Assembly (NCBI RefSeq): GCF_007197885.1
Contig: NZ_VKKG01000006.1
Coordinates: 186,001 to 250,000, forward strand
DNA length: 64,000 nt
Origin: Tessaracoccus rhinocerotis
GTDB taxonomy: Bacteria; Actinomycetota; Actinomycetes; Propionibacteriales; Propionibacteriaceae
Direction of reading: 5' to 3'
The notes under the pieces were generated by a model. That model was given only the letters and a program-made list of their open reading frames with translations, was not told the origin of the DNA and did no database searches. The position numbers and the translations under genes are program-made. This document shows, in pieces, positions 1-64,000 of this stretch; the stretch's first letter is position 1, and each line of letters opens with the position of its first letter.

Positions 1-1
1 G

Positions 2-61
2 TTCGTCTTCGGCCAGCGCTACTTCATCAACGGCATGCTCGAGGGCGCCACGCGCGGCTGA
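2..61 (+). CDS. Carbohydrate ABC transporter permease, C-terminal end only
   Basis: Only the last 19 codons are in the window. They read FVFGQRYFINGMLEGATRG followed by TGA. The pattern Q-R-Y-F-hydrophobic-x-G-x-x-x-G-A-x-x-G is the usual end of MalG-type sugar ABC permeases; the two complete MalG-type permeases in this window end in the same way (QKYYVKGFTSGAVKG and QKYFVSGVMLGSVKQ). The substrate cannot be inferred from this piece. Confidence 0.8.
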   Translation, partial: FVFGQRYFINGMLEGATRG

Positions 62-74
62 GACTCGGCGCAGG

Positions 75-94
75 GTGACCCCCGTCGGGGTTAC
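75..94. terminator. Short hairpin after the permease
   Basis: GTGACCCC and GGGGTTAC form an 8-bp arm pair (one G-T) around CGTC, 13 bp after the permease stop. There is no T-tract, so this is only a possible terminator. Confidence 0.35.
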
Positions 95-137
95 GCTGGC
101 CCGCCCGGGGGAACTCTGACCGATTCGAGGAGCCCCG

Positions 138-1064
138 ATGAACAAGACCCGGAATGCCTGGTTCACCCGCCTGGCAGCGCTGCTGGTGCTGTTGGGGACG
201 GCCTTCGTCGTGCCACAGGGCGCGCAGGCCGCCACGAACGTCAACGAGACCGCGAAGGTCCAGCAGTTGCTTGCCGGCCTCAACTCCTACCGCGCCCAGA
301 AGGGCGCCCCGGCCGTCACGCTCAGCACCGCGCTGACCCCCGTCGCACGCGACTGGACGGTGCGGATGGCCGACACCGGCAACTTCAACCACAACCCGCA
401 CTACCACGACGACTCCCGCGTGCCTGACGGCTGGAGCGGGGCGGGCGAGATCATCGCCCTGAACTCGTCGGGCAGCGCCCAGCAGTTCATCAACCAGTGG
501 ATCAACTCGCCCCCTCACGAGAAGATCATGCGCGACGCGAAGTACACCCACGTCGGCATCGGCATCGCCAGGGCCTCCAACGGCCTCTGGTACTCCACCA
601 TCAACTTCTTCGCCTACTCCGGCAACCCGGACGGGAACACGCCTGACGTCGATGTCTACACCACGCCGGGCGAGCACTACGTCAACGGTCGCCACTGGCG
701 CACCGTGTGCTCGAACTACAGCTCCACAGTGAAGCGCTGCCAGGCCGACATCCACGCAACACAGATCAAGCTGGTGAACGGGCGCTACCAGCAGGTCAAC
801 GCCTACGTGTTCAACAACCTGACCTACCTGCCCTCGCCCCGGGCGCAGTGGAAGGGCAACCCGCTCGCGGTCGACGGCACCTGGCGCGCTGACGACGGGC
901 GGCAGTGGAAGACCAGCTGCGGCGACTCCTGGACCGGACCCAACGGGTGCCGCAGCTTCTCGCGGGTCACCTTCTACGAGGGCTACCTCGACGGCAACGG
1001 CCAGCGCCAGTTCCGCCAGAAGACCGACTGGGTGTTCAACAACGTCGTCCGCTTCACTTCCTGA
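138..1064 (+). CDS. Secreted CAP/SCP-domain protein with a C-terminal Cys-containing module
   Basis: The 308-residue protein starts at ATG 138 behind GAGGAG. Residues 1-31 are a signal peptide (basic start, Leu/Val-rich core, AQAA cleavage). Residues about 40-165 are a CAP/SCP (PR-1-like) domain, with HNP, GAGE and a W-x-x-SPPHEKIM stretch that match the family; bacterial members are secreted and their biochemical activity is mostly unknown. Residues about 175-308 form a second module with paired Cys residues (RTVC, KRC, KTSC, NGC) and two FNN motifs. The same module occurs at the N-terminus of the NlpC/P60 protein at 29839-30759. It is probably an extracellular or wall-associated domain. Confidence 0.85.
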   Translation: MNKTRNAWFTRLAALLVLLGTAFVVPQGAQAATNVNETAKVQQLLAGLNSYRAQKGAPAVTLSTALTPVARDWTVRMADTGNFNHNPHYHDDSRVPDGWSGAGEIIALNSSGSAQQFINQWINSPPHEKIMRDAKYTHVGIGIARASNGLWYSTINFFAYSGNPDGNTPDVDVYTTPGEHYVNGRHWRTVCSNYSSTVKRCQADIHATQIKLVNGRYQQVNAYVFNNLTYLPSPRAQWKGNPLAVDGTWRADDGRQWKTSCGDSWTGPNGCRSFSRVTFYEGYLDGNGQRQFRQKTDWVFNNVVRFTS

Positions 1065-1081
1065 CCTGGTGGGGACCTCAA

Positions 1082-1093
1082 TAGGATGGCTAG
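1082..1093 (+). promoter_or_regulatory. Leaderless promoter -10 (TAGGAT + 6 nt + GTG)
   Basis: TAGGAT (1082-1087) ends 6 nt before the GTG start at 1094, too close to leave room for a ribosome-binding site. This fits a transcript that begins at or next to the start codon. Confidence 0.6.
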
Positions 1094-1852
1094 GTGACCC
1101 CGGACCGAATCGCCCTCATCTCCGACGTCCACGGCAACCTCGGCGCGCTCGAGGCGGTCCTCGCCGACATCGCCGCCCGCGGGATCACCCGGATCCTCAA
1201 CCTCGGCGACACCGCCGGCAAGGGCCCGCGCGGCGAGGCGTCCGTGCGTCGCTGCCGGGAGGTTTGCGAGGTGAACGTGCGCGGCAACTGGGACGACTTC
1301 CTGCCGGCCATCCCCGACGACGGCCCCACCGAGATGGTGTGGTGGCGCGACGAACTCTCCCCCGAGAGCCGCACCTGGCTGGCCGGACTGCCGCTCTCGC
1401 ACGACCTCACACTGAGCGGTCGACGGATCCGGCTCTTCCACGCCTCCGCCGAGAGCCCCCACGTCCGCGTCCACTTCCACCACACGCCCGAGCAGTTCGC
1501 CGGCATGTTCGACAACACCACCATGACCGGGGACGGACCCACGCCCGACGTCGTCGGATACGCCGACATCCACGACGCCTACGTCGAGACCTACCGCGGG
1601 CGGACCCTGTTCAACGTCGGCAGCGTCGGGAACCCCCTCGACGAACCCACGCCGTCGTACGTGATCCTGGAGGGCGTCGTCGGCGGCGACCGCACCGCCC
1701 CCTTCGGCATCCAGTTCGTGCGGGTCCCCTACGACGTGGAGGCCGAGATCGCAGTCGCCGAGCAACTGGCGATGCCGACCCTCGACGTCTGGTCGGTCGA
1801 ACTGCGGACGGCCGTCTACCGCGGCCGCCAGCACCCACCCCAGTCGCCCTGA
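1094..1852 (+). CDS. Metallophosphoesterase (YfcE/calcineurin-like)
   Basis: This 252-residue protein has the motif order of a calcineurin-like metallophosphoesterase: ISDVHGN near the N-terminus (metal D and H), NLGDTAGKGP (second-site D), VRGNWDD in place of the usual GNHD, and LFHASAESP (H). A late segment, NVGSVGNP, matches the GSVGxPR-type motif of YfcE-like enzymes. The family hydrolyses phosphomono- or phosphodiesters with two divalent metals; the substrate here is unknown. GTG 1094 is chosen because it follows the -10 box directly. It appears to be a single-gene unit and its stop codon lies inside a REP-like repeat. Confidence 0.85.
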   Translation: MTPDRIALISDVHGNLGALEAVLADIAARGITRILNLGDTAGKGPRGEASVRRCREVCEVNVRGNWDDFLPAIPDDGPTEMVWWRDELSPESRTWLAGLPLSHDLTLSGRRIRLFHASAESPHVRVHFHHTPEQFAGMFDNTTMTGDGPTPDVVGYADIHDAYVETYRGRTLFNVGSVGNPLDEPTPSYVILEGVVGGDRTAPFGIQFVRVPYDVEAEIAVAEQLAMPTLDVWSVELRTAVYRGRQHPPQSP

Positions 1853-1916
1853 GGTGCGAACGGCAGCGAGCCTCGAAGGGCAGGGTGAGGTCCAAGCGGG
1901 CGCACCCACTGCCGTT
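1850..1916. repeat. REP-like hairpin repeat, copy A
   Basis: The 38 bp at 1850-1887 match 42709-42746 at 36 of 38 positions. Around it the DNA can fold: AACGGCAG (1859-1866) pairs with CTGCCGTT (1908-1915), and GGGTG with CACCC inside. It sits between the metallophosphoesterase stop and the next gene. The pattern fits an intergenic palindromic element scattered in the genome. Confidence 0.65.
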
Positions 1917-1978
1917 TGAGCCCGTCCGCGACCATCGAGCCGGGGCGGCGAACCCTCCACGGCCTAGGATTGTCGCCC

Positions 1979-3352
1979 GTGAGCCAGTACCCGCACCCCC
2001 AGCCCCGTCGATCCGGCACTCGCACGGTGTGGTGGGTGGTCGTCGGAGTACTGGCCTGTGTGCTCGGCGGGCTCGTCGCATACGGGATGCTCGCCTCCGA
2101 CGGGGAGCCCACCCCCGCAGGACCCGCGTCGCCGTCACCCAGCCCGTCGGTGGGCCCGTCGCCGAGCCCTTCGGACAGCCCGTCTCCGGTGTGCTGCGCC
2201 CCATCCCCGTCGCCCTCACCGACGCCCGATGACCTGTACCCGCGCGGGCTGACGGGGAGCTGGCTGGATGAGGGCTATGCCACCGGTGCCACGGAGGTCT
2301 CCTTCGAAGGCATGAACGCGCTGCCCGTCGGCTTGAGCGCGGACGGTGCCGTGTACGCGTTCATGCTCGACGACGTGCTGCACGGGATCTCCACGGCCAC
2401 GGGCGAGCTGGTCTGGGACTTCCCCAGCTACCTGTGCTCCGTTGGGACCCGCGACGGCGTGGCGCTGTGCTCGAGCATCGACGTCCCGCAGGACTACTTC
2501 CCAAGCAAGACCACGGCTCCGCTGGTCGGGGTGGACATCGCCACCGGCAGCGTCGCCTACGAGGTGGCTGCCCAGTTCCTGCCGACGGACATCCAGCTGG
2601 TCGGGTTCCACGGTGATCTGGGGATCTACCTGGTGGCGGACCACACGGCTCGAGGCTCGCTCTTCGGGGCGATCGAGGTGCTCGCGATCGGCCCCGCCGG
2701 CGGGGTGGCGTGGCGCCACAGCACCGGCATTGACGACGTCCTCGGGCAGGCCACGCTGGTGGAGGGCGGCAGGCTGGCGCTCCTGGCCGACGGTGTGCTG
2801 CAGCTCATCGACCTGGCGGATGGATCGGTGGTGTTCGAGCAGGAGAGCGACGACGTCTCGACAGACGTGTACTGGGACGGTTTCGGGGTCTACTCCGACG
2901 GGGTGGGAACCGCGTTCTTCGACTGGGACGGCAAGCAGTTGTCCGACCCGGAGGACGGGTACGCGGTGACGCCCTTCCCGTACGTGTTCCAGGGTGTCAC
3001 CCCGGTCTACCCGTTGGAGATGTTGGACATCGGCGTGGAGCAGTTCGCAAGGCCTGTGATGTTCTCCCCCGAGGGTGAGGCGCTCCTGCGTGACGTCGGG
3101 CTCCAGTTCGACAACCCGGGGGAGCCGATCTCCACCAGCAACCCGCTGTCCATCAGCCCGGACGGGTCCGTGGTGGCCGTGATGGACAACTACGACCGGC
3201 CGACGCTTCACCGCGTCTCGGACGGAGCTGCGATAGCCCATTTCAGCACGAGCAACTACGCAGACACCCTCGTGGTCGACGGATACGTGAGCATCCAGGA
3301 GTACGACAGTGCGGGCGACGTAGGCATCCGCGTCCTGCTGCCTGGGTCCTAA
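1979..3352 (+). CDS. Membrane-anchored, Pro/Ser-linker beta-propeller-like protein
   Basis: From GTG 1979 the protein is 457 residues. TAGGAT (1965-1970) lies 8 nt upstream, so a leaderless start is likely; an in-frame TTG at 1916 would place the start inside the repeat and is less likely. A short basic stretch (PRRSGTRT) is followed by one membrane segment (WWVVVGVLACVLGGLVAYGML). A Ser/Pro-rich linker with PSPSPS repeats comes next. The rest, about 370 residues, is extracytoplasmic and reads like PQQ/WD-type propeller blades (ATGELVWDFPSY, LIDLADGSVVF, SPDGSVVAVMDN). There are no catalytic residues I can name. It may be a sensor or an assembly protein; the function is unknown. Confidence 0.7.
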   Translation: MSQYPHPQPRRSGTRTVWWVVVGVLACVLGGLVAYGMLASDGEPTPAGPASPSPSPSVGPSPSPSDSPSPVCCAPSPSPSPTPDDLYPRGLTGSWLDEGYATGATEVSFEGMNALPVGLSADGAVYAFMLDDVLHGISTATGELVWDFPSYLCSVGTRDGVALCSSIDVPQDYFPSKTTAPLVGVDIATGSVAYEVAAQFLPTDIQLVGFHGDLGIYLVADHTARGSLFGAIEVLAIGPAGGVAWRHSTGIDDVLGQATLVEGGRLALLADGVLQLIDLADGSVVFEQESDDVSTDVYWDGFGVYSDGVGTAFFDWDGKQLSDPEDGYAVTPFPYVFQGVTPVYPLEMLDIGVEQFARPVMFSPEGEALLRDVGLQFDNPGEPISTSNPLSISPDGSVVAVMDNYDRPTLHRVSDGAAIAHFSTSNYADTLVVDGYVSIQEYDSAGDVGIRVLLPGS

Positions 3353-3527
3353 CCGTCCCGCCGCATGGCGGCCGTCGCGGTGGGGCGTGACAGGCATCCG
3401 CGAGAAGCTCGTTCCGGGCTCTCCAGGGCCTCGACGCGGCGTTTCGCGGACGCTGGTCACGCCGTCGGCGACGTGCCGTCCCCCGTCGCCCGAGCCCGCA
3501 TTCCCCCAGGGCTGGCCCAGACAAACC
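3353..3527. other. Non-coding spacer upstream of the arabinoside locus
   Basis: With the promoter region that follows, 329 bp separate the genes here. In 3353-3527 I see only GC-rich sequence without a convincing gene, terminator or RNA. The regulatory content lies at 3528-3631. Confidence 0.5.
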
Positions 3528-3631
3528 CGAAAGCTTTCGAAAACTCCTAAAGAACCGACGTATTTTGGGGCCCTTGACTTGCCGGATCACGCGTGGAATG
3601 ATTCACGCAACCGTTTACGAAGGTTTCGAAA
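3528..3631 (+). promoter_or_regulatory. Sigma-A-type promoter with LacI-family operator palindromes
   Basis: CGAAAGCTTTCG (3528-3539) is a perfect 12-bp palindrome of the LacI-family type. A canonical promoter follows: TTGACT (3574-3579), 17 bp, AATGAT (3597-3602). A second palindrome, TTTCGAAA (3624-3631), lies just downstream of the expected transcription start. Paired operators around a promoter fit repression by a sugar-responsive LacI regulator, which is not in this window. Confidence 0.7.
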
Positions 3632-3681
3632 GCCGGGGGTAGTCACCGGCAGCACAACACCTCAAAGAAGAGAGGATCAAA

Positions 3682-4983
3682 ATGAAGACTCGCTCGATCC
3701 TGGCCGCTGCCGCGGCCCTGAGCCTCGCTCTCACCGCCTGCGGCGGCGAAACCCCGGCGGAGGACCCCACCGAAGGGGCCACCAACGGAGCTGAAGTTTC
3801 ACCGGAGGGCATCGACGACGGCACCGAACTGACCATGTGGACGCGCGCCCCGCTGGAGCGCCAGGCCAAGAACGCCGTCGAGGCCTACAACGCCACCCAC
3901 GAGAACCAGGTGATCCTGGAGATCCTCCCCAACGACGACGTCGAGGGGAAGGTTGGCGGCGCCATCCAGACCGACACGCTCCCCGACATCCTCGCGGGCG
4001 ACGTCGTTCGCATCCCGTACTGGGTGGAGCAGGGCGTCTTCACCGACATCACGGACCACATCTCCACCCTCGACGTTGACAACCTCCAGCAGGGCCACAT
4101 CGACGCCGGCACCATCGACGGCCGCATGCACACGCTGCCGTTCGTCACCGACATCTCCGTGATGGTCTGGAACAAGGACCTCTACGAGGAGGCCGGTCTC
4201 GATCCCGAGCAGGGCCCCACCACCGTCGGTGAGTTCCTCGAGCAGGCCAAGGCTGTCGCGGACCTCGGCAAGGACGGCGTCGCGGGCAGCTACCTCGCCG
4301 GCCAGTCCGGCGGTGCCCTCGTGTTCACGCTGTTCCCGATGATGTGGGCCAGCGGTGAGGAGCCCCTCGGCGCCGGCGGCACCGAGGCCAACGTGGCCTC
4401 CGAGAACGCCAAGGCCATCTACGCGGCCTACAACGAGCTCGCCAACACCTCCAACGGCCTCGGCGCCGGCTCCAAGGAGGAGACCGGAGCCACCTGGACC
4501 GCCCCGTTCCAGGAGGGCAACATCGGCGTCATGCAGTACCCCTACACCGCGGTGACGGGCCTGTTCGACACGGTCGACTTCGAGATCGGCGTCGCCGGCA
4601 TCCCCGGCGTCGACGGCAACCAGTCCACCTTCCTCGGCGGTGACGCCCTGGGCATCTCCCGCAGCTCCGAGAACGTGGAGCAGGCCTGGAACTTCATGTC
4701 CTGGCTGATGTCCGACGAGGCCCAGCAGACGGTCTTCGCCGACAACGACGACACGGCCTCCAGCCTGAGCGTCCTCGAGAACGGCTACGCCGACGCCGAC
4801 GAGCGCACGCTCATCGCCAACGCCACCATCAAGGACGGCCGCACCCCCGTGGCCATCTACTTCAACGAGGCGTTCAACGCCGCCGGCTCCAACTGGCAGC
4901 TCCTGATCCAGGACGCTGTCTGGGGCGACGGCTCGCAGGTCGACACCCTCAACGAGGAGATCAGCGCCACTCTGGGCGGCTAG
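3682..4983 (+). CDS. Sugar ABC transporter substrate-binding lipoprotein
   Basis: The protein has 433 residues. Residues 1-19 form a lipoprotein signal with lipobox LTAC (ALSLALTACGGE), so it is anchored outside the membrane. An acidic linker is followed by a family-1 extracellular solute-binding domain: LTMWTRAPLERQAKNAVEAYNATHENQ at the start and the SxLGGDALGISRSSENVEQAWNFMSWLMSDEAQQ segment typical of sugar-binding proteins. AGAGAGGA lies 8 nt before ATG 3682. It is the first gene of an operon with two permeases and a GH127 enzyme, so an arabinofuranose-containing oligosaccharide is a likely ligand (inference). No ATPase is encoded here; a shared MsiK-type ATPase elsewhere is probable. 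Confidence 0.9.
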   Translation: MKTRSILAAAAALSLALTACGGETPAEDPTEGATNGAEVSPEGIDDGTELTMWTRAPLERQAKNAVEAYNATHENQVILEILPNDDVEGKVGGAIQTDTLPDILAGDVVRIPYWVEQGVFTDITDHISTLDVDNLQQGHIDAGTIDGRMHTLPFVTDISVMVWNKDLYEEAGLDPEQGPTTVGEFLEQAKAVADLGKDGVAGSYLAGQSGGALVFTLFPMMWASGEEPLGAGGTEANVASENAKAIYAAYNELANTSNGLGAGSKEETGATWTAPFQEGNIGVMQYPYTAVTGLFDTVDFEIGVAGIPGVDGNQSTFLGGDALGISRSSENVEQAWNFMSWLMSDEAQQTVFADNDDTASSLSVLENGYADADERTLIANATIKDGRTPVAIYFNEAFNAAGSNWQLLIQDAVWGDGSQVDTLNEEISATLGG

Positions 4984-5000
4984 TCCGCGGCAAGGCACCA

Positions 5001-5032
5001 GTGGGGGTGGGGCGGCACCGCCCCACCCCCAC
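5001..5032. terminator. Perfect GC hairpin between binding protein and permeases
   Basis: GTGGGGGTGGGGCGG (5001-5015) and its exact complement (5018-5032) form a 15-bp stem with a 2-nt loop and no T-tract. In sugar ABC operons such hairpins stabilise or partly terminate the message so that binding protein exceeds permease. Confidence 0.75.
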
Positions 5033-5059
5033 ACCATCCCGGAGACTGAGGAACTTTCC

Positions 5060-5986
5060 ATGACAGCACCGAGCATCATCGCGGGCAGGACCCGCAGCGC
5101 TCACATGAGACGTGAGGCGGCCACAGGCTGGGCATTCGCCACGCCGGTGACGGTCGTACTGGCCCTGCTCTTCTTCGCCCCGATCGTCCTCGTGGTGATC
5201 ATGTCGGGCTCCAAGTGGACCCTCCTGGGCGGCAACCAGGGCCTCAACGGCGTCGACAACTTCAGCAAGGTCCTCGCGGACCCGATGCTGTTGGACTCCG
5301 TCTGGTTCACGCTGAAGTACACCCTCCTGACCACGGTCATCCTGATGCCCATCGCGCTGGGCCTGGCGCTGCTGGTGCAGGAGGCGAGGCGCTGGAACAA
5401 CATCCTGCGCACCGCCATCCTCGTGCCCTCCGCGCTCGGCATCGCGTCGGCGTCGGTGCTGTTCTACGCCCTCTACTCGCCGCAGGTCGGCCCCATCAAC
5501 AAGGTGCTCGCGGACCTCGGCCTGATGGACCAGGACTCGTCGCTGCTGGGCACCCCCAACGGCGCGCTGTGGGCCACGGTGTTCCTGGTGGTGTGGCGCT
5601 TCGCCGGCTTCTACATGCTGCTCACCATGGTGGGCCTGCAGGGCATCCCGCAGGACGTCTACGAGGCGGCCCGCATCGACGGCGCCAGCCGCTGGCGCAC
5701 CTTCACCCAGGTGACTCTGCCGCTGCTGAAGCCCACCATCGCCATGACGATGATCATGTCCATCACGGGCTCGCTGCTCGCCTTCGACCAGTTCTACGTC
5801 CTCACCAAGGGCGGCCCGAACAACTCGACGATGACCGTCGTCCTGCTCATCTACCGCTACGCGTTCGAGACCAAGCGCGATCTCGGCATGGCCGCGGCCC
5901 TGTCCGTGCTGGTGCTCCTGGCCCTGGTGGTCATCAACGCCATCCAGCTCAAGGCCATGGGCGTGTCCGACAAGGAGGACAAGTGA
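5060..5986 (+). CDS. Sugar ABC transporter permease (MalF/UgpA type)
   Basis: This 308-residue inner-membrane protein has about six transmembrane segments, starting with GWAFATPVTVVLALLFFAPIVLVVIM. The EAA loop that contacts the ATPase is present as VYEAARIDGASRWRTFTQVTLPLLKPT (about residues 198-224). It pairs with the next gene, which overlaps its stop codon. ATG 5060 is preceded by a weak GAGACTGAGGA. It forms the membrane channel together with the following permease. Confidence 0.9.
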   Translation: MTAPSIIAGRTRSAHMRREAATGWAFATPVTVVLALLFFAPIVLVVIMSGSKWTLLGGNQGLNGVDNFSKVLADPMLLDSVWFTLKYTLLTTVILMPIALGLALLVQEARRWNNILRTAILVPSALGIASASVLFYALYSPQVGPINKVLADLGLMDQDSSLLGTPNGALWATVFLVVWRFAGFYMLLTMVGLQGIPQDVYEAARIDGASRWRTFTQVTLPLLKPTIAMTMIMSITGSLLAFDQFYVLTKGGPNNSTMTVVLLIYRYAFETKRDLGMAAALSVLVLLALVVINAIQLKAMGVSDKEDK

Positions 5987-6801
5987 AGTCCACACCGCTG
6001 TCCAAGGGTCTGTTCTACTTCCTGACCTCCTGCATCGCCATCACCTTCCTCGCGCCGCTGGTGTGGGCCGTGATCAGCTCCGTCTCGCCCGCCCCCGGCA
6101 CGTCGCAGACGTCGGGCTTCGGTTTCGGCAACTACGTCGCACTCTTCGAGTACGGCCGGGGTCTGCCCGTCTACCTGCTGAACTCGCTGGTCATCTCCCT
6201 GGTGGCCATCGTCGTCACCCTGGTGTGCGCGGCAACCGGCGGCTACGCGTTCGCCCGCTTCCGCTTCCGGGGCAAGAACGTCCTGTTCATCCTGGTGCTG
6301 TCGGTGATGATGGTCCCGGTGGCCGCCCTGCTGATCCCGCTCATCGTGTGGATGCAGAAGATCGGCCTGCAGAACTCGCTGCCCGGCGTCGGCCTGGTGC
6401 TGACGCTGTTCCAGCTGCCGATGGGCGTTTTCATGATGCGCAACTCGTTCGCCTCCGTCCCGGCGGAGCTGGAGGAGGCGGCCAAGCTCGACGGCTGCTC
6501 CGCATTGAGCGCGTTCTTCCGGGTCATGCTCCCCACCGCCACCCCGGCGCTGATCACCGTCGGCCTGTTCGCCTACCTGGCGGCGTGGAACGACTTCATG
6601 GTGGCGCTCTACCTGCTCAGCATGGACAACGCGCCGCTGCCGCTGGCGCTGGTGAACATGCGCCAGCAGGTGATGGGTGTCATCGACTACGGCATCACCA
6701 CGGCGGGCGTCGTCGTCCTCACGCTGCCCGCGCTCGTCCTCTTCCTCGCCCTGCAGAAGTACTACGTCAAGGGCTTCACCTCAGGCGCAGTCAAGGGCTG
6801 A
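5983..6801 (+). CDS. Sugar ABC transporter permease (MalG/UgpE type)
   Basis: The gene starts at GTG 5983, overlapping the previous stop by 4 bases (GTGA), so translation is probably coupled. The 272-residue protein has about six membrane segments. Its EAA loop reads PAELEEAAKLDGCSALSAFFRVMLP. The end QKYYVKGFTSGAVKG is the MalG-type C-terminus. It is the second half of the channel for the binding protein at 3682. Confidence 0.9.
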   Translation: MKSTPLSKGLFYFLTSCIAITFLAPLVWAVISSVSPAPGTSQTSGFGFGNYVALFEYGRGLPVYLLNSLVISLVAIVVTLVCAATGGYAFARFRFRGKNVLFILVLSVMMVPVAALLIPLIVWMQKIGLQNSLPGVGLVLTLFQLPMGVFMMRNSFASVPAELEEAAKLDGCSALSAFFRVMLPTATPALITVGLFAYLAAWNDFMVALYLLSMDNAPLPLALVNMRQQVMGVIDYGITTAGVVVLTLPALVLFLALQKYYVKGFTSGAVKG

Positions 6802-6826
6802 GCCACCCCCTCCAAGGAGAATTCCA

Positions 6827-8686
6827 ATGCACACCTCACCAGTACCTGTCGCGCCCTCCAACGGTGTGCTGCAGCCGATCGCGATCGACAGGATCGTCAT
6901 CGACGGGGGCTTCTGGGGCGAGCGCCAGCAGCTCAACGCCGACGCCATCATCCCCCACTGCCTGAAGTGGGAGACGAAGGCCGGCTGGGTCGAGAACTTC
7001 GTCCACACCCTCGAGGGGACCATCCATGAGCACCGGCAGGGCAGGGAGTTCGCAGACTCCGACGTGTACAAGCTGATCGAGGCGATGGCCTGGGAGGCCG
7101 GCCGCAGCGACGACGCCGAACTGGATGCGGAGATCGAACGGCTCGGGGCCATGATCAAGGCGGTCCAGAGGGAGGACGGCTACCTCAACACGAACTTCGA
7201 CAACCCCGGCCAGCAGCCCCGCTACACCGATTTCGAGTGGGGCCACGAGCTCTACAACTACGGCCACCTGATCCAGGCCGCCGTCGCCCGGATCCGCACC
7301 GGCCGCGCCGACTCGGTGATCGTCGACGTCGCCACCCGCGTGGCCGACCACGTCGTCGCCGAGTTCGGGGCGGGCGCCAACGAGAAGATCTGCGGCCACC
7401 CCGAGATCGAGGTGGCCCTGGCCGAGTTCGCCCGCGCCACCGGTGACGAGCGCTACCTGGAGCAGGCGTCGCTGTTCATCGAGCGCCGCGGCCACGACCT
7501 GCTGGCCGACATCGAGTGGGGCCGCTCCTACTATCAGGACGACCAGCCCTACCGCGACGCCGAGGTGCTCGTCGGCCACTCCGTGCGGGCGCTGTACCTG
7601 ACGTCGGCGGCCATCGACGTCGCCGTCGAGAAGGGCGACGTCGAACTCCTCGAGATCGCGAAGCGGCAGTACGACAACGCGCTCGCCCGCCGCACCTACA
7701 TCACCGGCGGCATGGGCTCCCACCACCAGGACGAGGCCTTCGGGGACGACTTCGAGCTGCCGCCGGACCGCTCCTACTGCGAGACCTGCGCCGGCATCGG
7801 CTCGGTCATGGTGGCCTGGCGCCTCCTGCTGGCCACCGGCGACATCACCTACGGCGACGCCATCGAACGCGCCCTGTACAACATCGTCGCCACTTCGACC
7901 GCCGAGGACGGCCAGGGGTTCTTCTACTCCAACACGCTCCACCGTCGCACCCCCGCCGAGGTGGCGCTGCCCGACGTGCAGGTGCCGCGCGCCAACTCGT
8001 CGCTGCGCGCACCTTGGTTCGACGTGTCCTGCTGCCCCACCAACGTGGCCCGCACCTTCGCCACGCTGGCCGGCTACCTCGCCGCCCGAACCGACGACGG
8101 CGTCGCCCTGGTGCAGTACGCCCCCACTACGCTGGACGTGGACGGCATCGGCCTGAAGGTGGAGACCGCCTACCCGTACGAGGGCGAGGTCAACATCCGG
8201 GTCACCGCAGCTGCCGAGCCGTTCGTGCTCACCCTCCGCATCCCCGCCTGGGCCGCCGGCGCCACCGTCAACGGCGAGTCCGCCGAGCCTGGTGTGTTCC
8301 GACTCGAGGGCGTCACCGCCGGCGACGAGGTGCAGCTGGTGCTGCCGCTGCAGCCGCGCCTGGTGCGTCCCGACGCCCGCATCGACGCCATCCGTGGCAC
8401 CGTCGCCGTCGAGCGCGGCCCCCTGGTGCTGTGCGCCGAGTCCGTGGACCTGCCCGAGGGCATGACCGTCAACGAGCTCGTCGTCGATCCCTCCGGTGAA
8501 CTGCGCGCCCACGGTGCGGGTGCAGTGCTCCCCGGCGCGCGGATCGCAGTGGCCGAGGACGATTGGCCCTACGCGGCCGCGCCGTCGGCAGAGGTGGGGG
8601 AGACGTTCGACGTCCCCCTCGTGCCGTACCACTCGTGGGCCAACCGCGGTCCTGCGACGATGCGCGTCTGGTTGCCGGTCGCCTGA
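6827..8686 (+). CDS. GH127 beta-L-arabinofuranosidase
   Basis: The 619-residue enzyme has no signal peptide, so it acts in the cytoplasm on imported sugar. It carries the GH127 signature: YCETCAGIGSVMVAWRLLLATGD and, later, SCCPTNVARTFA. In the characterised GH127 enzyme HypBA1 a Glu and three Cys of these two motifs bind zinc and form the active site; all four are present here. The fold is an (alpha/alpha)6 barrel followed by a beta domain, and length fits the family. AAGGAG lies 8 nt before ATG 6827. Being last in the operon with a transporter, it probably releases L-arabinose from short arabinosides. Confidence 0.9.
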   Translation: MHTSPVPVAPSNGVLQPIAIDRIVIDGGFWGERQQLNADAIIPHCLKWETKAGWVENFVHTLEGTIHEHRQGREFADSDVYKLIEAMAWEAGRSDDAELDAEIERLGAMIKAVQREDGYLNTNFDNPGQQPRYTDFEWGHELYNYGHLIQAAVARIRTGRADSVIVDVATRVADHVVAEFGAGANEKICGHPEIEVALAEFARATGDERYLEQASLFIERRGHDLLADIEWGRSYYQDDQPYRDAEVLVGHSVRALYLTSAAIDVAVEKGDVELLEIAKRQYDNALARRTYITGGMGSHHQDEAFGDDFELPPDRSYCETCAGIGSVMVAWRLLLATGDITYGDAIERALYNIVATSTAEDGQGFFYSNTLHRRTPAEVALPDVQVPRANSSLRAPWFDVSCCPTNVARTFATLAGYLAARTDDGVALVQYAPTTLDVDGIGLKVETAYPYEGEVNIRVTAAAEPFVLTLRIPAWAAGATVNGESAEPGVFRLEGVTAGDEVQLVLPLQPRLVRPDARIDAIRGTVAVERGPLVLCAESVDLPEGMTVNELVVDPSGELRAHGAGAVLPGARIAVAEDDWPYAAAPSAEVGETFDVPLVPYHSWANRGPATMRVWLPVA

Positions 8687-8711
8687 CGGGGTCGGCCCGC
8701 CGTCTGCTCGA

Positions 8712-8777
8712 GTTAGCCACCGCTCGGTCAGTTCGCCACCCCTGTAGCGGAAGCAAACTGACCCAGCGGTGGCGAAC
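8712..8777. repeat. Long imperfect inverted repeat
   Basis: Arms at 8712-8733 and 8756-8777 pair over 22 bp with two mismatches (GTTAGCCACCGCT-x-GGTCAGTT and its complement), enclosing a 22-nt loop. It lies 25 bp after the GH127 stop. It may end transcription, but the long arms and loop look more like a dispersed palindromic element. Confidence 0.6.
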
Positions 8778-8842
8778 TTGCTTGGGGGGGCTCCCTGTAA
8801 CCGAGGGCTTGGTTGTTGGAGCTTTCGGTTGCAGCGACGTCG

Positions 8843-9214
8843 TCAGCGGCGGCCGCCGCCACCTCCGCCGGTGCCCTGGCGCGTCTTCTCGGCAAGCACC
8901 TTGCGCTGGGTCTCGCGCTCCTCGACCAGCCACGCGGGCGGCTCGGCGATCAGTTCGCCGATCTGGTCCGCGGTGAGGGCCTCGGTCACGCCGGCGCGCT
9001 GGAGGCCGGAGCGGGACACGCCCAGCTTCTGGGCCACGACGTCGCGGGGGAACGGTCCGTTGCGGAGCAGCTCCTGGAGCCAGGCCGGCGGGTTGGCGCG
9101 CAACTCGTCCACCTCGTCGCGGGTGATAGGCGAGTTGCGGAACTCCTCCGGCGCTGCCGGCAGATAGATGCCGAGCTTGGCGGCTGCTGTGATCGGCTTC
9201 ATCGTCTGGCTCAT
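8843..9214 (-). CDS. DUF5997 family protein
   Basis: This 123-residue protein begins MSQTMKPITAAAKLGIYLPAAPEEF and contains a short helix-turn-helix-like stretch (RDVVAQKLGVSRSGLQRAGV, about residues 57-76), followed by basic and Gly-rich residues. I recognise the family as DUF5997, small actinobacterial proteins of unknown function. ATG 9214 lies 6 nt after TAGGCT on the minus strand, a leaderless start. The neighbour on the other strand is a LysR-like effector domain without HTH, and the pair may act together. Confidence 0.75.
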   Translation of the reverse strand: MSQTMKPITAAAKLGIYLPAAPEEFRNSPITRDEVDELRANPPAWLQELLRNGPFPRDVVAQKLGVSRSGLQRAGVTEALTADQIGELIAEPPAWLVEERETQRKVLAEKTRQGTGGGGGGRR

Positions 9215-9249
9215 CCCCTCAGCCTATCGGCCTGCGTTACCCTGCGTGG
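9215..9249. promoter_or_regulatory. Divergent leaderless promoters in 35 bp
   Basis: On the minus strand TAGGCT (9226-9221) is followed by 6 nt and ATG 9214. On the plus strand TACCCT (9238-9243) is followed by 6 nt and GTG 9250. The two -10 boxes are 11 bp apart, so both genes must share the same upstream DNA and polymerases cannot load on both at once. Confidence 0.65.
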
Positions 9250-9909
9250 GTGACCACTCCCGCCCAGCCAGAGCGCACGGGCCTGCGCATCGGATTCGTG
9301 CCGGGTGTGACACTCACCAAGTGGCGCCGGATCTGGGAGGAACGCTTCCGCAAGGTGCGCCTCGAGGTCACCGAGGTCCTCGAGGCCGACCAGCGCCGCG
9401 CACTCGGCAGCGGCCAGGTGGACATGTGCTTCGTCAGGCTCCCCGTCGACACAGCCGGCCTGCACACCATCGCCCTCTACGAGGAGCAGCCGGTGGTGTG
9501 GATGGCCAAGGAGTTCCTGCTGGCCGCGCTGGACGAGGTGACGGCCGAGGACATGGCCGAGTTCCGCATCGTCGAGGACTACTGCCCCGAGAGCATCGAC
9601 CTGGCCGTCTACTCCGCCGCCGCCCTGCGCGTCCCCCTGTCCGTGGCGCGCACCCAGTCCCGCAAGGACATGGTCCACCGCCCCGTCGTCGACGCGGAGC
9701 CGACGACGATCGCCCTGGCCTGGCGGGTCGACAATGACAACGAGTGGATCGACGAGTTCATCGGCGTGGTGCGCGGCCGCACGGCCAACAGCTCCCGCAC
9801 CGCCAAGGAGCGCGAGAAGAGCGGGAAGCCTGCGAAGCCGCAGGCCAGGAAGCCGAGTTCGGGCAGTCGGCCGGCCGGCCAGAAGGGACGACGTCCCCGC
9901 CGACGGTAG
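9250..9909 (+). CDS. LysR-type effector-binding domain protein without HTH
   Basis: The 219-residue protein resembles only the effector-binding half of LysR regulators (GLRIGFVPGVTLTKWRRIWEERFRKVRLEVTEV; later VVWMAKEFLLAALDEVTAEDM). The N-terminal DNA-binding helix-turn-helix is absent. About 45 C-terminal residues are a Lys/Arg/Ser/Pro-rich tail (KEREKSGKPAKPQARKP...GRRPRRR), which could bind nucleic acid. It is divergent from the DUF5997 gene, which has the HTH-like segment, so the two may form a split regulator; this is my inference. Confidence 0.75.
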   Translation: MTTPAQPERTGLRIGFVPGVTLTKWRRIWEERFRKVRLEVTEVLEADQRRALGSGQVDMCFVRLPVDTAGLHTIALYEEQPVVWMAKEFLLAALDEVTAEDMAEFRIVEDYCPESIDLAVYSAAALRVPLSVARTQSRKDMVHRPVVDAEPTTIALAWRVDNDNEWIDEFIGVVRGRTANSSRTAKEREKSGKPAKPQARKPSSGSRPAGQKGRRPRRR

Positions 9910-9915
9910 TGCGCC

Positions 9916-10143
9916 TCAGTGCTGTCCCGGCGGACCGTTGGGGTCACGCCAGGACTTTCCGCGGGTGCTGAGAAACAGCAGCACCGCCCCCGCCACCAGC
10001 AGCGCCAGCCCGATCACCAGCCACGTCGGGTCATCGGTCATGGAACTGCCGCCGATGAACCCGATGCCCTGCCCGCCCCACACGAGACCGAGCAGGATGG
10101 CGACGGCGCCGATCCCGGCGAGGAGTGGTTTCCTGATCAGCAT
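9916..10143 (-). CDS. Small membrane protein, two transmembrane segments
   Basis: The 75-residue protein has two hydrophobic helices: LLAGIGAVAILLGLVWGGQGIGFIG (about 7-31) and TWLVIGLALLVAGAVLLFLS (about 40-59), with a polar tail RGKSWRDPNGPPGQH. The gene ends 6 bp from the stop of the convergent gene. It looks like common actinobacterial two-TM proteins of unknown function. I see no motif. Confidence 0.65.
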   Translation of the reverse strand: MLIRKPLLAGIGAVAILLGLVWGGQGIGFIGGSSMTDDPTWLVIGLALLVAGAVLLFLSTRGKSWRDPNGPPGQH

Positions 10144-10305
10144 CTTTGCCTAACGGCTCGGGGACGGCCGAGGACCGGCCGAACCCAATTCTGCCCCACC
10201 CGGACGCGGGTCAGGACCAGTCGTCGTCGGGGGTACGAGCCCCAGCGGCCGCGGTGCGGGCACCGCCGCGCGGGGGCGAAGGCACCGAGCCGACCGACGC
10301 CGTGC

Positions 10306-11211
10306 TCAGCCGAGGTCGATCCCGGCGGCGACCTCGCCGACGGCCTCGAGGAAGGCCGCGACAGCGGGCCCCGGCTCGTGCCGCGACTGCCGGTGACGCG
10401 CGACGATCCGTCGGGTGCCGAGCCCCGGCATCGTCACGACCTCGACGCCGTCGGGAATGCCGGAGCCCAACGCCAGCGCAGGGAGCAGCGCGACCCCCTC
10501 CCCCGCCGCGACGAGCGCGAGCGCGACCCCGAAGTCGTAGAACGAGTGCCGCACCGACAGCTCGGCACCGATCTCGGCCCCGAGGCGGCCGAGGGCCCGG
10601 GCCGCCGCCGTGCTCGGGTCGGGACCGACCCAGCGCGCCCCTGCGAGCTCGTGCAACGACCCCGGCGTCGGCATCGACGTCGGGACCGCGAGCCGCCACG
10701 GCTCGTCGAGCACCGGAACATCACGGTGGCCGCGACCCGCGTTGGGCCTGGTGTGCTCATCACGCTCGTGGAGCACGACGTCCACCTCGCCCGCGCGGAG
10801 CGCGCGTACTCCGTCGGCATACTCCATATCCGTGAGGACGACCTCGACACCGGGGTGATCCTCCTTGAGCGCGACGAGCGCGGGGACGAGCACCGCGACG
10901 GTGACGGTCGAGAACGACGCCACGGTCACGGTGCCCGCGACGTCGTCACCGAGCGCCGCAAGCTCCTTGCGGGCCGAGACGAGCTCGCCCTCGATGCGCT
11001 CGGCGGCCTCCGCGAGCACCCGCCCCGCCGGCGTGAGCGTCACGCCGCGGGGACCGCGGTCGAGGACCGTGACGCCCTCCTCCCTCTCGAGCCGCTGGAT
11101 CTGCTGCGACACGGCGGATGGCGTGACGTGCAGCAGGTCAGCGGCTGCGAGGACTCCCCCAGCCCTGTGGACGGCCAAGAGAAAGGAAAGCCTGCGTGCA
11201 TCCGTTGCCAT
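10306..11211 (-). CDS. LysR-family transcriptional regulator
   Basis: The 301-residue protein is a full-length LysR regulator. The winged HTH is at about residues 5-65 (AVHRAGGVLAAADLLHVTPSAVSQQIQRLEREEGVTVLDRGPRGVTLTPAGRVL). The effector-binding domain follows (GTVTVASFSTVTVAVLVPALVALKEDHPGVEVVL). It is divergent from the 48-residue ORF at 11322. ACTGT and ACAGT (11219-11242) form an inverted repeat in the intergenic DNA, typical of autoregulated LysR genes. Codon and residue style (very Arg/Gly/Glu rich) differs slightly from the neighbours and may mark acquired DNA. Confidence 0.9.
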   Translation of the reverse strand: MATDARRLSFLLAVHRAGGVLAAADLLHVTPSAVSQQIQRLEREEGVTVLDRGPRGVTLTPAGRVLAEAAERIEGELVSARKELAALGDDVAGTVTVASFSTVTVAVLVPALVALKEDHPGVEVVLTDMEYADGVRALRAGEVDVVLHERDEHTRPNAGRGHRDVPVLDEPWRLAVPTSMPTPGSLHELAGARWVGPDPSTAAARALGRLGAEIGAELSVRHSFYDFGVALALVAAGEGVALLPALALGSGIPDGVEVVTMPGLGTRRIVARHRQSRHEPGPAVAAFLEAVGEVAAGIDLG

Positions 11212-11321
11212 GTAGCAACTGTAAACCCTGGGTCCACAGTAATTCGATTGTGCTAAAGCAAGATCCGCACCATCATTGAGGTGTCAGCACGACCCCCCGA
11301 ACCCCAGGAAGGTGAGAGACG

Positions 11322-11468
11322 ATGTCCTCCGTCCAGCAGCCCGTCGCCAAGGTCGTCCGGTGGCTCAAGCGTCACGCGGTCCCCGCGGTCCCGACGCCCC
11401 AGCGCGAGCTCCGGATGAAGATGGACCTCCACCGGGTGCCCGACCAGTCCCCGCTCTTCCTCCGCTGA
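11322..11468 (+). CDS. 48-residue basic small protein divergent from LysR
   Basis: ATG 11322 follows AAGGTGAGAG. The product reads MSSVQQPVAKVVRWLKRH at the start and DQSPLFLR at the end, with no membrane segment and many Arg/Lys. I do not recognise a family. Position opposite a LysR gene, a plausible ribosome-binding site and a strong terminator 69 bp downstream support a real gene. It may be the LysR target. Confidence 0.5.
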   Translation: MSSVQQPVAKVVRWLKRHAVPAVPTPQRELRMKMDLHRVPDQSPLFLR

Positions 11469-11536
11469 GACCCAGGCGACCCGTCAGCAGCCACTGATCG
11501 GCCGTCCGCCGCGACGCATCCTCCCGCGTCGTCACC

Positions 11537-11569
11537 AAGAGCCGCGATCCATGCCGGATCGCGGCTCTT
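11537..11569. terminator. 14-bp perfect hairpin terminator
   Basis: AAGAGCCGCGATCC (11537-11550) pairs exactly with GGATCGCGGCTCTT (11556-11569) across a 5-nt loop. CGGCTTG follows, with few Ts. It separates the small gene from the nucleotidyltransferase gene. Confidence 0.75.
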
Positions 11570-11658
11570 CGGCTTGTCCGGACCTTCCCCTCGTACCCAC
11601 GCACCCCCTATGCTCGGACAGGCCCTGCACCCAGGGTTCACTCGACCCCGGAGGCACC

Positions 11659-12453
11659 ATGACGACGCTTGACGCCCGTGCACGCTTCGACGCCTGGACC
11701 GACGCGCTCGTCGCGCGGATCGCGCAGCGGCCAGAGGTCGTCGGGCTCGTCCTCCTCGGTTCGGGGGCCGAGCGCGCCCGCCTCGACGAGTGGTCCGACC
11801 ACGACTTCTACCTCGTCGTCGAGCCTGACGTCGCCGAGCGGTACCGCCAGGACCTCTCGTGGCTCCCGGAGGGACCCGACATCGTGCTCTGCCCGCGCGA
11901 GACCGGCCACGGGCTCAAGGTCGTCCTCGCCGACGGTCACGTCTTGGAGTTCGCCGTCGCGTCGCTCGAGGACGTCGCGACCTTCGCCGCGCACCACTGG
12001 CGCGTCGTCCACGACACCGGGCCGCTCACCGGGGTCATCGAGGCCTGTGCCGCGCGCACCGCCCGCGCGATCGCCGAACGACCGGCACCCGACCTTCTGC
12101 GCGCCGCGGGGCTTTTCTGCTCGCTTCTGCTCATCGGCATCGGCCGCGCTCGCCGCGGCGAGCTCGTCGCGGCGAGCGCGCACGTGCGGATGTACGCGCT
12201 CAGCGAGCTGCTCGACCTCGTCGGCGCGCTCGTGCCCGCCGCCCCGGCTGCGCTGCGCGACGGCCTCGACCCGCGTCGCCGCGTCGAGGACACCTTCGGT
12301 CCCCTCGGCGCGCGGATCGGCGCGGCTCTCGAGCGGCCCGTAGAGGACTGTGCGCGCGAGCTCCTCGACATCGCCGAGACCGCGATCGCACCGCTGCTGC
12401 CCGGGTGGCCCGTCGAGGGCGCGGCCGTCGTCCGTCGCACCCTCGACAGCTGA
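11659..12453 (+). CDS. Nucleotidyltransferase-domain protein
   Basis: This 264-residue protein carries a pol-beta-type nucleotidyltransferase motif: GLVLLGSGAERARLDEWSDHDFYLVV (about residues 27-52), with the GS and paired acidic residues (D45, D47 region) that bind metal and NTP. The helical C-terminal half has no motif I recognise. Members add AMP to antibiotics, proteins or RNA; the target is unknown. TATGCT (about 11608-11613) may be its promoter -10, and GGAGGCACC lies before ATG 11659. It converges on the ADP-ribosylglycohydrolase gene with a 3-bp gap. Confidence 0.75.
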   Translation: MTTLDARARFDAWTDALVARIAQRPEVVGLVLLGSGAERARLDEWSDHDFYLVVEPDVAERYRQDLSWLPEGPDIVLCPRETGHGLKVVLADGHVLEFAVASLEDVATFAAHHWRVVHDTGPLTGVIEACAARTARAIAERPAPDLLRAAGLFCSLLLIGIGRARRGELVAASAHVRMYALSELLDLVGALVPAAPAALRDGLDPRRRVEDTFGPLGARIGAALERPVEDCARELLDIAETAIAPLLPGWPVEGAAVVRRTLDS

Positions 12454-12456
12454 GGG

Positions 12457-13853
12457 TCACTCGATCCCGAGCAGTTCCTTGAGCAAGGGACGAGGCGCCG
12501 GGCGACGCGCCACACGTCGGCGGCTGCGTAGCCGTAGACCTCGCACAAGGCCCTGGCCAGCGCGGAGGCCGCGGCGTTGATCGCATCAGCGGCACCGTCG
12601 TCGACGCCGATCCACCAGTTGGGGAAGCCGTCGTCCGGGGCGGTGAAGCCGAGGTCACGCAGGGCCTGCTCGCCCTGCGTCGTGAGGCGACGATCCTCCG
12701 GCAGGAACCGGTTGGAGGTCACTTCGCACATGACCGCGGAGGCGTCGTAGGAGGCGAACTGGACGTAGACATCCGCGTCCAGGTCCATGGTGGCGGAGTC
12801 CTGGGTGCCGCGCAGGCGCAGCATCGCCCGGGTGAACTCGCCCGCGATCCGGGCTACGGTCCGATCATCCGACCCGACGGCGCCCGAGCCGGCAGCCGGA
12901 CCACCGGTGGCGGTGTCGAGGGCCAGCCGGACCAGGTCCTTGCCGTTCATCCAGTACGGCCAGCCCTGCACCTGCTCGGCCAGGTCGGCCGGCAGCCCGG
13001 AGACCCCGTACCGCGCGCCCAGCAGGGCCCCGGCGATGGCGGCGACGGTGTCGGTGTCATGCCCGATCTCGATGGCGGCCTGCAGTGCGGCGAGGACGTG
13101 TTCGGTGCCGGTGAGGTGGCGCGTCGAGTGGATCGCCGCCCACGCAGCCTGCAGGGCGGTGACGGTGTACCCGTTGGCGGTGAACGCGGCGGGCCCCTGG
13201 GCCTCGGCGTCGGCCAGGTACTGCTCCCACTCGGCCCGGCGGTCCTCGGGTAGGAGGGGGAGCCCGGCCCGCACGTCGAGCCGACCCTCCACCACCGCCA
13301 CCCGCACGGCCTCGGACCAGATGATGCAGGAGTCGACGCAGCGCGGGTCGGCGTGGGTCAGGGCTGCGAAGCGCTCGGCGGCCCGCGCCGTCGTCACCGG
13401 ATCGGCCAGCGCCACCAGGCCGACGATGCCCGTGCGCATCAGCGCACCGTTGCCGGCCCGACCGGCCCGAGACTCCTGCTGCGAGATCCCGGTCATGAGC
13501 CGCCCCATCGGGCCCCGCTGCTCGCCCGCGTGGGAGAGGACGGTCCGCGTCTGGTTGCCGATGTCGGCCGGCCCGCTGGAGTACCAGCCCAGGAAGCCGT
13601 GCGCGACGGCGTCGAGGGCCTCGTCGCCGAGCGGGTCCTCGCCGGTGGCGGTGACGCGGGCGATGCAGGCGGCCATCTGGGTGTCGTCGGACCACTCCCC
13701 GGGCCGGTAGTTGCCAAGGCCGCCGCCCAGCATCCGCGCGGGTCCGTCGAGCGGCGCGGAGCCGAACTCGTACGGCACGCCCAGCGCGTCCCCGATCGCC
13801 TGTCCGAGCAGCACCCCTGCTGCCCGGTCCGCCTGCTGTGTGGTGAGTTCCAT
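12457..13853 (-). CDS. ADP-ribosylglycohydrolase with C-terminal TY-Chap-like domain; probable 3' frameshift
   Basis: Residues 1-320 are an ADP-ribosylglycohydrolase (DraG-like) domain: AGVLLGQAIGDALGVPYEFG, EWSDDTQMA (metal-binding DDT) and IGHDTDTVAAIAGALLGARYG. Such enzymes remove ADP-ribose from proteins or small molecules. A further ~110 residues (YVQFASYDASAVMCEVTSNRFL to PNWWIGVDDGA) resemble TY-Chap-like domains. The open frame runs without stop past the convergent gene to 11937, giving an implausible 638-residue product. In another frame the end reads RRPAPRPLLKELLGIE and stops at 12457, so a small frameshift near 12505-12520 is likely, real or a sequencing error. ATG 13853 is used. 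Confidence 0.75.
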
Positions 13854-13860
13854 GGCATCC

Positions 13861-13891
13861 CCTTACATGTCCGAATGACATAAAGGTAAGG
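13861..13891. promoter_or_regulatory. Nested palindrome in the ADP-ribosylglycohydrolase promoter
   Basis: CCTTAC (13861-13866) pairs with GTAAGG (13886-13891), and inside them ATGTC (13867-13871) pairs with GACAT (13877-13881). The whole element starts 7 bp upstream of ATG 13853 and covers any promoter. It is a good operator candidate. An NrtR-like Nudix regulator encoded at 15749 is a possible binder, since NrtR regulons can include ADP-ribosylglycohydrolases. Confidence 0.65.
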
Positions 13892-13922
13892 GGCGGGGGC
13901 GCCACTGTCAACCAGGGGCGCC

Positions 13923-14543
13923 TCAGGCCCCGCGCGTGAGTGCGAGGAACTCCGAGCGGGTGCGCGGGTCGTCGCGCAGCAGCCCGAACAGGGCCGACGT
14001 CGTGGTCCGGGCGCCCACTGCCAAGGCTCCGCGGATGCTCATGCAGGTGTGCTCGGCGTGGATCACCACGCCCACGCCGCGCGGGTGGAGGGCTGAGGCG
14101 AGGTGGTCCGCGATGCGCTTGGTCAGGCGTTCCTGCGTCTGGGGTCGGCGGGCGTGGAACTCCACCATCCGCGCGAACTTGGACAGCCCGAGGATCCGTT
14201 CCCCCGGCAGGTAGCCGACGTGCGCCACCCCCACGAACGGCAGCACGTGGTGCTCGCAGACGGACCGCACCGGGATGTCTCGCACCATCACCAGTTCGTC
14301 GTAGCCCTCGTCGTTGGGGAACGTGGTCAGCTCGAACGGCGGACTGCTGGTCATCTCGAGGAGGGTCGCGGCCATCCGCCCGGGCGTCTCGACGAGGCCC
14401 TCGTCGGTGAGGTCGAGCCCGAGGGCGGTCAACAGCGCGGCGGCGGCATCGGTGGCGGCAGCCAGGTCGGCCGTCGGCCGCTCGGCGACGACGCGTGGTC
14501 GCCAGTTGTGCAGCGGCTCCGGCTCGAGTGCCCGCTCGCTCAC
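13923..14543 (-). CDS. folE: GTP cyclohydrolase I
   Basis: The 206-residue enzyme turns GTP into 7,8-dihydroneopterin triphosphate, the first step toward folate and tetrahydrobiopterin-type pterins. The zinc ligands are visible: C96 and H98 in SVCEHHVLPF and C167 in AEHTCMSIRG. LGLSKFARMVEFHARRPQTQERLT is the conserved central helix and loop. Length fits the family. The GTG start at 14543 overlaps the stop of the DoxX-like gene (GTGA), so the two are probably translated in series. Confidence 0.93.
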   Translation of the reverse strand: MSERALEPEPLHNWRPRVVAERPTADLAAATDAAAALLTALGLDLTDEGLVETPGRMAATLLEMTSSPPFELTTFPNDEGYDELVMVRDIPVRSVCEHHVLPFVGVAHVGYLPGERILGLSKFARMVEFHARRPQTQERLTKRIADHLASALHPRGVGVVIHAEHTCMSIRGALAVGARTTTSALFGLLRDDPRTRSEFLALTRGA

Positions 14544-14949
14544 TTCTCGGACCTGCCGGGTGCCGGGGCGAGCAGGAACAGCGCGAGCGCACCCGCCATC
14601 AGGCCGAAGTCCCGCAGCGCCACGTCGAAGAACTGCCCCATGGACACGAGGTTGACGATGATGCCGGCCAGCCAGGCGGCCACCACGAGGGCGCCGTAGC
14701 GGGGGACGACGGCGACGGCGATGCCCGCGACCATCTCCGTGACGCCGACGGCGAGCATGGCCTGGTGGGCGGTGCCGGGGACGATGGCGCCGATCCAGGG
14801 GCCAGGTAGCGGTCCCAGTCGGTCAGCAGGCCGAGGAACTTGTCCAGCCCGAAGGCGATGGGTGCGATCGTGAAGACGGTGCGCAGGAGCAGGTAGGCGT
14901 GGTGGGTGCCCGTGCTGACGCCGGTTGCGGCGCCCGTGGGTGTGAACAT
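14540..14949 (-). pseudogene. DoxX-like membrane protein, frameshifted
   Basis: Reading from ATG 14949, the frame gives HAYLLLRTVFTIAPIAFGLDKFLGLLTDWDRYLAP and then turns to nonsense. A second frame continues WIGAIVPGTAHQAMLAVGVTEMVAGIAVAVVPRYGALVVAAWLAGIIVNL and ends at 14540. Joined, these give a four-helix DoxX/DUF4383-like membrane protein of about 136 residues. The break is at the GGGG run 14798-14801, which one added base would repair. It may be a true mutation or an error in the sequence. The gene is divergent from the ArsR-like regulator at 15037 and leads into folE. Confidence 0.75.
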
Positions 14950-14959
14950 GATGGGACCT

Positions 14960-15030
14960 TTCTAAAAAGTGGTCGGATCTTCATTAGACTCCCGCCCGGG
15001 GATTGTGTCAAGACTTTTATGTTTTAGAAT
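14960..15030. promoter_or_regulatory. Divergent promoter with matched TTCTAAAA/TTTTAGAA operators
   Basis: TTCTAAAA (14960-14967) and TTTTAGAA (15022-15029) are exact inverse copies. The second overlaps TAGAAT (15025-15030), the -10 box 6 nt before ATG 15037. TTGTGT (15003-15008) is a possible -35 with 16-bp spacing. The region is notably AT-rich against its surroundings. One regulator site in front of each divergent gene fits autoregulation. Confidence 0.7.
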
Positions 15031-15036
15031 TGGGGC

Positions 15037-15720
15037 ATGAGTCTCGAATCCCAGGCCGCAGGCATCGGAGCCCTGGCTGACGACACCCGACGTGCGCTGT
15101 ACGAGTACGTCGTGGCGCAGGCCGAGCCGGTGGGCCGCGAGCGGGCGGCCAAGGCCCTCGGTATCGCCCAGCACAACGTGAACTTCCACCTCGACCGGCT
15201 GGTCGACGAGGGACTCCTCGTGGTGGAGTTCAAGCGCCTCAGCGGCCGCACCGGCCCCGGTGCCGGCCGGCCCAGCAAGCTCTACCGGCGCTCGGACCGG
15301 GAGTTCTCGGTGACCCTGCCGCCCCGTCGCTACGACCTGGTGGGGGACATCCTCGCCGCCGCCGTCACCCGCGCGACCGCCGGAGAACCCCTCGACGACG
15401 TGCTCGGCGACGTCGCCCGCACCGAGGGGCTGGCGCTGGGCGAGGCGGGCCGGAGCCTCGGCGACCCGAACACGCCCGAGGGCCTGGCACGTGTCCTCGG
15501 CACCCAGGGCTACGAGCCGCAGGTCCGCGACGGCGTCGTCGAGCTGGACAACTGCCCGTTCGACTCGCTGGCGCGCAAGCACACCGGACTGGTCTGCACC
15601 CTCAACAAGTCCTTCGTCCAGGGCGTCGCCGACGGGCTGGGGTGCGACGGCCTGACCGCCTGTCTCGAGCCGGACCCCGGGCGGTGTTGCGTGAAGGCGC
15701 GCCCCACCGCCGACCAATAG
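15037..15720 (+). CDS. ArsR/COG2345-type regulator with Cys-rich C-terminus
   Basis: The 227-residue protein has an N-terminal winged HTH (LADDTRRALYEYVVAQAEPVGRERAAKALGIAQHNVNFHLDRLVDEGLLVVE) and a C-terminal domain with Cys residues: DNCPFDSLARKHTGLVCTLN, then GCDGLTACLEPDPGRCCVKA. COG2345 relatives use such Cys to hold an Fe-S cluster, so it may sense redox or iron state (inference). ATG 15037 follows TAGAAT by 6 nt. It probably controls itself and the DoxX-like/folE genes through the matched operators. Confidence 0.85.
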   Translation: MSLESQAAGIGALADDTRRALYEYVVAQAEPVGRERAAKALGIAQHNVNFHLDRLVDEGLLVVEFKRLSGRTGPGAGRPSKLYRRSDREFSVTLPPRRYDLVGDILAAAVTRATAGEPLDDVLGDVARTEGLALGEAGRSLGDPNTPEGLARVLGTQGYEPQVRDGVVELDNCPFDSLARKHTGLVCTLNKSFVQGVADGLGCDGLTACLEPDPGRCCVKARPTADQ

Positions 15721-15735
15721 CGTCACCCGGACATG

Positions 15736-15748
15736 TACTGTGACCTGC
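15736..15748 (+). promoter_or_regulatory. Leaderless promoter with GTCAC/GTGAC arms
   Basis: TACTGT (15736-15741) lies 7 nt before ATG 15749. GTCAC (15722-15726) and GTGAC (15740-15744) flank it as an inverted repeat, a possible autoregulatory site for the Nudix regulator. Confidence 0.45.
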
Positions 15749-16462
15749 ATGGCCAGGTACTCCTCCGACTTCCCCATCTTCGCCGTCGCCGCTGACATCG
15801 TCGTGCTGACCATCCGGGCTGACGCGTTGTGCGTCCTGCTGATCCGCCGCTCGGGCTCGGTGGCGCACGGGGAGTGGGCGCTCCCGGGAGGCTTCGTCCG
15901 CGCCGACGAGGACCTCGAGGCCGCCGCCTACCGGGAACTGTCCGAGGAGGCCGGAATCTCTCGCGACGACGTCGTGCTCGAGCAACTGCGGACCTACGGC
16001 ACCCCCGGTCGGGACCCGCGGCCCGAGCGCGTGGTCTCCGTCGCCTGGGTGGCGCTGGGGGCCTCGCTCCCCGACCCGCGGCCGGACACTGATGCCGACC
16101 GCGCCGAGTGGGTCCCCGTCGAGGAGGCACTCGGGCGGTCACTGGCATTCGACCACACCCAGATCCTGGCGGACGGGGTCGAGCGGGCCCGGTCCAAACT
16201 CGAGTACACGACGCTGGCGACGGCCTTCTGCGGCCCCACCTTCACCCTGCCCGAGCTGCGGCGCGTCTACGTAGCGGTGTGGGGCGGGGAGGAGGGCCTC
16301 GACCCCCGCAACTTCCAGCGCAAGGTATTGGGCGCCGAGGGGTTCGTCGCCGAGACGGGCGAGATCGTGCGGGGCAGGGGCCGTCCGGCGAAGGTCTACC
16401 GCGCCGGCGGTGAGCGGGGTCTGCACCCGCCGATCATGCGCCGGGGACTGGACCCGAACTGA
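15749..16462 (+). CDS. Nudix-domain regulator, NrtR-like
   Basis: The 237-residue protein joins an N-terminal Nudix domain to a C-terminal winged HTH, the arrangement of NrtR repressors of NAD metabolism, which respond to ADP-ribose. Unlike many NrtR proteins the Nudix box is complete (G-F-V-R-A-D-E...REL-S-EE-A-GI, about residues 52-75), so it could still hydrolyse its ligand. The HTH part includes FTLPELRRVYVAVWGGEEGLDPRNFQRKVLG and the basic wing GRGRPAKVYRAG. I choose ATG 15749 over GTG 15740 because of the -10 box. A nearby ADP-ribosylglycohydrolase gene fits its expected regulon. Confidence 0.85.
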   Translation: MARYSSDFPIFAVAADIVVLTIRADALCVLLIRRSGSVAHGEWALPGGFVRADEDLEAAAYRELSEEAGISRDDVVLEQLRTYGTPGRDPRPERVVSVAWVALGASLPDPRPDTDADRAEWVPVEEALGRSLAFDHTQILADGVERARSKLEYTTLATAFCGPTFTLPELRRVYVAVWGGEEGLDPRNFQRKVLGAEGFVAETGEIVRGRGRPAKVYRAGGERGLHPPIMRRGLDPN

Positions 16463-16574
16463 GCCGCGGAACAGGCCGGAACTGATCCTCTCGGATGATT
16501 GAGTTGGAGGCAGTCATCGGCGTCGCGGGACGACGCGCCCCGGGGTCGACCCGATGGGTTAGGAGCAGTGCGAA

Positions 16575-18797
16575 ATGTCTCCAGATCAGGAGAACAACCC
16601 GGCAAAGGCGCCGCTCGCGCCACCTCCCGGACCGGGCGTGGCCTCGCCTCCCGTGGACGAGCCGACGTCCCCCGTCGCGCCACCGCCGCCCAAGCCGTCC
16701 CAGCAGGGACCCGCGGCAGTGACTCCCACGGGCGCCCCTACCGGGGCACCCCCCGAGGCAATGGCGCAACAGGGTGAGTACCTCACCACCTCGCAGGGTG
16801 CCCGCCTCCGGGACACCGACCACTCGCTGAGGGCCGGCCCGCGGGGACCCGTCCTGCTGCAGGACCACCACCTGCGCGAGAAGATCACCCACTTCGACCA
16901 CGAGCGCATCCCTGAGCGTGTGGTCCACGCCCGCGGCACCGGCGCACACGGCGTCTTCGTGGCCAACGGCAAGGCGTCGAAGATCTGCCGGGCGGCGTTC
17001 CTCGGAAAGGGCGTCGAGACGCCTGTGTTCGTGCGGTTCTCCACGGTGGTCGGCTTCAGGGGATCATCGGACACCGTCCGCGACACCCGAGGGTTCGCGA
17101 CCAAGTTCTACACCTCGGAGGGAAACTACGACCTGGTGGCGAACAACATCCCGGTTTTCTTCATCCAGGACGGCATCAAGTTCCCGGACATCGTCCATGC
17201 CGCCAAGCCGCACCCGGACACGGAGATCCCCCAGGCGCAGAGCGCACACGACACCTTCTGGGACTTCGTCTCCCTGCACACCGAGGCGCAGGCCCACGTC
17301 GCATGGCAGATGTCCGACCGGGCGATCCCGCTGTCGTTCAGGATGATGGAGGGCTTCGGGATCCACACCTTCCGCATGATCAACGACGCAGGCGAGACCT
17401 CGCTCGTGAAGATCCACTGGAAGCCGCACCAGGGCGTCCACTCGCAGGTCTGGGAGGAGACCCAGATGACGGCGGGCGCAGATCCCGACTACCACCGCCG
17501 CGACCTCTACGACGCGCTCGACGCCGGCGCGTACCCGTCCTGGGACCTGGGACTCCAGGTGATGCCGGACTCGCCGGACGAGACTTTCGAGGGGATCGAC
17601 CTGCTGGACCCCACGAAGATCGTCCCGGAGGAGCTGTGCCCGGTGCAGGTGGTGGGCACCATGGTGCTGACCCACCGCCCGACCAACTTCTTCGCCGAGA
17701 CCGAACAGGTGATGTTCAACCCCGGCCACCTGGTCCCGGGCATCGACGTGACCAACGACCCCCTGCTGCAGGTTCGCCTGTTCTCCTACATCGACACGCA
17801 GCTGACCCGGCTCGGCGGTCCGAACTTCAGCCAGCTGCCGATCAACCGGGCGCACTGCCCCGTCAACGACATGTTCCGCGACGGTTTCCACCAGCACGCC
17901 GTGCACGGTGGGGTGGCCCCCTACCGCCCGAACTCGCTCGACGGCGGCAACCCGGCCGAGGCGGACGACGACTCGGGCGCCTTCATCGACGTCCCGACCC
18001 GCGTCGAGGGCGCCAAGGTGCGTGAGCTGTCGGCCAGCTTCGACGACCACTTCAGCCAAGTCACGCTCTTCGTGCGCTCGTTGAGCCCGGTGGAGCGCCA
18101 GCACCTGGCGCGCGGGTACACCTTCGAGTTGGGCAAGTGCTACGAGGAGTCGATCAGGACGAGGCAGCTGCAGTGCCTCGCCAACATCGACGCCGACCTG
18201 TGTGCCGAGGTGGCACGTGGTCTGGGGTTGCCGGTCCCGGAGCCGACGATCCCTCCCAGGGCCGACGTCGAGCCCAGCCCGGCGCTCTCCCAGGTCGGCG
18301 AGAGGTGGCCGGTGATCGGCCGCAAGGTCGCCATCGTCGTGGACGCGACCAGTTCGCCCGCCGACGTGGAGGGCATCAGGCAGGCGGTCATCGACGCTGG
18401 AATGGTGCCGTTCGTGACCGCTCCCTCCGGCGGGCGGCTGGGCGAGGTGGTGGTGGACCGGACGTTCCTGACGGCCGCCTCGGTGGAGTTCGACGCGGCC
18501 CTCCTCGTAACCTCCCCCGAGCCGGCGCCCGACGCCGTACCCACGTTCGACGCGAAGGCCGGTCAGTCGACGACCGGGCTGCCCGTCGATCCCCGGGTCG
18601 TGAAGCTGGTGGCGGAGATGTTCCGGCACTGCAAGGCGATCGGGGCTGCCTCGGACGCAGCCCCCGTCCTGGCGGCCGCGGGTGTCCCGGAGGATGCGCC
18701 CGGCGTGGTCTCGGGCGAGCCCGCTGCGCTGGTTGCCGAACTGGTTGAGTTGCTCGCCGGTCACCGCGTCTGGGAGAGGTTCCCGGCCACGGCCTGA
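16575..18797 (+). CDS. katE: Large-subunit catalase (HPII type)
   Basis: At 740 residues this is a clade-II catalase, which breaks H2O2 into water and oxygen in the cytoplasm. After a Pro-rich lead (about residues 1-60) come the catalytic His in ERVVHARGTGAHGVF, the Asn in NYDLVANNIPVFFIQDG and the haem-ligand Tyr in RLFSYIDTQLTRLGGPNF. The C-terminal ~150 residues form a DJ-1/PfpI-like domain (IGRKVAIVVDATSSPADVEGI...), the mark of the large subunit type. TTAGGAG lies before ATG 16575. A hairpin follows and then an SDR gene, a pairing common in general stress regulons. Confidence 0.95.
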   Translation: MSPDQENNPAKAPLAPPPGPGVASPPVDEPTSPVAPPPPKPSQQGPAAVTPTGAPTGAPPEAMAQQGEYLTTSQGARLRDTDHSLRAGPRGPVLLQDHHLREKITHFDHERIPERVVHARGTGAHGVFVANGKASKICRAAFLGKGVETPVFVRFSTVVGFRGSSDTVRDTRGFATKFYTSEGNYDLVANNIPVFFIQDGIKFPDIVHAAKPHPDTEIPQAQSAHDTFWDFVSLHTEAQAHVAWQMSDRAIPLSFRMMEGFGIHTFRMINDAGETSLVKIHWKPHQGVHSQVWEETQMTAGADPDYHRRDLYDALDAGAYPSWDLGLQVMPDSPDETFEGIDLLDPTKIVPEELCPVQVVGTMVLTHRPTNFFAETEQVMFNPGHLVPGIDVTNDPLLQVRLFSYIDTQLTRLGGPNFSQLPINRAHCPVNDMFRDGFHQHAVHGGVAPYRPNSLDGGNPAEADDDSGAFIDVPTRVEGAKVRELSASFDDHFSQVTLFVRSLSPVERQHLARGYTFELGKCYEESIRTRQLQCLANIDADLCAEVARGLGLPVPEPTIPPRADVEPSPALSQVGERWPVIGRKVAIVVDATSSPADVEGIRQAVIDAGMVPFVTAPSGGRLGEVVVDRTFLTAASVEFDAALLVTSPEPAPDAVPTFDAKAGQSTTGLPVDPRVVKLVAEMFRHCKAIGAASDAAPVLAAAGVPEDAPGVVSGEPAALVAELVELLAGHRVWERFPATA

Positions 18798-18807
18798 GGC
18801 GCACCGA

Positions 18808-18836
18808 TCGGCCGGCCCGGCATCCGGGCCGGCCGA
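18808..18836. terminator. 13-bp perfect hairpin after katE
   Basis: TCGGCCGGCCCGG (18808-18820) and its exact complement (18824-18836) surround CAT. There is no T-tract; it probably stops or slows transcription between katE and the SDR gene. Confidence 0.7.
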
Positions 18837-18875
18837 ACCGGTGCCTTGTGACCCCGACCGGGGGGAGGATGGAAC

Positions 18876-19733
18876 ATGGCATACGACGAACTCAGCAGGA
18901 TTCCCAAGCAGCAGCAGGAGTGGCCCGGCCGGACGTCGGAACTCGACCCGCAGCCGGACCACGGCGAGACGTCCTGGGTGGCCCGCGGCCGACTCGAGGG
19001 CAAGCGCGCACTCATCACCGGGGGTGACTCGGGCATCGGACGGGCCGTGGCGGTCACCTTCGCGAAGGAGGGCGCCGACGTGGTCATCGCCCACCTCCCG
19101 GAAGAGGAGGAGGACGCCCGCGCCACGCTCGAACTCGTCCGCGCGGAGGGACGTCGCGGCGAGTCAGTCCCCGGCGACCTGCGCACCGCACAGGCCAACC
19201 GCGACCTCGCGGCGAAGGCCGTCGAGCTGCTCGGCGGCGTCGACGTCCTGGTCTGCAACGCGGCCTACCAGATGACCCACCAGGAACTCGGCGAGTTCCC
19301 CGACGACCAGATCACGCGAACCTTCGAGACCAACATCATGGGTCCCCTGTGGCTGACCAAGGCGCTGGAGGACGAGCTGCGAGGCGGCAGCGTCATCATC
19401 ACCAGCTCCGTCCAGGCCTACAGCCCGTCGGACCACCTGCTCGACTACGCCGCCACCAAGGCAGGCCTCAGCAACCTTGCGGTGAACCTGGCCGCCGAGA
19501 TGGGTGGTCAGGGAACGCGTGTGAACGCCGTCGCGCCCGGTCCGATCTGGACCCCGCTCATCCCGGCGACGATGCCCTTGGAGAAGGTCGAGGGCTTCGG
19601 TGCCGACACGCCGCTGGGAAGGGCCGGCCAACCGGTGGAGGTCGCGGCGGCGTTCGTGTTCCTCGCCTCGGACGAGGCCAGCTACGTCTCGGGCACGATC
19701 CTCGGCGTGACCGGCGGCAAGCCCGTCTTCTGA
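18876..19733 (+). CDS. SDR-family oxidoreductase (YhdG/stress type)
   Basis: The 285-residue protein is a short-chain dehydrogenase with the N-terminal extension seen in stress-associated members (IPKQQQEWPGRTSELDPQPDHGE). The NAD(P) motif is GGDSGIGRAVAV at about residues 50-61. The catalytic Ser, Tyr and Lys lie in VIITSSVQAY and LLDYAATKAGL. Substrate is unknown. GGGGGGAGGA precedes ATG 18876. In many bacteria this gene accompanies katE-type catalase under stress control, as here. Confidence 0.9.
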   Translation: MAYDELSRIPKQQQEWPGRTSELDPQPDHGETSWVARGRLEGKRALITGGDSGIGRAVAVTFAKEGADVVIAHLPEEEEDARATLELVRAEGRRGESVPGDLRTAQANRDLAAKAVELLGGVDVLVCNAAYQMTHQELGEFPDDQITRTFETNIMGPLWLTKALEDELRGGSVIITSSVQAYSPSDHLLDYAATKAGLSNLAVNLAAEMGGQGTRVNAVAPGPIWTPLIPATMPLEKVEGFGADTPLGRAGQPVEVAAAFVFLASDEASYVSGTILGVTGGKPVF

Positions 19734-19785
19734 CCCGGCGACGGTGGCTGGCCGCGCGCCACCACCACTGGGGGACACTGGGAGC

Positions 19786-20295
19786 ATGACGATCCACGAG
19801 GGCCATCCGTTCATGCTCCCACCCGAGCAGCGGGATCCGGTGCGACGCCTCCGCGGCCGGATGCCCGCACCAGTGACCATCTGGACCAGCCAGGACGACC
19901 GGCGACGGGACGGGTGGACGATCTCATCCGTGCTCGTCGCCGACGGCGAACCGGCCGAGTTGATCGCCCTGGTCGACGAGGACTGCGACTGGTGGGAGGT
20001 GTTCCGCAGCACCGGCCGGGCCTGCGTCAACGTCCTCGGCCCCGGCCAGGGCGGGATCGCCGACGTCTTCGCGCGCGTCGCTCCGTCGCCCGGTGGGGTG
20101 TTCCGCACCGGCGCCTGGGAGGACGGCAGCCACGGCCCCAGACTCGTCGGTGCCTCCGGCTGGGCCGACGTCGAACTGCTGGACGCCGAGCCCGGCCACT
20201 CCGGCTGGGGCCTGCTGGTGCGGGCCACGCTGGGTCCGATCGAACTGGCTGACGGCGTAGGCGCGCTGGAGCACCGCAACGGCCGCTACGCCTGA
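19786..20295 (+). CDS. Flavin reductase-like domain protein
   Basis: The 169-residue protein has features of the flavin reductase-like split-barrel fold: MPAPVTIWTSQDDRRRDGWTISSVLVADGEPAELIALV near the N-terminus and RACVNVLGPGQGGIADVFAR in the middle. Such proteins bind FMN and may reduce flavin with NAD(P)H. The substrate is unknown. Start ATG 19786 lies 6 nt after GACACT, possibly leaderless. It ends 40 bp from the convergent GH13 gene. Confidence 0.75.
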   Translation: MTIHEGHPFMLPPEQRDPVRRLRGRMPAPVTIWTSQDDRRRDGWTISSVLVADGEPAELIALVDEDCDWWEVFRSTGRACVNVLGPGQGGIADVFARVAPSPGGVFRTGAWEDGSHGPRLVGASGWADVELLDAEPGHSGWGLLVRATLGPIELADGVGALEHRNGRYA

Positions 20296-20335
20296 GCCCC
20301 GCCGCGGCCGTGGAGCGCGCGGCCGGTGCGTCGCC

Positions 20336-22030
20336 TCAGGGCAGCCTCGTGTCACCCGGCCGGTGGAGCCGCCACCACTGGTGCCCGTAGCCGTCCACGG
20401 GGATGGTCAGCCGGCCGTCGTCGACGACCAGGTGTTCGGTGGAGAACAGCTCGTTCGCGACGGTGCCCTCCTCGAGGTCGGCAACCTCGACGGTGATCTC
20501 CGTCGCCTCCGGACCGAGGTTGTGCACCAGCAGCGTGCTCGTCCCGGGGTCTCCCGGCTGCGCCCACGTGCAGCGGTGCGCCAGGACGGAGGGTGCCTCG
20601 TGCTGCAGCACCTCGAACGTGCCCATCCCCACCTCCGGGGACTCCCGGTAGCGGCCGGCCAGGTTCGATATGAACGACAGCAGTGACCCGGGATCCTTGC
20701 GCTGCTCCGAGACGTTGACGTGCTGGGGTCCGAAGGCGCCCTCGGTGATGGGGGACGGCAGCCGCGAGGGCCGGGCACGGGAGAACCCAGCGTTCTTCCC
20801 GGAGGTCCACTGCATCGGGGTCCGGACGGCCAGGCGGCCCTCGACGTCGAGGTTCTCGCCCATCCCGATCTCCTCGCCGTAGAACAGCACCGGCGTCCCG
20901 GGGAGGGCGAACAGCAGCGAGTAGACCATCCGGATCCGGCGGGGGTCGCCGTCGAGCATGGGAGGCAGCCGCCTGCGCAGTCCGCGGCCGAACAGCTGCA
21001 TGTCCGGTTCTGGGCCGAAGGCGTCGAAGACCTCCTGGCGCTCCTTGTCGGAGAGCTTGTCGAGGGTCAACTCGTCGTGGTTGCGCACGAAGCAGGCGAA
21101 CTGGTTGTGTCGCGGCAGGTCAGGCCGGCGGGCGAGGGTCTTCGCGATGGGCGCGGCCTCCTGGCGGGCCAGGGCGAGGTACATGCGCTGCATCAGCTCG
21201 AAGTCGAACTGCATCGTGAGCTCGTCGCCCGAGTTCTGGCCGCCGAAGAAGTCCACCTGCTTCTCGTAGGGGATGTTGACCTCGCCCAACAGGATCGCGT
21301 CGCCGCGCCGTCGGCCCATGAACGCCTTGATCCGGCGCAGGTAGTCGTGCGGGTCGCCGTACTCGGCCGACGCCGCCGCGGAAGTGCCGCGGCCCTCGAT
21401 CAGGTTGGGCACGGCGTCCACCCGGAACCCGTCCAGGCCGAGCTGCATCCAGAAACCGATGACCTTGCTGATCTCGTCGCGCACCTGCGGGTTGGTGACG
21501 TTCAGGTCTGGCTGGTGCTTGTAGAAGTTGTGCAGGTACCACTGCCCGGTCTTCTCGTCGAGCTCCCACAGCGAGTCCTCCTGATCGGGGAAGACCACCT
21601 GCCCGGAGGTGTCGGGCGGCTCGGTGTCCCGCCAGACGTAGAAGTCGCGGTAGGGGTTGTCGGTGGACTTGCGGGCCTCGCGGAACCAAGGGTGCTTGTC
21701 AGAGGTGTGGTTGACCACCAGGTCCGCGATCACGCGCATGCCGCGGTCCTTCGCGGTTCGGATCAGTTCGACGAGGTCGCCGAAGTTGCCCAGCTTGGGG
21801 TCCACGGCGAGGAAGTCCGTGATGTCGTAGCCATCGTCCCGCTCCGCCGTGGGGTAGAAGGGCATCAGCCACAGGCAGGTGACGCCCAGTTCGGCGAGGT
21901 GGTCGATGCGGGCGGAGACGCCGTCGAAGTCCCCCGTGCCGTCGTCGTCACTGTCGAAGAACGTCTCCACGTCGAGGCAGTACACGACCGCGTTCTTCCA
22001 CCACAGGTCCGAGCTCTCAGTCTTGCGCAT
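20336..22030 (-). CDS. GH13 alpha-amylase-family enzyme (trehalose-synthase-like)
   Basis: The 564-residue cytoplasmic protein has the GH13 catalytic set: nucleophile Asp in GFRVDAVP, acid/base Glu in AILLGEVN and Asp in RNHDELTL, plus DLVVNHTSDKHPWF. Its start, WWKNAVVYCLDVETFFDSDDDGTGDFDGV, resembles trehalose synthase (maltose glucosyltransferase). It may isomerise maltose and trehalose or act on another glucoside. ATG 22030 follows GAGAGGAAC. It is 17 bp downstream of the LLM oxidoreductase on the same strand, so the two are an operon; this gene pairing is known in actinobacteria. Confidence 0.85.
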   Translation of the reverse strand: MRKTESSDLWWKNAVVYCLDVETFFDSDDDGTGDFDGVSARIDHLAELGVTCLWLMPFYPTAERDDGYDITDFLAVDPKLGNFGDLVELIRTAKDRGMRVIADLVVNHTSDKHPWFREARKSTDNPYRDFYVWRDTEPPDTSGQVVFPDQEDSLWELDEKTGQWYLHNFYKHQPDLNVTNPQVRDEISKVIGFWMQLGLDGFRVDAVPNLIEGRGTSAAASAEYGDPHDYLRRIKAFMGRRRGDAILLGEVNIPYEKQVDFFGGQNSGDELTMQFDFELMQRMYLALARQEAAPIAKTLARRPDLPRHNQFACFVRNHDELTLDKLSDKERQEVFDAFGPEPDMQLFGRGLRRRLPPMLDGDPRRIRMVYSLLFALPGTPVLFYGEEIGMGENLDVEGRLAVRTPMQWTSGKNAGFSRARPSRLPSPITEGAFGPQHVNVSEQRKDPGSLLSFISNLAGRYRESPEVGMGTFEVLQHEAPSVLAHRCTWAQPGDPGTSTLLVHNLGPEATEITVEVADLEEGTVANELFSTEHLVVDDGRLTIPVDGYGHQWWRLHRPGDTRLP

Positions 22031-22047
22031 GGGCGATGTTCCTCTCG

Positions 22048-23004
22048 TCAGGTCAACTGGGGGAGGACCCGCTCGCCGAAGGCCTCCAGGAAGGGGGTCT
22101 GATGCTGGCCGACGTGGTGCAGGTAGACGGTGTCGAAGCCGAGGTCGGCGAGACCATGGATCCTCTCCACCATGAGGCCGAGGTCGCTGGAGACCAGCAC
22201 GCTGGCGCGCACCTGCTCCTCCGTGACGCCCTGGCGGCTGACCTCGTCGAACGAGGCCCGGGTCAGGTCCCAGCACGCGGGAGCCGCGAACACGTTGGAA
22301 CGCCACTGGTCGTGCGCGATCGCGTACGCCTCCGCCTCGGTCGGGGCCCAGGACAGGTGCAACTGCAGCACCTTGTGGCCCGCCCCGCCCGCCTCGTCCC
22401 ACGCGTCCAGGATCGCCCGCACGGTCTCGGGTGCCGCGTTGATGGTGGCCACGCCGTCGGCCCAACGGGCGTTGCGGGCCGCCGATGCGGCCGTGACCAC
22501 CGGCGCGATCAGCTTGGGGCGCGGGTCCGCCACCTCCCACAGCCTGGCCTCGTGCACCCTGACCAGCCCGTCGTGGTTGACGGTCTCGCCGTCGAGTAGG
22601 CGACGGATGATGTCGACGCACTCCTCGAGGCGACGGTGCCGGGTCTCCTTGTCCGGCCAGGCATCCCCGGTGACGTGCTCGTTGGCGTTCTCGCCCGAGC
22701 CCAGCGCGGTCCAGAAGCGTCCCGGGAACATCTGCCCGAGTGTCGCCATGGCGTGTGCCACCACGACGGGGTGGTAGCGCTGGCCCGGTGCGGTCACCGT
22801 GCCGAAGGAGAGGTTGGTCGTGGCGAGCGCCGCGCCGAGCCAGGGCCAGGCCATGCCGGAGTGGCCCTGCCTCTCCGACCACGGCTCGAGGTGGTCCGAG
22901 CACATGGCGGCGGTGAATCCCACCTCCTCGGCGCGCTGGACGTCGGCGAGCAGTTGCCGGGGCGAGATCTGCTCGTGCGATGCGTGGAACCCGTAGGTGG
23001 CCAT
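22048..23004 (-). CDS. LLM-class flavin-dependent oxidoreductase (TIGR03885-like)
   Basis: The 318-residue protein has a luciferase-like TIM-barrel sequence: MATYGFHASHEQISPRQLL, AAMCSDHLEPWSERQGHSG, GRFWTALGSGENANEHV. The family uses FMN or F420; this subfamily (TIGR03885) has been described as probably non-F420. Substrate is unknown. TAGACA lies 6 nt before ATG 23004, so it is likely leaderless and heads the operon with the GH13 gene. Confidence 0.85.
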   Translation of the reverse strand: MATYGFHASHEQISPRQLLADVQRAEEVGFTAAMCSDHLEPWSERQGHSGMAWPWLGAALATTNLSFGTVTAPGQRYHPVVVAHAMATLGQMFPGRFWTALGSGENANEHVTGDAWPDKETRHRRLEECVDIIRRLLDGETVNHDGLVRVHEARLWEVADPRPKLIAPVVTAASAARNARWADGVATINAAPETVRAILDAWDEAGGAGHKVLQLHLSWAPTEAEAYAIAHDQWRSNVFAAPACWDLTRASFDEVSRQGVTEEQVRASVLVSSDLGLMVERIHGLADLGFDTVYLHHVGQHQTPFLEAFGERVLPQLT

Positions 23005-23016
23005 GGCCCATGTCTA
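23005..23016 (-). promoter_or_regulatory. Leaderless promoter -10 (TAGACA + 6 nt + ATG)
   Basis: On the minus strand TAGACA (23016-23011) is followed by 6 nt and the ATG at 23004, leaving no ribosome-binding site. Confidence 0.5.
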
Positions 23017-23102
23017 CCGTCACGACGTGTCACACGCAGCCGAACCGGCAGGATCTCCGCCTACCACTGGTGCCCGGCCACGGCGCGTGTGACCATTGCT
23101 CC

Positions 23103-24260
23103 ATGAGCTCACGGCATCCGAGTGTTCTGGTCCTGGGCGCTGGTTTCGGCGGCCTCGAGGTCGCCACCGCGCTCTCGCGAGAGTTCGGGGACGGGGCGGA
23201 GGTCACGCTGGTGGACCGCGCCGACAGCTTCGTCTTCGGGTTCTCCAAGCTCGACTTCATGTTCGGCCACACTGGGGCCGATCGCGTCCGGCTGCCCTAC
23301 GCCGACGTCGTCCATCCCGGGGTGCGGATGATCCACGCCGAGGTGCGGGCGATCGACCCTGTGGCCAGGACCGTGACCACCGACGCGGGGGAACTGTCGG
23401 CGGACATCCTCGTCGTCGCGCTCGGGGCAGACGTCGCCCCCGCCGCCACCCCCGGGCTCGTGGAGGCGGGCCACGAGTTCTACTCCGTGCCCGGCGCGGA
23501 GGCGGCCCGCGAGGCGCTCGACGCCTTCGAGGGCGGCCGCGTGGTCATCGCCGTCACCTCCACGCCATTCAAGTGCCCACCGGCACCCAGTGAGGCGGCC
23601 CTGCTGACCCATGACTTCCTGACCCGGCGCGGACTGCGGCAGGCGTCGTCCATCGATCTGGTGATGCCGCTGCCCAAGCCGATCCCGCCCTCGCCGCAGG
23701 CGTCCCAGGCGATCCTGGCCGCCTTCTCGCAGCTCGACATCGGATGGCACCCGAACCAGACAGTGCGGTCGGTGAACCCCGAGCGCCGCGTCCTCGTGCT
23801 GCAGGACGGGCTGGAACTCGGGTTCGACCTCCTGCTGGCCGTGCCGAAGCACCACGCACCGGCGGTGGTGGTGGAGTCGGGACTCACCGAGGAGGGCTGG
23901 ATCCCGGTGGACCCGCTGACGCTGCGCACCAAGTTCCCCGACGTCTTCGCCATCGGCGACGTCACCAGCGTCGGCACCCCGAAGGCCGGCGTGTTCTCGG
24001 AGGGCCAGGCGAAGGTGGTGGCACGCCAGATCATCGACGGCGGCGCCACGGACGAGAGCTACGACGGACGCGGGATTTGCTACATGGAGTTCGGCGACGA
24101 CGAGGTGGCGCGCATCGACGTCACGTTCCAGGCGGGCCAGGCGCCGCACGGCAGCATGGACGGACCCAGCCGCGCCAACGCCGACGTCAAGCAGGCCTTC
24201 GGTGAGGAGCGCGCCCGGCGCTGGTTCAACCGGGACTGGCGACCGCTCGAGTCCCGCTGA
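23103..24260 (+). CDS. FAD-dependent pyridine nucleotide/quinone oxidoreductase
   Basis: The 385-residue flavoprotein has an N-terminal FAD dinucleotide fold (VLVLGAGFGGLEVATAL, about residues 8-24) and a late FAD motif FPDVFAIGDVTSVGTPKAGVFSEGQAK. The sequence CPPAP in VTSTPFKCPPAPSEAALL resembles the Cys-Pro region of sulfide:quinone oxidoreductase and related enzymes. It probably passes electrons to quinone at the membrane surface; the donor is unknown. The gene converges on the Cys-rich copper protein gene with a 2-bp gap. Confidence 0.85.
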   Translation: MSSRHPSVLVLGAGFGGLEVATALSREFGDGAEVTLVDRADSFVFGFSKLDFMFGHTGADRVRLPYADVVHPGVRMIHAEVRAIDPVARTVTTDAGELSADILVVALGADVAPAATPGLVEAGHEFYSVPGAEAAREALDAFEGGRVVIAVTSTPFKCPPAPSEAALLTHDFLTRRGLRQASSIDLVMPLPKPIPPSPQASQAILAAFSQLDIGWHPNQTVRSVNPERRVLVLQDGLELGFDLLLAVPKHHAPAVVVESGLTEEGWIPVDPLTLRTKFPDVFAIGDVTSVGTPKAGVFSEGQAKVVARQIIDGGATDESYDGRGICYMEFGDDEVARIDVTFQAGQAPHGSMDGPSRANADVKQAFGEERARRWFNRDWRPLESR

Positions 24261-24262
24261 CC

Positions 24263-24655
24263 TCAGAGCTGTCCGGCCAGCAGCTCCAGGCAGGCCTGCT
24301 CGCACCGGCGGCAGGCCTCGGCACAGATCCGGCAGTGCTCGTGCATCTCGGCGTGCTGCTCGCACTCCGTAGCGCAAGCCGCGCACGCCTCCGCGCAGCT
24401 GCGCAGCAGGGCGTTGATGACGGCCACCTCGCGACCGTTCTGGCGCGCCAGCACCCTTGAGGTGGCGGCGCAGACGTCCGCGCAGTCGAGGTTGAGGCGG
24501 ATGCAGGCGCGCAGGTCCGCCACCATTTCCTCGGCCAGGCAGGCGTCGGCGCAGATGGTGCAGGTCTCGGCGCACTCACCCAGCAGGCGGATGACCTCGC
24601 CGAGGGCTTCGTTGGGGGTGTCGATGGGATGCGTGACGAGCATCTGGTTGGGCAT
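24263..24655 (-). CDS. Four-helix-bundle copper-binding protein (DUF326)
   Basis: The 130-residue protein has 16 Cys, mostly as C-x-x-C and C-x-x-x-C along helices (ECAETCTICADACLAEE, CRICAEACRRCEQAC), with His near the C-terminal part. This is the DUF326 family, related to copper storage proteins Csp that hold many Cu(I) ions in a four-helix bundle. No export signal is seen, so it should buffer copper in the cytoplasm. GAGAAGGAGAAGG precedes ATG 24655, which is why the longer open frame is not used. Confidence 0.88.
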   Translation of the reverse strand: MPNQMLVTHPIDTPNEALGEVIRLLGECAETCTICADACLAEEMVADLRACIRLNLDCADVCAATSRVLARQNGREVAVINALLRSCAEACAACATECEQHAEMHEHCRICAEACRRCEQACLELLAGQL

Positions 24656-24774
24656 GTCCTTCTCCTTCTCGGGGCGGACGGCCCGGACGAGCCGCCCGTG
24701 GTTTGCCGGCGCAACTTCCAACGTCTCCACCCTGTCACCGCAGCGCCCCGGAGTCAGCCGTTCGACCCAATTCG

Positions 24775-26442
24775 TCAGCTCCGTGCGCGCAGCGCCTTCA
24801 CGACGTCGGGCTCTGCCCGGGCGATGGCCGCCAGGTCCCCGACGATGACCAGTCGGTCGGTGGCCCTGGAAAGCCCGACGTAGATCCGCTCGCGGAAGCG
24901 TTCCCGGGTGCCGTCCTCGTTCACGCACAGCACCACGGCGCGACGCTCCAACCCCTTGAAGCCCAGGACGTGGCCGTAGAAGACGAGCTCTGAGTCCCAG
25001 AACGAGTCCCAGTAGCCGTCCTGTCCGTCCATCTCCTGCCGGTTGCGCTGCTCCGGGTGGCGTCGGCCGGTCGTCAGCAGCGCCACGTGCCCCGCCTCCC
25101 AGCCCTCGTCGAGGAGGGCCTCCACCTGGTCGTCGGCCACGCCGTCGGCCTCGTCGGGCGTCGTCTGGACGTGCAGCACCTCGGGCCCGTCGCCGCCCTC
25201 GAGGCGCATCCGGAGGGGCGCGAGCGGGCGGAACACCTCGGCGATCTGCCTGGTGTTGCGCAGGTTGTGGTCCAGCACGAGCGGGACCAGCGGCACCGGC
25301 GGGCGGCCGAACCGCTGGAACAGGCGCTGGTTCTCGTCGGAGTAGAGGAACAGGCCTCCCTCCTGCTCGTCACGCAGCGCGGCAAGCAGGGGGCGCCACC
25401 ACGACTCGGCGAAGTCCTGGGCCTCGTCCACGACGAAGGAGTCGAACCGCTGCCCTGGCGGCAGTTCGGCGGCCCGCTCCGCCATCAGGAGGGGCAGCTC
25501 CTGCTCCCAGAAGTCCGGGTCGTCCCGGGAGCCGGACTCGATCCCCCACAGGTTCGCGAGTTCCTCGAACGTACCGACGAACGCGGGCCGCTCCTTGTAG
25601 TGCCACGACGCCACTTCCCGCTGGAAGTAACTCGCGAGCCCGATGGAGTAGCACAGCAGCGCCACCCGCTCCGACGGCCGGCCGGCGCGTCCCTTGGTGA
25701 GCTGCCGCGCCTGCGTGAGCGCCAACACCGTCTTCCCGCTGCCCGCGCCGCCCCGGATCTCGACGCGCCGCAGCAGCCGCGTCACCCCCAGTATCAGGCC
25801 CTGGTCCTGCGTGAGCCGGTCCGCGCGGAACTGGCGCTCGTCGGCGTCATCCATCACAGTGGCGACGGCGTTCGTGCCGCGGGCCGTGAGGATGTCGACG
25901 ATCACCTCGCAGTCCTCCTGGCTGGGTGGCCGACGGTGGTTCTCGAAGGACAGCGGGATGTGCGCCAGCCGCTCGGCCAGCACGGCCAGGTCGGCCTTGT
26001 CGTGGATCATCCACCGCGGGCAGTCGGGCAGGTCGAAGTCCAGCCCCAGCGATGTGAACGGCGTCACCACGGCATGCGCGAACCGCACCGGGCTGCGCGA
26101 CGACTCGGCCCAGCGCGCGTCGGTCTCGACGTAGTTGCGGATCGCGTAGCGGGTGTCGCGCACCTGCCCCACTGGGTCCACCGGTTCCGGGCGCCCCTGC
26201 CGCTGCATCGTCCACCGACCGTCGGTATAGGCGATGCCTGCGCCCTTGACCTCGACGACCACCACCCCCACCCCCGGCATCACCAGCACGAGGTCCGCCT
26301 CGTGGTCCTTCGAGGTGTCGGTGAGGCGCAGGTTGGAGATCAGAGCGTCCTCCGGCCGCAGTGCCGAGCGCAACTTCTCCCACACCACGCGCTCGGAGTC
26401 CGTGGCGAAGCTGGGATCGGCCGGCAGCAACAGTGGTGGCAT
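24775..26442 (-). CDS. NERD-domain, UvrD-like helicase
   Basis: The 555-residue protein begins with a NERD (nuclease-related) domain: SERVVWEKLRSAL, DHEADLVLVMPGVGVVVVEVKGAG (metal-binding D and E-x-K). A superfamily-1 helicase core follows: Walker A RGGAGSGKTVLALTQARQL, Walker B FVVDEAQDFAESWW, and C-terminal KGLERRAVVLCVN and YVGLSRATDRLVIVGD. It probably unwinds and perhaps cuts DNA in repair or defence against foreign DNA. TAGCGT lies 6 nt before ATG 26442. It is a single gene with no visible partner. Confidence 0.88.
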   Translation of the reverse strand: MPPLLLPADPSFATDSERVVWEKLRSALRPEDALISNLRLTDTSKDHEADLVLVMPGVGVVVVEVKGAGIAYTDGRWTMQRQGRPEPVDPVGQVRDTRYAIRNYVETDARWAESSRSPVRFAHAVVTPFTSLGLDFDLPDCPRWMIHDKADLAVLAERLAHIPLSFENHRRPPSQEDCEVIVDILTARGTNAVATVMDDADERQFRADRLTQDQGLILGVTRLLRRVEIRGGAGSGKTVLALTQARQLTKGRAGRPSERVALLCYSIGLASYFQREVASWHYKERPAFVGTFEELANLWGIESGSRDDPDFWEQELPLLMAERAAELPPGQRFDSFVVDEAQDFAESWWRPLLAALRDEQEGGLFLYSDENQRLFQRFGRPPVPLVPLVLDHNLRNTRQIAEVFRPLAPLRMRLEGGDGPEVLHVQTTPDEADGVADDQVEALLDEGWEAGHVALLTTGRRHPEQRNRQEMDGQDGYWDSFWDSELVFYGHVLGFKGLERRAVVLCVNEDGTRERFRERIYVGLSRATDRLVIVGDLAAIARAEPDVVKALRARS

Positions 26443-26454
26443 GGCGACACGCTA
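26443..26454 (-). promoter_or_regulatory. Leaderless promoter -10 (TAGCGT + 6 nt + ATG)
   Basis: TAGCGT (26454-26449, minus strand) is separated from ATG 26442 by 6 nt. Confidence 0.55.
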
Positions 26455-26573
26455 GCGGGAGGGGCAGACGGTGTGTGGGCGTGGCTCCGGACTCGATTGG
26501 GTAACGGTTCTGCGGCCGGCTCAACCACCCGTGCCCACGAAGGCGTGGGTATGGGTGACGAAGGAGGCAGATC

Positions 26574-27482
26574 ATGGTCCGAGACAACATTCTGATCCGC
26601 GCGCTGGTGGTGCCCGTGGTGGCGGTGGTCGCCCTGCTGGGCGGCTGTAGCTCGTCGGTCGAATCCGCCGGGGACGGTTCCTACGCGGAGCACGAACCCG
26701 CGCCCGGCAAGCCGATGGATGGAGGCCAGGAGGGCTACCCGGCGGAGGACGGCGACACCGGGGAGCAGGAACCGATGGTCATCCGCACCAAGACCCTTCG
26801 ATTGGAGGTGGCGGGCACCGAGGACGCGGTCGAGGAGATTCGTGAACTCACCAGATCGGTGTCGGGAACGGTCAGCGACATGCAGGTGGCCACCGACGAT
26901 GGGTGGGTGCACAGGCGCGACGGGGACGGCGAGGCAATGCGCGGCTGGGTCACGGTGAGGGTGCCGTCCGAGTCGTATGAGGACTTCCTCGACTCGGTAC
27001 TGGGTCTCGGCACGCTCGAGTACCAGTCCGAGGCCACCGAGGACGTCACCCAGCAGCACGTCGACCTCTCGGCCCGGCTCGAGAACCTGCGCGCCCAGGA
27101 GGCACGCCTGCGGGAGTTCTTCGACGCCGCCCAGAACGTCGAGGAGATGCTCGCCATCGAGAAGGAGCTGGGGCGCGTGCGCGGCGAGATCGAGTCCCTC
27201 GACGCCCAGGTCACCTACCTCGAGCGGCAGGCCGCCATGGCAACGGTGACGGTCGAGCTCACCGAGCCACGTGCGGTCGTCACCCCGCAGGGGCCGTCCT
27301 GGGGGTTCGTCGAAGCCGTCACCAACGGGTTCCGCGGCGCTGCCGAACTGCTCACCGGCGCGCTCACCGTGGCCATCGCGACCTCGCCGCTGTGGCTCAC
27401 CGGCCTGGTGCTGTTCCTGCCGATCAGGGCCATGGTCCGCCGCCGCCGGGCGAGGGCCGCGGCCGGCGCGGAGGAGGGCTGA
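26574..27482 (+). CDS. DUF4349 lipoprotein
   Basis: The 302-residue protein has a lipoprotein signal with lipobox LLGGC (about residue 24). Residues about 75-280 match the DUF4349 pattern: IRTKTLRLEVAGTEDAVEEIRELTRSVSGTVSDMQV, GWVTVRVPSESYEDFLDSV, a coiled coil (HVDLSARLENLRAQEARLREFF...EKELGRVRGEIESLDAQV) and SxTVELTEP. One membrane helix near the C-terminus (SPLWLTGLVLFLPIRAMV) precedes Arg-rich residues. Function is unknown. GAAGGAGG lies before ATG 26574, and a small hairpin (CCCACG/CGTGGG, 26534-26549) lies upstream. Confidence 0.85.
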   Translation: MVRDNILIRALVVPVVAVVALLGGCSSSVESAGDGSYAEHEPAPGKPMDGGQEGYPAEDGDTGEQEPMVIRTKTLRLEVAGTEDAVEEIRELTRSVSGTVSDMQVATDDGWVHRRDGDGEAMRGWVTVRVPSESYEDFLDSVLGLGTLEYQSEATEDVTQQHVDLSARLENLRAQEARLREFFDAAQNVEEMLAIEKELGRVRGEIESLDAQVTYLERQAAMATVTVELTEPRAVVTPQGPSWGFVEAVTNGFRGAAELLTGALTVAIATSPLWLTGLVLFLPIRAMVRRRRARAAAGAEEG

Positions 27483-27525
27483 CGACGTCGGCGGACGCGT
27501 TTCGCCCTCCCCGCGGGCCCTGACG

Positions 27526-27531
27526 TAAAAT
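27526..27531 (+). promoter_or_regulatory. Possible -10 box of the pan operon
   Basis: TAAAAT, in an AT-rich patch 40 bp before panC, is the best -10 candidate. No good -35 is seen. Confidence 0.4.
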
Positions 27532-27571
27532 CGAGGTAATCGCCTCATGGTCGACAACCCGGGGAGGGCAG

Positions 27572-28420
27572 ATGAGGACCGTGCGCACCGTCGCCGAACT
27601 CCGCGAGGCCGTGGCATCGACGCGCGCCGGTGGGGGCCGGGTCGGCTTCGTGCCCACCATGGGCGCCCTCCACGAGGGACACCTCTCGCTGGTGCGCGCC
27701 GCCCGGGCGGCCACCGACCTCGTCGTCGTCTCGGTGTTCGTGAACCCCACCCAGTTCAACGAGGCCTCGGACCTGGCCGCGTACCCGCGCGACGAGGCCC
27801 GCGACGCGGAACTCGCCGCAGGCGCCGGAGCGGACCTGCTGTTCGCGCCGGAGGCCGAAGAGGTATACCCGCCCGGCCACTCCACCACGGTCTCTGTCTC
27901 GGGGGTGAGCGAACCCCTCGAGGGTGCCCATCGCGGTGCCGTCCACTTCGACGGGGTGGCGACGGTGGTGGCCAAGCTGCTGGTGGCCGTCGCCCCGGAC
28001 GTGGTCTGGTTCGGGCAGAAGGACGCCCAGCAGGTCGCAGTGGTGCGCCGCCTGGTTGCCGACCTCGGCCTGCCGGTGGCCATCGAGGTCGGCCCCACCG
28101 TCCGCGAGGACGACGGCTTGGCGATGTCCAGCCGCAACACCCGCCTGAACCCTGCCGACCGGCAACGGGCGCTGGCGCTCAAGGCCGGCCTCGACGCCGT
28201 CGCCGCAGCCGCCGCCTCCGGTGCCGCACCGCGCGAGGCGGAGCTCGCCGGGCGGCACACGATGGAACGCCGGGGCATCACGCCCGAGTACCTCGTGCTG
28301 GTGGACCCCGACACCTTCGGCCACGCCGACCGGCTGCCGGCGCTCGCCGTCGTCGCCGCCACCGTCGGGCCCGTGCGTCTCATCGACAACCTGCCCGTCC
28401 CCGCCAAGGAGCACCCCTGA
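27572..28420 (+). CDS. panC: Pantothenate synthetase
   Basis: The 282-residue enzyme joins pantoate and beta-alanine using ATP to make pantothenate. The HIGH-like motif is [14 protein letters not shown] (HEGH at 34-37), and the second signature is [15 protein letters not shown] with later AMSSRN. Length fits the family. GGGAGGG lies 6 nt before ATG 27572. It is first in panC-panD-panB, with panD starting inside its stop codon. Confidence 0.96.
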
Positions 28421-28809
28421 TGCAGCGCACCATGCTGAAGTCGAAGATCCACCGCGCCACCGTCACCGACGCCGACCTCCACTACGTCGGGTCGATCACC
28501 ATCGACCCCGACCTCCTCGAGGCCGCAGACATCCACGAGTACGAGCAGGTGGCCGTGGTCAACATCGACAACGGCCAGCGCTTCGAGACCTACACCATCG
28601 CCGGGACCCGCGGCTCCGGGGAGGTCAAGGTCAACGGCGCCGCCGCCCGGCTCGTGCACCGCGGGGACCTGGTGATCGTCATCTCCTACGCCCAGTACGA
28701 CGCGGCAGAGCTCGCCGGGCACGAGCCCGTCGTCGTGCACGTGGCCCGGGGCAGCAACGCGGTGCTCGAGGTCGATGCCGAGGTTGCCACCCTCCGGACG
28801 GGGAACTGA
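28420..28809 (+). CDS. panD: Aspartate 1-decarboxylase (pyruvoyl precursor)
   Basis: The 129-residue protein makes beta-alanine from aspartate. The self-cleavage site is Gly24-Ser25 in YVGSITID; the new Ser N-terminus becomes the pyruvoyl group. [20 protein letters not shown] and [10 protein letters not shown] are conserved. The ATG overlaps the panC stop (TGATG). It supplies the beta-alanine used by panC. Confidence 0.95.
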
Positions 28810-28814
28810 CGACG

Positions 28815-29699
28815 ATGTCGGCCACGCCCCCGGCCCGCCGGGCCACCACGCTGCCGGGTCTCGCCGCGATGAAGGCCGCCGACGAGAAGATCGTGATGGT
28901 CACCGCCTACGACTACCCGAGCGCCCTCGCCGCCGAGGCGGCGGGAGTCGACGTCGTCCTGGTCGGCGACTCCGGTGCGATGACCGTGCTGGGCCATTCG
29001 AGCACCGTCGGCGTCACCGTCGCGGAGATGCTCGTCCTGGCCGGTGCCGTGCGACGTGGCCTGAGCACCCCGCTGCTGGTGGTCGACCTGCCGTTCGGGT
29101 CCTACGAGACCAGCGACGAGCAGGCGGTCGCCACAGCCGTGCGCTTCGTCAAGGAGGCGGGCGCCGACGCCGTCAAGCTCGAGGGGGGCGGGGCGATGTC
29201 GGTGTCCCGCGTCCGGGCGATCATCGCCGCCGGCATCCCCGTGATGGGACACGTCGGCCTCACCCCGCAGACCGCGACCGCCCTCGGCGGGTACCGGGCC
29301 CAGGGCCGCACCGCCGTGGCGGCCCGGCGGATCGCGCAGGAGGCCCGCGCCCTCGAGGAGGCGGGTTGCTTCAGCATCGTGTTGGAGGCGGTGCCCTCCG
29401 AGGTGGCCGACGCGATCATGCCGTGGTTGGGGGCGGTCGTGATCGGGATCGGGGCCGGACCCGGAACGGACGGGCAGGTGCTGGTCTTCCACGACCTGCT
29501 GGGCATGTCCTCCGGCGGTTCGGCCCGCTTCGTGAAGACCTACGCGGACCTCGGCGCCCAGATGGCCGACGGCGTGCGCCGCTACGCCGACGACGTCCGC
29601 GCCGGCACCTACCCCGGCCCTGAGCACTGCTACCCGATCGAGCCGGCCGAACTGGCCGCCTTCCTGGCCGATCCCACTCGCGACGCCCCGGCGGAGTAG
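28815..29699 (+). CDS. panB: 3-methyl-2-oxobutanoate hydroxymethyltransferase
   Basis: The 294-residue TIM-barrel enzyme adds a hydroxymethyl group from methylenetetrahydrofolate to ketoisovalerate, toward pantoate. It carries MVTAYDYPSALAAEAAGVDVVLVGDSGAMTVLGH, VKLEGGG and MGHVGLTPQ, which hold the metal- and substrate-binding residues. It starts 5 bp after panD. panE (ketopantoate reductase) is not in the window. Confidence 0.95.
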   Translation: MSATPPARRATTLPGLAAMKAADEKIVMVTAYDYPSALAAEAAGVDVVLVGDSGAMTVLGHSSTVGVTVAEMLVLAGAVRRGLSTPLLVVDLPFGSYETSDEQAVATAVRFVKEAGADAVKLEGGGAMSVSRVRAIIAAGIPVMGHVGLTPQTATALGGYRAQGRTAVAARRIAQEARALEEAGCFSIVLEAVPSEVADAIMPWLGAVVIGIGAGPGTDGQVLVFHDLLGMSSGGSARFVKTYADLGAQMADGVRRYADDVRAGTYPGPEHCYPIEPAELAAFLADPTRDAPAE

Positions 29700-29715
29700 C
29701 CACCTGCTCCATCCA

Positions 29716-29771
29716 GCGCAACACTGTTGCGCAAGGCGCTGTGGTCGGCCCCCACCGCAACACTGTCGCGC
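29716..29771. repeat. Two related palindromes after panB
   Basis: GCGCAACA-C-TGTTGCGC (29716-29732) is a perfect 8-bp hairpin. A second, imperfect copy (CGCAACACTGTCGCG, 29756-29770) follows. Both may act as terminators between panB and the convergent NlpC/P60 gene, or be remnants of a small repeated element. Confidence 0.55.
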
Positions 29772-29838
29772 GGGTGAAAAGGAGCAGCGCCCGCACCACG
29801 GGGGATTGGTGCAGGCGCTGCGGATCTGGGGGGGAGGG

Positions 29839-30759
29839 TCAGCTGACGACGCGGACCGCTCCGGAGAAGGGCATCGAGTTGACACCGGCGACGCGGACAC
29901 CGGTGCGCGGGTTGGCGGCGTCGACGATCTTGCCGTCGCCGATGTAGATGCCCACGTGGCTGATGGGGGAGTAGTAGAACACCAGGTCACCGGGCTGCAG
30001 GTTGGACTTGGAGACGCGGGTCCCGGCCGAGTACTGGGCGCCGGAGCTGCGCGGCAGGGTGATGCCCACCTGGCGGTAGGCCCAGCTGGTCAGGCCGGAG
30101 CAGTCGAAGGAGTTCGGGCCGGAGCTGGCGTAGCTGTAGCTGCTGCCCACCTTGGACAGGGCCGCGTCGACGATGGTGTCGCCCAGCGACAGGGAGATCG
30201 GCTGCTCGACGGGGACGCCGCTGATGGCGGGGGCCGCGGCCGGGATGCTGGTCACGGCGGGCTTGGTGGAGCTGGAGAACTGGACGATGTTGTTGATGAC
30301 CCAGTCCGTGGCGGAGGTGAAGGTGCCGTTGTCCGTCTCGATGGTCTTGGTCACGGCCCAGGAGCGGCAACCACCCCTGCCGGTCTGCGCCGTGTCGCAC
30401 TCGGTGCGCCAGCGCCGGCCGTCCTCGCCCACCCAGTCACCGTTGGCGGCCAGTGGGTTGCCGGCCCACGCGGAACGGTCCGAGGGGAGGTAGGTCAGGT
30501 TGTTGAAGACCCAGCCGTCGTGGGCGACGTAGCGGCCCTTGTACAGGACGACGGTGCTGGCCCAGATGTCCGTGGAGCAGCGAACGACGGTGGAGGAGTA
30601 CATCTCGCAGTCGGTGCGCCAGTAGCGGCCGTTGACGAGGTGGTCCCCCGGCTGGGTGTAGACCGTCGTGGTGGCGGCCTGCGCGTTGCCGGGGTTCGCG
30701 ATCCCCAGGACCAGCCCGAAGAGGGCGGCCGTGGTGGCGATCAGGAGCTTCTTGAACAT
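29839..30759 (-). CDS. Secreted NlpC/P60 cell-wall peptidase with N-terminal Cys module
   Basis: The 306-residue protein has a signal peptide (MFKKLLIATTAALFGLVLGIANPGNAQA). Residues about 30-165 match the C-terminal module of the CAP protein at 138-1064, including RTxC, RC, GGC, VFNNLTYLPS and DWVxNN. The C-terminal ~110 residues are NlpC/P60: FDCSGLTSWAYRQVGITLP holds the catalytic Cys, and PISHVGIYIGDGKIVDA the His. Such enzymes cut peptidoglycan stem peptides. GGAAGG precedes ATG 30759, so the longer open frame is not used. It is divergent from the lasso cluster; a link is not shown. Confidence 0.9.
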   Translation of the reverse strand: MFKKLLIATTAALFGLVLGIANPGNAQAATTTVYTQPGDHLVNGRYWRTDCEMYSSTVVRCSTDIWASTVVLYKGRYVAHDGWVFNNLTYLPSDRSAWAGNPLAANGDWVGEDGRRWRTECDTAQTGRGGCRSWAVTKTIETDNGTFTSATDWVINNIVQFSSSTKPAVTSIPAAAPAISGVPVEQPISLSLGDTIVDAALSKVGSSYSYASSGPNSFDCSGLTSWAYRQVGITLPRSSGAQYSAGTRVSKSNLQPGDLVFYYSPISHVGIYIGDGKIVDAANPRTGVRVAGVNSMPFSGAVRVVS

Positions 30760-30907
30760 GCTTGGGTGGGCCTTCCGTGTTGCGACCTCGGAAGCATAGG
30801 CAGACGTACCTGAGAAATCCAAATGGAATCCTCAGGATCGTGGGCCTGGTCAGCGTGGCAGGGCCTCTAGAACCCGTAGTGAAACTGAGAAAACTCAGAC
30901 GAAACAC

Positions 30908-30923
30908 GGGTTGAAATCAACCC
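30908..30923. promoter_or_regulatory. Perfect palindrome upstream of the lasso cluster
   Basis: GGGTTGA-AA-TCAACCC is a 7+7 bp palindrome 72 bp upstream of the -10 candidate of the cluster. A second small palindrome (GGGGA-TTC-TCCCC, 30935-30947) follows. They are plausible binding sites for a cluster regulator not in the window. Confidence 0.55.
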
Positions 30924-30983
30924 TTCCCAAGCGTGGGGATTCTCCCCTAGACTCAAGCCCATCGGTACTACGACGGGCCGATG

Positions 30984-30995
30984 TGTAATCGGGGG
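30984..30995 (+). promoter_or_regulatory. Leaderless-type promoter -10 of the lasso cluster
   Basis: TGTAAT (30984-30989) is followed by 6 nt (CGGGGG) and ATG 30996. The alternative start ATG 31002 could use the GGGGG run as a weak ribosome-binding site. Confidence 0.5.
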
Positions 30996-31268
30996 ATGCA
31001 CATGAAACTTCGCGCGAACGACATCACGTGGCGAGAGATCGACGGCGATCTGGTCATTCTCGACCTGCGCTCATCCACGTACCTCACCACCAACGCCAGC
31101 GGCGCTGTGCTGATGAAGGAACTCACCGACGAACGTACCGACGACGAACTCGTCGGTGCCCTCGTCGGCGCCTACGACATCAGCGAGACCCAGGCCGAGA
31201 GCGACGTGCGCAGTTTCGTCCAGGCCCTTCGTGACGGTGGCCTGCTCGAGGAGCAGCCCGTCCATTGA
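30996..31268 (+). CDS. PqqD-like leader-binding protein (lasso B1, RRE)
   Basis: The 90-residue protein has the PqqD fold: LRANDITWREIDGDLVILDLRSSTYLTTNASGAVLMKELTDERTDDELVGALVGAYDISETQAESDVRSFVQALRDGGLL in sequence order of strands and helices. In lasso systems B1 is a stand-alone RiPP recognition element that grips the YxxP part of the leader and delivers the precursor to the peptidase and cyclase. It is the first gene of the cluster. The start is ATG 30996 or ATG 31002. Confidence 0.85.
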   Translation: MHMKLRANDITWREIDGDLVILDLRSSTYLTTNASGAVLMKELTDERTDDELVGALVGAYDISETQAESDVRSFVQALRDGGLLEEQPVH

Positions 31269-31334
31269 GACGCGACGCGGTCCGTGGCGACCGTGACGTG
31301 AAGAGTAACGACCACCTTGGGGGAGGTGAAAACT

Positions 31335-31460
31335 ATGCAGACCTACGAGGCTCCGCAGCTGACCACCGTCGGCTCACTGAAGGACCTGACGCTCGGTGAA
31401 GGTTGGGCGGGTAACGACGACGTCCTTCTGTGGTTCATCCGTTACGGCGAACTGTCCTGA
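31335..31460 (+). CDS. Lasso-type precursor peptide
   Basis: This 41-codon gene is preceded by a strong site (GGGGGAGGTG, 7 nt before ATG 31335). The leader is MQTYEAPQLTTVGSLKDLTL (20 residues). Counting back from the core, Tyr is -17, Pro -14, Leu -12 and Thr -2, the positions conserved in lasso leaders. The core of 21 residues starts GEGWAGNDD and ends FIRYGELS. A ring from Gly1 to Asp8 or Asp9 is possible. The last residue is Ser, the target of lasso kinases in other systems. The gene is short and easily missed by automated annotation. Confidence 0.85.
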   Translation: MQTYEAPQLTTVGSLKDLTLGEGWAGNDDVLLWFIRYGELS

Positions 31461-31475
31461 CATGCAGTACCAAAC

Positions 31476-31510
31476 GCTCGGGGGTTGCCGCCAAACGGTG
31501 ACCCCCGAGC
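31476..31510. terminator. 10-bp hairpin between precursor and cyclase genes
   Basis: GCTCGGGGGT (31476-31485) pairs exactly with ACCCCCGAGC (31501-31510). It lies 15 bp after the precursor stop. A partial terminator here would raise precursor over enzymes, a layout common in RiPP operons. Confidence 0.7.
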
Positions 31511-31541
31511 AATGTCCCGGCCGAGCGGAGAGGAGATCCCG

Positions 31542-32711
31542 TTGCACAAGCCGATGACCACTGGTGACTTCGTCCGGAGCTCACCGCTCGAGGTTGCCAC
31601 CGGATTCGTCTACGGACTGCTCCCGCGCACGCCGCTGCCGCGGACGGGCTCGACTCCGCGCCAGGCGCTCGACGACGCCATCCGCCCCGCCCTGCTCGAC
31701 GGCCCGTGCTTCGTGACCTTCTCGGGCGGCAGGGACTCCTCGGCCGTCCTGGCCGCCGCCGCCGCGCTCGCGCGCCGCGAGGGGCACGACCTGCCGATCC
31801 CGGTCACGCGCCGCTACCCGGACCTGCCTGACACGGACGAGTCCGAGTGGCAGCGCCTGGTCATCGACCACCTCGGACTCGAGGACTGGGTCCGCTTCGA
31901 GTTCACCGCGGGGGAGACCGACCTGCTCGGCGAGACCGCCCGTTCGGCAGTGCTGCGTCGCGGCGTGGTCTGGCCGGCCGCCGTCCACACGCAGGGCACG
32001 ATGTACTCGCAGCTGGGATCCGGATCGCTGATGACCGGCGAGGGTGGCGACGCCGTGCTGGGGCTGCGGCGTGTGACGCCACTGACCGTCCTGCGGCGGG
32101 GGAGACGGCCCAGCCCGAACCTGGTGCGTCGCGCCGTCGACTCACTCCTGCCCCGCCCGCTGCGGAGGCGCCGAGCGGCGAGCGCCGGACGCCGGAGCAC
32201 GCACGCCCGCTGGCTGCGACCGGCCGCCCTCGAGGAGCACGTCGCAACCCTTTCGGCTGAGGAGGCCCAGGAACCACTGCGCTACGACGAGGCCACCTGG
32301 TTCCTCTCGCGCCGCCGCTTCCTCGACGTCCTCGCCCACAACCAGGCTGCCGAGGCCGCCACCTACGGCATCCGGACCCTGGACCCGCTCATCGACCACG
32401 GCTTCCTCGCGGCACTCGCCCGCTCGGGCGCCGGCTGGGGCTACAACGGCCGCACCGCGACGATGCGCGCGCTCTTCAGTGACGTGCTCCCCGAGGCGGT
32501 CATCGCACGATCCACCAAGGCCCGCTTCAACCACGCCTACAGCGGCGAGAGCACCCGGGAGTTCGCACGAAGTTGGGACGGCTCCGGCGTGGACCCGGAA
32601 CTCGTGGACGTCGAGGCCCTCCGCGAGGTCTGGCTCTCCGAGGAGCCGACGATGGCCACCGGGTTGCTGTTGCACAGCGCCTGGCTCGCCGCCCAGGAGG
32701 ACGGGGCATGA
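31542..32711 (+). CDS. Lasso cyclase (asparagine-synthetase-like), short form without amidotransferase domain
   Basis: The 389-residue protein (TTG 31542, 6 nt after GGAGAGGAG; ATG 31554 is possible) has the ATP-binding loop FSGGRDSSAVLAAAAAL at residues 60-76 and GEGGDAVLGLRR later, as in asparagine synthetase and lasso cyclases. Such cyclases adenylate the ring Asp or Glu and join it to the core N-terminus. Usual lasso cyclases have about 500-600 residues with an N-terminal glutaminase-like domain. Here only some 55 residues come before the loop, so that domain is missing. The C-terminal half has conserved RSTKARFNHAYSGE. It overlaps the next gene by 4 bp. Confidence 0.82.
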   Translation: MHKPMTTGDFVRSSPLEVATGFVYGLLPRTPLPRTGSTPRQALDDAIRPALLDGPCFVTFSGGRDSSAVLAAAAALARREGHDLPIPVTRRYPDLPDTDESEWQRLVIDHLGLEDWVRFEFTAGETDLLGETARSAVLRRGVVWPAAVHTQGTMYSQLGSGSLMTGEGGDAVLGLRRVTPLTVLRRGRRPSPNLVRRAVDSLLPRPLRRRRAASAGRRSTHARWLRPAALEEHVATLSAEEAQEPLRYDEATWFLSRRRFLDVLAHNQAAEAATYGIRTLDPLIDHGFLAALARSGAGWGYNGRTATMRALFSDVLPEAVIARSTKARFNHAYSGESTREFARSWDGSGVDPELVDVEALREVWLSEEPTMATGLLLHSAWLAAQEDGA

Positions 32712-33160
32712 GGATCAACAGGCTGGTTGCCGAACTTCCCGCCACGCTGGTGGCCGCCGGGGTGGCGCTCGTGGTCGAGGTGGGGCTGAGGACGACGTCG
32801 CTGCCCAGGCTGGCCCGGCTCCTCGGGACGCCGCTGGCCGTCGGGACCGACGCGGCCGGTCCGGAGGCGATGACCGCTCCCGCCGCCCTGCGCCTCGAGC
32901 CGTGGGCGCGCAGGCGGGTGCGTGCCACGCGCCGCGTCCTGCGGCGCTGGCCCCTCGGTGACACCTGCCTGCGCCAGGCCTTGGTCAGCGGCCAGCGGCT
33001 GCGGCGGCTGGGGCCGTCGCTCCATGTGGGGGTGGCGAAGATCGACGGCGAGATCCGGGCCCACGCCTGGCTCGTGATCCGGGGCGGGGTACTCGACCCG
33101 ATGGCGGCCGCCGCCAGCTATCTCGATCTCGCCCAGACCGACCCAGGACGGCACAAGTGA
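32708..33160 (+). CDS. Lasso leader peptidase (B2, transglutaminase-like)
   Basis: The 150-residue protein has the B2 pattern: Cys87 in LGDTCLRQALVSGQRLRRLG, His119 in IRAHAWLVIRGG and Asp130 in VLDPM, a Cys-His-Asp triad. B2 cuts the leader after B1 presents it, next to the -2 Thr. ATG 32708 overlaps the cyclase stop (ATGA). Confidence 0.88.
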   Translation: MRINRLVAELPATLVAAGVALVVEVGLRTTSLPRLARLLGTPLAVGTDAAGPEAMTAPAALRLEPWARRRVRATRRVLRRWPLGDTCLRQALVSGQRLRRLGPSLHVGVAKIDGEIRAHAWLVIRGGVLDPMAAAASYLDLAQTDPGRHK

Positions 33161-34095
33161 CCCCAGTGACCAAGCTCTACGGACTCGCGGTCCGCTCCGA
33201 GCTGCCCCTGCACCAGAGCCGCTTCCTGCCCGAGCAGACGCCGGTGGACCTCGAGATCGTGATGGGGCCGCAGGCTCCCCGCACCGACCAGGAGCCGCCC
33301 GGCCGGGTGTTGCTGCACCTGCAGGTCGACCGCCAGTACTACACGGCAACGGAGACCGACGACGACTACCTCCTGCGCTTCTACAGCACCTGTGACGTCC
33401 ACATCTCCAAGGACCTGCGGCGCGCCGTGGTCCGCCTCTACCCCGACGCCGACCCGGACATCGCCGCGGTCCTCGCCGGCGGGACGGTGCTGGCCTTCGT
33501 CCTGTCCATGCGGGGTGAGGCGGTGCTGCATGCCAGCGCCGTCCAGGTCGGGGACGCCGCCGTCGCCTTCGTCGGGGCCTCCGGGATGGGCAAGTCCACC
33601 TCGGCGACGCTCATGTGCGCCGACGGCGCGAAGCTGATCACCGACGACCTGCTCGTCCTGGACCTCGCCGCGACGCCGCCCACGTGCGCGCTCGGCGCCA
33701 CCGAGCTGCGGCTGCGCAAGTCCGCCGGGGAGCTCTCGGACCGGTTCGAGGACGCGCCGGGGCGCCGCGTGACCGGGGACGCACGTGACGCCATCGCCGC
33801 ACAGTCCGCCACCACGGAGGACCTCCCGTTGCGCGCCATCATCGTGCCGGCGCCGGACCGGTCGGGACGCACCGACGCAGTGATCGAGCAGCGCGACGCC
33901 ATGACCTCGTTCCTGCTGCTGTCCCGGTTCCCGCGCCTGCTGGGCTGGGAGGACGAGTCGATCCTCGAGCGGCACTTCCAGCAGCTGGGCGACCTGATCG
34001 AGAAGGTGCCGGTCTACATCGCGAGGCTGCCCTGGGGCCCGCCGTTCCCGGACGACGTCGCCGCCTCGATCCGTGGCGCGGTCGGCGTCGGCTGA
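33157..34095 (+). CDS. HPr-kinase-like protein of the lasso cluster
   Basis: The 312-residue protein has an HPr-kinase fold in its C-terminal half: a Walker A loop GASGMGKST at residues 140-148, His125 in VLHASAV and the ITDDLL acidic motif at 161-166. In the paeninodin system a related kinase (PadeK) phosphorylates the C-terminal Ser of the precursor. Here the precursor also ends in Ser, so the same reaction is likely. GTG 33157 overlaps the B2 stop (GTGA). Confidence 0.85.
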   Translation: MTPVTKLYGLAVRSELPLHQSRFLPEQTPVDLEIVMGPQAPRTDQEPPGRVLLHLQVDRQYYTATETDDDYLLRFYSTCDVHISKDLRRAVVRLYPDADPDIAAVLAGGTVLAFVLSMRGEAVLHASAVQVGDAAVAFVGASGMGKSTSATLMCADGAKLITDDLLVLDLAATPPTCALGATELRLRKSAGELSDRFEDAPGRRVTGDARDAIAAQSATTEDLPLRAIIVPAPDRSGRTDAVIEQRDAMTSFLLLSRFPRLLGWEDESILERHFQQLGDLIEKVPVYIARLPWGPPFPDDVAASIRGAVGVG

Positions 34096-34108
34096 CGCGA
34101 CGCGTGGC

Positions 34109-35224
34109 TCAGGCCAGCTGGGTGGCCTCGACCTTGGTCAGGTAGGCATCGATGACCTCGGGGGAGGCGGGCACCCGCGGTCCGGACTCCTCGGTGGGAC
34201 GCAGCCGGTCCACGACACCCCTGGCGGCGCGTCCGGCGATGCTGGCGCCCGTCCCGAAGAGCCCAGGCCGCAGCCCCCGCGTGACCAGTCGGACCCAGGA
34301 AGCGTCCTTGCGGAGGCCTTGGACCGGCCAGCGCGCGTCCACGGCCGCCAGCACCGCCCGCATGCCCGGGCCGAGGCCGAGCCGCGCCTCGAGGTCCTCC
34401 GGGATCGGTGTGCCGAGCAGCCGGTGGCCCCGGCCGAGGACGGCCGCCACCTGCACCCCCGCCCCCCAGGTCTCGGCCCGGGCGACGACGTCGTCCCAGT
34501 CGGGCACCTGCCGCGCGAGCTGGTCCGCGTCGAGGACGTGGCCGAGCTTGGTGGCGCCGATGAGGGCTGCGTGCTGGCAGACGTGGACGAGCGCGTCGGC
34601 CGGGGACAATGCCCACAGCTTCGCCGGGCCGATCATCACCGGAACCCGGCGCGCGAGCAGCGCCTCGGCTGTGACGTCGAAGCGGCGGCGCACGCTGCCC
34701 ATCACCACCATCGACCAGTGGAGGTCCATCACCACGCCGGCCTCGTTGACCAGGGCCACCTCGCCGGGCAGCTCCTCGCTCAGGAGGGACTCGTCGCTCA
34801 GGATGATCCGCCACCCCGCGTCGATGAGCCGGTTGCAGGTCTCGCGGAACTGGTCCGGACCCACGAGCAGGTCCAGGTCCTTGTAGAAGCGGAGCCCGGG
34901 GATGGGATGAGCGAACTCGGACAGCAGGGGACCCTTGAACGCCAACCAGTCCACCCCGGTCAGCACTCCTGCCACCCCGCCCAGGAGCGCAGAGGTGCGC
35001 AGGTGGTTCACCAGGGCTCGGGCGCGGTCCTCCCGCAGCGCCCCGGCGACGTCAGGGTACGAATCGCGCAGCGCGACATGGGTCAGAGGTGCGATGCGGT
35101 GGTAGCGCGCCCCGGCGACCACCTCGTCGACGAGTCCCGGCTCCTCCGGGAGGTGCGGCTGCGCGCCGCGACAGACGTCGACAAGTGCCCGGTCAACCCC
35201 CTGCTGCAGCGCGGTTCGGCGCAT
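34109..35224 (-). CDS. Nucleotidyltransferase-family protein (NTP_transf_5-like)
   Basis: The 371-residue protein contains GVDWLAFKGPLLSEF and FYKDLDLLVGPDQFRETCNRLIDAGW (metal-binding D-L-D), with later ADALVHVCQHA, which match the NTP_transf_5 nucleotidyltransferases found near lasso and other kinase-bearing clusters. It ends 13 bp after the kinase gene on the opposite strand and is divergent from the exporter. It may add a nucleotide or further phosphate to the peptide; this is inference. ATG 35224 follows GGGGAGGAG; a GTG at 35233 is possible. Confidence 0.82.
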   Translation of the reverse strand: MRRTALQQGVDRALVDVCRGAQPHLPEEPGLVDEVVAGARYHRIAPLTHVALRDSYPDVAGALREDRARALVNHLRTSALLGGVAGVLTGVDWLAFKGPLLSEFAHPIPGLRFYKDLDLLVGPDQFRETCNRLIDAGWRIILSDESLLSEELPGEVALVNEAGVVMDLHWSMVVMGSVRRRFDVTAEALLARRVPVMIGPAKLWALSPADALVHVCQHAALIGATKLGHVLDADQLARQVPDWDDVVARAETWGAGVQVAAVLGRGHRLLGTPIPEDLEARLGLGPGMRAVLAAVDARWPVQGLRKDASWVRLVTRGLRPGLFGTGASIAGRAARGVVDRLRPTEESGPRVPASPEVIDAYLTKVEATQLA

Positions 35225-35375
35225 GGCTCCCACTCCTCCCCCAAGGTCACGCGTGGGTCACAGCCCACACGGTACTGGCATTGGCCCCACGGCGTCCGGA
35301 TCAGCGGTTAAATGGACCCCACGGGTTCTGGCAAGGAGTGCCGCGCCCCGTGGTCTTTGGTGAATCGGGGGGTTC

Positions 35376-37238
35376 ATGGACGAGGAACGGGTGGATTCCG
35401 TCTCACTGCGGGTGGCCGCGCGCTCGGAGAAGAAGTCGCTCGGGAGGCTCTCGAGCCTCGTGCGGATGAGTCTCTCGCTGGTGTGGTCGTCGGGCCGCTC
35501 GCTGTTCATCGCACTGGTGGTGCTCCAACTCGTGGCCGCCGGCGCCCTCGCCGGCCAGGTGCTGGCGGTCCAGGCGGTGCTGGACGCCATCCTCGGTGCG
35601 GGCGGGGTGGACGCCGTGGTCCGGCCGGCCCTGCTGCTCGCGGGACTCACTGCGGTCTCGATGATCGCTGCCGGCGCCCAGGGCCAGGTGCAGCGGCTGC
35701 TGGCGGAACTGGTCTCCCGCGCGATGTGGCACCGCGTGCTGGGCGTGGCCACCGGCGTCGGACTCCGGCACTTCGAGAGCCCCGAGTTCTACAACCGGCT
35801 CAACCGGGTGCAGACCAGCGCGTTGTCGCGGCCGTACCAGGTCACGCAGGGCCTGCTCGGGATGGTCGGCGCGCTGGCGGCGTCGATCGGTGTGGGCATC
35901 GCCCTGGTCAGCGTCTCGCCGCTGCTCCTGCCCCTGGTGGTCATCGGTGGGGTGCCGATCCTGCTCACCAGCCGGCGCGAGTCCCGGTTGGAGTTCGAGT
36001 TCTCGGTGCGCCAGACCGTCTCGATGCGCTGGCGACAGTACTTCACCGTCCTCCAGACCGGCCGGGACGAGGCGAAGGAGGTCCGGGCGTTCGGGCTGGC
36101 GCCCTGGCTGCTGCGTCGCTTCGACGAGCACTACGGGAGCTACCTCGACGACCTGGGCCGCCACGTGAGACGCCGCACCGTGCTGATGGTGCTGGGGCAG
36201 GTCGGTTCCGCGCTCGTGCTCGTCGCCACGCTGCTGGTGCTCGTCTGGCTGATCGCCCGAGGTGACATCGGCGTGGCAGGCGCCGGCGCGGCCATCGTGG
36301 CCATCCGCATGCTCGCCACCCAGGTCCAGAGCCTGTTCCGCGGCGTCCAGACCATCTTCGAGTCCGGCTTGTTCCTCGACGACCTGAACGGCTTCCTCGC
36401 CCTCGGCGAGGCGGCGCGGGAGGAGGACAGTGGCGACGAGGCGCCGTCGGGCTTCCTCGAGATCGAGGCCAGCGGGGTCCACTTCCGCTACCCGGGATCG
36501 GAGACGGAGGCGCTCAGGGGCGTCAACATCCGGCTGGGCGCAGGCGAGGTGGTGGCGCTGGTGGGCGAGAACGGCTCCGGCAAGACCACGCTTGCCAAGC
36601 TGCTGGCAGGCCTCTACGAACCCGACGCCGGCGCCATCCGGTGGGACGGCAGGGAGATCCGGGAGTTCCGGCCCAGCAGCCTGCGCGAGCGCATCACGGT
36701 GGTCTTCCAGGACTTCGTCCGCTACGCGCTGCCGGCGCGGGAGAACATCAGCGTCGGCCGCGTGGACGAGCCCACCGACGAGCTGCGCGTGCGGCAGGCC
36801 GCCGCGGCCGCGGGTGCGACGTCGGCCCTGGAGTCGCTGCCGCAGGGCTACGACACCATCCTGAGCCGCCTGTTCAGCGGCGGCCGGGAGCTCTCCGGTG
36901 GCCAGTGGCAGCGGGTGGCGCTGGCGCGGTCGTTCTACCGCGACGCGCCGCTGGTGATCCTCGACGAGCCGAGCGCGGCCCTGGATCCCCGGGCCGAGCA
37001 CGAGCTCTTCTCCACCCTCCGGGACGCCCTGCACGGCCGGACGGCGCTGTTCATCTCGCACCGCTTCTCCACCGTCCGCGGCGCGGACCGGATCTACGTG
37101 CTCAACGAGGGCGAGGTGGTGGAGGAGGGCAGCCACGAGGCCCTGCTCGCTGCCGACGGCCGTTATGCAGAGCTGTTCCGGCTGCAGTCGGACGCGTACG
37201 TCGCCCGCGGGGGCAAGGCCGGTGAGAGCGCCAAGTAA
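35376..37238 (+). CDS. ABC exporter with fused ATPase (lasso D)
   Basis: The 620-residue protein has about six membrane helices in residues 30-330 and a C-terminal ATPase: Walker A GENGSGKTTLAK, signature ELSGGQWQRVALARSF, Walker B LVILDEPSAALD. This is the homodimeric export type used to release RiPPs and give self-immunity. TTAAAT (35307-35312) may be the -10. ATG 35376 follows GGGGGG. It is the last gene of the cluster. Confidence 0.88.
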   Translation: MDEERVDSVSLRVAARSEKKSLGRLSSLVRMSLSLVWSSGRSLFIALVVLQLVAAGALAGQVLAVQAVLDAILGAGGVDAVVRPALLLAGLTAVSMIAAGAQGQVQRLLAELVSRAMWHRVLGVATGVGLRHFESPEFYNRLNRVQTSALSRPYQVTQGLLGMVGALAASIGVGIALVSVSPLLLPLVVIGGVPILLTSRRESRLEFEFSVRQTVSMRWRQYFTVLQTGRDEAKEVRAFGLAPWLLRRFDEHYGSYLDDLGRHVRRRTVLMVLGQVGSALVLVATLLVLVWLIARGDIGVAGAGAAIVAIRMLATQVQSLFRGVQTIFESGLFLDDLNGFLALGEAAREEDSGDEAPSGFLEIEASGVHFRYPGSETEALRGVNIRLGAGEVVALVGENGSGKTTLAKLLAGLYEPDAGAIRWDGREIREFRPSSLRERITVVFQDFVRYALPARENISVGRVDEPTDELRVRQAAAAAGATSALESLPQGYDTILSRLFSGGRELSGGQWQRVALARSFYRDAPLVILDEPSAALDPRAEHELFSTLRDALHGRTALFISHRFSTVRGADRIYVLNEGEVVEEGSHEALLAADGRYAELFRLQSDAYVARGGKAGESAK

Positions 37239-37283
37239 CTCGTGTCTGGTTCGAGACAGCAGTAGTGCGAGACGTACTGACGC

Positions 37284-37395
37284 GGAGGACGCGCGAGCTT
37301 GGAGCGGACGGCACTAAACACGGAGCCGTCCGCTCACCCGACAAGGAGGACGCGCGAGCCGGAGCGGACGGCACCGGAGACGGAGCTGTCCGCTC
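37284..37395. repeat. Two tandem ~51-bp hairpin units
   Basis: Unit 1 (37284-37335) and unit 2 (37345-37395) share GGAGGACGCGCGAGC and then a hairpin GAGCGGACGGC / GCCGTCCGCTC (perfect 11 bp in unit 1, one mismatch in unit 2) with 12-nt loops. They lie soon after the exporter stop and could end transcription, but the repeat of the whole unit suggests a small duplicated element. Confidence 0.7.
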
Positions 37396-37563
37396 GGTCC
37401 GAGGCACCCAGATCCCGGTCGCGGCAAGAGCCGCCCGGCCGGGTTCCTGGCCGTGTGAACCGCGGAATCCAGCTTCGAAACGCTCCGAAACGATCAACCC
37501 GACTCTGACCACGCCCTGAACGTCCACCATTTGGACTTGAAGATAACAATTTGGCCTCAGGCG

Positions 37564-37628
37564 TTGACAGTGGACCCGGAGCACGGGTTACGGTCGAAAC
37601 CGCACAGCCGAGCATCGAAACGGTTTCG
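37564..37628 (+). promoter_or_regulatory. Promoter with LacI-family operators
   Basis: TTGACA (37564-37569) and TACGGT (37589-37594, spacing 19) are the likely -35/-10. CGGT-CGAA-ACCG (37591-37602) overlaps the -10. CGAAAC-G-GTTTCG (37616-37628) lies just downstream, a perfect LacI-type operator like that at 3528. Confidence 0.65.
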
Positions 37629-37661
37629 GGGGTGGGAAGAGCTACTGACGCAAGGGAGCGT

Positions 37662-38663
37662 ATGAGCATCAAGGAATCCGCTGTTGACGTGGCGACGGCG
37701 CCGGTCGAGGCGCTGCCCGACGCGTCGCCGTCCGACCGCAGACGACGGCCCAGAAGGGCTCGCAGCACGTGGCGCCGGTCATTCGCCAGGGACTGGCGCC
37801 TCTACACGCTGCTGGTCCTGCCCGTGGTGTTCCTGGTCGTCTTCAGGTACGTCCCGATGGCCGGCAACGTGATCGCCTTCCGCCGCTACCGCCCGGGCGG
37901 CAGCATGTTCGGCGACGAGTGGGTCGGCATGCACTACATCGAGCTGTTCATCAACGACCCGACGTTCTGGCGCGTGTTCGCCAACACCCTCATCCTGGGT
38001 GCGCTGAGCCTCGTGATCGTATTCCCGCTGCCCATCATCCTGGCGCTGATGCTGAATGAGCTCCGCTCCCAACGGTTCAAGCGCGTGGCGCAGTCCATCT
38101 CGTACCTGCCGCACTTCATGAGTGTCGTCATCGTGGCCGGCGTCGTGCTCCAGCTCACCTCGGCGCGCGGCTCGATCAACCAGCTCCTGGACGTCGTCGG
38201 CATCGAGTCCGTCCCGTTCATGCAGTTGTCCGAGTGGTTCCGCACCATCTACGTCGGCTCCGAGATCTGGCAGACCGTCGGCTGGGGCACCATCCTCTAC
38301 CTCGCCGCGCTGTCCACCATCGACCCGCAGCTCTACGAGGCTGCCCGGATCGACGGCGCCGGCCGCTGGCGCCAGACCTGGCACGTCACGCTGCCCGGCA
38401 TCCGTCCCACCATGATCGTGCTCCTGATCCTGAACATCGGCACCTTCATGGCGGTCGGATTCGAGAAGATCCTCCTGCTCTACAACCCGTTGCTGTACCC
38501 GACGGCGGACGTCATCGCGACCTACCTGTTCCGCGTCGGCATCTTTTCCAGCCAGTTCTCCTACGCCGCCGCGATCGGCCTGTTCGAGGCACTCATCGGC
38601 CTGACGCTGATCCTCTCGGCGAACTGGATCTCCAAGAAGACCGTCGGAACGAGCCTGTGGTGA
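37662..38663 (+). CDS. Oligosaccharide ABC permease (LplB type)
   Basis: The 333-residue membrane protein belongs to the LplB group: WRLYTLLVLPVVFLVVFRYVPMAGNVIAF near the start, and the EAA loop QLYEAARIDGAGRWRQTWHVTLPGIRPT. LplB/YtcP pairs often carry complex plant oligosaccharides such as aldouronates. About six helices follow a charged N-terminal tail. ATG 37662 follows AAGGGAG. It opens a transport operon regulated by the upstream operators. Confidence 0.9.
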   Translation: MSIKESAVDVATAPVEALPDASPSDRRRRPRRARSTWRRSFARDWRLYTLLVLPVVFLVVFRYVPMAGNVIAFRRYRPGGSMFGDEWVGMHYIELFINDPTFWRVFANTLILGALSLVIVFPLPIILALMLNELRSQRFKRVAQSISYLPHFMSVVIVAGVVLQLTSARGSINQLLDVVGIESVPFMQLSEWFRTIYVGSEIWQTVGWGTILYLAALSTIDPQLYEAARIDGAGRWRQTWHVTLPGIRPTMIVLLILNIGTFMAVGFEKILLLYNPLLYPTADVIATYLFRVGIFSSQFSYAAAIGLFEALIGLTLILSANWISKKTVGTSLW

Positions 38664-39601
38664 CCAACAACACGATCCTGGACCCGCGCAAGCGCGCGGC
38701 GCGCATCTTCGGCCCGTCGGTGGTGGGCGGCATCAGGGACTCCCGCAGCTACACCGCATTCCGATGGCTGAACGCCGCCCTGCTGGTGGTGATCTGCTTC
38801 CTGACGCTGTACCCGTTCCTCAACATCGTCGCGCAGGCGTTCAGCTCTGAGGCCTTCATCAACTCCGGCCAGGTGAACCTCGTGCCGCGCGGCTTCAACA
38901 TCTCCACGTTCAGCTACGTGCTGGGCGACCCGATGTTCTGGCGCAACTACGGCAACACCGTGCTCTACACCGTCGTGGCGACGGCGATCGCGATGTTCCT
39001 CACCACCACGTTCGCCTACGCCCTGTCCAAGCACCACCTGAAGGGCCGCACCTTCTTCATCGGGCTCGCGGTGTTCACCATGTTCTTCAACGGCGGCCTG
39101 ATCCCCAACTACATCCTGATCTCGACGCTCGGGATGAAGAACACCATCTGGGCCATCGTGCTGCCCAACGCCATCAGCGTGTTCAACCTGCTGGTGATGA
39201 AGTCCTTCTTCGAGAACTTCCCGACGGACCTCGAGGAGGCCGCCGCCATCGACGGCCTCAACACCTACGGCATCCTGGCGCGGGTGGTGCTGCCGCTGAG
39301 CAAGGCGGTGATCGCGACGATGGTGCTGTTCTACGCCGTGTCGTTCTGGAACTCCTGGTTCACGGCATTCCTGTACCTGGACCGCTCCGAGCTCTACCCG
39401 GTCACCGTCTACCTGCGGAACCTGATCGCAGGCGCGACGGCCGCGGACCCGTCGGCGCAGCAGGCGGGCGAGGCGACCCAGGTGGCCTCCAACGTCAAGG
39501 CCGTGACCATGCTCCTGATCATGGCGCCCATCATCAGCGTCTACCCGTTCATCCAGAAGTACTTCGTGTCGGGCGTGATGCTCGGCTCGGTCAAGCAGTG
39601 A
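38660..39601 (+). CDS. Oligosaccharide ABC permease (YtcP/LplC type)
   Basis: The 313-residue protein is the partner permease: six membrane segments and EAA loop DLEEAAAIDGLNTYGILARVVLPLSKA. It starts with GTG 38660, overlapping the previous stop (GTGA). The end QKYFVSGVMLGSVKQ is normal for this type. Confidence 0.9.
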   Translation: MTNNTILDPRKRAARIFGPSVVGGIRDSRSYTAFRWLNAALLVVICFLTLYPFLNIVAQAFSSEAFINSGQVNLVPRGFNISTFSYVLGDPMFWRNYGNTVLYTVVATAIAMFLTTTFAYALSKHHLKGRTFFIGLAVFTMFFNGGLIPNYILISTLGMKNTIWAIVLPNAISVFNLLVMKSFFENFPTDLEEAAAIDGLNTYGILARVVLPLSKAVIATMVLFYAVSFWNSWFTAFLYLDRSELYPVTVYLRNLIAGATAADPSAQQAGEATQVASNVKAVTMLLIMAPIISVYPFIQKYFVSGVMLGSVKQ

Positions 39602-39633
39602 CTCCACCACAACCCCCACGGAAGGAAACAACC

Positions 39634-41337
39634 ATGTACAACGCGATCCCGGCAGCGAGGCCGGCGCGACGACGAGGCGCGCGTGCGCTGGTGGCCGGAC
39701 TGACGGCCGCCGGGCTCCTGCTCACCGCCTGCGGCTCCGACGAACCCGGCGATGAGGGCGGCAACGACGAGCCCACCGCCGCCGACTTCGAGGGGCACGA
39801 CACCGGTGCCATGGCCGACTACGGCATCGGCACCACCTTCAAGGCCACCGAACCGGTCGAGTTCTCCCTGTTCTACCGTGACCACCCCAACTACCCGCTG
39901 CAGGACGACTGGCTGATCCTCGAGGCGCTCGAGGAGAACCAGAACGTCAGCTTCGACATCGTCTCGGCGCCGTTGAGTGACTGGGACCAGCGCAAGGCCA
40001 CCGTCATCGGTGCCGGCACCGACGTGCCCGAGATCATCTCGGTCACCTACCCCGGCCAGGAGGTTTCCTTCATCGCCGGCGGAGCCATCCTGCCCGTCAG
40101 CGACTACCTCGAGTACCTGCCCAACTTCACCGACAAGATGGAGAAGTGGGGCCTCACCGAGGTCATCGACAACCGGCTGCGCCAGGAGGACGGCAAGTTC
40201 TACCTCCTGCCCGGCCTGCGAGAGACCATCCGTGCCCAGTACACCTACACCGTCCGCGCCGACATCTGGGAGGAGCTCGGACTCACCCTGGAGCCAGAGA
40301 CCTTCGAGGAGTTCGCCGAGCAGCTGCGCACCGTCAAGGAGGCCTACCCCGACGCGTGGCCGCTGTCCGACCGTTGGTCGGCGAACGGCCCGCTCGAGGC
40401 GACCCTGAACTTCGCCGCGCCCAGCTTCGGCACGCACGCAGGCTGGGGCTACGGCGAGGGCGTCACCTGGGATCCGGAGGCGGAGGAGTACGTCTACACC
40501 GGCGCCACCGACGAGTACAAGGCGCTGGTCGAGTACTACGCGGGTCTGGTTGCCGACGGCCTGATGGATCCCGAGTCCCTCATTCAGGACGACGACCAGG
40601 CCATCCAGAAGTTCGGCTCGGGACAGTCCATGGCCATCGCCGGCAATGACCAGGAGGTGCTGCGCTACCGCACCACCTTCGAGGAGCTGGGCACCGACGC
40701 CGAGGTGGCGATGATCCGCGTCCCCGCCGGCCCCGCCGGAGACCTGTACGCCGCCGGCACTCGCATCCAGAGCGGCCTGATGATCTCCGCCGACGCCGCC
40801 GAGTCCGATCACTTCCTCACCCTGCTGCAGTTCATCGACTGGCTGTACTACTCCGACGAGGGTCTCGAGTTCTCCAAGTGGGGGATCGAGGGCGAGACCT
40901 ACACCAAGGCCGAGGACGGCACCCGGACCCTGGCCGAGGACATCGACATCAACGGCCTCAACGAGGGTGCGCCCAAGGTTCTGAACGTCGACTTCGGCTT
41001 CCACAATGGCGTCTGGATGCTCGAGCACGGCTCCACCACCGAGCTGGACCTGTCCATGCTCCGCCCCGAGGTGGTGGACTTCGTCGAGTCCATGAGCACC
41101 AAGGAGGAGATGCCGCTGCCGCCGGCGGCACCGCTCACCGAGCTGGAGCGCGAGCAGGCCTCGCTGTGGCAGACCGCGCTGCGTGACCACGTCTGGCAGA
41201 ACACCTCGCAGTTCATCCTCGGGCAGCGCCCGATGAGCGAGTGGGACGCCTACGTCGCCGAACTGGAGGGCATGAGCCTGCAGCAGTACGTCGACATGTT
41301 CAACGAAGCGCAGAAGCGCTTCGCCGGCGAGGGGTAG
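39634..41337 (+). CDS. Oligosaccharide-binding lipoprotein
   Basis: The 567-residue protein has a long basic signal with lipobox LLTAC (residue about 31). The mature part is of the large LplA-type binding proteins: FKATEPVEFSLFYRDHPNYP, TEVIDNRLRQEDGKFYLLPGLRETIRAQY. Length matches binding proteins for long oligosaccharides. GGAAGGAAA precedes ATG 39634. No ATPase gene is present in the operon. Confidence 0.9.
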   Translation: MYNAIPAARPARRRGARALVAGLTAAGLLLTACGSDEPGDEGGNDEPTAADFEGHDTGAMADYGIGTTFKATEPVEFSLFYRDHPNYPLQDDWLILEALEENQNVSFDIVSAPLSDWDQRKATVIGAGTDVPEIISVTYPGQEVSFIAGGAILPVSDYLEYLPNFTDKMEKWGLTEVIDNRLRQEDGKFYLLPGLRETIRAQYTYTVRADIWEELGLTLEPETFEEFAEQLRTVKEAYPDAWPLSDRWSANGPLEATLNFAAPSFGTHAGWGYGEGVTWDPEAEEYVYTGATDEYKALVEYYAGLVADGLMDPESLIQDDDQAIQKFGSGQSMAIAGNDQEVLRYRTTFEELGTDAEVAMIRVPAGPAGDLYAAGTRIQSGLMISADAAESDHFLTLLQFIDWLYYSDEGLEFSKWGIEGETYTKAEDGTRTLAEDIDINGLNEGAPKVLNVDFGFHNGVWMLEHGSTTELDLSMLRPEVVDFVESMSTKEEMPLPPAAPLTELEREQASLWQTALRDHVWQNTSQFILGQRPMSEWDAYVAELEGMSLQQYVDMFNEAQKRFAGEG

Positions 41338-41392
41338 CCCTCCCGGTCGGTCCGGCTGGGCGCCCGCGCCCGTCCGGACCCACCGGACCCGA

Positions 41393-41432
41393 GCGTGGCG
41401 ATCCGGATGCTTCACCATCCGGATCGCCACGC
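41393..41432. terminator. 17-bp perfect hairpin after the binding-protein gene
   Basis: GCGTGGCGATCCGGATG (41393-41409) pairs exactly with 41416-41432 across a 6-nt loop. It lies between the binding protein and GH39 genes. Like the hairpin at 5001 it has no T-tract and may set transporter and enzyme levels. Confidence 0.75.
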
Positions 41433-41458
41433 CCCTGCCCACCAGATGAGAGGAACCA

Positions 41459-43054
41459 ATGCCAACCGTCGTCCCCGCGCAACCGATCGGCGAGCTGGGT
41501 GAGGCATGGCGCTCCTGCGTGGGCACCGGTCGGCTCAACCTGGCGCTGCGCCACGACCACCTCGAGTCCCTGGCGATGGTGCAGCGCGACATCGGGTTCC
41601 GGTACCTGCGCGGCCACGGGCTCCTCTCCGACGACATGGGCATCCACCGCCCCTACGACGGAGGGGTGCGGCACGCGTTCACCCACGTGGACCTGGTCTT
41701 CGACTCGTGGCTCGCGCTCGGCATCCGCCCGTTCCTGGAGCTGGGCTTCATGCCGTCGGGCCTGGCCTCGGGCCAGGAGACAGTGTTCTGGTGGAAGGGC
41801 AACGTCACCCCACCCAACGACGAGGACGAGTGGGTGCGCCTCGTGCAGGCCACGCTCAGGCACCTCGTGGCCCGCTACGGCATCGACGAGGTGCGGACCT
41901 GGCCCATCGAGGTCTGGAACGAGCCGAACCTGACCAACTTCTGGAAGGACGCCGACCAGGCCGCGTACCTGCGCCTCTACGAGATCACGTCGCGGGCGGT
42001 CAAGGAGGTCGACTCCGACCTGCAGGTGGGCGGGCCCGCGATCTCTCCCGGATCCGATGATTGGTGGGAGCCGTTCGCCGAGTTCGTCACCGCACGCGAC
42101 CTGCCCGTCGACTTCGTCAGCCGCCACGCCTACAGCAGCGGGCCCGGGCAGCCGGTGCCGTTCGGTCGGTACCAGACCCAGCAGCCGCCCTCGTCGCTGC
42201 TGGAGCAGTTCGACTCGCCGCGGCGCCACCTGGCGGGCACCCGGCTGGCCGGGCTGCCGGTGCACATCACCGAGTTCAACACCTCCTACCGCCCGGACAA
42301 CCCCATCCACGACACGCCCTACAACGCCGCCTACCTCGCGCCCGTGCTGGCCGCCGGTGGCGACCTGGTGGACTCGTTCTCCTACTGGACGTTCTGCGAC
42401 GTCTTCGAGGAGGAGAACATCCCCACCTCCCTCTTCCACGGCGGGTTCGGGCTGCTGACCCACCGCCAGCTCCCCAAGCCCACCTACCACCTCTACTCGT
42501 TCATGGCCCGCCTCGGGAACGAGGTGCTGGCCCGCGGCGACGACCACCTGGTCACGCGCCACCCGGACGGTCGGCTGGCGATCCTCGCCTGGCAGCCCGT
42601 CGACGGCGCGGGCCCCGGCGCCGAGCGCAACACCGTGGAGCTTTCGCTGCCCTTCGAGGCGGCGACTGCGTCCCCGCACCCCAGGGAAACTGGAAAGGGC
42701 AGTCGCACTGAGGTGCGAGCGGCAGCGAGCCTCGAAGGGCAAGGTGTCACGACCGTCTACGCCCACCGGCGGCGGGTCTCGGAGTCCGACGGCAACGCGT
42801 GGGACGCGTGGCGCCAGCTCGGCCGGCCGCACCATCCCGGCGAGCGGACGCTGGAGCTGCTCCGTGAGGCCGCACGGCCGTCGCTGGAGCGCAGCACCCA
42901 TGAGCTCCACGACGGCAGGGTGCGGCTCACGCTGCACCTCAGCCGCCACGAGGCGACCCTTGTCGAGCTGGAGGCCGTGGCCGACGAGACCGAACCCTGG
43001 ATCGATGACAGCCGCATCCCCGGCTACGGACCGCACAAGGAGCAGAACCGGTGA
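41459..43054 (+). CDS. GH39 beta-xylosidase-like enzyme, with in-frame repeat insertion
   Basis: The 531-residue cytoplasmic enzyme has GH39 features: LNLALRHDHLESLAMVQRDIGFRYLRGHGLLSDDM at the start, acid/base Glu in IEVWNEPNLTNFW and nucleophile Glu in VHITEFNTSY. GH39 enzymes release xylose from xylo-oligosaccharides. At about residues 397-429 the sequence EAATASPHPRETGKG...EGQG is foreign to the family and coded by a REP-like repeat; flanking parts (VELSLPF / TVYAHRRRVSESDGN) look continuous. The reading frame is kept, so the enzyme may still fold. It overlaps GH42 by 4 bp. Confidence 0.85.
   Translation: MPTVVPAQPIGELGEAWRSCVGTGRLNLALRHDHLESLAMVQRDIGFRYLRGHGLLSDDMGIHRPYDGGVRHAFTHVDLVFDSWLALGIRPFLELGFMPSGLASGQETVFWWKGNVTPPNDEDEWVRLVQATLRHLVARYGIDEVRTWPIEVWNEPNLTNFWKDADQAAYLRLYEITSRAVKEVDSDLQVGGPAISPGSDDWWEPFAEFVTARDLPVDFVSRHAYSSGPGQPVPFGRYQTQQPPSSLLEQFDSPRRHLAGTRLAGLPVHITEFNTSYRPDNPIHDTPYNAAYLAPVLAAGGDLVDSFSYWTFCDVFEEENIPTSLFHGGFGLLTHRQLPKPTYHLYSFMARLGNEVLARGDDHLVTRHPDGRLAILAWQPVDGAGPGAERNTVELSLPFEAATASPHPRETGKGSRTEVRAAASLEGQGVTTVYAHRRRVSESDGNAWDAWRQLGRPHHPGERTLELLREAARPSLERSTHELHDGRVRLTLHLSRHEATLVELEAVADETEPWIDDSRIPGYGPHKEQNR
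42648..42746. repeat. REP-like hairpin repeat, copy B, inside GH39
   Basis: TGCCCTTCGAGGC (42648-42660) pairs with GCCTCGAAGGGCA (42729-42741), and GCGACTGC (42662-42669) with GCAGTCGC (42700-42707). 42709-42746 matches copy A at 1850-1887 in 36 of 38 bases. It adds about 30 codons without breaking the frame. Confidence 0.75.
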
Positions 43055-45099
43055 CCCTCCCCAAGATCCCTCGCATCGCCTACGGCGGCGACTACAACCC
43101 GGAGCAGTGGGACGAGGAGGTGTGGCGCCAGGACCACGCCGCCTTCGAACTGGCAAACATCGACCTGCTGACCGTCGGGGCGTTCTCGTGGTCGCTCACG
43201 CAGCCGGCGGAGGACCGCTACGACTTCTCGGTCCTTGACGCCGTCCTGGACCTCGCCGCGGAGGAGGGCCGCCGGATCTGCCTGGCCACAGGCACGGCAG
43301 GAGTCCCGCCCTGGCTCGCCCGCAAGTACCCGGACGTTTGCCGCACGGACTTCGAGGGTCGGCGCCACGTCTTCGGCCAGCGTCACAATGCCTGCCCCAG
43401 CTCCCCGAACTTCCGGCGGCTCGCGGTCGCCCTGGCCGGCGCCCTCGCCGAGCGCTACGCCGAGCACCCCGCCGTCGTGGCCTGGCACATCGGCAACGAG
43501 TACGGCGGCGCCTGCTACTGCGAACTGTGCGCCGAGGAGTTCCGCACGTGGCTGAGGGCCAGGTACGGCACGCTCGACGAGTTGAACCGAGCCTGGTACG
43601 CCACCTTCTGGTCCCACCGCTTCACCGAATGGGCCGAGATCGTCCCGCCGAACGCGCTGTCCGAGCACTGGCGCGGACCCGACCACACTGCGTTCCAGGG
43701 CATCACCGTCGACTACCTCCGGTTCAATTCCGACAACCTGCTGCGCACCTACCGCGAGGAGAAGGACGCCATCCGAGCCCACTCGCAGCTGCCGGCCACC
43801 AGCAACTTCATGGGCGCCTACAAGCCCGTCGACTACCACCGGTGGGCGCCGCACCTGGACTTCGCCTCCTGGGACAACTACCCGCCCGACGAGCACTCGG
43901 CGCCGCGGATGGCCTTCCAACACGCCCTCCTGCGCGGGTTGAAGGACGGGCAGCCGTTCTGGCTGATGGAGCAGGCGCCCTCGGCCACCGCCACCAGGGA
44001 CGTGAACCCCGTAAAGCGGCCCGGCGTGATGCGGCTGTGGTCCTGGCAGGCGGTGGCCCACGGCGCCGAGTTCGTCGGCTTCTTCCAGATGCGACGCTCC
44101 CGCGGTGCCTGCGAGAAGGAGTTCGGCTCCGTGCTCGACCACGCCGGGCGCACCGACACCCGCACCTTCCGCGAGGTGGCCGCGCTGGGCGCCGAGTTCG
44201 ACGCCGTCGGCAACGCGCTGCTCGGCGCCCGCACGCCGGCCCGGGTGGCGTTGCTGTTCGACTGGGACTCGTGGTGGGCGCGGGAGCTCACCGACGGCCA
44301 CAGCCGCCACCTGCGATACCTCGACGTCGCACTCGCTCACCACCGAGCGCTCTGGGACGCCGGGGCCCAGGTCGACGTCGTGCCCGTGACCGCACGGCTC
44401 GAGGGCTACGACGTGGTGGTCGTCCCGACCCTCGAGATGGCCAAGGGGGACATCGCGGAGCGGCTCGAGGCCGTCGCCCGCCGCGGCGGCAGCGTCGTCA
44501 TCACGGCCATGTCCGGGCGCGTCGACGAGGACGTCCTCGCGTTCCGCGCCGACCCGCCCGGCCCGTTCGCCGACCTCGCCGGGGTGCGCGTCGCCGAGAC
44601 CGACGCCCGGTTCCCGGGCGAGCTGAACCCTGTGACGCTGGCGGCAGCCGGGTCCGAGTGCGCCACCAGCGGGGAGCACGTCTTCGAACTCCTGGAGGCC
44701 GCGGGGGCGGACGTCGTCGGCACCTACGGCTCCGACTTCTACGCCGGCACCCCGGCCGTCACCCGCAACCACGTGGGGGAGGGGGAGGTCTGGTACATCG
44801 GCACCGCACTGGACGGCGCCGGGCTGGACTGGGTGCACCGGGGCGTCCTCGCCAGACACGACCTCCTCGGCCCCTACGCGGATCACCCCGGGCTCGAGTA
44901 CGCAGTTCGGACGGTCGGGGACCGCCGGTTCGAGTTCCTCCTGAACCATTCCGGGGAGGCCGTGGAGGTCCCGGCCGCGTCGGCGGGCACGGTCCTGGTG
45001 ACGGGGGATCGGGTCGAGGGTGGTCAGCTGCTGCAGCTCCCGCCGACGGGGGTGCTCGTGCTCGAGGTCGAGCGGGTTCCCGGGCCCGGGCCGAAGTGA
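43051..45099 (+). CDS. GH42 beta-galactosidase
   Basis: The 682-residue protein starts IAYGGDYNPEQWDEEVWRQD, typical of GH42. The acid/base Glu is in AWHIGNEYGGACYC and the nucleophile in FWLMEQAPSATA. Cys residues in ACYCELCAEEF and the earlier HNACPS are of the kind that bind zinc in GH42. A trimerisation domain and beta domain follow. It removes beta-galactose from imported oligosaccharides; some members prefer plant galactosides. GTG 43051 overlaps the GH39 stop. Confidence 0.93.
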   Translation: MTLPKIPRIAYGGDYNPEQWDEEVWRQDHAAFELANIDLLTVGAFSWSLTQPAEDRYDFSVLDAVLDLAAEEGRRICLATGTAGVPPWLARKYPDVCRTDFEGRRHVFGQRHNACPSSPNFRRLAVALAGALAERYAEHPAVVAWHIGNEYGGACYCELCAEEFRTWLRARYGTLDELNRAWYATFWSHRFTEWAEIVPPNALSEHWRGPDHTAFQGITVDYLRFNSDNLLRTYREEKDAIRAHSQLPATSNFMGAYKPVDYHRWAPHLDFASWDNYPPDEHSAPRMAFQHALLRGLKDGQPFWLMEQAPSATATRDVNPVKRPGVMRLWSWQAVAHGAEFVGFFQMRRSRGACEKEFGSVLDHAGRTDTRTFREVAALGAEFDAVGNALLGARTPARVALLFDWDSWWARELTDGHSRHLRYLDVALAHHRALWDAGAQVDVVPVTARLEGYDVVVVPTLEMAKGDIAERLEAVARRGGSVVITAMSGRVDEDVLAFRADPPGPFADLAGVRVAETDARFPGELNPVTLAAAGSECATSGEHVFELLEAAGADVVGTYGSDFYAGTPAVTRNHVGEGEVWYIGTALDGAGLDWVHRGVLARHDLLGPYADHPGLEYAVRTVGDRRFEFLLNHSGEAVEVPAASAGTVLVTGDRVEGGQLLQLPPTGVLVLEVERVPGPGPK

Positions 45100-45101
45100 G
45101 G

Positions 45102-45113
45102 GAGGATGGGCGC
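45102..45113 (+). promoter_or_regulatory. -10-like box before the DUF624 gene
   Basis: GAGGAT (45102-45107) plus 6 nt leads to GTG 45114. It may be a second, internal promoter, or the GGAGGAT may serve as a ribosome-binding site in a read-through message. Confidence 0.4.
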
Positions 45114-45812
45114 GTGAGCCGAGCACGGGTGGACCCGACAGATCCCCGCAGCAGCGCCTTCGGGCGCCTGACGGGTGCGGTCTACTGGTTCCTCGTCATC
45201 GAGCTCTGCTTCCTGCTGGCGGCCGCGCCCGGCTTCGTCGGGCTGCTGCTGCTGGAGCGCGACGCCAGCAACATCCCGCTGTTCGCGTTGATGCTGGTCC
45301 CGGTGGCGCCAGCCTTCTCCGCGGCCATGCACGCGCTCGCCCGGCGCACCGCCGAGTCCGACCTCGTCGTGTGGCCGCGCTTCTGGCACGGCTGGGTGCT
45401 GAACGTCCTCGACGTGCTGAAGCTCTGGGTGCCCGCGCTGGTGCTGGGCGCGATGCTGGCGATCAACATCGTCGTCGGCGCCGCCGCGGGTGTCGGCCCC
45501 GCCCTGCGCGCCGCCTCCGGGGTGCTGCTGGCGCTGGTGGCCGTCTGGGCGGTGATCGCCGTCGTCATCGCCACGTTCTTCCGGTTCCGCACCCGCGACA
45601 CCGCACGCCTCGCACTGTTCTACCTGGCCGCCCGACCGCTCACGGCGCTCGCAGTGGCGTCCTTCCTCGTGATCGTGGTGGGCCTGATCGCGTTCACCTC
45701 CGACTGGGTGGCGGCGCTGGCCGGTTCCCTCCTGGCGGCCTTCCTGCTGCTGGTGGCCAAGCCGGTGCTCGACGACTGCCGGGCGCGCTTCGTCGAGGCC
45801 GAGGAGGCCTGA
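45114..45812 (+). CDS. DUF624 (YesL-family) membrane protein
   Basis: The 232-residue protein has about five membrane segments and the YesL-type start AFGRLTGAVYWFLVIELCFLLAAAPGFVGLLLL. DUF624 proteins are regularly encoded with LplB-type sugar transporters and plant-glycan hydrolases; their role is unknown. Start GTG 45114 is chosen from the upstream box. It closes the sugar operon. Confidence 0.85.
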   Translation: MSRARVDPTDPRSSAFGRLTGAVYWFLVIELCFLLAAAPGFVGLLLLERDASNIPLFALMLVPVAPAFSAAMHALARRTAESDLVVWPRFWHGWVLNVLDVLKLWVPALVLGAMLAINIVVGAAAGVGPALRAASGVLLALVAVWAVIAVVIATFFRFRTRDTARLALFYLAARPLTALAVASFLVIVVGLIAFTSDWVAALAGSLLAAFLLLVAKPVLDDCRARFVEAEEA

Positions 45813-45826
45813 CCGCCGGCGCGTGG

Positions 45827-45838
45827 GAGGCTGGGCGC
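45827..45838 (+). promoter_or_regulatory. Leaderless-type box (GAGGCT + 6 nt + ATG)
   Basis: GAGGCT (45827-45832) and GGGCGC precede ATG 45839, nearly identical to the DUF624 gene start region. Confidence 0.4.
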
Positions 45839-46693
45839 ATGATCTCGGACCTCCAGGGAAGACTGCGACGCGTCGGCGTGAGCGACGAGGACGTGGCCGA
45901 ACTCGGCGTCGCGCTGCACGAGATCCGCACGCATCCCCGACGCGCCGAGCTGGCCACCGCGCTGCGGGCGCAGGTCGGCCGGATCCTGGGGGACGACACC
46001 GTCTTCGAGCCCACCGACTTCGAGCTCGGGTCCGTGGTGGGGGCCGTGCCGCTGCTGGCGCTGCTCGACGTCTGCGGTGACGTCGAGGACCACCTCCGCG
46101 GCCGCGGGATGCCCGCCGACGTCCGCACCGCAACCCTCTCGGAGATTGGTCGCCAGACCACCAAGACCCGACGCGTCCGCGGCCACGCCGGGTTCCAGGA
46201 CGCCGCTTGGGTGGAGAGGGTCTTCCGCGGCGGGTTCGCCAACGTCGAGCGCCTGCAGTTCGAGCTGCTGCGCGACGACTCCCGCGGCGAGCACGTGCTC
46301 AACACCCACATCCCGGCCGGAGGGCAGCTGCCGCCCGACGTCGTCGCTGACTCGCTGCGTCGCGGCCGACGGGTGATGGGGGACGCGTACCCGGAACTCG
46401 GCCCGTTCACCACGGCGGTGTGCAAGTCCTGGCTGCTCGATCCCCAACTGCAGGACCTGGTGCCGGGCTCCAACCTCGCATCCTTCGCGGCGCTCTGGGA
46501 GCTCGAGGACTCCGAGCCCGGCGACGGCGAGGTGCTGTTCTTCGTGTTCGACCTCCCGCGCGACTCGGGCGGCCGGCTGGCGGAGCTGCTGCCTCGCCTG
46601 CAACCCCGCTCCAGCCTGCAGCGGGCCCTGCTGGATCTCTGGCGAGCCGGCGGCTCCATCCGCGTCCACCGCGGCTCGCTCCCGCTGCCGTAG
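45839..46693 (+). CDS. GNAT-like acyltransferase (NAT_N/GNAT_C type)
   Basis: The 284-residue protein carries motifs I associate with the NAT_N/GNAT_C acyltransferase group: EIGRQTTKTRRVRGHAGFQDAAWVERVFRGGFANVERLQFEL in the middle, HIPAGGQLPPDVVADSLRR, and CKSWLLDPQLQDLVPGSNLASFAALWEL. These enzymes are predicted to move an acyl group; substrate is unknown. It is downstream of DUF624 but may be unlinked to sugar use. Confidence 0.65.
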   Translation: MISDLQGRLRRVGVSDEDVAELGVALHEIRTHPRRAELATALRAQVGRILGDDTVFEPTDFELGSVVGAVPLLALLDVCGDVEDHLRGRGMPADVRTATLSEIGRQTTKTRRVRGHAGFQDAAWVERVFRGGFANVERLQFELLRDDSRGEHVLNTHIPAGGQLPPDVVADSLRRGRRVMGDAYPELGPFTTAVCKSWLLDPQLQDLVPGSNLASFAALWELEDSEPGDGEVLFFVFDLPRDSGGRLAELLPRLQPRSSLQRALLDLWRAGGSIRVHRGSLPLP

Positions 46694-46805
46694 CGGCGAG
46701 GTTGTTTCACCTCCACGAGGATCGCAGGACCCATGCAGCCGTAGAGTGCGAGCAGCACCATCCCGACCCGGACTCAACGTCCGAGCACCAAGAGGAGAAC
46801 AGACC

Positions 46806-47285
46806 ATGACCATCAAGGACATCGGACCCCGCCCGAACGCGTTCGACATCGAAGGGGCCACCCGGGGCAACGAGAACTACCGCACCGTGGCGTGGACCGG
46901 CAAGTACCTGCAGGTCACGCTGATGTCCATCCCGGTCGGGAAGTCGATCGGTCTTGAGGTCCACCCCGAAACCGATCAGTTCCTGCGCCTCGATGCGGGA
47001 CAGGGCAGGGCCGTCATGGGCCCGGCCGAGGACCAGCTCGACTTCGAGCAGGACGTCTCCGACGGATGGTCCATCCAGGTCCCCGCCGGTACCTGGCACG
47101 ACGTGATCAACACCGGTGACGAGCCGCTGCGCCTCTACGCGATCTACGCCCCCGTGCACCACGCACCCGGCATCACACAGGAGACGAGCGCCAAGGCCGA
47201 ACAGGACGAAGCCGCCGGCAAGGACGAGCCTCCCGCGTGGACGGTCCAGCCCGAGGACGACGCGGCCGACGAGCACGCCGGCTGA
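46806..47285 (+). CDS. Cupin-domain protein
   Basis: The 159-residue protein has a single cupin barrel: GKSIGLEVHPETDQFLRLDAGQGRAVMG (first motif with metal-binding H and E) and WSIQVPAGTWHDVINTGDEPLRLYAIYAP (second motif with H). A charged tail (residues 125-159) follows. Such proteins bind metal and sometimes sugars; the role is unknown. AAGAGGAG lies before ATG 46806, and TAGAGT (46744-46749) may be its -10. It converges on the GH67 gene with a 7-bp gap. Confidence 0.85.
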   Translation: MTIKDIGPRPNAFDIEGATRGNENYRTVAWTGKYLQVTLMSIPVGKSIGLEVHPETDQFLRLDAGQGRAVMGPAEDQLDFEQDVSDGWSIQVPAGTWHDVINTGDEPLRLYAIYAPVHHAPGITQETSAKAEQDEAAGKDEPPAWTVQPEDDAADEHAG

Positions 47286-47292
47286 CCCCGAC

Positions 47293-49221
47293 TCAGAAGA
47301 TCCGGCGGCCCCGCTCGTCGGGGATCCCGGACTTCCGGAGGAAGTACGTGTTGACCTGGTCGCGCCACTCGGTGGCGGAGCGCAGCTGCTCGGCGAGGCG
47401 CTCGGAGACCCGCTCGAACAGGTCGTCTGGGACCCGCCCGCGCGCCTGCTCCCACGAGGCGACCATCCGCTCCACCCGCTCCACGCCGTCGAAGTGGGAG
47501 TCGTAGATGTGCTGGACGACGGTCTTCCCGCTGTGCAGCCTGTGCCCGTAGGGCAGGTGGTGGAAGAACAGCACCAGCTCGTCGGGGGTGGTGGCCGGGT
47601 CCTCGTAGCGGCTGCGCCAGGGTTCTGGGTACTGTCCGGCGAAGCCGGTGCCGGTGGCCACGCTGCGGTCGACGCCCACGCCGTCGCGGTCCGCGAAGTG
47701 GTAGGTCCCCCAGGGCGAGTACTCGTAGCCGTCTACGCTCGGGCCGTAGTGCTGACCCGGGTTCACCATGAACCCCACCCCCAGCGGCGCCGTGTACGAC
47801 TCGTAGGTCTCCCACGAGTCGTCGAGGATGCCGTGGACGGTGCGCGCGAGTTCCGGGTCGTCGCCGAAGGTCAGGGCGATCCACTCGTCCAGCACCGCCG
47901 ACGGCGCCAGCTGCGGGTCCCAGGACAGGCGTCCGAACGCGTAGAGGTTGGACTGCGCCAGTGGGTGGCCGGTCCAGAAGAAGTCGTCGCCGACGTTGGA
48001 GACCGCCGCCAGCCCGCCGCCCGCCAGCTCTGAGACGGTGGGCCCGTCATCGCCGGAGGGGCGGAATCCCAGCACCTCGCTCCAGGGCCTGCCGAGGTGG
48101 ACTGCGTGCTGCTGCTGGCCGCTGTACTCCTGCGTGACCTGCAGTTCCAGCGCCAGCCGTGTGCCAGGCATCGCGGCCAGCAGCGGCGAGACCGGCTCGC
48201 GCACCTGGAAGTCCATCGGTCCGTGCTTGACCTGGACCACCACGTTCTCGTCGAAGCGGCCGTCGAGCGGGGTGAAGTGGTCGAACGCGGCCCGGGCGCG
48301 GTCGGTGGAGCGGTCCCGCCAGTCCTGGGTGTGGTTGTAGACGAACGCGCGCCAGTGCACGATCCCGCCGTGGGGTGCCAGCGCCCGGGCCAGCAGGTTG
48401 GCGCCGTCGGCGTGGTCGCGGCCGTAGGAGAACGGCCCGGGCTGGCCCTCGGAGTCGGCCTTCACGAGCAGGCCGCCGAAGTCCGGGATGGCCTCGTACA
48501 CGCGGGCGACGGCGTCGGCCCACCACTGCGCGACCTCGGCGTCCAGCGGGTCGGACGTCGGCAGTCCGCCCAGCAGGATGGGCGCGGCGAAGCTCACCGA
48601 CAGGTGCACCCGGATCCCCCACGGCCGGAACTGCTCCGCGATCCGGACCACCTCGTGGAGGTCGTCGGTCAGCAACCGGGCCTCGCGGGCGTGGACGTTC
48701 ACGTTGTTGACCGCCACCCGGTTGATGCCGACTGACGCCAACAGCCGGGCGTAGGCGCCGACGCGGCTGAGGTCGGCACGGACCTCGCCGGCGTCGTAGA
48801 AGATGGATCCGCCCGAGTAGCCGCGCTCGACCTGCCCCATCACCGGATGGACGTCGATGTTGTCCCAGTGGTCGAGCATGCGCATCGCGTGGGCCGGGCG
48901 GTTGACCTGCCCGGGTACGTCGTCACCGAGTGCCCTCGCGCCCAGGCGGACGAGTTCGAACCACCCGTAGAGGGCACCCCGCTCGTCGCCGGCGACGACG
49001 TTGGTCACGCCGTCGCGCCGCACCAGCCGGAACGTCTCGGGACCGAGGCTCTCGTCGAGGTCGATGGTGACGTCGGCGTCGGTGGTGGCGGGCAGCATCG
49101 CGGCACGAGCCGCCTCGCGCCGCACGGTGTCGAGGAGTACGCCCTCGCCGTCGACACGGAGCGTTCGCCCCCGGAGGTGGTCGGTGCTGGATTCGGGCAG
49201 CCACATCTCGTGGTGGGTCAT
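47293..49221 (-). CDS. GH67 alpha-glucuronidase
   Basis: The 642-residue intracellular enzyme has GH67 signatures: MRMLDHWDNIDVHPVMGQVERGYSGGSIF, GINRVAVNNVNVHAREARLL, DFGGLLVKADSEGQPGPFSYGRDHADGANLLA (catalytic acid region) and FDENVVVQVKHGPMDFQVREP (catalytic D/E pair). It removes 4-O-methylglucuronic acid from the end of xylo-oligosaccharides. Length fits the family. Its presence opposite GH39 and an oligosaccharide transporter is the best clue that the locus handles glucuronoxylan. Confidence 0.93.
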   Translation of the reverse strand: MTHHEMWLPESSTDHLRGRTLRVDGEGVLLDTVRREAARAAMLPATTDADVTIDLDESLGPETFRLVRRDGVTNVVAGDERGALYGWFELVRLGARALGDDVPGQVNRPAHAMRMLDHWDNIDVHPVMGQVERGYSGGSIFYDAGEVRADLSRVGAYARLLASVGINRVAVNNVNVHAREARLLTDDLHEVVRIAEQFRPWGIRVHLSVSFAAPILLGGLPTSDPLDAEVAQWWADAVARVYEAIPDFGGLLVKADSEGQPGPFSYGRDHADGANLLARALAPHGGIVHWRAFVYNHTQDWRDRSTDRARAAFDHFTPLDGRFDENVVVQVKHGPMDFQVREPVSPLLAAMPGTRLALELQVTQEYSGQQQHAVHLGRPWSEVLGFRPSGDDGPTVSELAGGGLAAVSNVGDDFFWTGHPLAQSNLYAFGRLSWDPQLAPSAVLDEWIALTFGDDPELARTVHGILDDSWETYESYTAPLGVGFMVNPGQHYGPSVDGYEYSPWGTYHFADRDGVGVDRSVATGTGFAGQYPEPWRSRYEDPATTPDELVLFFHHLPYGHRLHSGKTVVQHIYDSHFDGVERVERMVASWEQARGRVPDDLFERVSERLAEQLRSATEWRDQVNTYFLRKSGIPDERGRRIF

Positions 49222-49243
49222 CGTCGGCCTTCGTCAGGGAATG

Positions 49244-49258
49244 GTATTGCCACGATAC
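49244..49258. promoter_or_regulatory. GTAT-centred palindrome upstream of GH67
   Basis: GTATTG-CCA-CGATAC is an imperfect palindrome 22 bp before ATG 49221 and probably an operator. It differs from the CGAAAC-type operators of the transporter genes, so GH67 may have its own regulator. Confidence 0.5.
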
Positions 49259-49313
49259 TAATAAGTGGCTCCTTCGCGAGGCGGTGTCCCACGCGCCGAC
49301 CCGGCGCCGGCCG

Positions 49314-50285
49314 TCAGCCCCCGAGGAGGCCCTTCTCCGTGAGCCAGTCGGTGGCGATGGTGGCTGGGGAGGCCTTCTCGTCGCCCTGGTTGCGCGCGTT
49401 CATGGCGATCAGGTCCTCGGTCGTCAGCGCGATGTTGACCGCGTCGATGATGCCCTCGGCGTCAACCGGGAACGCGTCGCTGGCCAGCGGCACCACGTTC
49501 TGCGCGATGATCATGTTCTCCGGGTCCTCGAGCACCACCAGCCCCTCGTCGCTGATTGCGGGCGTGGTGGTGTAGATGTCGGCCATGTCGACGTCGCCCG
49601 CCACGAGCGCCTGGACGGTGAGGGGGCCGCCGCCGTCGTCGATGGGCGTGAACTCGATGCTCTCGGCGGGGACCCCGTAGATCTCGGTGAGGCCGGGCGG
49701 GCCGTAGGGGCGCTCGGCGAGCTCGGGGTTGCCGGCCACGCGCAGGGTCCCCTCGAACCCGGCCAGGTCTGCCAGGGAAGTGATGCCGTTGGTCTCGGAG
49801 AACTCCGAGGTGACGCACCAGGAGTCCTTGTTCTCCGCCTTGGCCGGGTCCAGGACGCGCAGGCCCTCGGGCACCGCCTCCTCGAGGGCCGAGATGATCG
49901 CGTCCGGCTCGGCCGCCGTCGCCTCCGGGTCGAGGAACTGCAGCAGGTTGCCCGAGTACTCCGGGACGATGTCCACCGAGCCGTCGGTGAGGGCCCCGTA
50001 GTAGATGTCGCGGGCGCCGATCTGCATGTTGCGCTCGACCGTGTACCCGGCCTCCTCCAGGGCCTGGGCGTACACCTCGGCGATGATCTCGTTCTCGGTG
50101 AAGCCGGCGGAACCCACGCGGATCGGGCCACCTGCCGCGGGTTCGGAGGCGTCGTCGGTGGTGTCCGGATCCTGGCCCGGATCGGCGGTGCCGAGCGGAT
50201 CGGCGTCGGAGCACCCCGCCAGTGCGAGGGCGGCGACCCCGGCGGAGGTCAGTACTGTGCGGCGACTGAATTGGAACGAGGGCAT
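49314..50285 (-). CDS. Osmoprotectant ABC substrate-binding lipoprotein (OpuC/ProX-like)
   Basis: The 323-residue protein has a twin-Arg-like lipoprotein signal (SRRTVLTSAGVAALALAGC). The mature domain matches glycine betaine/choline binding proteins: IRVGSAGFTENEIIAEVYAQALEEAGYTVERNMQIGARDIYYGALTDGSVDIVPEYSGNLLQFL. CTAGGAG precedes ATG 50285. It is the last gene of a four-gene operon with ATPase and two permeases, for uptake of compatible solutes. Confidence 0.92.
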   Translation of the reverse strand: MPSFQFSRRTVLTSAGVAALALAGCSDADPLGTADPGQDPDTTDDASEPAAGGPIRVGSAGFTENEIIAEVYAQALEEAGYTVERNMQIGARDIYYGALTDGSVDIVPEYSGNLLQFLDPEATAAEPDAIISALEEAVPEGLRVLDPAKAENKDSWCVTSEFSETNGITSLADLAGFEGTLRVAGNPELAERPYGPPGLTEIYGVPAESIEFTPIDDGGGPLTVQALVAGDVDMADIYTTTPAISDEGLVVLEDPENMIIAQNVVPLASDAFPVDAEGIIDAVNIALTTEDLIAMNARNQGDEKASPATIATDWLTEKGLLGG

Positions 50286-50295
50286 CTTCGATCTC

Positions 50296-50991
50296 CTAGG
50301 CGTCCGTTGGTCCGACGGCAACGTGGACGCCCCGCGGGACGACCAGACGTTGCACGACCAGGATGAGCCCGTCCACCGCCAGGGCCAACCCGCCCACCGC
50401 GATCGCGCCACCCAGCATACGGGGGTAGTCGCTCACCGACAGGCCGTCGAGGATGAACCGGCCGAGGCCGCCGAGGCCGAGGTAGGCGCTGATCGTGGCG
50501 GTGGCGAGCACCTGCAGCGCGGCCGCCCGCAGCCCGCCCACCATCAGCGGCAGCGCGAGCGGCAGTTCCACCCGGCCCACGATCTGGAGCTCGGAGAAGC
50601 CGGTGGCGCGGGCGCCGTCGACCACGTCGTCGGGCACCTGGTCGAAGCCGGAGTAGGTCGCGGCCAGCAGGGACGGGACAGCCAGCAGGGCCAGCACGAT
50701 GGTCGACGGCACCACCGCCCAGCCCAGCCCCAGTCCCATCGAGACAGCCAACAGCGTGAGCAGGCCGAGCGACGGCAGCGCGCGCACGGCACCCGAGACG
50801 CCGACGGCGAACGTGCGGCCCTTGCCGGTGTGCCCGATGTACATGCCCAGCGGGACGGCGACGACGGCGCCCACCACCAGGGCGAGTGCCGTGTACCAGA
50901 GGTGCTCCCAGGTGCGCGCGAGGAGCCCTCCGGGGCCGGACCAGTTGGCGCCGTCGGCGAGCCACTGCAGGGCTGCGATCACCTGGTTCAT
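50296..50991 (-). CDS. Osmoprotectant ABC permease (OpuCD/OpuCB-like)
   Basis: The 231-residue protein has about five membrane helices and the permease loop VPDDVVDGARATGFSELQIVGRVELPLALPLMVGGLRAA. ATG 50991 overlaps the upstream permease stop. It works with the ATPase at 51641 and binding protein at 49314. Confidence 0.9.
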   Translation of the reverse strand: MNQVIAALQWLADGANWSGPGGLLARTWEHLWYTALALVVGAVVAVPLGMYIGHTGKGRTFAVGVSGAVRALPSLGLLTLLAVSMGLGLGWAVVPSTIVLALLAVPSLLAATYSGFDQVPDDVVDGARATGFSELQIVGRVELPLALPLMVGGLRAAALQVLATATISAYLGLGGLGRFILDGLSVSDYPRMLGGAIAVGGLALAVDGLILVVQRLVVPRGVHVAVGPTDA

Positions 50992-51644
50992 GCGCGGGTC
51001 CTGTCCGTCGCGCGCACCCACGGCAGCAGGACGCGGCCGATGGCCACCAGCACCAGGTCGAACACGGCCGCCAGCACCACGGTGCCGATGATCCCAACCC
51101 AGATCTCGGTGGGGAACGCGCGGCGGTATCCGTCGGTGAAGAAGTAGCCAAGGGAGGGCACTCCGATCAGCGCCCCCACCGAGACCAGCGAGAGCGTCGA
51201 CGCGCTCACGACCCGGAGGCCTGCCAGCAGCGCCGGACCGGCCAGCGGCAGCGCCACCCGCCAGAACACCTGCCCCGGGGAGTGCCCGTGGGCGAGGGCG
51301 TCGTCGCGGGTGGCGAGGCCGACGGTGTCGAAAGCGTCGGCCGCGGTGCGCACCAACAGGGCGACGCCGTAGACGGTCAGCGCGACCACGACGTTGACCG
51401 GGTCCAGGATCCTGGTCCCGAGGATCACCGGCAACAGCACGAACAACGGCAGCGACGGCACCGCGTACAGGATGCTGCTGAACGGCAGCAGGGTGCGGCG
51501 GGCCAGGCGGCTGCGGTGCGAGGCCCAGCCGATCGGCACGGCGATCACGAGGCTGAGCACCACCGGAACCAGCGCGATCAGGGCGTGCTGTACGGTCAGG
51601 TCCCAGATGCGGGGCCAGTTCGCGCTGACCCAGGCGAGGTTCAC
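50988..51644 (-). CDS. Osmoprotectant ABC permease (OpuCB-like)
   Basis: The 218-residue protein has about five helices. The ATPase-contact loop is LATRDDALAHGHSPGQVFWRVALPLAGPALLAGLR. GTG 51644 overlaps the ATPase stop (GTGA) and its own stop overlaps the next start, so the operon is tightly coupled. Confidence 0.9.
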   Translation of the reverse strand: MNLAWVSANWPRIWDLTVQHALIALVPVVLSLVIAVPIGWASHRSRLARRTLLPFSSILYAVPSLPLFVLLPVILGTRILDPVNVVVALTVYGVALLVRTAADAFDTVGLATRDDALAHGHSPGQVFWRVALPLAGPALLAGLRVVSASTLSLVSVGALIGVPSLGYFFTDGYRRAFPTEIWVGIIGTVVLAAVFDLVLVAIGRVLLPWVRATDRTRA

Positions 51645-52462
51645 GCGGGCCCCGTCGGGTCGGTGGCCACGCCGGCGACCCGGCCGTCGGCGTCCACCAC
51701 CAGCCGGCGGCCGTCGCGCACCTCGGTGTGCAGGTGCCGGCGGGAGCCGCCGATGAAGTGGTGCACGAAGTCGTCGGCCGGCTCGAGCAGGATCTCCGCC
51801 GGGGTGCCCTGCTGGGCCACCTCGGCGCCGGTGCGCAGCACCAGCACCTCCTGTCCCAGCAGGAACGCCTCGTCGACGTCGTGGGTCACGAACAAGATGG
51901 TCTTGGCGAGCTCGTCCTGGATCTGCAGGAGCCAGGCCTGCAGTTCGTTCCTCACCACAGGGTCCACCGCACCGAACGGTTCGTCCATCAGCAGGATGTT
52001 GGGGTCGGCGGCGAGTGCGCGCGCCACTCCGACCCGCTGCCGCTGGCCGCCGGAGAGCTGGCTGGGGTAGCGGCGGGCCACGGACTCCGGCAGGCCCACG
52101 AGTTCGAGCAGTTCGCGCGCCCGGGCGTGCGCGGCGCGGCGCGTGCTGCCGCCCAGCAGCGGCACGGTGGCGACGTTGTCGATGGTGCTGCGGTGCGGCA
52201 GCAGGCCGCCGGACTGCATCACGTAGCCGATGCGTCGGCGCAGCTTCACGGGGTCGAGGTCGGAGACGCGGTCGTCGTCGATCCAGACGTCGCCGCTGGT
52301 GGGTTCCACCATCCGGTTGACCATCCGCATCAGGGTGGTCTTGCCGCAGCCCGAGGATCCCAGCAGGACCGCCACCTGGTGCGAGGGCACCTCGAGCGAG
52401 AAGTCGGCGACGGCCACGGTGCCGTCGGGGTAGGTCTTGTTCACGTGCTCGAAACGGATCAA
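51641..52462 (-). CDS. Osmoprotectant ABC ATPase (OpuCA/ProV-like)
   Basis: The 273-residue ATPase has Walker A LGSSGCGKTTLMRM, signature QLSGGQRQRVGVARAL and Walker B ILLMDEPFGAVDP. No full CBS pair is seen at the C-terminus, unlike some OpuCA proteins. It starts with TTG 52462 behind GGGAGGC and heads the operon. TAGGCT (about 52495-52490, minus strand) is a possible -10. Confidence 0.92.
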   Translation of the reverse strand: MIRFEHVNKTYPDGTVAVADFSLEVPSHQVAVLLGSSGCGKTTLMRMVNRMVEPTSGDVWIDDDRVSDLDPVKLRRRIGYVMQSGGLLPHRSTIDNVATVPLLGGSTRRAAHARARELLELVGLPESVARRYPSQLSGGQRQRVGVARALAADPNILLMDEPFGAVDPVVRNELQAWLLQIQDELAKTILFVTHDVDEAFLLGQEVLVLRTGAEVAQQGTPAEILLEPADDFVHHFIGGSRRHLHTEVRDGRRLVVDADGRVAGVATDPTGPA

Positions 52463-52516
52463 GGCTGCCTCCCGGAGGTTCGGTTTCCAGCCTAGGGGAA
52501 TGAGCCGCCAGAGGGG

Positions 52517-53305
52517 TCAGCCCTGCTTCAGCAGCAGGTCCGGGTCCTCGACGGCCCGCGCGCTGGCACGGGTGGAACGGGGAGTGAGGTCCGGGGCGAG
52601 GGCCTCGCGGCCGTCGAACACGAAGCAGTCGCCGTCGTAGTGATCGCCGCCCACCTCCTCGAAGTACTTCAGGATCCCGCCGTCGAGCTGGAACACGTTG
52701 TCGAGCCCGAGTTCACGCATGAAGATCACGGCCTTCTCGCACCGGATCCCGCCCGTGCAGTAGCTGACCACCGTGGCCCCCTCCAGGTCGGCCAGGTTGG
52801 CCCGCACCGCGTCGGGGAACTGGGTGAACCTCTCGATCCGCCAGTCGATGGCGTCGTCGAAGGCGCCGTAGTCCACCTCGAAGGCGTTGCGGGTGTCGAG
52901 CAGCACCACGGGGCGCCCGTCGTCGTCGTGGCCCTGGTCGAGCCACCGGCGCAGCGTCAGTGGGGCGACGCCGGGGGCGCGGCCGGTGGCCGGCTCGACG
53001 GCGGGGTGGTCCATGCGGATGATCTCGCGCTTGAGCTTGACCAGCATCCGGCGGAAGGGCTGGTGCTCCGACCAGCTCTCCTTCGCCTCCAGTGCGGCGA
53101 AGCGGGGGTCGGTCCGCAGCTCGGCCAGGAAGCCGCGCACCCCGTCCTCGGGTCCGGCGAGGAACATGTTGATGCCCTCGGGGGCGAGCAGGATGGTGCC
53201 CATCAGCTCCGCCGCGACGGCGGTCTCGCGCAGGTGGGTGCGCAGCGTCGGCCTGTCCTCCAGCGGGGTGAACAGGTACGCGGCGATGTTCAGCACTCGG
53301 TCCAT
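52517..53305 (-). CDS. trhO: tRNA uridine(34) hydroxylase, rhodanese type
   Basis: The 262-residue protein belongs to the YceA/TrhO group, which hydroxylates U34 of tRNA in an oxygen-dependent way. It has NIAAYLFTPLEDRP at the start, APEGINMFLAG, LLDTRNAFEVDYGAFDDAIDWRIERFTQFPD and the active-site loop SYCTGGIRCEKAVIFMRELG. TAGAAT lies 7 nt before ATG 53305, so it is leaderless; the longer open frame is not used. Confidence 0.92.
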   Translation of the reverse strand: MDRVLNIAAYLFTPLEDRPTLRTHLRETAVAAELMGTILLAPEGINMFLAGPEDGVRGFLAELRTDPRFAALEAKESWSEHQPFRRMLVKLKREIIRMDHPAVEPATGRAPGVAPLTLRRWLDQGHDDDGRPVVLLDTRNAFEVDYGAFDDAIDWRIERFTQFPDAVRANLADLEGATVVSYCTGGIRCEKAVIFMRELGLDNVFQLDGGILKYFEEVGGDHYDGDCFVFDGREALAPDLTPRSTRASARAVEDPDLLLKQG

Positions 53306-53318
53306 GGCCGGAATTCTA
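53306..53318 (-). promoter_or_regulatory. Leaderless promoter -10 (TAGAAT + 7 nt + ATG)
   Basis: TAGAAT (53318-53313, minus strand) is followed by 7 nt and ATG 53305. Confidence 0.55.
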
Positions 53319-53385
53319 GGAGACGAGCAGCGTCGCTCCGCCAACGTCGCGCCCGGTACCGGGGCGGCCGCGGCCCCGGGCGGCA

Positions 53386-53397
53386 TAGCCTTGGGGG
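53386..53397 (+). promoter_or_regulatory. Leaderless promoter -10 (TAGCCT + 6 nt + ATG)
   Basis: TAGCCT (53386-53391) plus TGGGGG leads directly to ATG 53398. Confidence 0.55.
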
Positions 53398-53670
53398 ATG
53401 GCCATCCTGATCGACCCGCCAGTCTGGCCGGCCCACGGCACGGTGTTCTCGCACCTGGTCTCGGACTCCTCGTACGAGGAGCTGCACGCGTTCGCCGCCC
53501 GGGCCGGGATCGCGGAGCGCGCCTTCGACCTGGACCACTACGACGTGCCCGAGCGGATGTACGCGGACCTCGTGGCACTCGGCGCGCAGCCCGTCCGGGC
53601 GCGCGTGCTGGTCAAGCGGCTGATCGCCAGCGGCCTGCGACGCCGCAAGCACCTGGAGCCGCGCAGTTGA
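53398..53670 (+). CDS. DUF4031 protein
   Basis: The 90-residue protein reads MAILIDPPVWPAHGTVFSHLVSDSSYEELHAFAARAGI and AFDLDHYDVPERMYADLVALGAQPV, which I recognise as DUF4031. Function is unknown. It is leaderless and followed by a hairpin. Confidence 0.85.
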   Translation: MAILIDPPVWPAHGTVFSHLVSDSSYEELHAFAARAGIAERAFDLDHYDVPERMYADLVALGAQPVRARVLVKRLIASGLRRRKHLEPRS

Positions 53671-53673
53671 GTG

Positions 53674-53710
53674 GAGGCGTGCCGCGCGGTCTTTCCGCGT
53701 GACACGCCTC
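53674..53710. terminator. Hairpin after the DUF4031 gene
   Basis: GAGGCGTG (53674-53681) pairs with CACGCCTC (53703-53710), and CGCG segments inside can pair too. It serves the DUF4031 gene and the convergent PadR gene. Confidence 0.6.
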
Positions 53711-53736
53711 GGGTTCGCCGGGACCGGGCCGGCGGC

Positions 53737-54348
53737 TCACTGGTCGGCGAGCAGCAGGTAGAGCTTGCTGCGCGCGTCCCTCAGGATCTCCGCAGCCTGG
53801 GTGCGCTGCTCGGGGTTGCCGGTGCGACCGACGCTGCGCGCGGCCTCCATCAGCCCGTGTAGCAGTTCCCGAAGGTTCACCCCGTCGGGATCGCCCTGCT
53901 GGAACGGGTCCGTCCACGACGCAGACTGCTCGGCGACGTAGGCCTGCCCGGCCTCGGTGAGGGCTGCGAGCTTGCGGCCGCCGTCGGCGGTCACGGTGAC
54001 CAGGCCCTCGTCCTCTAGCTGGCTGAGGGTGGGGTAGATCGCGCCAGGGCTGGGGGACCAGTTCCCGTTGCTGCGCTCTGTGATCGTCTGCATCAGCTGG
54101 TAGCCGTGCATCGGCTCCTCAGCGAGGAGGGCGAGTACGGCGGTGCGGACGTCACCGCGGCTGCGACGACGGGGTCCGCCGGGACCGCGTCCCCGACCTG
54201 GGCCGCCCATCCCGGGAGGGCCGAAGCCGGGTCCACCCTCCCCGAACCCGGGTGCGTGGCGCCGGCCGCCACGGCGGTGGCCACGGTGTCCGTGACCTCG
54301 GCCAGCCTCGCGGCCGGCCTCGAAGTTCATGTCGAATCGCTCGTTCAT
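53737..54348 (-). CDS. PadR-family transcriptional regulator with Gly/His/Arg-rich N-terminus
   Basis: The 203-residue protein has a PadR winged HTH at about residues 66-145: RGDVRTAVLALLAEEPMHGYQLMQTITERSNGNWSPSPGAIYPTLSQLEDEGLVTV. C-terminal helices (LRELLHGLMEAARSVG...AAEILRDARSKLYLLLAD) allow dimers. Residues about 18-62 are low-complexity Gly, His, Arg and Pro (GHGHRGHRRGGRRH), which may bind metal or DNA. GAAGGAG precedes ATG 54348. A 20-bp palindrome upstream is probably its own operator. Confidence 0.88.
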   Translation of the reverse strand: MNERFDMNFEAGREAGRGHGHRGHRRGGRRHAPGFGEGGPGFGPPGMGGPGRGRGPGGPRRRSRGDVRTAVLALLAEEPMHGYQLMQTITERSNGNWSPSPGAIYPTLSQLEDEGLVTVTADGGRKLAALTEAGQAYVAEQSASWTDPFQQGDPDGVNLRELLHGLMEAARSVGRTGNPEQRTQAAEILRDARSKLYLLLADQ

Positions 54349-54373
54349 GCGAAGCTCCTTCCATATCGACATG

Positions 54374-54393
54374 CATCACGATATATCGCGATG
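54374..54393. promoter_or_regulatory. 20-bp palindromic operator before padR gene
   Basis: CATC-A-CGATATATCG-C-GATG is symmetric except for one pair. It is AT-rich in a GC-rich setting, 26 bp upstream of ATG 54348, and overlaps the likely -10. PadR proteins often bind such sites to repress themselves. Confidence 0.75.
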
Positions 54394-54448
54394 TGGCGTA
54401 GGTCAAGCGGCCCCACCGTGCCGGGAGGTGTGCGATCCGCACGGTGAC

Positions 54449-54461
54449 TAATCTGGGCGAC
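54449..54461 (+). promoter_or_regulatory. Leaderless promoter -10 (TAATCT + 7 nt + GTG)
   Basis: TAATCT (54449-54454) is followed by 7 nt and the GTG at 54462. Confidence 0.55.
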
Positions 54462-55412
54462 GTGCCCGATGCTCCCGTTCCGGACGTCGGCGGCTGGTTC
54501 CGCTCCGCCGTCGAACACGTCCCCAACGCGCCCAGGATCCGGCAGTGGGAACCCCTCGGCGGGTTCGGGCGGAACTCGCCGGACGCGGTGGTGGCCGAGG
54601 CGCTCGAGTTGTTCCGCAACCGCCCGACCATGGTGCTGACGGGGGCTGGCATGTCGACCGGCTCCGGGCTGCCGGACTACCGCGGTCGCGACGCCAGGGT
54701 GCGCAACCCCATGACCTTCCAGGAGTTCGTAGGTTCGGACCTCGCCCGCCGCCGGTACTGGGCGCGCAGCACCGTCGGCTGGCTGACATTCGGCGCGGCC
54801 CGTCCCGGTGCCGCGCACCGACTCCTGGCTGAACTGGAGGAGCACGTGGAGGTGACCGGCGTGGTCACCCAGAACGTCGACGGTCTCCACCGGGCGGCCG
54901 GCTCGGCCCGCGTCATCGACCTCCACGGCTCACTCGACGGCGCCTACTGCCTGGAGTGTGGCCATGCCGTGCACCGACAGGAACTGCAGCGCGTGATGCT
55001 GCAACTGAACCCGGAACTGGAGGGTCGGCTCCAGGAGCTGGCGCGGGACTCGGCAACCGCCCCCGATGGCGATGCCGAGGTGGATCGCACTGAAACCTTC
55101 GCCTACCCGGCGTGTGCCGTCTGCGGCGGAATCCTCAAGCCCGACGTGGTGTTCTTCGGCGAGAATGCGCGCCGCGAGGTGGTGGCGGAGGCCTTCGGCA
55201 CCCTTGAGATCGCCGAGGCGCTCGTGGTTCTCGGGTCCAGCCTCACGGTGATGAGCGGGCTGCGCTTCGTGCGTCGAGCCGTCCGCGAAAGCATGCCGGT
55301 GGTGATCGTCAACGACGGAGAGACCCGCGGTGACCCCCTGGCCACCGTGCGGGTCCACGGTCGTCTGGAGACCGTTCTCGCGCGCTGGTTGGACCTCGCT
55401 CGCCAGGCCTGA
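54462..55412 (+). CDS. Sir2-family NAD-dependent protein deacylase
   Basis: The 316-residue sirtuin has GAGMSTGSGLPDYRG (NAD site), TQNVDGLHRAAG (catalytic core), the base His in DLHGSL, and four zinc-binding Cys (CLEC early, CAVC after an insert). It removes acyl groups from lysine using NAD and gives O-acyl-ADP-ribose. An extra ~40-residue stretch separates the Cys pairs. GTG 54462 is chosen by the -10 box. Confidence 0.92.
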   Translation: MPDAPVPDVGGWFRSAVEHVPNAPRIRQWEPLGGFGRNSPDAVVAEALELFRNRPTMVLTGAGMSTGSGLPDYRGRDARVRNPMTFQEFVGSDLARRRYWARSTVGWLTFGAARPGAAHRLLAELEEHVEVTGVVTQNVDGLHRAAGSARVIDLHGSLDGAYCLECGHAVHRQELQRVMLQLNPELEGRLQELARDSATAPDGDAEVDRTETFAYPACAVCGGILKPDVVFFGENARREVVAEAFGTLEIAEALVVLGSSLTVMSGLRFVRRAVRESMPVVIVNDGETRGDPLATVRVHGRLETVLARWLDLARQA

Positions 55413-55893
55413 ACGCCCGCTCGCGACCGCAGCGAACCCCCGGGCGCTTGGTGCCACTGGCAATTATTCGAGTATCGATACATTGGTGATTCCTGTTCAC
55501 GCCGAACCTCAAGATTCTGTAAATCTTGACCAAATACAGTGAAAACACGTCCCGCAGGCGTCGCGGAGCGCGTAGTGTCCTCCGTGTCGGGACTCCTCGG
55601 CACAACTGAATCCAAGGGGCTCGTCCCAAGGTCGCGGTGAGAATTGCGCCGAAGCCGGACGAGCATGGAGTTTCGCTGGTCGCCGTGATCGCGGCCCACA
55701 AGGCGCAGTTCAACTGCGCCGGGTCCGACAAGGGTGGCTTTCTGGGGGGAAACAGGCGAGACCGAAGGATTCGATCGCAGGAGCGCTCGCACTGGGAGCC
55801 GGCAGGTTGGGGGACCTGCCGGCTCCGGCGCGTCCGCGCGAGAAACGTTCCTCTGACAACCCGGTTTCCTCGTGGTTGTGGTGAACTGTTCCC
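55413..55893. other. 481-bp non-coding region with palindromes and a strong hairpin
   Basis: It holds two AT-rich palindromes, GTATCGATAC (55472-55481) and CAAGATT-CTGTA-AATCTTG (55510-55528), and a GC hairpin with 13-bp perfect arms (55795-55807 / 55814-55826) and loop TGGGGG. Part of it looks like the promoter region of the two-component genes. A 276-bp open frame crosses it but has no recognisable protein pattern. A structured leader or small RNA is possible. Confidence 0.5.
55795..55826. terminator. 13-bp perfect hairpin upstream of the response-regulator gene
   Basis: GGAGCCGGCAGGT pairs exactly with ACCTGCCGGCTCC. It lies 68 bp before ATG 55894, so it may be a terminator of an upstream RNA or an attenuator in the leader. 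On the minus strand its loop is CCCCCA. Confidence 0.6.
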
Positions 55894-56265
55894 ATGCGTG
55901 GAACGAATGTGAAGCGGGCCGTCGTCGTCGAGGATGATGACGACATCCGGGGGCTGCTGGAGATCGTGCTGGGACAGATGGGTTTCGACGTCGTCGGAGC
56001 CGTCACCGGCGAGCGGGGAATCGACGAGGTGCGGGACCTGAGGCCCGAACTCGTGACCCTGGACATTGGCCTGCCCGGCGTCGACGGGCTCGAGGTGCTG
56101 ACGCGGCTGCGCGAGTTCCACACGGGCACGGTGGTCGTGGTGAGCGCCCGCGGCCGGACCGCCGACGCCGAACGCGCCCTCGCCGCAGGTGCGGACGGTT
56201 ATCTGGTCAAACCTTTCAGGCCGCGGACCCTCCGTGAGGACCTGGAACGTATCATCGCCGAATGA
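55894..56265 (+). CDS. Single-domain response regulator
   Basis: The 123-residue protein is a receiver domain alone: VVVEDDDDIRGLLEIVL (acidic pocket), phospho-acceptor Asp in LVTLDIGLPGVDGLEVL, Ser/Thr in VVVSARG and Lys in GYLVKPFRPRTL. With no output domain it must act through a partner protein. It overlaps the kinase gene by 4 bp. A GTG at 55909 is an alternative start. Confidence 0.9.
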   Translation: MRGTNVKRAVVVEDDDDIRGLLEIVLGQMGFDVVGAVTGERGIDEVRDLRPELVTLDIGLPGVDGLEVLTRLREFHTGTVVVVSARGRTADAERALAAGADGYLVKPFRPRTLREDLERIIAE

Positions 56266-57977
56266 GCAATCAGCCGACAGGTACGGACGCTGAGGGCTCG
56301 GGCTTGATGCCCATGCTGTCGCAACCGTTCCACACCTACCGACTCCGGACGCGGATCTTCCTGTCCCAGATGCCGCTCATGGTCACCCTGACCGTGTGCC
56401 TCGCTTTCATGGTGCTGACCGTGCGGCACCCGTTCGACTCGACACCGTTCCAGGCCGGCCTCCTCCTGGTCACGGCCATCACCGTGGCCGCGGCGCTCGT
56501 GCCCTGGGACAAGACCCCCCACGGCACCTATCTGGTGCTGCCGATGCTCGACTTCGTGGCCATCGCGCTGCTCGCCCGCGGCCAGCCTGACGTCCCCGCC
56601 ATAGCCACGCTCCTCGTCTTTCCCGTGCTCTGGCTGACCTGGTCGTCCATCAGCCCGAGGGTGATGATCGTGGTCTCCCTGGTCGTTCCCTTCGTCGTGG
56701 TGTTCGTCCCGCGCATGCTTCACGATCCGGATCCCCTGGCCAACGAGGTGCTGGGGCGCTCCCTGGTGCTGGCCACCGTCTGCTTCGGCGTGTCCGTCGC
56801 CACCACCTACATGCAGCGCGAGATGGAGCACCACCAGGAGCAGTTGGGGCGTGAGAAGGAGATCAGCAGCAGCCGCCACCGTGTCCTCGAGGCCATCATC
56901 AACACCGCAGACGTCGGCGTCCTCGCCATCGACAGCGAGGGCCGCGAGATCCTGAAGAACCGCCGCCAGCACCGGTTGCAGGCCAGGGCCGAGCCCATCG
57001 AGCCCTCCGACGACCCCGGTGAGGGTCGGCTGCTCGTCTACGGCGGCGCCACGCGCGAGTTGCTCCCCACGCAGGACCGGCCGGTCCGACGGGCCGCCCG
57101 CGCGGAGAGGTTCACGCGCGAGCGGCACTGGCTGGGGGCGGGGGCCGACCAGCGCGCGGTGAACGTCTCCGCCAGCCCGATGCGCGACGAGGCCGGAGAG
57201 TTCACCGGCTCCGTCCTGGTGTTCGAGGACGTCACCGAGCTCGTGGCTGCCCTGGCGGCGCAGGACGAGTTCGTCGCTGGCATCTCCCACGAGTTCCGGA
57301 CGCCGCTGACCTCCATCATTGGCTACGCCGACATCCTCCTCGAGCGCCCGGAGGAGGCCTTCTCCGCCAACGACCGACGCAGTCTGATCGTGGTCCAGCG
57401 CAACGCCGAGCGTCTCCTGGGGCTCGTCAACGACCTGCTCGGCAGCGCCGCGGGAGTGATCGCCGTCACGCACGACCGGGTGGACCTCGCCGGGATCGCG
57501 AAGGAGTGCACGGAGGCGGCCGACCCGTCGGCACGCATGGCCGGTCTGACGCTGGAGCTGGAGTCCTCCGGCCCGGCCTGGGTGCTCGGCGACCGGGGCC
57601 GACTGGCGCAGGCCTTCGACAACCTGCTCTCCAATGCGATCAAGTACACCGAGAGCGGCGGGGTCGTGGTGCGGGTGGGCGTCCGCGACGGCCTCAGCTT
57701 CCTGGAGGTGGAGGACACCGGCGTCGGCCTGACCCCACAGGAGCAGCGGCAGATCTTCGATCGCTTCTACCGAACCGAGGGCGCCCGCGCGTCGACGGTG
57801 CCGGGCAGCGGCCTCGGGATGGCCGTGGTCAAGGCCATCGTGGACGCGCACCGCGGTGAACTGCGACTGGACAGCGAGGTCGGGCGCGGTACCCGCATGA
57901 CCATCCTCATCGACTGCGCGGATCCGGCCGGTCCCTCGAAATCCAGGTCGATTCCCGGCGCAGCAAGGAGCGCTTGA
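56262..57977 (+). CDS. Membrane sensor histidine kinase with PAS-like domain
   Basis: The 571-residue protein has about five to six membrane helices (residues 25-185), a PAS-like region (HRVLEAIINTADVGVLAIDSEGREI), HisKA with the phospho-His in FVAGISHEFRTPLTSIIGYAD, and an ATPase domain (NLLSNAIKYTES, DTGVGLTPQEQRQIFDRFYR, GSGLGMAVVKAIV). It should phosphorylate the receiver protein encoded just upstream. The signal is unknown. Its end overlaps the convergent ogt gene by 71 bp. Confidence 0.9.
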   Translation: MSNQPTGTDAEGSGLMPMLSQPFHTYRLRTRIFLSQMPLMVTLTVCLAFMVLTVRHPFDSTPFQAGLLLVTAITVAAALVPWDKTPHGTYLVLPMLDFVAIALLARGQPDVPAIATLLVFPVLWLTWSSISPRVMIVVSLVVPFVVVFVPRMLHDPDPLANEVLGRSLVLATVCFGVSVATTYMQREMEHHQEQLGREKEISSSRHRVLEAIINTADVGVLAIDSEGREILKNRRQHRLQARAEPIEPSDDPGEGRLLVYGGATRELLPTQDRPVRRAARAERFTRERHWLGAGADQRAVNVSASPMRDEAGEFTGSVLVFEDVTELVAALAAQDEFVAGISHEFRTPLTSIIGYADILLERPEEAFSANDRRSLIVVQRNAERLLGLVNDLLGSAAGVIAVTHDRVDLAGIAKECTEAADPSARMAGLTLELESSGPAWVLGDRGRLAQAFDNLLSNAIKYTESGGVVVRVGVRDGLSFLEVEDTGVGLTPQEQRQIFDRFYRTEGARASTVPGSGLGMAVVKAIVDAHRGELRLDSEVGRGTRMTILIDCADPAGPSKSRSIPGAARSA

Positions 57978-58434
57978 CGTCCTCGCCCCAGGCGAAGCCA
58001 CCCAGGCTGCCGTCGCTGCGCAGCACTCTGTGGCACGGCACGAACAGCGCCGGCGCGTTGCGGGCGCAAATGCCTGCGGCGGCACGCACGGCCTGCGGTG
58101 ACCCGATGACCTCGGCGAACGCCGTGTAGCTGAGCGGCTCGCCGGGACGGATCCGGCGCAGCGCCTCCCAGCCCGCGAGTTGCAGCGCAGTGCCGTGCTG
58201 CCGGACCGCGACCTCTTCGATGGCGGTGGGGTCGCCGTCGTAGTAGGAGGCCACGGCGACAGCAGCGGGGGAGTCTCCGGCGGTCACGACGTCGGGCCGC
58301 AGGCTGGGGTGGATGCGGGCGACGACGGCCTCGACGTCGCTGCTCCAGCCGGAGGCCAGCACGGCCCCGTCGGAGTCGACGACGATCGTGAACGGCCCGT
58401 CGGGGGTCTCGAGCGTCTGCACGGTGGCGGTCAT
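57907..58434 (-). CDS. ogt: Methylated-DNA-protein-cysteine methyltransferase
   Basis: The 175-residue protein transfers alkyl groups from O6-alkylguanine to its own Cys. The active site is [19 protein letters not shown], with the Arg-finger helix region [26 protein letters not shown] 58434 overlaps the upstream gene's stop (ATGA). The last ~20 residues overlap the histidine kinase gene on the other strand, an unusual but possible arrangement. Confidence 0.93.
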
Positions 58435-59888
58435 GGTGTCTCCTTCTTGGCGGGTGCGGCGGCACGCCACAGGTGCATGGACAGGTAGCTGCGCCAGGGG
58501 GCCACCCTGGCGGCCCAGGCGGTGAGCGACTTGGGGTCGTGGGGGATGCCCGTGCGGGCGGCGCCCGAGCGGAGGGCCAGGTCGCCAGCGAGGAGGACGT
58601 CCGGATCGCCCAGCACGCGCATGCGGACGTAGTCGGCGGTCCAGGGGCCGATGCCGCGGCGCCCCAGCAGGAGCGTGCGCTGCTCGACGGGGTCATCGGC
58701 GTTGCCGAGGGACAGTTCGCCGGAGACCAGCGCGGCGGCGGTCTCCGTGATGGCGCGGATCCGCGCGGCCGGTCCGGTCAGGACGTCGGAGCCACGCTCG
58801 GCGATGTCGGCCATCGACGGGAACAGCCGCCGGTTCGTGCCGGCGACGGTGACCTCCCGGCCCAGCGCCGCCACCAGACGGCTGAGGTGCGTGCGCGCGG
58901 CGGCCACGGAGATCTGTTGCCCCACCATCGCGCGCACCAGGAGTTCCTGCGGGTCGACGACGCCGGGGAGCCGGATCCCCGGCGTGGCCGCCACGAGCGG
59001 GGCCAGTTCCGGGTGGGCTGCCAATGCCACGTCCACGGCCTGCGGGTCGGCGTCGAGGTCGAACAACCGGCGGACCCGGGCGACCAGCGTGGCCAGGTCG
59101 TCGAGGTGCTCGAGCTGGGCCTCCAGGCGCAGCCCGTCGGCGACGGCCAGCCGGAACCACCCGGTTCCCGAGGGCAGCTGCAGCGTGCGCTCGAAGGAGG
59201 TCGCGTCGCCCGCCTCCACGCCGTCGAGGGCGCGAGCGGCCAGCCACGCGAACAGGCCGGAGTGGTCGAAGGGTTCGCGAACCGGCAGCGCGAGAGTGAG
59301 CCCGGCCGGCGCGGTGCGGCCGCGACGCGTGGCCCGCAGCTGCGTGGGCGTCAGGTCGTAGACCTCGCGGATGGTGTCGTTGAACTGGCGCACGCTGGTG
59401 AAGCCGGAGGAGAAGGCGACGTCGGTCGCGCTCAGGTCCGTGCCCACCAGCAGCAGCCGGGCGGTGTTGGCTCGCTGGGCGCGGGCCAGTGCGAGGGGAC
59501 CGGCGCCCAGTTCCGCCGCAAGCAGCCGTGTCAGGTGGCGGGGCGAGTAGCCCAGCCGGGCCGACAGGCCGGGGACACCCTCGCGTTCCACCACGCCGTC
59601 GGAGATGAGCCGCATGGCCCTGGCGACGGCGTCGCCCCGCAGGTTCCACTCCGGTGAGCCCGGTGCGGCCTCGGGGAGGCAGCGCTTGCAGGCGCGGTAG
59701 CCGGCCTCGTGCGCGGCGGCGCTGGTTGCGAAGAACGTGACGTTGGCGGGCTTCGGGGTGCGGGCGGGGCAGCTCGGGCGGCAGTAGATGCCCGTGGAGC
59801 GGACGGCCGTCACGAACTGGCCGTCGAAGCGGGTGTCCCGGGCGGAGATCGCCCGGTACCGCTCTTCGAAGCCCGGTCGCTGTGTCAT
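58431..59888 (-). CDS. Ada-AlkA fusion: methyl-phosphotriester-sensing regulator and 3-methyladenine glycosylase
   Basis: The 485-residue protein has an N-terminal Ada zinc domain with Cys in [23 protein letters not shown] and [10 protein letters not shown], an AraC HTH ([28 protein letters not shown]) and a C-terminal AlkA glycosylase (Hh[41 protein letters not shown] with the catalytic Asp). It should sense alkylated phosphates, switch on repair genes and remove alkylated bases. It forms an operon with ogt. ATG 59888 is preferred to GTG 59897. Confidence 0.92.
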
Positions 59889-59992
59889 GGATCCCACTCT
59901 GGCACGCCCGCGGGGCGCGCACTAGCGGGTTTCGGACATGACTGTGCGGACGTGTTGGGCCGCGCTGCCGGTCGGATGGAGGTCGGTGTGGC

Positions 59993-60004
59993 TAGTCTTG
60001 CCGC
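59993..60004 (+). promoter_or_regulatory. Leaderless promoter -10 (TAGTCT + 6 nt + ATG)
   Basis: TAGTCT (59993-59998) is followed by TGCCGC and ATG 60005. Confidence 0.55.
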
Positions 60005-60805
60005 ATGCGGGTGCGCGAGGACATCAAGAGCTGGCTGACGGACATGGATGGTGTGCTCGTCCACGAGAGCCATGCGCTCCCCGGTGCGCAGGAACTGATC
60101 CGGCAGTGGACCGAGGACGGCACCGAGTACCTCGTGCTCACCAACAACTCCATCTACACCCCGCGCGACCTGGCCGCCCGGCTGCGCGCCTCGGGCCTCG
60201 ACGTCCCCGAGGAGCGGATTTGGACCTCCGCCCTCGCGACGGCGGACTTCGTGGCGTCGCAGAAGCCGGGAGGATCGGCGTACGTGATCGGCGAGGCCGG
60301 CATGATCACCGCCCTCCACGAGCGCGGCTTTATCATGACCGACCGTGACCCCGACTTCGTCATCGTCGGCGAGACGCGCACCTACTCGTTCGAGCAGGTG
60401 ACCACCGCCATCCGCCTGATCGCCGCCGGCGCCCGCTTCGTCGTGACCAACCCCGACGCGACCGGTCCCAGTGCCGACGGGATCCTGCCCGCCACCGGCG
60501 CCATCGCCGCACTGATGACCAAGGCGACGGGGCTGCTCCCGTACGTCGTCGGCAAGCCGAACCCGATGATGTTCCGCTCCGCGCTCAACAAGATCGGGGC
60601 GCACTCCGAGGAGACGGGGATGATCGGTGACCGCATGGACACCGACATCGTCGCCGGCATGGAGGCCGGCCTGCACACCGTGCTGGTGCTGACCGGCATC
60701 GCAACGCGCGAGAACATCCAGACATTCCCCTTCCGGCCCGTGGAGATCCTCGACGGCGTGTACGAGCTCGTCCGGGACTACAGCCCCGGGGCCCCCGACG
60801 CCTAG
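60005..60805 (+). CDS. HAD-IIA family phosphatase (NagD-like)
   Basis: The 266-residue protein has HAD motifs: WLTDMDGVLVHES (nucleophile and acid Asp), VLTNNSIYTPRDLAARL (second motif Thr/Asn), GKPNPMMFRSALNKIG (Lys) and MIGDRMDTDIVAGMEAGL. The NagD-type cap lies between. It dephosphorylates small metabolites, perhaps nucleotides or sugar phosphates. Confidence 0.9.
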   Translation: MRVREDIKSWLTDMDGVLVHESHALPGAQELIRQWTEDGTEYLVLTNNSIYTPRDLAARLRASGLDVPEERIWTSALATADFVASQKPGGSAYVIGEAGMITALHERGFIMTDRDPDFVIVGETRTYSFEQVTTAIRLIAAGARFVVTNPDATGPSADGILPATGAIAALMTKATGLLPYVVGKPNPMMFRSALNKIGAHSEETGMIGDRMDTDIVAGMEAGLHTVLVLTGIATRENIQTFPFRPVEILDGVYELVRDYSPGAPDA

Positions 60806-60882
60806 CCGGCGCGCAATTCGCCCACCAGAGCGGACCATCTGGGAGAATGTGGACAAGCTTTCCGACGTCGCAAAGGACACCA

Positions 60883-61344
60883 ATGGCTGGCTGGCCCCAA
60901 CTCCAGACCGCACTCGCCGCGGCACTCGCCTCGCTCAACCCCGGGGGGAACCTCGTGGTGACGAAGGCGTCGCCGGAGGTGCGGATGCAGTTCTCGGTCT
61001 CGCCCGAAGGTGACCAGTTGCACGCGGAGGTCACCAACGGCACCGCCGACGACGACCGCCTGCCCGGCCGCGGGTGGGAGCTCTGCGACGCTTGGGGTGG
61101 CGTCTGGCGTCGCTCCACCGTCTGGCCCGCCACGACGGAGCAGGTCACCGAAACCGTGACCGAGGCGGCATTCGTGGTCCGCGGCCTGTGGGGCAACCCT
61201 CGGCCGGAGGGGTTCGGCTACCTCGCTTGGGAGGAGCCGGCGCCGGCGCCCGCGTGGCAGTTCTGGAAGTCGGCGAAGGAGAAGCCGCTGACGTTCCCGG
61301 ACCTGGGCCTGCCCAAGGCACCCGAACCCGACCCGAACTCCTGA
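60883..61344 (+). CDS. TY-Chap-like domain protein
   Basis: The 153-residue protein reads WPQLQTALAAALASLNPGGNLVVTKASPEVRMQFSVSPEGDQLHAEVTNGTADDDRL and ends in a Pro-rich tail. The sequence EVTNxxxxxxxRL...GWELCDAWG...WRRS resembles the C-terminal part of the ADP-ribosylglycohydrolase at 12457 (CEVTSNRFLPEDRRLTTQGEQALRDLGF...NWW). I assign both with caution to the TY-Chap group, small domains predicted to act as chaperone-like partners. ATG 60883 follows AAAGGAC; an ATG at 60847 is possible. Confidence 0.55.
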   Translation: MAGWPQLQTALAAALASLNPGGNLVVTKASPEVRMQFSVSPEGDQLHAEVTNGTADDDRLPGRGWELCDAWGGVWRRSTVWPATTEQVTETVTEAAFVVRGLWGNPRPEGFGYLAWEEPAPAPAWQFWKSAKEKPLTFPDLGLPKAPEPDPNS

Positions 61345-61438
61345 CCCACAGCGCCAGCCACATGAGAGTTCTCTAATCCCACGCTCCGGCGGGCCTAATG
61401 TTCGGCCGGTTGACTGGAGCATGTCGAAGGAGGAGACG

Positions 61439-61912
61439 ATGTCACCAGCCAAGAGAACGGTCACCTGGGTCGCTGCTGGCGCGCTCGGACTGGTGGTCGT
61501 CCTGGGCGGAGTGATCGCATCGGTCGCCAGCCCGGGCGACGACGGCGAGCGCGAGCCCGCGATCACCATCGCGCCCAGTTCCGTCCCCAGCAGCGCGTCG
61601 CCCAGCGAGTCCGCTGACCCGGCAACCAACTCCCCGACGCCCAGCCCCACGGCCACGCCGACGACCTCGGCGCCGACGACCACCCCGCCGGCCGCCACCG
61701 CGCCGGCCAACACACCGCCGCCGCCGGCACCGCAGACGACGAAAGCGGCGCCGCCGGCCAAACAGCCGGTCAAGCAGCCGGTGCAGCAGCCGGTCAAGCA
61801 GGTCCCACCGCCGCCGCCCGTGCAGGCCGACGACGACGACGATGACGACGACTGGGACGAACGCGATGACGACGATGATGACTACGACGACGATGACGAC
61901 GATGACGACTGA
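61439..61912 (+). CDS. Membrane-anchored Ser/Thr/Pro-rich protein with poly-Asp tail
   Basis: The 157-residue protein has one membrane helix (TWVAAGALGLVVVLGGVIASVAS), then Ser/Thr/Pro/Ala sequence, KQPVKQPVQQPVKQ repeats and a C-terminal run in which about 25 of the last 31 residues are Asp. The outside part could span the wall; the acidic tail could bind Ca2+ or other cations (inference). AAGGAGGAG lies before ATG 61439. It is followed by a terminator. Confidence 0.75.
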   Translation: MSPAKRTVTWVAAGALGLVVVLGGVIASVASPGDDGEREPAITIAPSSVPSSASPSESADPATNSPTPSPTATPTTSAPTTTPPAATAPANTPPPPAPQTTKAAPPAKQPVKQPVQQPVKQVPPPPPVQADDDDDDDDWDERDDDDDDYDDDDDDDD

Positions 61913-61939
61913 CTCGTCCAGCGTCTGACCCCCTGAACG

Positions 61940-61970
61940 GCTGCCCCGGTGTCCCCCGCGCCGGGGCAGC
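61940..61970. terminator. 10-bp hairpin terminator
   Basis: GCTGCCCCGG (61940-61949) and CCGGGGCAGC (61961-61970) pair exactly across 11 nt. TCCTTGTTG follows, a weak T-rich tail. Confidence 0.7.
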
Positions 61971-61990
61971 TCCTTGTTGAAACACCATGT

Positions 61991-62013
61991 TTACGTAACC
62001 ATTCCTGTGTTAC
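61991..62013. promoter_or_regulatory. Operator-like palindromes upstream of the GH30 gene
   Basis: TTACGTAA (61991-61998) is a perfect 8-bp palindrome, and GTAAC (61995-61999) with GTTAC (62009-62013) forms a second inverted repeat. The spot is AT-rich and 48 bp before the GH30 start. Confidence 0.45.
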
Positions 62014-62060
62014 CGTGCACGCGGCAGCTACTTCCGGACTCAACGATGAGGGGAAATCGA

Positions 62061-64000
62061 ATGCGCGTGAACAAGGGGACCAGGGTCGGTGCGCTCCTGG
62101 CCACGACGGCGATGGTGACCGCCGGTTTCGTCACCTCCCAGACCTCGGCGGCAGCGCCGGGCGACGACGTGGGCAGCGCGCCCGACGTCACCATCACCGT
62201 CGATCCCAGTTACGCCAACCCCGACTTCGAGGGCTGGGGCACCTCCCTGATCTGGTTCGCCAACGCCACGGGCGACTACCCCGACGAGGTCCGCGAGGCG
62301 CTCTACGAGCTGGTCTTCGGCCAGGAGGGCCTCAGGCTGAACATTGCCCGCTACAACGTCGGCGGCGGAAACGCGCCCGACGTCACCGACTACCTGCGCG
62401 CCGGCGGCGCCGTCGAGGGCTGGTGGCAGGCGCCGGAGGGCACCACCCGCGCGGACAAGGACTGGTGGGACCCGAACAACCCCGAGCACTGGAACGAAGA
62501 CGCCGATGCCACCCAGCGCTGGTGGGTGGAACGCATCAAGGGCGACATCACGCACTGGGAGGCGTTCTCCAACTCGCCGCCGTGGTTCCAGACCGTCTCC
62601 GGCTACACCTCCGGGGGCTTCAACTCCAGCGCCGAGCAGATCAGGGCCGAGTCAGTCGAGGACTTCGCGGCCTACATGCTCGGCGTGGTGGAGCGGCTCG
62701 AGGACGCCCACGGCATCTCCGTCGACACCATCGACCCGCTCAACGAGCCCAACACCAACTACTGGGGAACCACCCTGGTGGACGGGGAGCCCGTGGGCGG
62801 CCGCCAGGAGGGCGCCCACGTCGGTCCGGCCAGGCAGGCCGAGATCCTGGACGCGCTCGCGGCCGGACTCGCTTCGGCGGATACCAGCACCGATGCCGTC
62901 ATCTCCGCCATGGACGAGACCAACCCGGGCACCTTCGCCACCAACTGGCGCGCCTACGACGAGCAGACCCGCGCCGCCGTCAGCCAGTTGAACGTCCACA
63001 CCTACGGCACGAACGGCCGCACCAGCGTGCGCGACATCGCCAAGATCGAAAACAAGCCGCTTTGGATGAGCGAGGTGGGCGGCAACTGGGGCGTGGGCCA
63101 GGACTTCGTGTCCATGGACCCGGGGCTCGGGCTGGCGCAGCACGTCGTCGACGACCTGCGGCTCCTCGAACCGGACGCCTGGGTGTTCTGGCAGCCCGTC
63201 GAGGACTTCGACAACATGGCCCCCGGCGGCGAGTCGGAACTGGGCATGAACTGGGGCTCCATCCAGCTGCCGTTCGACTGCACCGACACCGACACGCTCG
63301 AGACCTGCTCGATCCACACCAACTCGAAGTACGACACCGTGCGCAACTTCACCCACTACATCGAGCCCGGCTCCACCCTCGTGGCCACCGACGACGCCGA
63401 CACAGTGGCGGCGGTCAACGCCTCCGGCGAGGGCGCCTCCGTGGTGCACGTGAACCCGAGCGCCGCCGAGCGGACCGTGAGGCTGGACCTCACCGGGTTC
63501 GCCGACGTCGCGGGCGCCACCGTGACGCCCGTGGTCACCACCGAGTCCTCACCGCTGGTGGCGGGCGAACCCGTCGCGGTGGTCGACGGCGTCGCCGACC
63601 TCTTGGTCCCCGCCCGTTCCGTGGTGACGTTCGAGGTGTCCGCGGTCTCCGGCATCGACGAGTCCGTCGCCCTCGGGCAGGAGGGCCACCTGTACCGGGT
63701 GGTCGGCACCCAGTCGGGCCGCGCGCTCGCCGACGGCCGCACCATCGAGGACGTCGACTCCTCCGACGCGTCCCAGGCCTGGTATCTCGAGCGCGTCTCC
63801 GGCGGCTTCACCAACAACGCCGCCTACACGCTCACCTCCGCCGCCGGGCAGGTCCTCACGTCCGACGACGGCGCCACCGAGTGGATTCTCTCCACCCCCG
63901 GCGACGGCACGTTCACCCTCGTCAACGCGCTGGACGAGCAGGTGTTGGAGGTCGGCAACCAGAACACGGCCGCCGGCTCCGACGTCACGATGTGGCAGCC
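62061..64000 (+). CDS. Secreted GH30 glycosidase with ricin-type trefoil domain (3' end outside window)
   Basis: The first 646 codons are present. Residues 1-32 are a signal peptide (ALLATTAMVTAGFVTSQTSAAA). The catalytic barrel shows FEGWGTSLIWFANATGDYP, acid/base Glu in DTIDPLNEPNTNYWGT and nucleophile Glu in LWMSEVGGNWG, as in GH30. The segment WEAFSNSPPWFQTVSGYTSGGF resembles GH30 galactanase-type members; xylanase or beta-1,6-galactanase are both possible. After a beta domain, a trefoil lectin-like part starts near residue 540 (HLYRVVGTQSGRALADG). It ends beyond the window. It would act outside the cell before uptake by the ABC systems. Confidence 0.88.
   Translation, partial: MRVNKGTRVGALLATTAMVTAGFVTSQTSAAAPGDDVGSAPDVTITVDPSYANPDFEGWGTSLIWFANATGDYPDEVREALYELVFGQEGLRLNIARYNVGGGNAPDVTDYLRAGGAVEGWWQAPEGTTRADKDWWDPNNPEHWNEDADATQRWWVERIKGDITHWEAFSNSPPWFQTVSGYTSGGFNSSAEQIRAESVEDFAAYMLGVVERLEDAHGISVDTIDPLNEPNTNYWGTTLVDGEPVGGRQEGAHVGPARQAEILDALAAGLASADTSTDAVISAMDETNPGTFATNWRAYDEQTRAAVSQLNVHTYGTNGRTSVRDIAKIENKPLWMSEVGGNWGVGQDFVSMDPGLGLAQHVVDDLRLLEPDAWVFWQPVEDFDNMAPGGESELGMNWGSIQLPFDCTDTDTLETCSIHTNSKYDTVRNFTHYIEPGSTLVATDDADTVAAVNASGEGASVVHVNPSAAERTVRLDLTGFADVAGATVTPVVTTESSPLVAGEPVAVVDGVADLLVPARSVVTFEVSAVSGIDESVALGQEGHLYRVVGTQSGRALADGRTIEDVDSSDASQAWYLERVSGGFTNNAAYTLTSAAGQVLTSDDGATEWILSTPGDGTFTLVNALDEQVLEVGNQNTAAGSDVTMWQ

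Follow-up and report, generated by a model that had tools for sequence, protein, structure and literature searches.

A probable lasso-peptide gene cluster of Tessaracoccus with a one-domain cyclase, a kinase and a nucleotidyltransferase-like gene

What kind of peptide would be made by a compact cluster whose asparagine-synthetase-like cyclase consists of the synthetase domain and little else? The cluster lies in a 64-kb window, the whole stretch of Tessaracoccus rhinocerotis DNA considered here (Table 1). The original prediction named seven genes, in the order B1-A-C-B2-K on one strand, N on the other and D back on the first; all are present in that order, with catalytic motifs intact. The coding span runs from about 31002 to 37238; B1 has alternative ATGs at 30981 and 30996, and 30908-30980 is DNA upstream of the span. 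Packing is tight: C starts at a TTG (alternative ATG at 31554) and overlaps B2 by 4 nt; B2 overlaps K, which starts at a GTG, by another 4 nt; GGGGGAGGTG precedes the ATG of A. No known RNA element scored above its Rfam gathering threshold in 28000-40000.

Table 1. Genes of the cluster, in window coordinates
Gene	Product or predicted role	Position	Strand	Basis
B1	PqqD-like RiPP recognition element (putative leader binder)	31002..31268	+	Pfam PqqD
A	Precursor, 41 aa	31335..31460	+	Translation; lasso_leader_L3; homologous precursors in relatives
C	Asparagine-synthetase-like predicted lasso cyclase, 389 aa, one domain	31542..32711	+	Pfam Asn_synthase from residue 40 on
B2	Predicted leader peptidase, Cys87-His119-Asp130	32708..33160	+	lasso_biosyn_B2; Transglut_core3; triad conserved
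K	HPr-kinase-like putative precursor kinase	33157..34095	+	His-Lys-Asp-Asp set, alignment; sub-threshold Hpr_kinase_C
N	NTP_transf_5 nucleotidyltransferase-like candidate tailoring enzyme	34109..35224	-	Pfam NTP_transf_5; D116, D118, D167
D	ABC exporter, permease and ATPase fused	35376..37238	+	Pfam ABC_tran

The lasso reading is well supported, because the leader and B2 pass NCBIfam lasso models. The precursor divides into a leader, MQTYEAPQLTTVGSLKDLTL, and a predicted core of 21 residues, GEGWAGNDDVLLWFIRYGELS, ending in YGELS; it scores 25.8 bits with lasso_leader_L3 (cut-off 19) and carries the lasso leader pattern YxxPxL...G with Thr at -2. B2 reaches 49.8 bits with lasso_biosyn_B2 (cut-off 33) and 44.2 with Pfam Transglut_core3 (cut-off 26), and its triad positions are conserved in alignment. 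B1 scores 54.7 bits with PqqD (cut-off 23.4) and falls under the cut-off of NCBIfam lasso_PqqD_Strm (55.8 bits against 70). The locus thus has the recognition element and transglutaminase-like peptidase of lasso clusters, and D is a clear ABC_tran match (112.8 bits, cut-off 25). The same gene set occurs in two Tessaracoccus relatives. The prediction of a lasso cluster with an HPr-kinase-like K and a nucleotidyltransferase N is thus backed by the curated models, by motifs that are intact and by relatives with conserved synteny.

Gene content, motifs, the one-domain cyclase and the conservation of Asp9 and the final Ser together point to what is probably a class II lasso-peptide pathway, its product bearing a modified C-terminal Ser. 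Chemistry, threading, export and activity would then run as follows: B1 would bind the leader (YEAPQL...G); K would phosphorylate Ser21 on the linear precursor; B2 would cleave after Thr(-2)-Leu(-1); C would adenylate Asp9 using ATP and join it to Gly1, so that a ring of nine residues encloses the tail; N would decorate the phosphate with a sugar or a nucleotide; and D would export the product. The calculated neutral masses, 2378.133 Da for the core minus water and 2458.099 Da with one phosphate, reproduce the 2378.13 and 2458.10 Da given earlier; a doubly phosphorylated form would have a mass of 2538.07 Da, and singly phosphorylated forms with one or two hexoses masses of 2620.15 or 2782.21 Da.

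The step given to N is where another reading survives best. N scores 119.3 bits with NTP_transf_5 (cut-off 31.2); a search of solved structures gave six weak matches up to E 1, the best at 0.023, all to unrelated proteins. The published account of pseudomycoidin has PsmK phosphorylating the C-terminal Ser and one or two hexoses then being added (PMC9266682, PMC8498205), PsmN leading to the hexoses (PMC9266682). N might instead be a true nucleotidyltransferase that places an NMP on phospho-Ser, or a self-protection enzyme, and not lead to hexose addition; this is a real possibility, if the less favoured one. In its favour, three Asp, two in the DxD motif and one in D(L/V)HW, are conserved in 27 of 27 aligned N sequences, and the review leaves nucleotidylation versus glycosylation by PsmN undecided (PMC9266682). 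Weighing the other way are the hexoses of pseudomycoidin reported there.

The modified C-terminal Ser depends further on K. Its Hpr_kinase_C score is sub-threshold (22.9 against 33.3 bits), and the solved-structure search returned an HPr kinase at E 0.001, alongside P-loop matches from other families. Alignment supplies the His-Lys-Asp-Asp set as H125, K146, D163 and D164, equated by sequence position with the published PadeK-type catalytic set; His, Lys and the second Asp are present in 47/47 kinases and the first Asp in 46/47. The precursor ends in Ser, as do those of PadeK-type kinases, and Ser21 is the sole Ser or Thr of the core. Among 31 related loci, K is found in 28 and N in 27; those without K are L046, whose precursor nevertheless ends in Ser, L062 (a MAG contig) and L063 (a short contig). 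Their precursor tails end in Ser (24), Gly-Ser-Arg (6) or, doubtfully, Leu (1).

A census covering 296 genomes of the class Actinomycetes, with all their 97 B2 matches, extends this pattern. With loci whose kinase match was weaker than E 1e-20 left out of the K counts, and no precursor found in many loci, 27 of 30 distinct precursors beside a kinase have a terminal Ser, versus 1 of 39 without one; the three exceptions are variants of a single chance ORF with no likeness to a leader. An earlier, mixed control was less uniform: of 24 distinct kinase-adjacent precursors, 6 lacked terminal Ser. One of them is that chance ORF; in L101, L102 and L104 the kinases are more distant and the lasso-like precursors end in Pro, and L103 and L114 contribute one non-Ser precursor each. 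That control combined 40 phylum loci (the 40 retrieved of 47 listed matches besides the window) with 48 class loci, to which L025 and L211 were added; L211 had been picked by its cyclase, not by B2. The link between K and Ser was set aside as an independent correlation: the cyclase tree offers three supported independent pairs, and so few origins leave the association without power and too thin for a test.

Could this be a lasso pathway in which K acts on the leader or on a residue other than Ser21, or has no activity at all, the C-terminal Ser being kept for some other reason? BsfK modifies Ser3, as described for the bsf cluster (PMC10368454), so that the kinase family alone leaves the phosphorylation site unfixed; Gly-Ser-Arg closes the precursors of six relatives whose kinases belong to that family, and in some distant relatives the last residue is a different one again. 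By-eye inspection of the ORFs in part of L061 showed no carboxypeptidase able to trim Gly-Ser-Arg tails. Against such a role of K stand a core with no further Ser or Thr, a final Ser retained in tails that otherwise vary freely, and the retained catalytic residues of K; a different target, or none, is unlikely.

The central peculiarity of the locus is C. Pfam Asn_synthase matches it from residue 40 on (60.8 bits, cut-off 21); SGGRDSS stands at residues 61-67, GEGGD and a late Lys, K326, are kept, and by its sequence it is predicted to be an ATP-dependent, asparagine-synthetase-like macrolactam synthetase. E. coli asparagine synthetase B was its sole match among solved structures. What it does not have is the N-terminal region of at least 200 residues that precedes the synthetase domain in two-domain cyclases; the original prediction was silent on this. 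Forty-two relatives share SGGRDSS and form one clade with C in the cyclase tree, and in none of these 43 is there space ahead of the loop for the 200 or more residues found in other lasso cyclases; two-domain cyclases of the census have at least 224 residues, stop to stop, before SGGxDS. Some of the 36 other rows compared may not be lasso cyclases: L211, for instance, has a second row that resembles an ordinary asparagine synthetase.

A wrongly chosen start codon was considered as the cause of the missing domain and rejected. For 38 of the 43 cyclases the distance can be measured, and 73 to 120 codons separate the precursor stop from the loop (at most 87 in the present locus), which sets a start-codon artefact aside; in the remaining five (L062, two in L114, L199 and L209) the open frame ahead of the loop is no longer than 95 codons. 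The scan of A3 members used sequences trimmed to their match, and taken alone is compatible with an N-terminal domain. A DNA pattern search for the cyclase matched 10 of 246 class genomes and missed the window's own, which uses different codons; it is no census. Where cyclases were located in the Actinomycetes census (in 31 of the 97 loci they were not, possibly by a miss), a kinase accompanies 18 of 19 one-domain cyclases and 1 of 47 others.

The predicted ring-closing residue fits a lasso peptide. The core has acids at positions 8 and 9, within the lasso range of 7-9, and Asp9 recurs in 29 of 29 census precursors adjoining one-domain cyclases (repeats included, the chance ORF of L198, L257 and L258 excluded). 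In a comparison from which the copies or near-copies L042, L043, L051 and L063 were omitted, as was L062 (a doubtful precursor with no acid at 9), conservation favours Asp9 as the predicted point of closure; Asp8, not common to the relatives, was set aside. A sister group of eight relatives, among them the loci of Georgenia satyanarayanai (L053) and Micropruina glycogenica (L060), has its only common acid at position 10, not 9, which could mean either a ten-residue ring or a cleavage shifted so that the core starts at residue 2. Known lasso rings have seven to nine residues.

The smaller synthetase might nonetheless make a plain side-chain macrolactam or other amide, with no threaded lasso. 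The N-terminal part seen in other lasso cyclases is missing from C, which scores far under the cut-offs of both NCBIfam lasso/macrolactam cyclase models (33.1 bits against 300 for NF033561, 11.7 against 525 for NF033535); the literature yielded neither a description of a one-domain lasso cyclase lineage nor a characterised product of any cyclase in the clade. Yet leader, B2 and precursor design are of lasso type, the pyrophosphate-loop residues, GxGGD and the late Lys are retained, and the Asp9 spacing matches lasso peptides; an unthreaded product is highly improbable. Least probable of all is a silent or decayed remnant: occurrence is patchy (the cyclase in three Tessaracoccus genomes, the source included, and K in four, one cluster being cut by a contig end, among 146 relatives in 36 genera), but every frame is open, stops and starts overlap and catalytic residues are retained.

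If the locus does encode a threaded peptide, a one-domain cyclase would show the N-terminal part to be dispensable for tying the knot, and a natural enzyme of about 390 residues, synthetase domain only, would be handy for structural work and engineering. A tentative and rather doubtful proposal is that minimal one-domain cyclases co-evolved with a kinase for C-terminal Ser, the phosphorylated tail helping to position the peptide, and that the sister branch closes ten-residue rings, beyond the known 7-9. The frequent pairing of cyclase and kinase turns the reason for tail phosphorylation into a testable idea, and the position-10 group of eight opens the question of larger rings to direct test.

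How new is the cluster? The original prediction called it probably undescribed. That holds in so far as the literature search found no paper combining Tessaracoccus with a lasso peptide and no account of a K+N lasso cluster in Actinobacteria (lasso-peptide databases lay outside it); in the relevant passages of PMC9287328, PMC9096227 and PMC6835275, on actinobacteria and lasso peptides, 'nucleotidyltransferase' refers to other genes. It does not extend to the K+N pairing, which is an already known combination, here met in another example: such clusters are reported for pseudomycoidin (PMC9266682, PMC8498205), bsf (PMC10368454) and rumen bacteria (PMC7533575).

Among known systems, the two-domain actinobacterial clusters of the census share the YxxPxL-type leader and a lasso B2, but 42 of 47 have no K match, four more have weak ones only, and terminal Ser is rare. 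The paeninodin cluster (pade), ThcoK and SyanK share the HPr-kinase homologue, the His-Lys-Asp-Asp set and the C-terminal Ser target; they belong to Firmicutes and one proteobacterium, and the review's passages on them name no N (PMC9266682). The bsf cluster of Bradymonas sediminis has counterparts of all seven genes of Table 1 together, but its kinase acts on Ser3, its precursor ends in Asp and Ile stands at -2, according to the published description (PMC10368454). In the Firmicutes clusters outlined in PMC9266682, N sits between B2 and D, whereas here it is on the opposite strand. The psm cluster of Bacillus pseudomycoides DSM 12442 carries, beside its lasso genes, PsmK as the kinase and PsmN, annotated as a nucleotidyltransferase; its host is a Bacillus, not an actinobacterium, and its core is different, but the present locus follows the pseudomycoidin type in clustering K and N with a precursor ending in Ser.

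One way to understand the cluster is to begin with what its reading frames spell out. ORF reading bore out the seven-gene set of the original prediction, in its order and on its strands, and recomputation agrees with the product masses proposed there. The genes encode a PqqD-like leader binder (B1), a precursor (A), an asparagine-synthetase-like cyclase (C), a leader peptidase (B2), an HPr-kinase-like protein (K), a nucleotidyltransferase-like enzyme (N) and an ABC exporter (D); overlapping stop and start codons join C, B2 and K. PqqD, Asn_synthase, Transglut_core3, NTP_transf_5 and ABC_tran are all over their Pfam cut-offs; K matches Hpr_kinase_C below threshold. The 41-residue precursor, MQTYEAPQLTTVGSLKDLTL-GEGWAGNDDVLLWFIRYGELS (leader-core), with cleavage predicted after Leu(-1) by the Thr(-2) rule, scores 25.8 bits against the NCBIfam lasso leader model (cut-off 19), and B2 scores 49.8 against the lasso B2 model (cut-off 33). 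C was missed by the NCBIfam lasso cyclase models tested. On sequence grounds the cluster is of a known kind, a phosphorylated, possibly glycosylated lasso-peptide pathway with a predicted product; it is likewise read as a new member of a group for which no characterised case came to light, and its cyclase belongs to a distinct one-domain lineage.

Features of the cluster and its flanks
Feature	Position	Strand	Remarks
Secreted protein, NlpC/P60-like C-terminal part	29839-30822	-	named by eye; adjoins B1
B1, A, C, B2, K	within 31002-37238	+	ORF reading
N	within 31002-37238	-	ORF reading
D	within 31002-37238	+	ORF reading
Pair of palindrome-like repeats, each 35 nt long and 86 percent alike	37301-37335 and 37361-37395		directly after D
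ABC sugar-transport permeases, binding protein, glycoside-hydrolase-like ORFs	37551-49221		ORFs named by eye; after cluster

The secreted protein is probably a neighbour and not a cluster gene, since among the lasso-type loci L034-L063 its relatives occur in L034 only (one in the same place, 74 percent identity). The repeats may be paired terminators or form a small repeat element, and the sugar-transport region is apparently a carbohydrate locus unrelated to the cluster.

The genome, of 3.55 Mb, is not alone in its genus: Tessaracoccus sp. OS52 and T. oleiagri also carry the cluster. A cyclase profile search yielded 30 named loci, all actinobacterial by record titles (Tessaracoccus, Nocardioides, Occultella, Georgenia, Isoptericola, Microbacterium, Micropruina and others). 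With the window added, K is found in 28/31 loci, N in 27/31 and a candidate precursor in all 31; 24 precursors end in Ser, six in Gly-Ser-Arg and one, doubtful, in Leu (L062). Catalytic residues are well kept: all 47 kinases have H, K and the second D of the catalytic set, and 46 have the first D; N keeps DxD and D(L/V)HW in 27/27; and, among 29 aligned B2 rows, Cys and Asp are each present in 28 and His in 27. The B2 misses fall in L053 and L046, where the best frame may have been misplaced.

The N-terminal region of lasso cyclases in general is probably an amidotransferase-like relic. C, of 389 residues, begins its pyrophosphate loop, SGGRDSS, at residue 61. This motif occurs in 43 of 79 cyclase-like sequences; 38 of these have a precursor just upstream, with 73 to 120 codons from its stop to the loop, and in the remaining five no more than 95 open codons precede the loop, so there is no room for a second domain. 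The 36 remaining sequences have at least 224 before the loop (stop-to-stop); among ten of them scanned, a glutamine amidotransferase domain in the N-terminal region passed the Pfam cut-off in two (L098, L124) and fell below it in two (L186, L191), and six had no recognised domain there. The amidotransferase domain was seen in none of 30 family members scanned as sequences cut to their match. In a quick-method tree of the synthetase domain, the 43 SGGRDSS sequences form one side of a branch (SH-aLRT 100), and the catalytic positions D170 and K326 are conserved at 100 and 97 percent in the one-domain clade. The class census holds 19 one-domain and 47 two-domain loci; a K match at E <= 1e-20 accompanies 18/19 of the former versus 1/47 of the latter, and a wider set gives four two-domain loci with a good kinase (L103, L121, L129, L196). 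In literature mostly outside subscription journals, as far as accessible, we found no account of a one-domain lasso cyclase lineage, and it may be new; the accessible parts of PMC11420955, PMC6784204, PMC12427821 and PMC13352647 yielded no description of it, and that of PMC9774768 deals with a cyclase that does carry an amidotransferase domain.

Asp stands at core position 9 in 29/29 census precursors beside one-domain cyclases (repeats included). Among 36 listed precursors, eight belong to a sister group, and of the other 28 it is found in 26 (L201a as re-read; exceptions L055 and L059), a conservation which makes Gly1-Asp9 the probable ring of the window peptide. The eight, from L045, L052 and the six loci with Gly-Ser-Arg ends (SH-aLRT 92, synthetase-domain tree), have Gly1 and Asp10 in 8/8. 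Asp10, counted from the predicted Gly1, is the only acid common to all, and L053 has none at positions 7-9. Either a ten-residue ring, outside the 7-9 residues given in the part of PMC6784204 available, or cleavage one residue later is possible there; the larger ring is favoured because Gly1 is constant and residue 2 variable.

The precursors of L055, L059 and L063 (Isoptericola) have unusually long cores (43 residues in L055, 41 in L059) with two Cys; counted after Thr-X, positions 7-9 hold no acid, and the Ser end is kept. L197, L198, L200, L201, L202 and L204 each carry a tandem precursor pair, a one-domain cyclase and a kinase; N was found in L201 only.

A further question is whether kinase and terminal Ser go together; the controls were lasso B2 matches chosen without regard to the kinase. 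In the first, a mixed set of 90 loci, distinct precursors end in Ser in 18/24 cases with K and 1/24 without; the six non-Ser cases with K are L101, L102 and L104 (lasso-like precursors with a Pro end, kinases more distant), one precursor each of L103 and L114, and a chance ORF of L198. In the census of all 97 B2 matches across 296 genomes of the class, the counts are 27/30 and 1/39, and the three exceptions with K are variants of this chance ORF from L198, L257 and L258. Fisher's test gives p = 9e-15, with related clusters counted many times; a tree-based test had three independent pairs with support, a number too small for a verdict. As a pattern the link is thus strong, but as evidence from independent cases it is weak. 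Gly-Ser-Arg ends replace Ser in L053, L054, L056, L058, L060 and L061, whose kinases form one group (SH-aLRT 98), a single change by the kinase tree. In Georgenia subflava, L046 shares its contig with L045 as a second cluster; its cyclase is of the one-domain type and its precursor ends in Ser. No kinase was found at that locus, and L046 may borrow that of L045.

As the accessible parts of two reviews describe (PMC9266682, PMC8498205), HPr-like lasso kinases, with the catalytic set His-Lys-Asp-Asp, target the C-terminal Ser, and PsmK with PsmN gives rise to a phosphoglycosylated tail. The kinase BsfK, by the part of PMC10368454 available, modifies Ser3 instead; in the window core the only Ser or Thr is Ser21.
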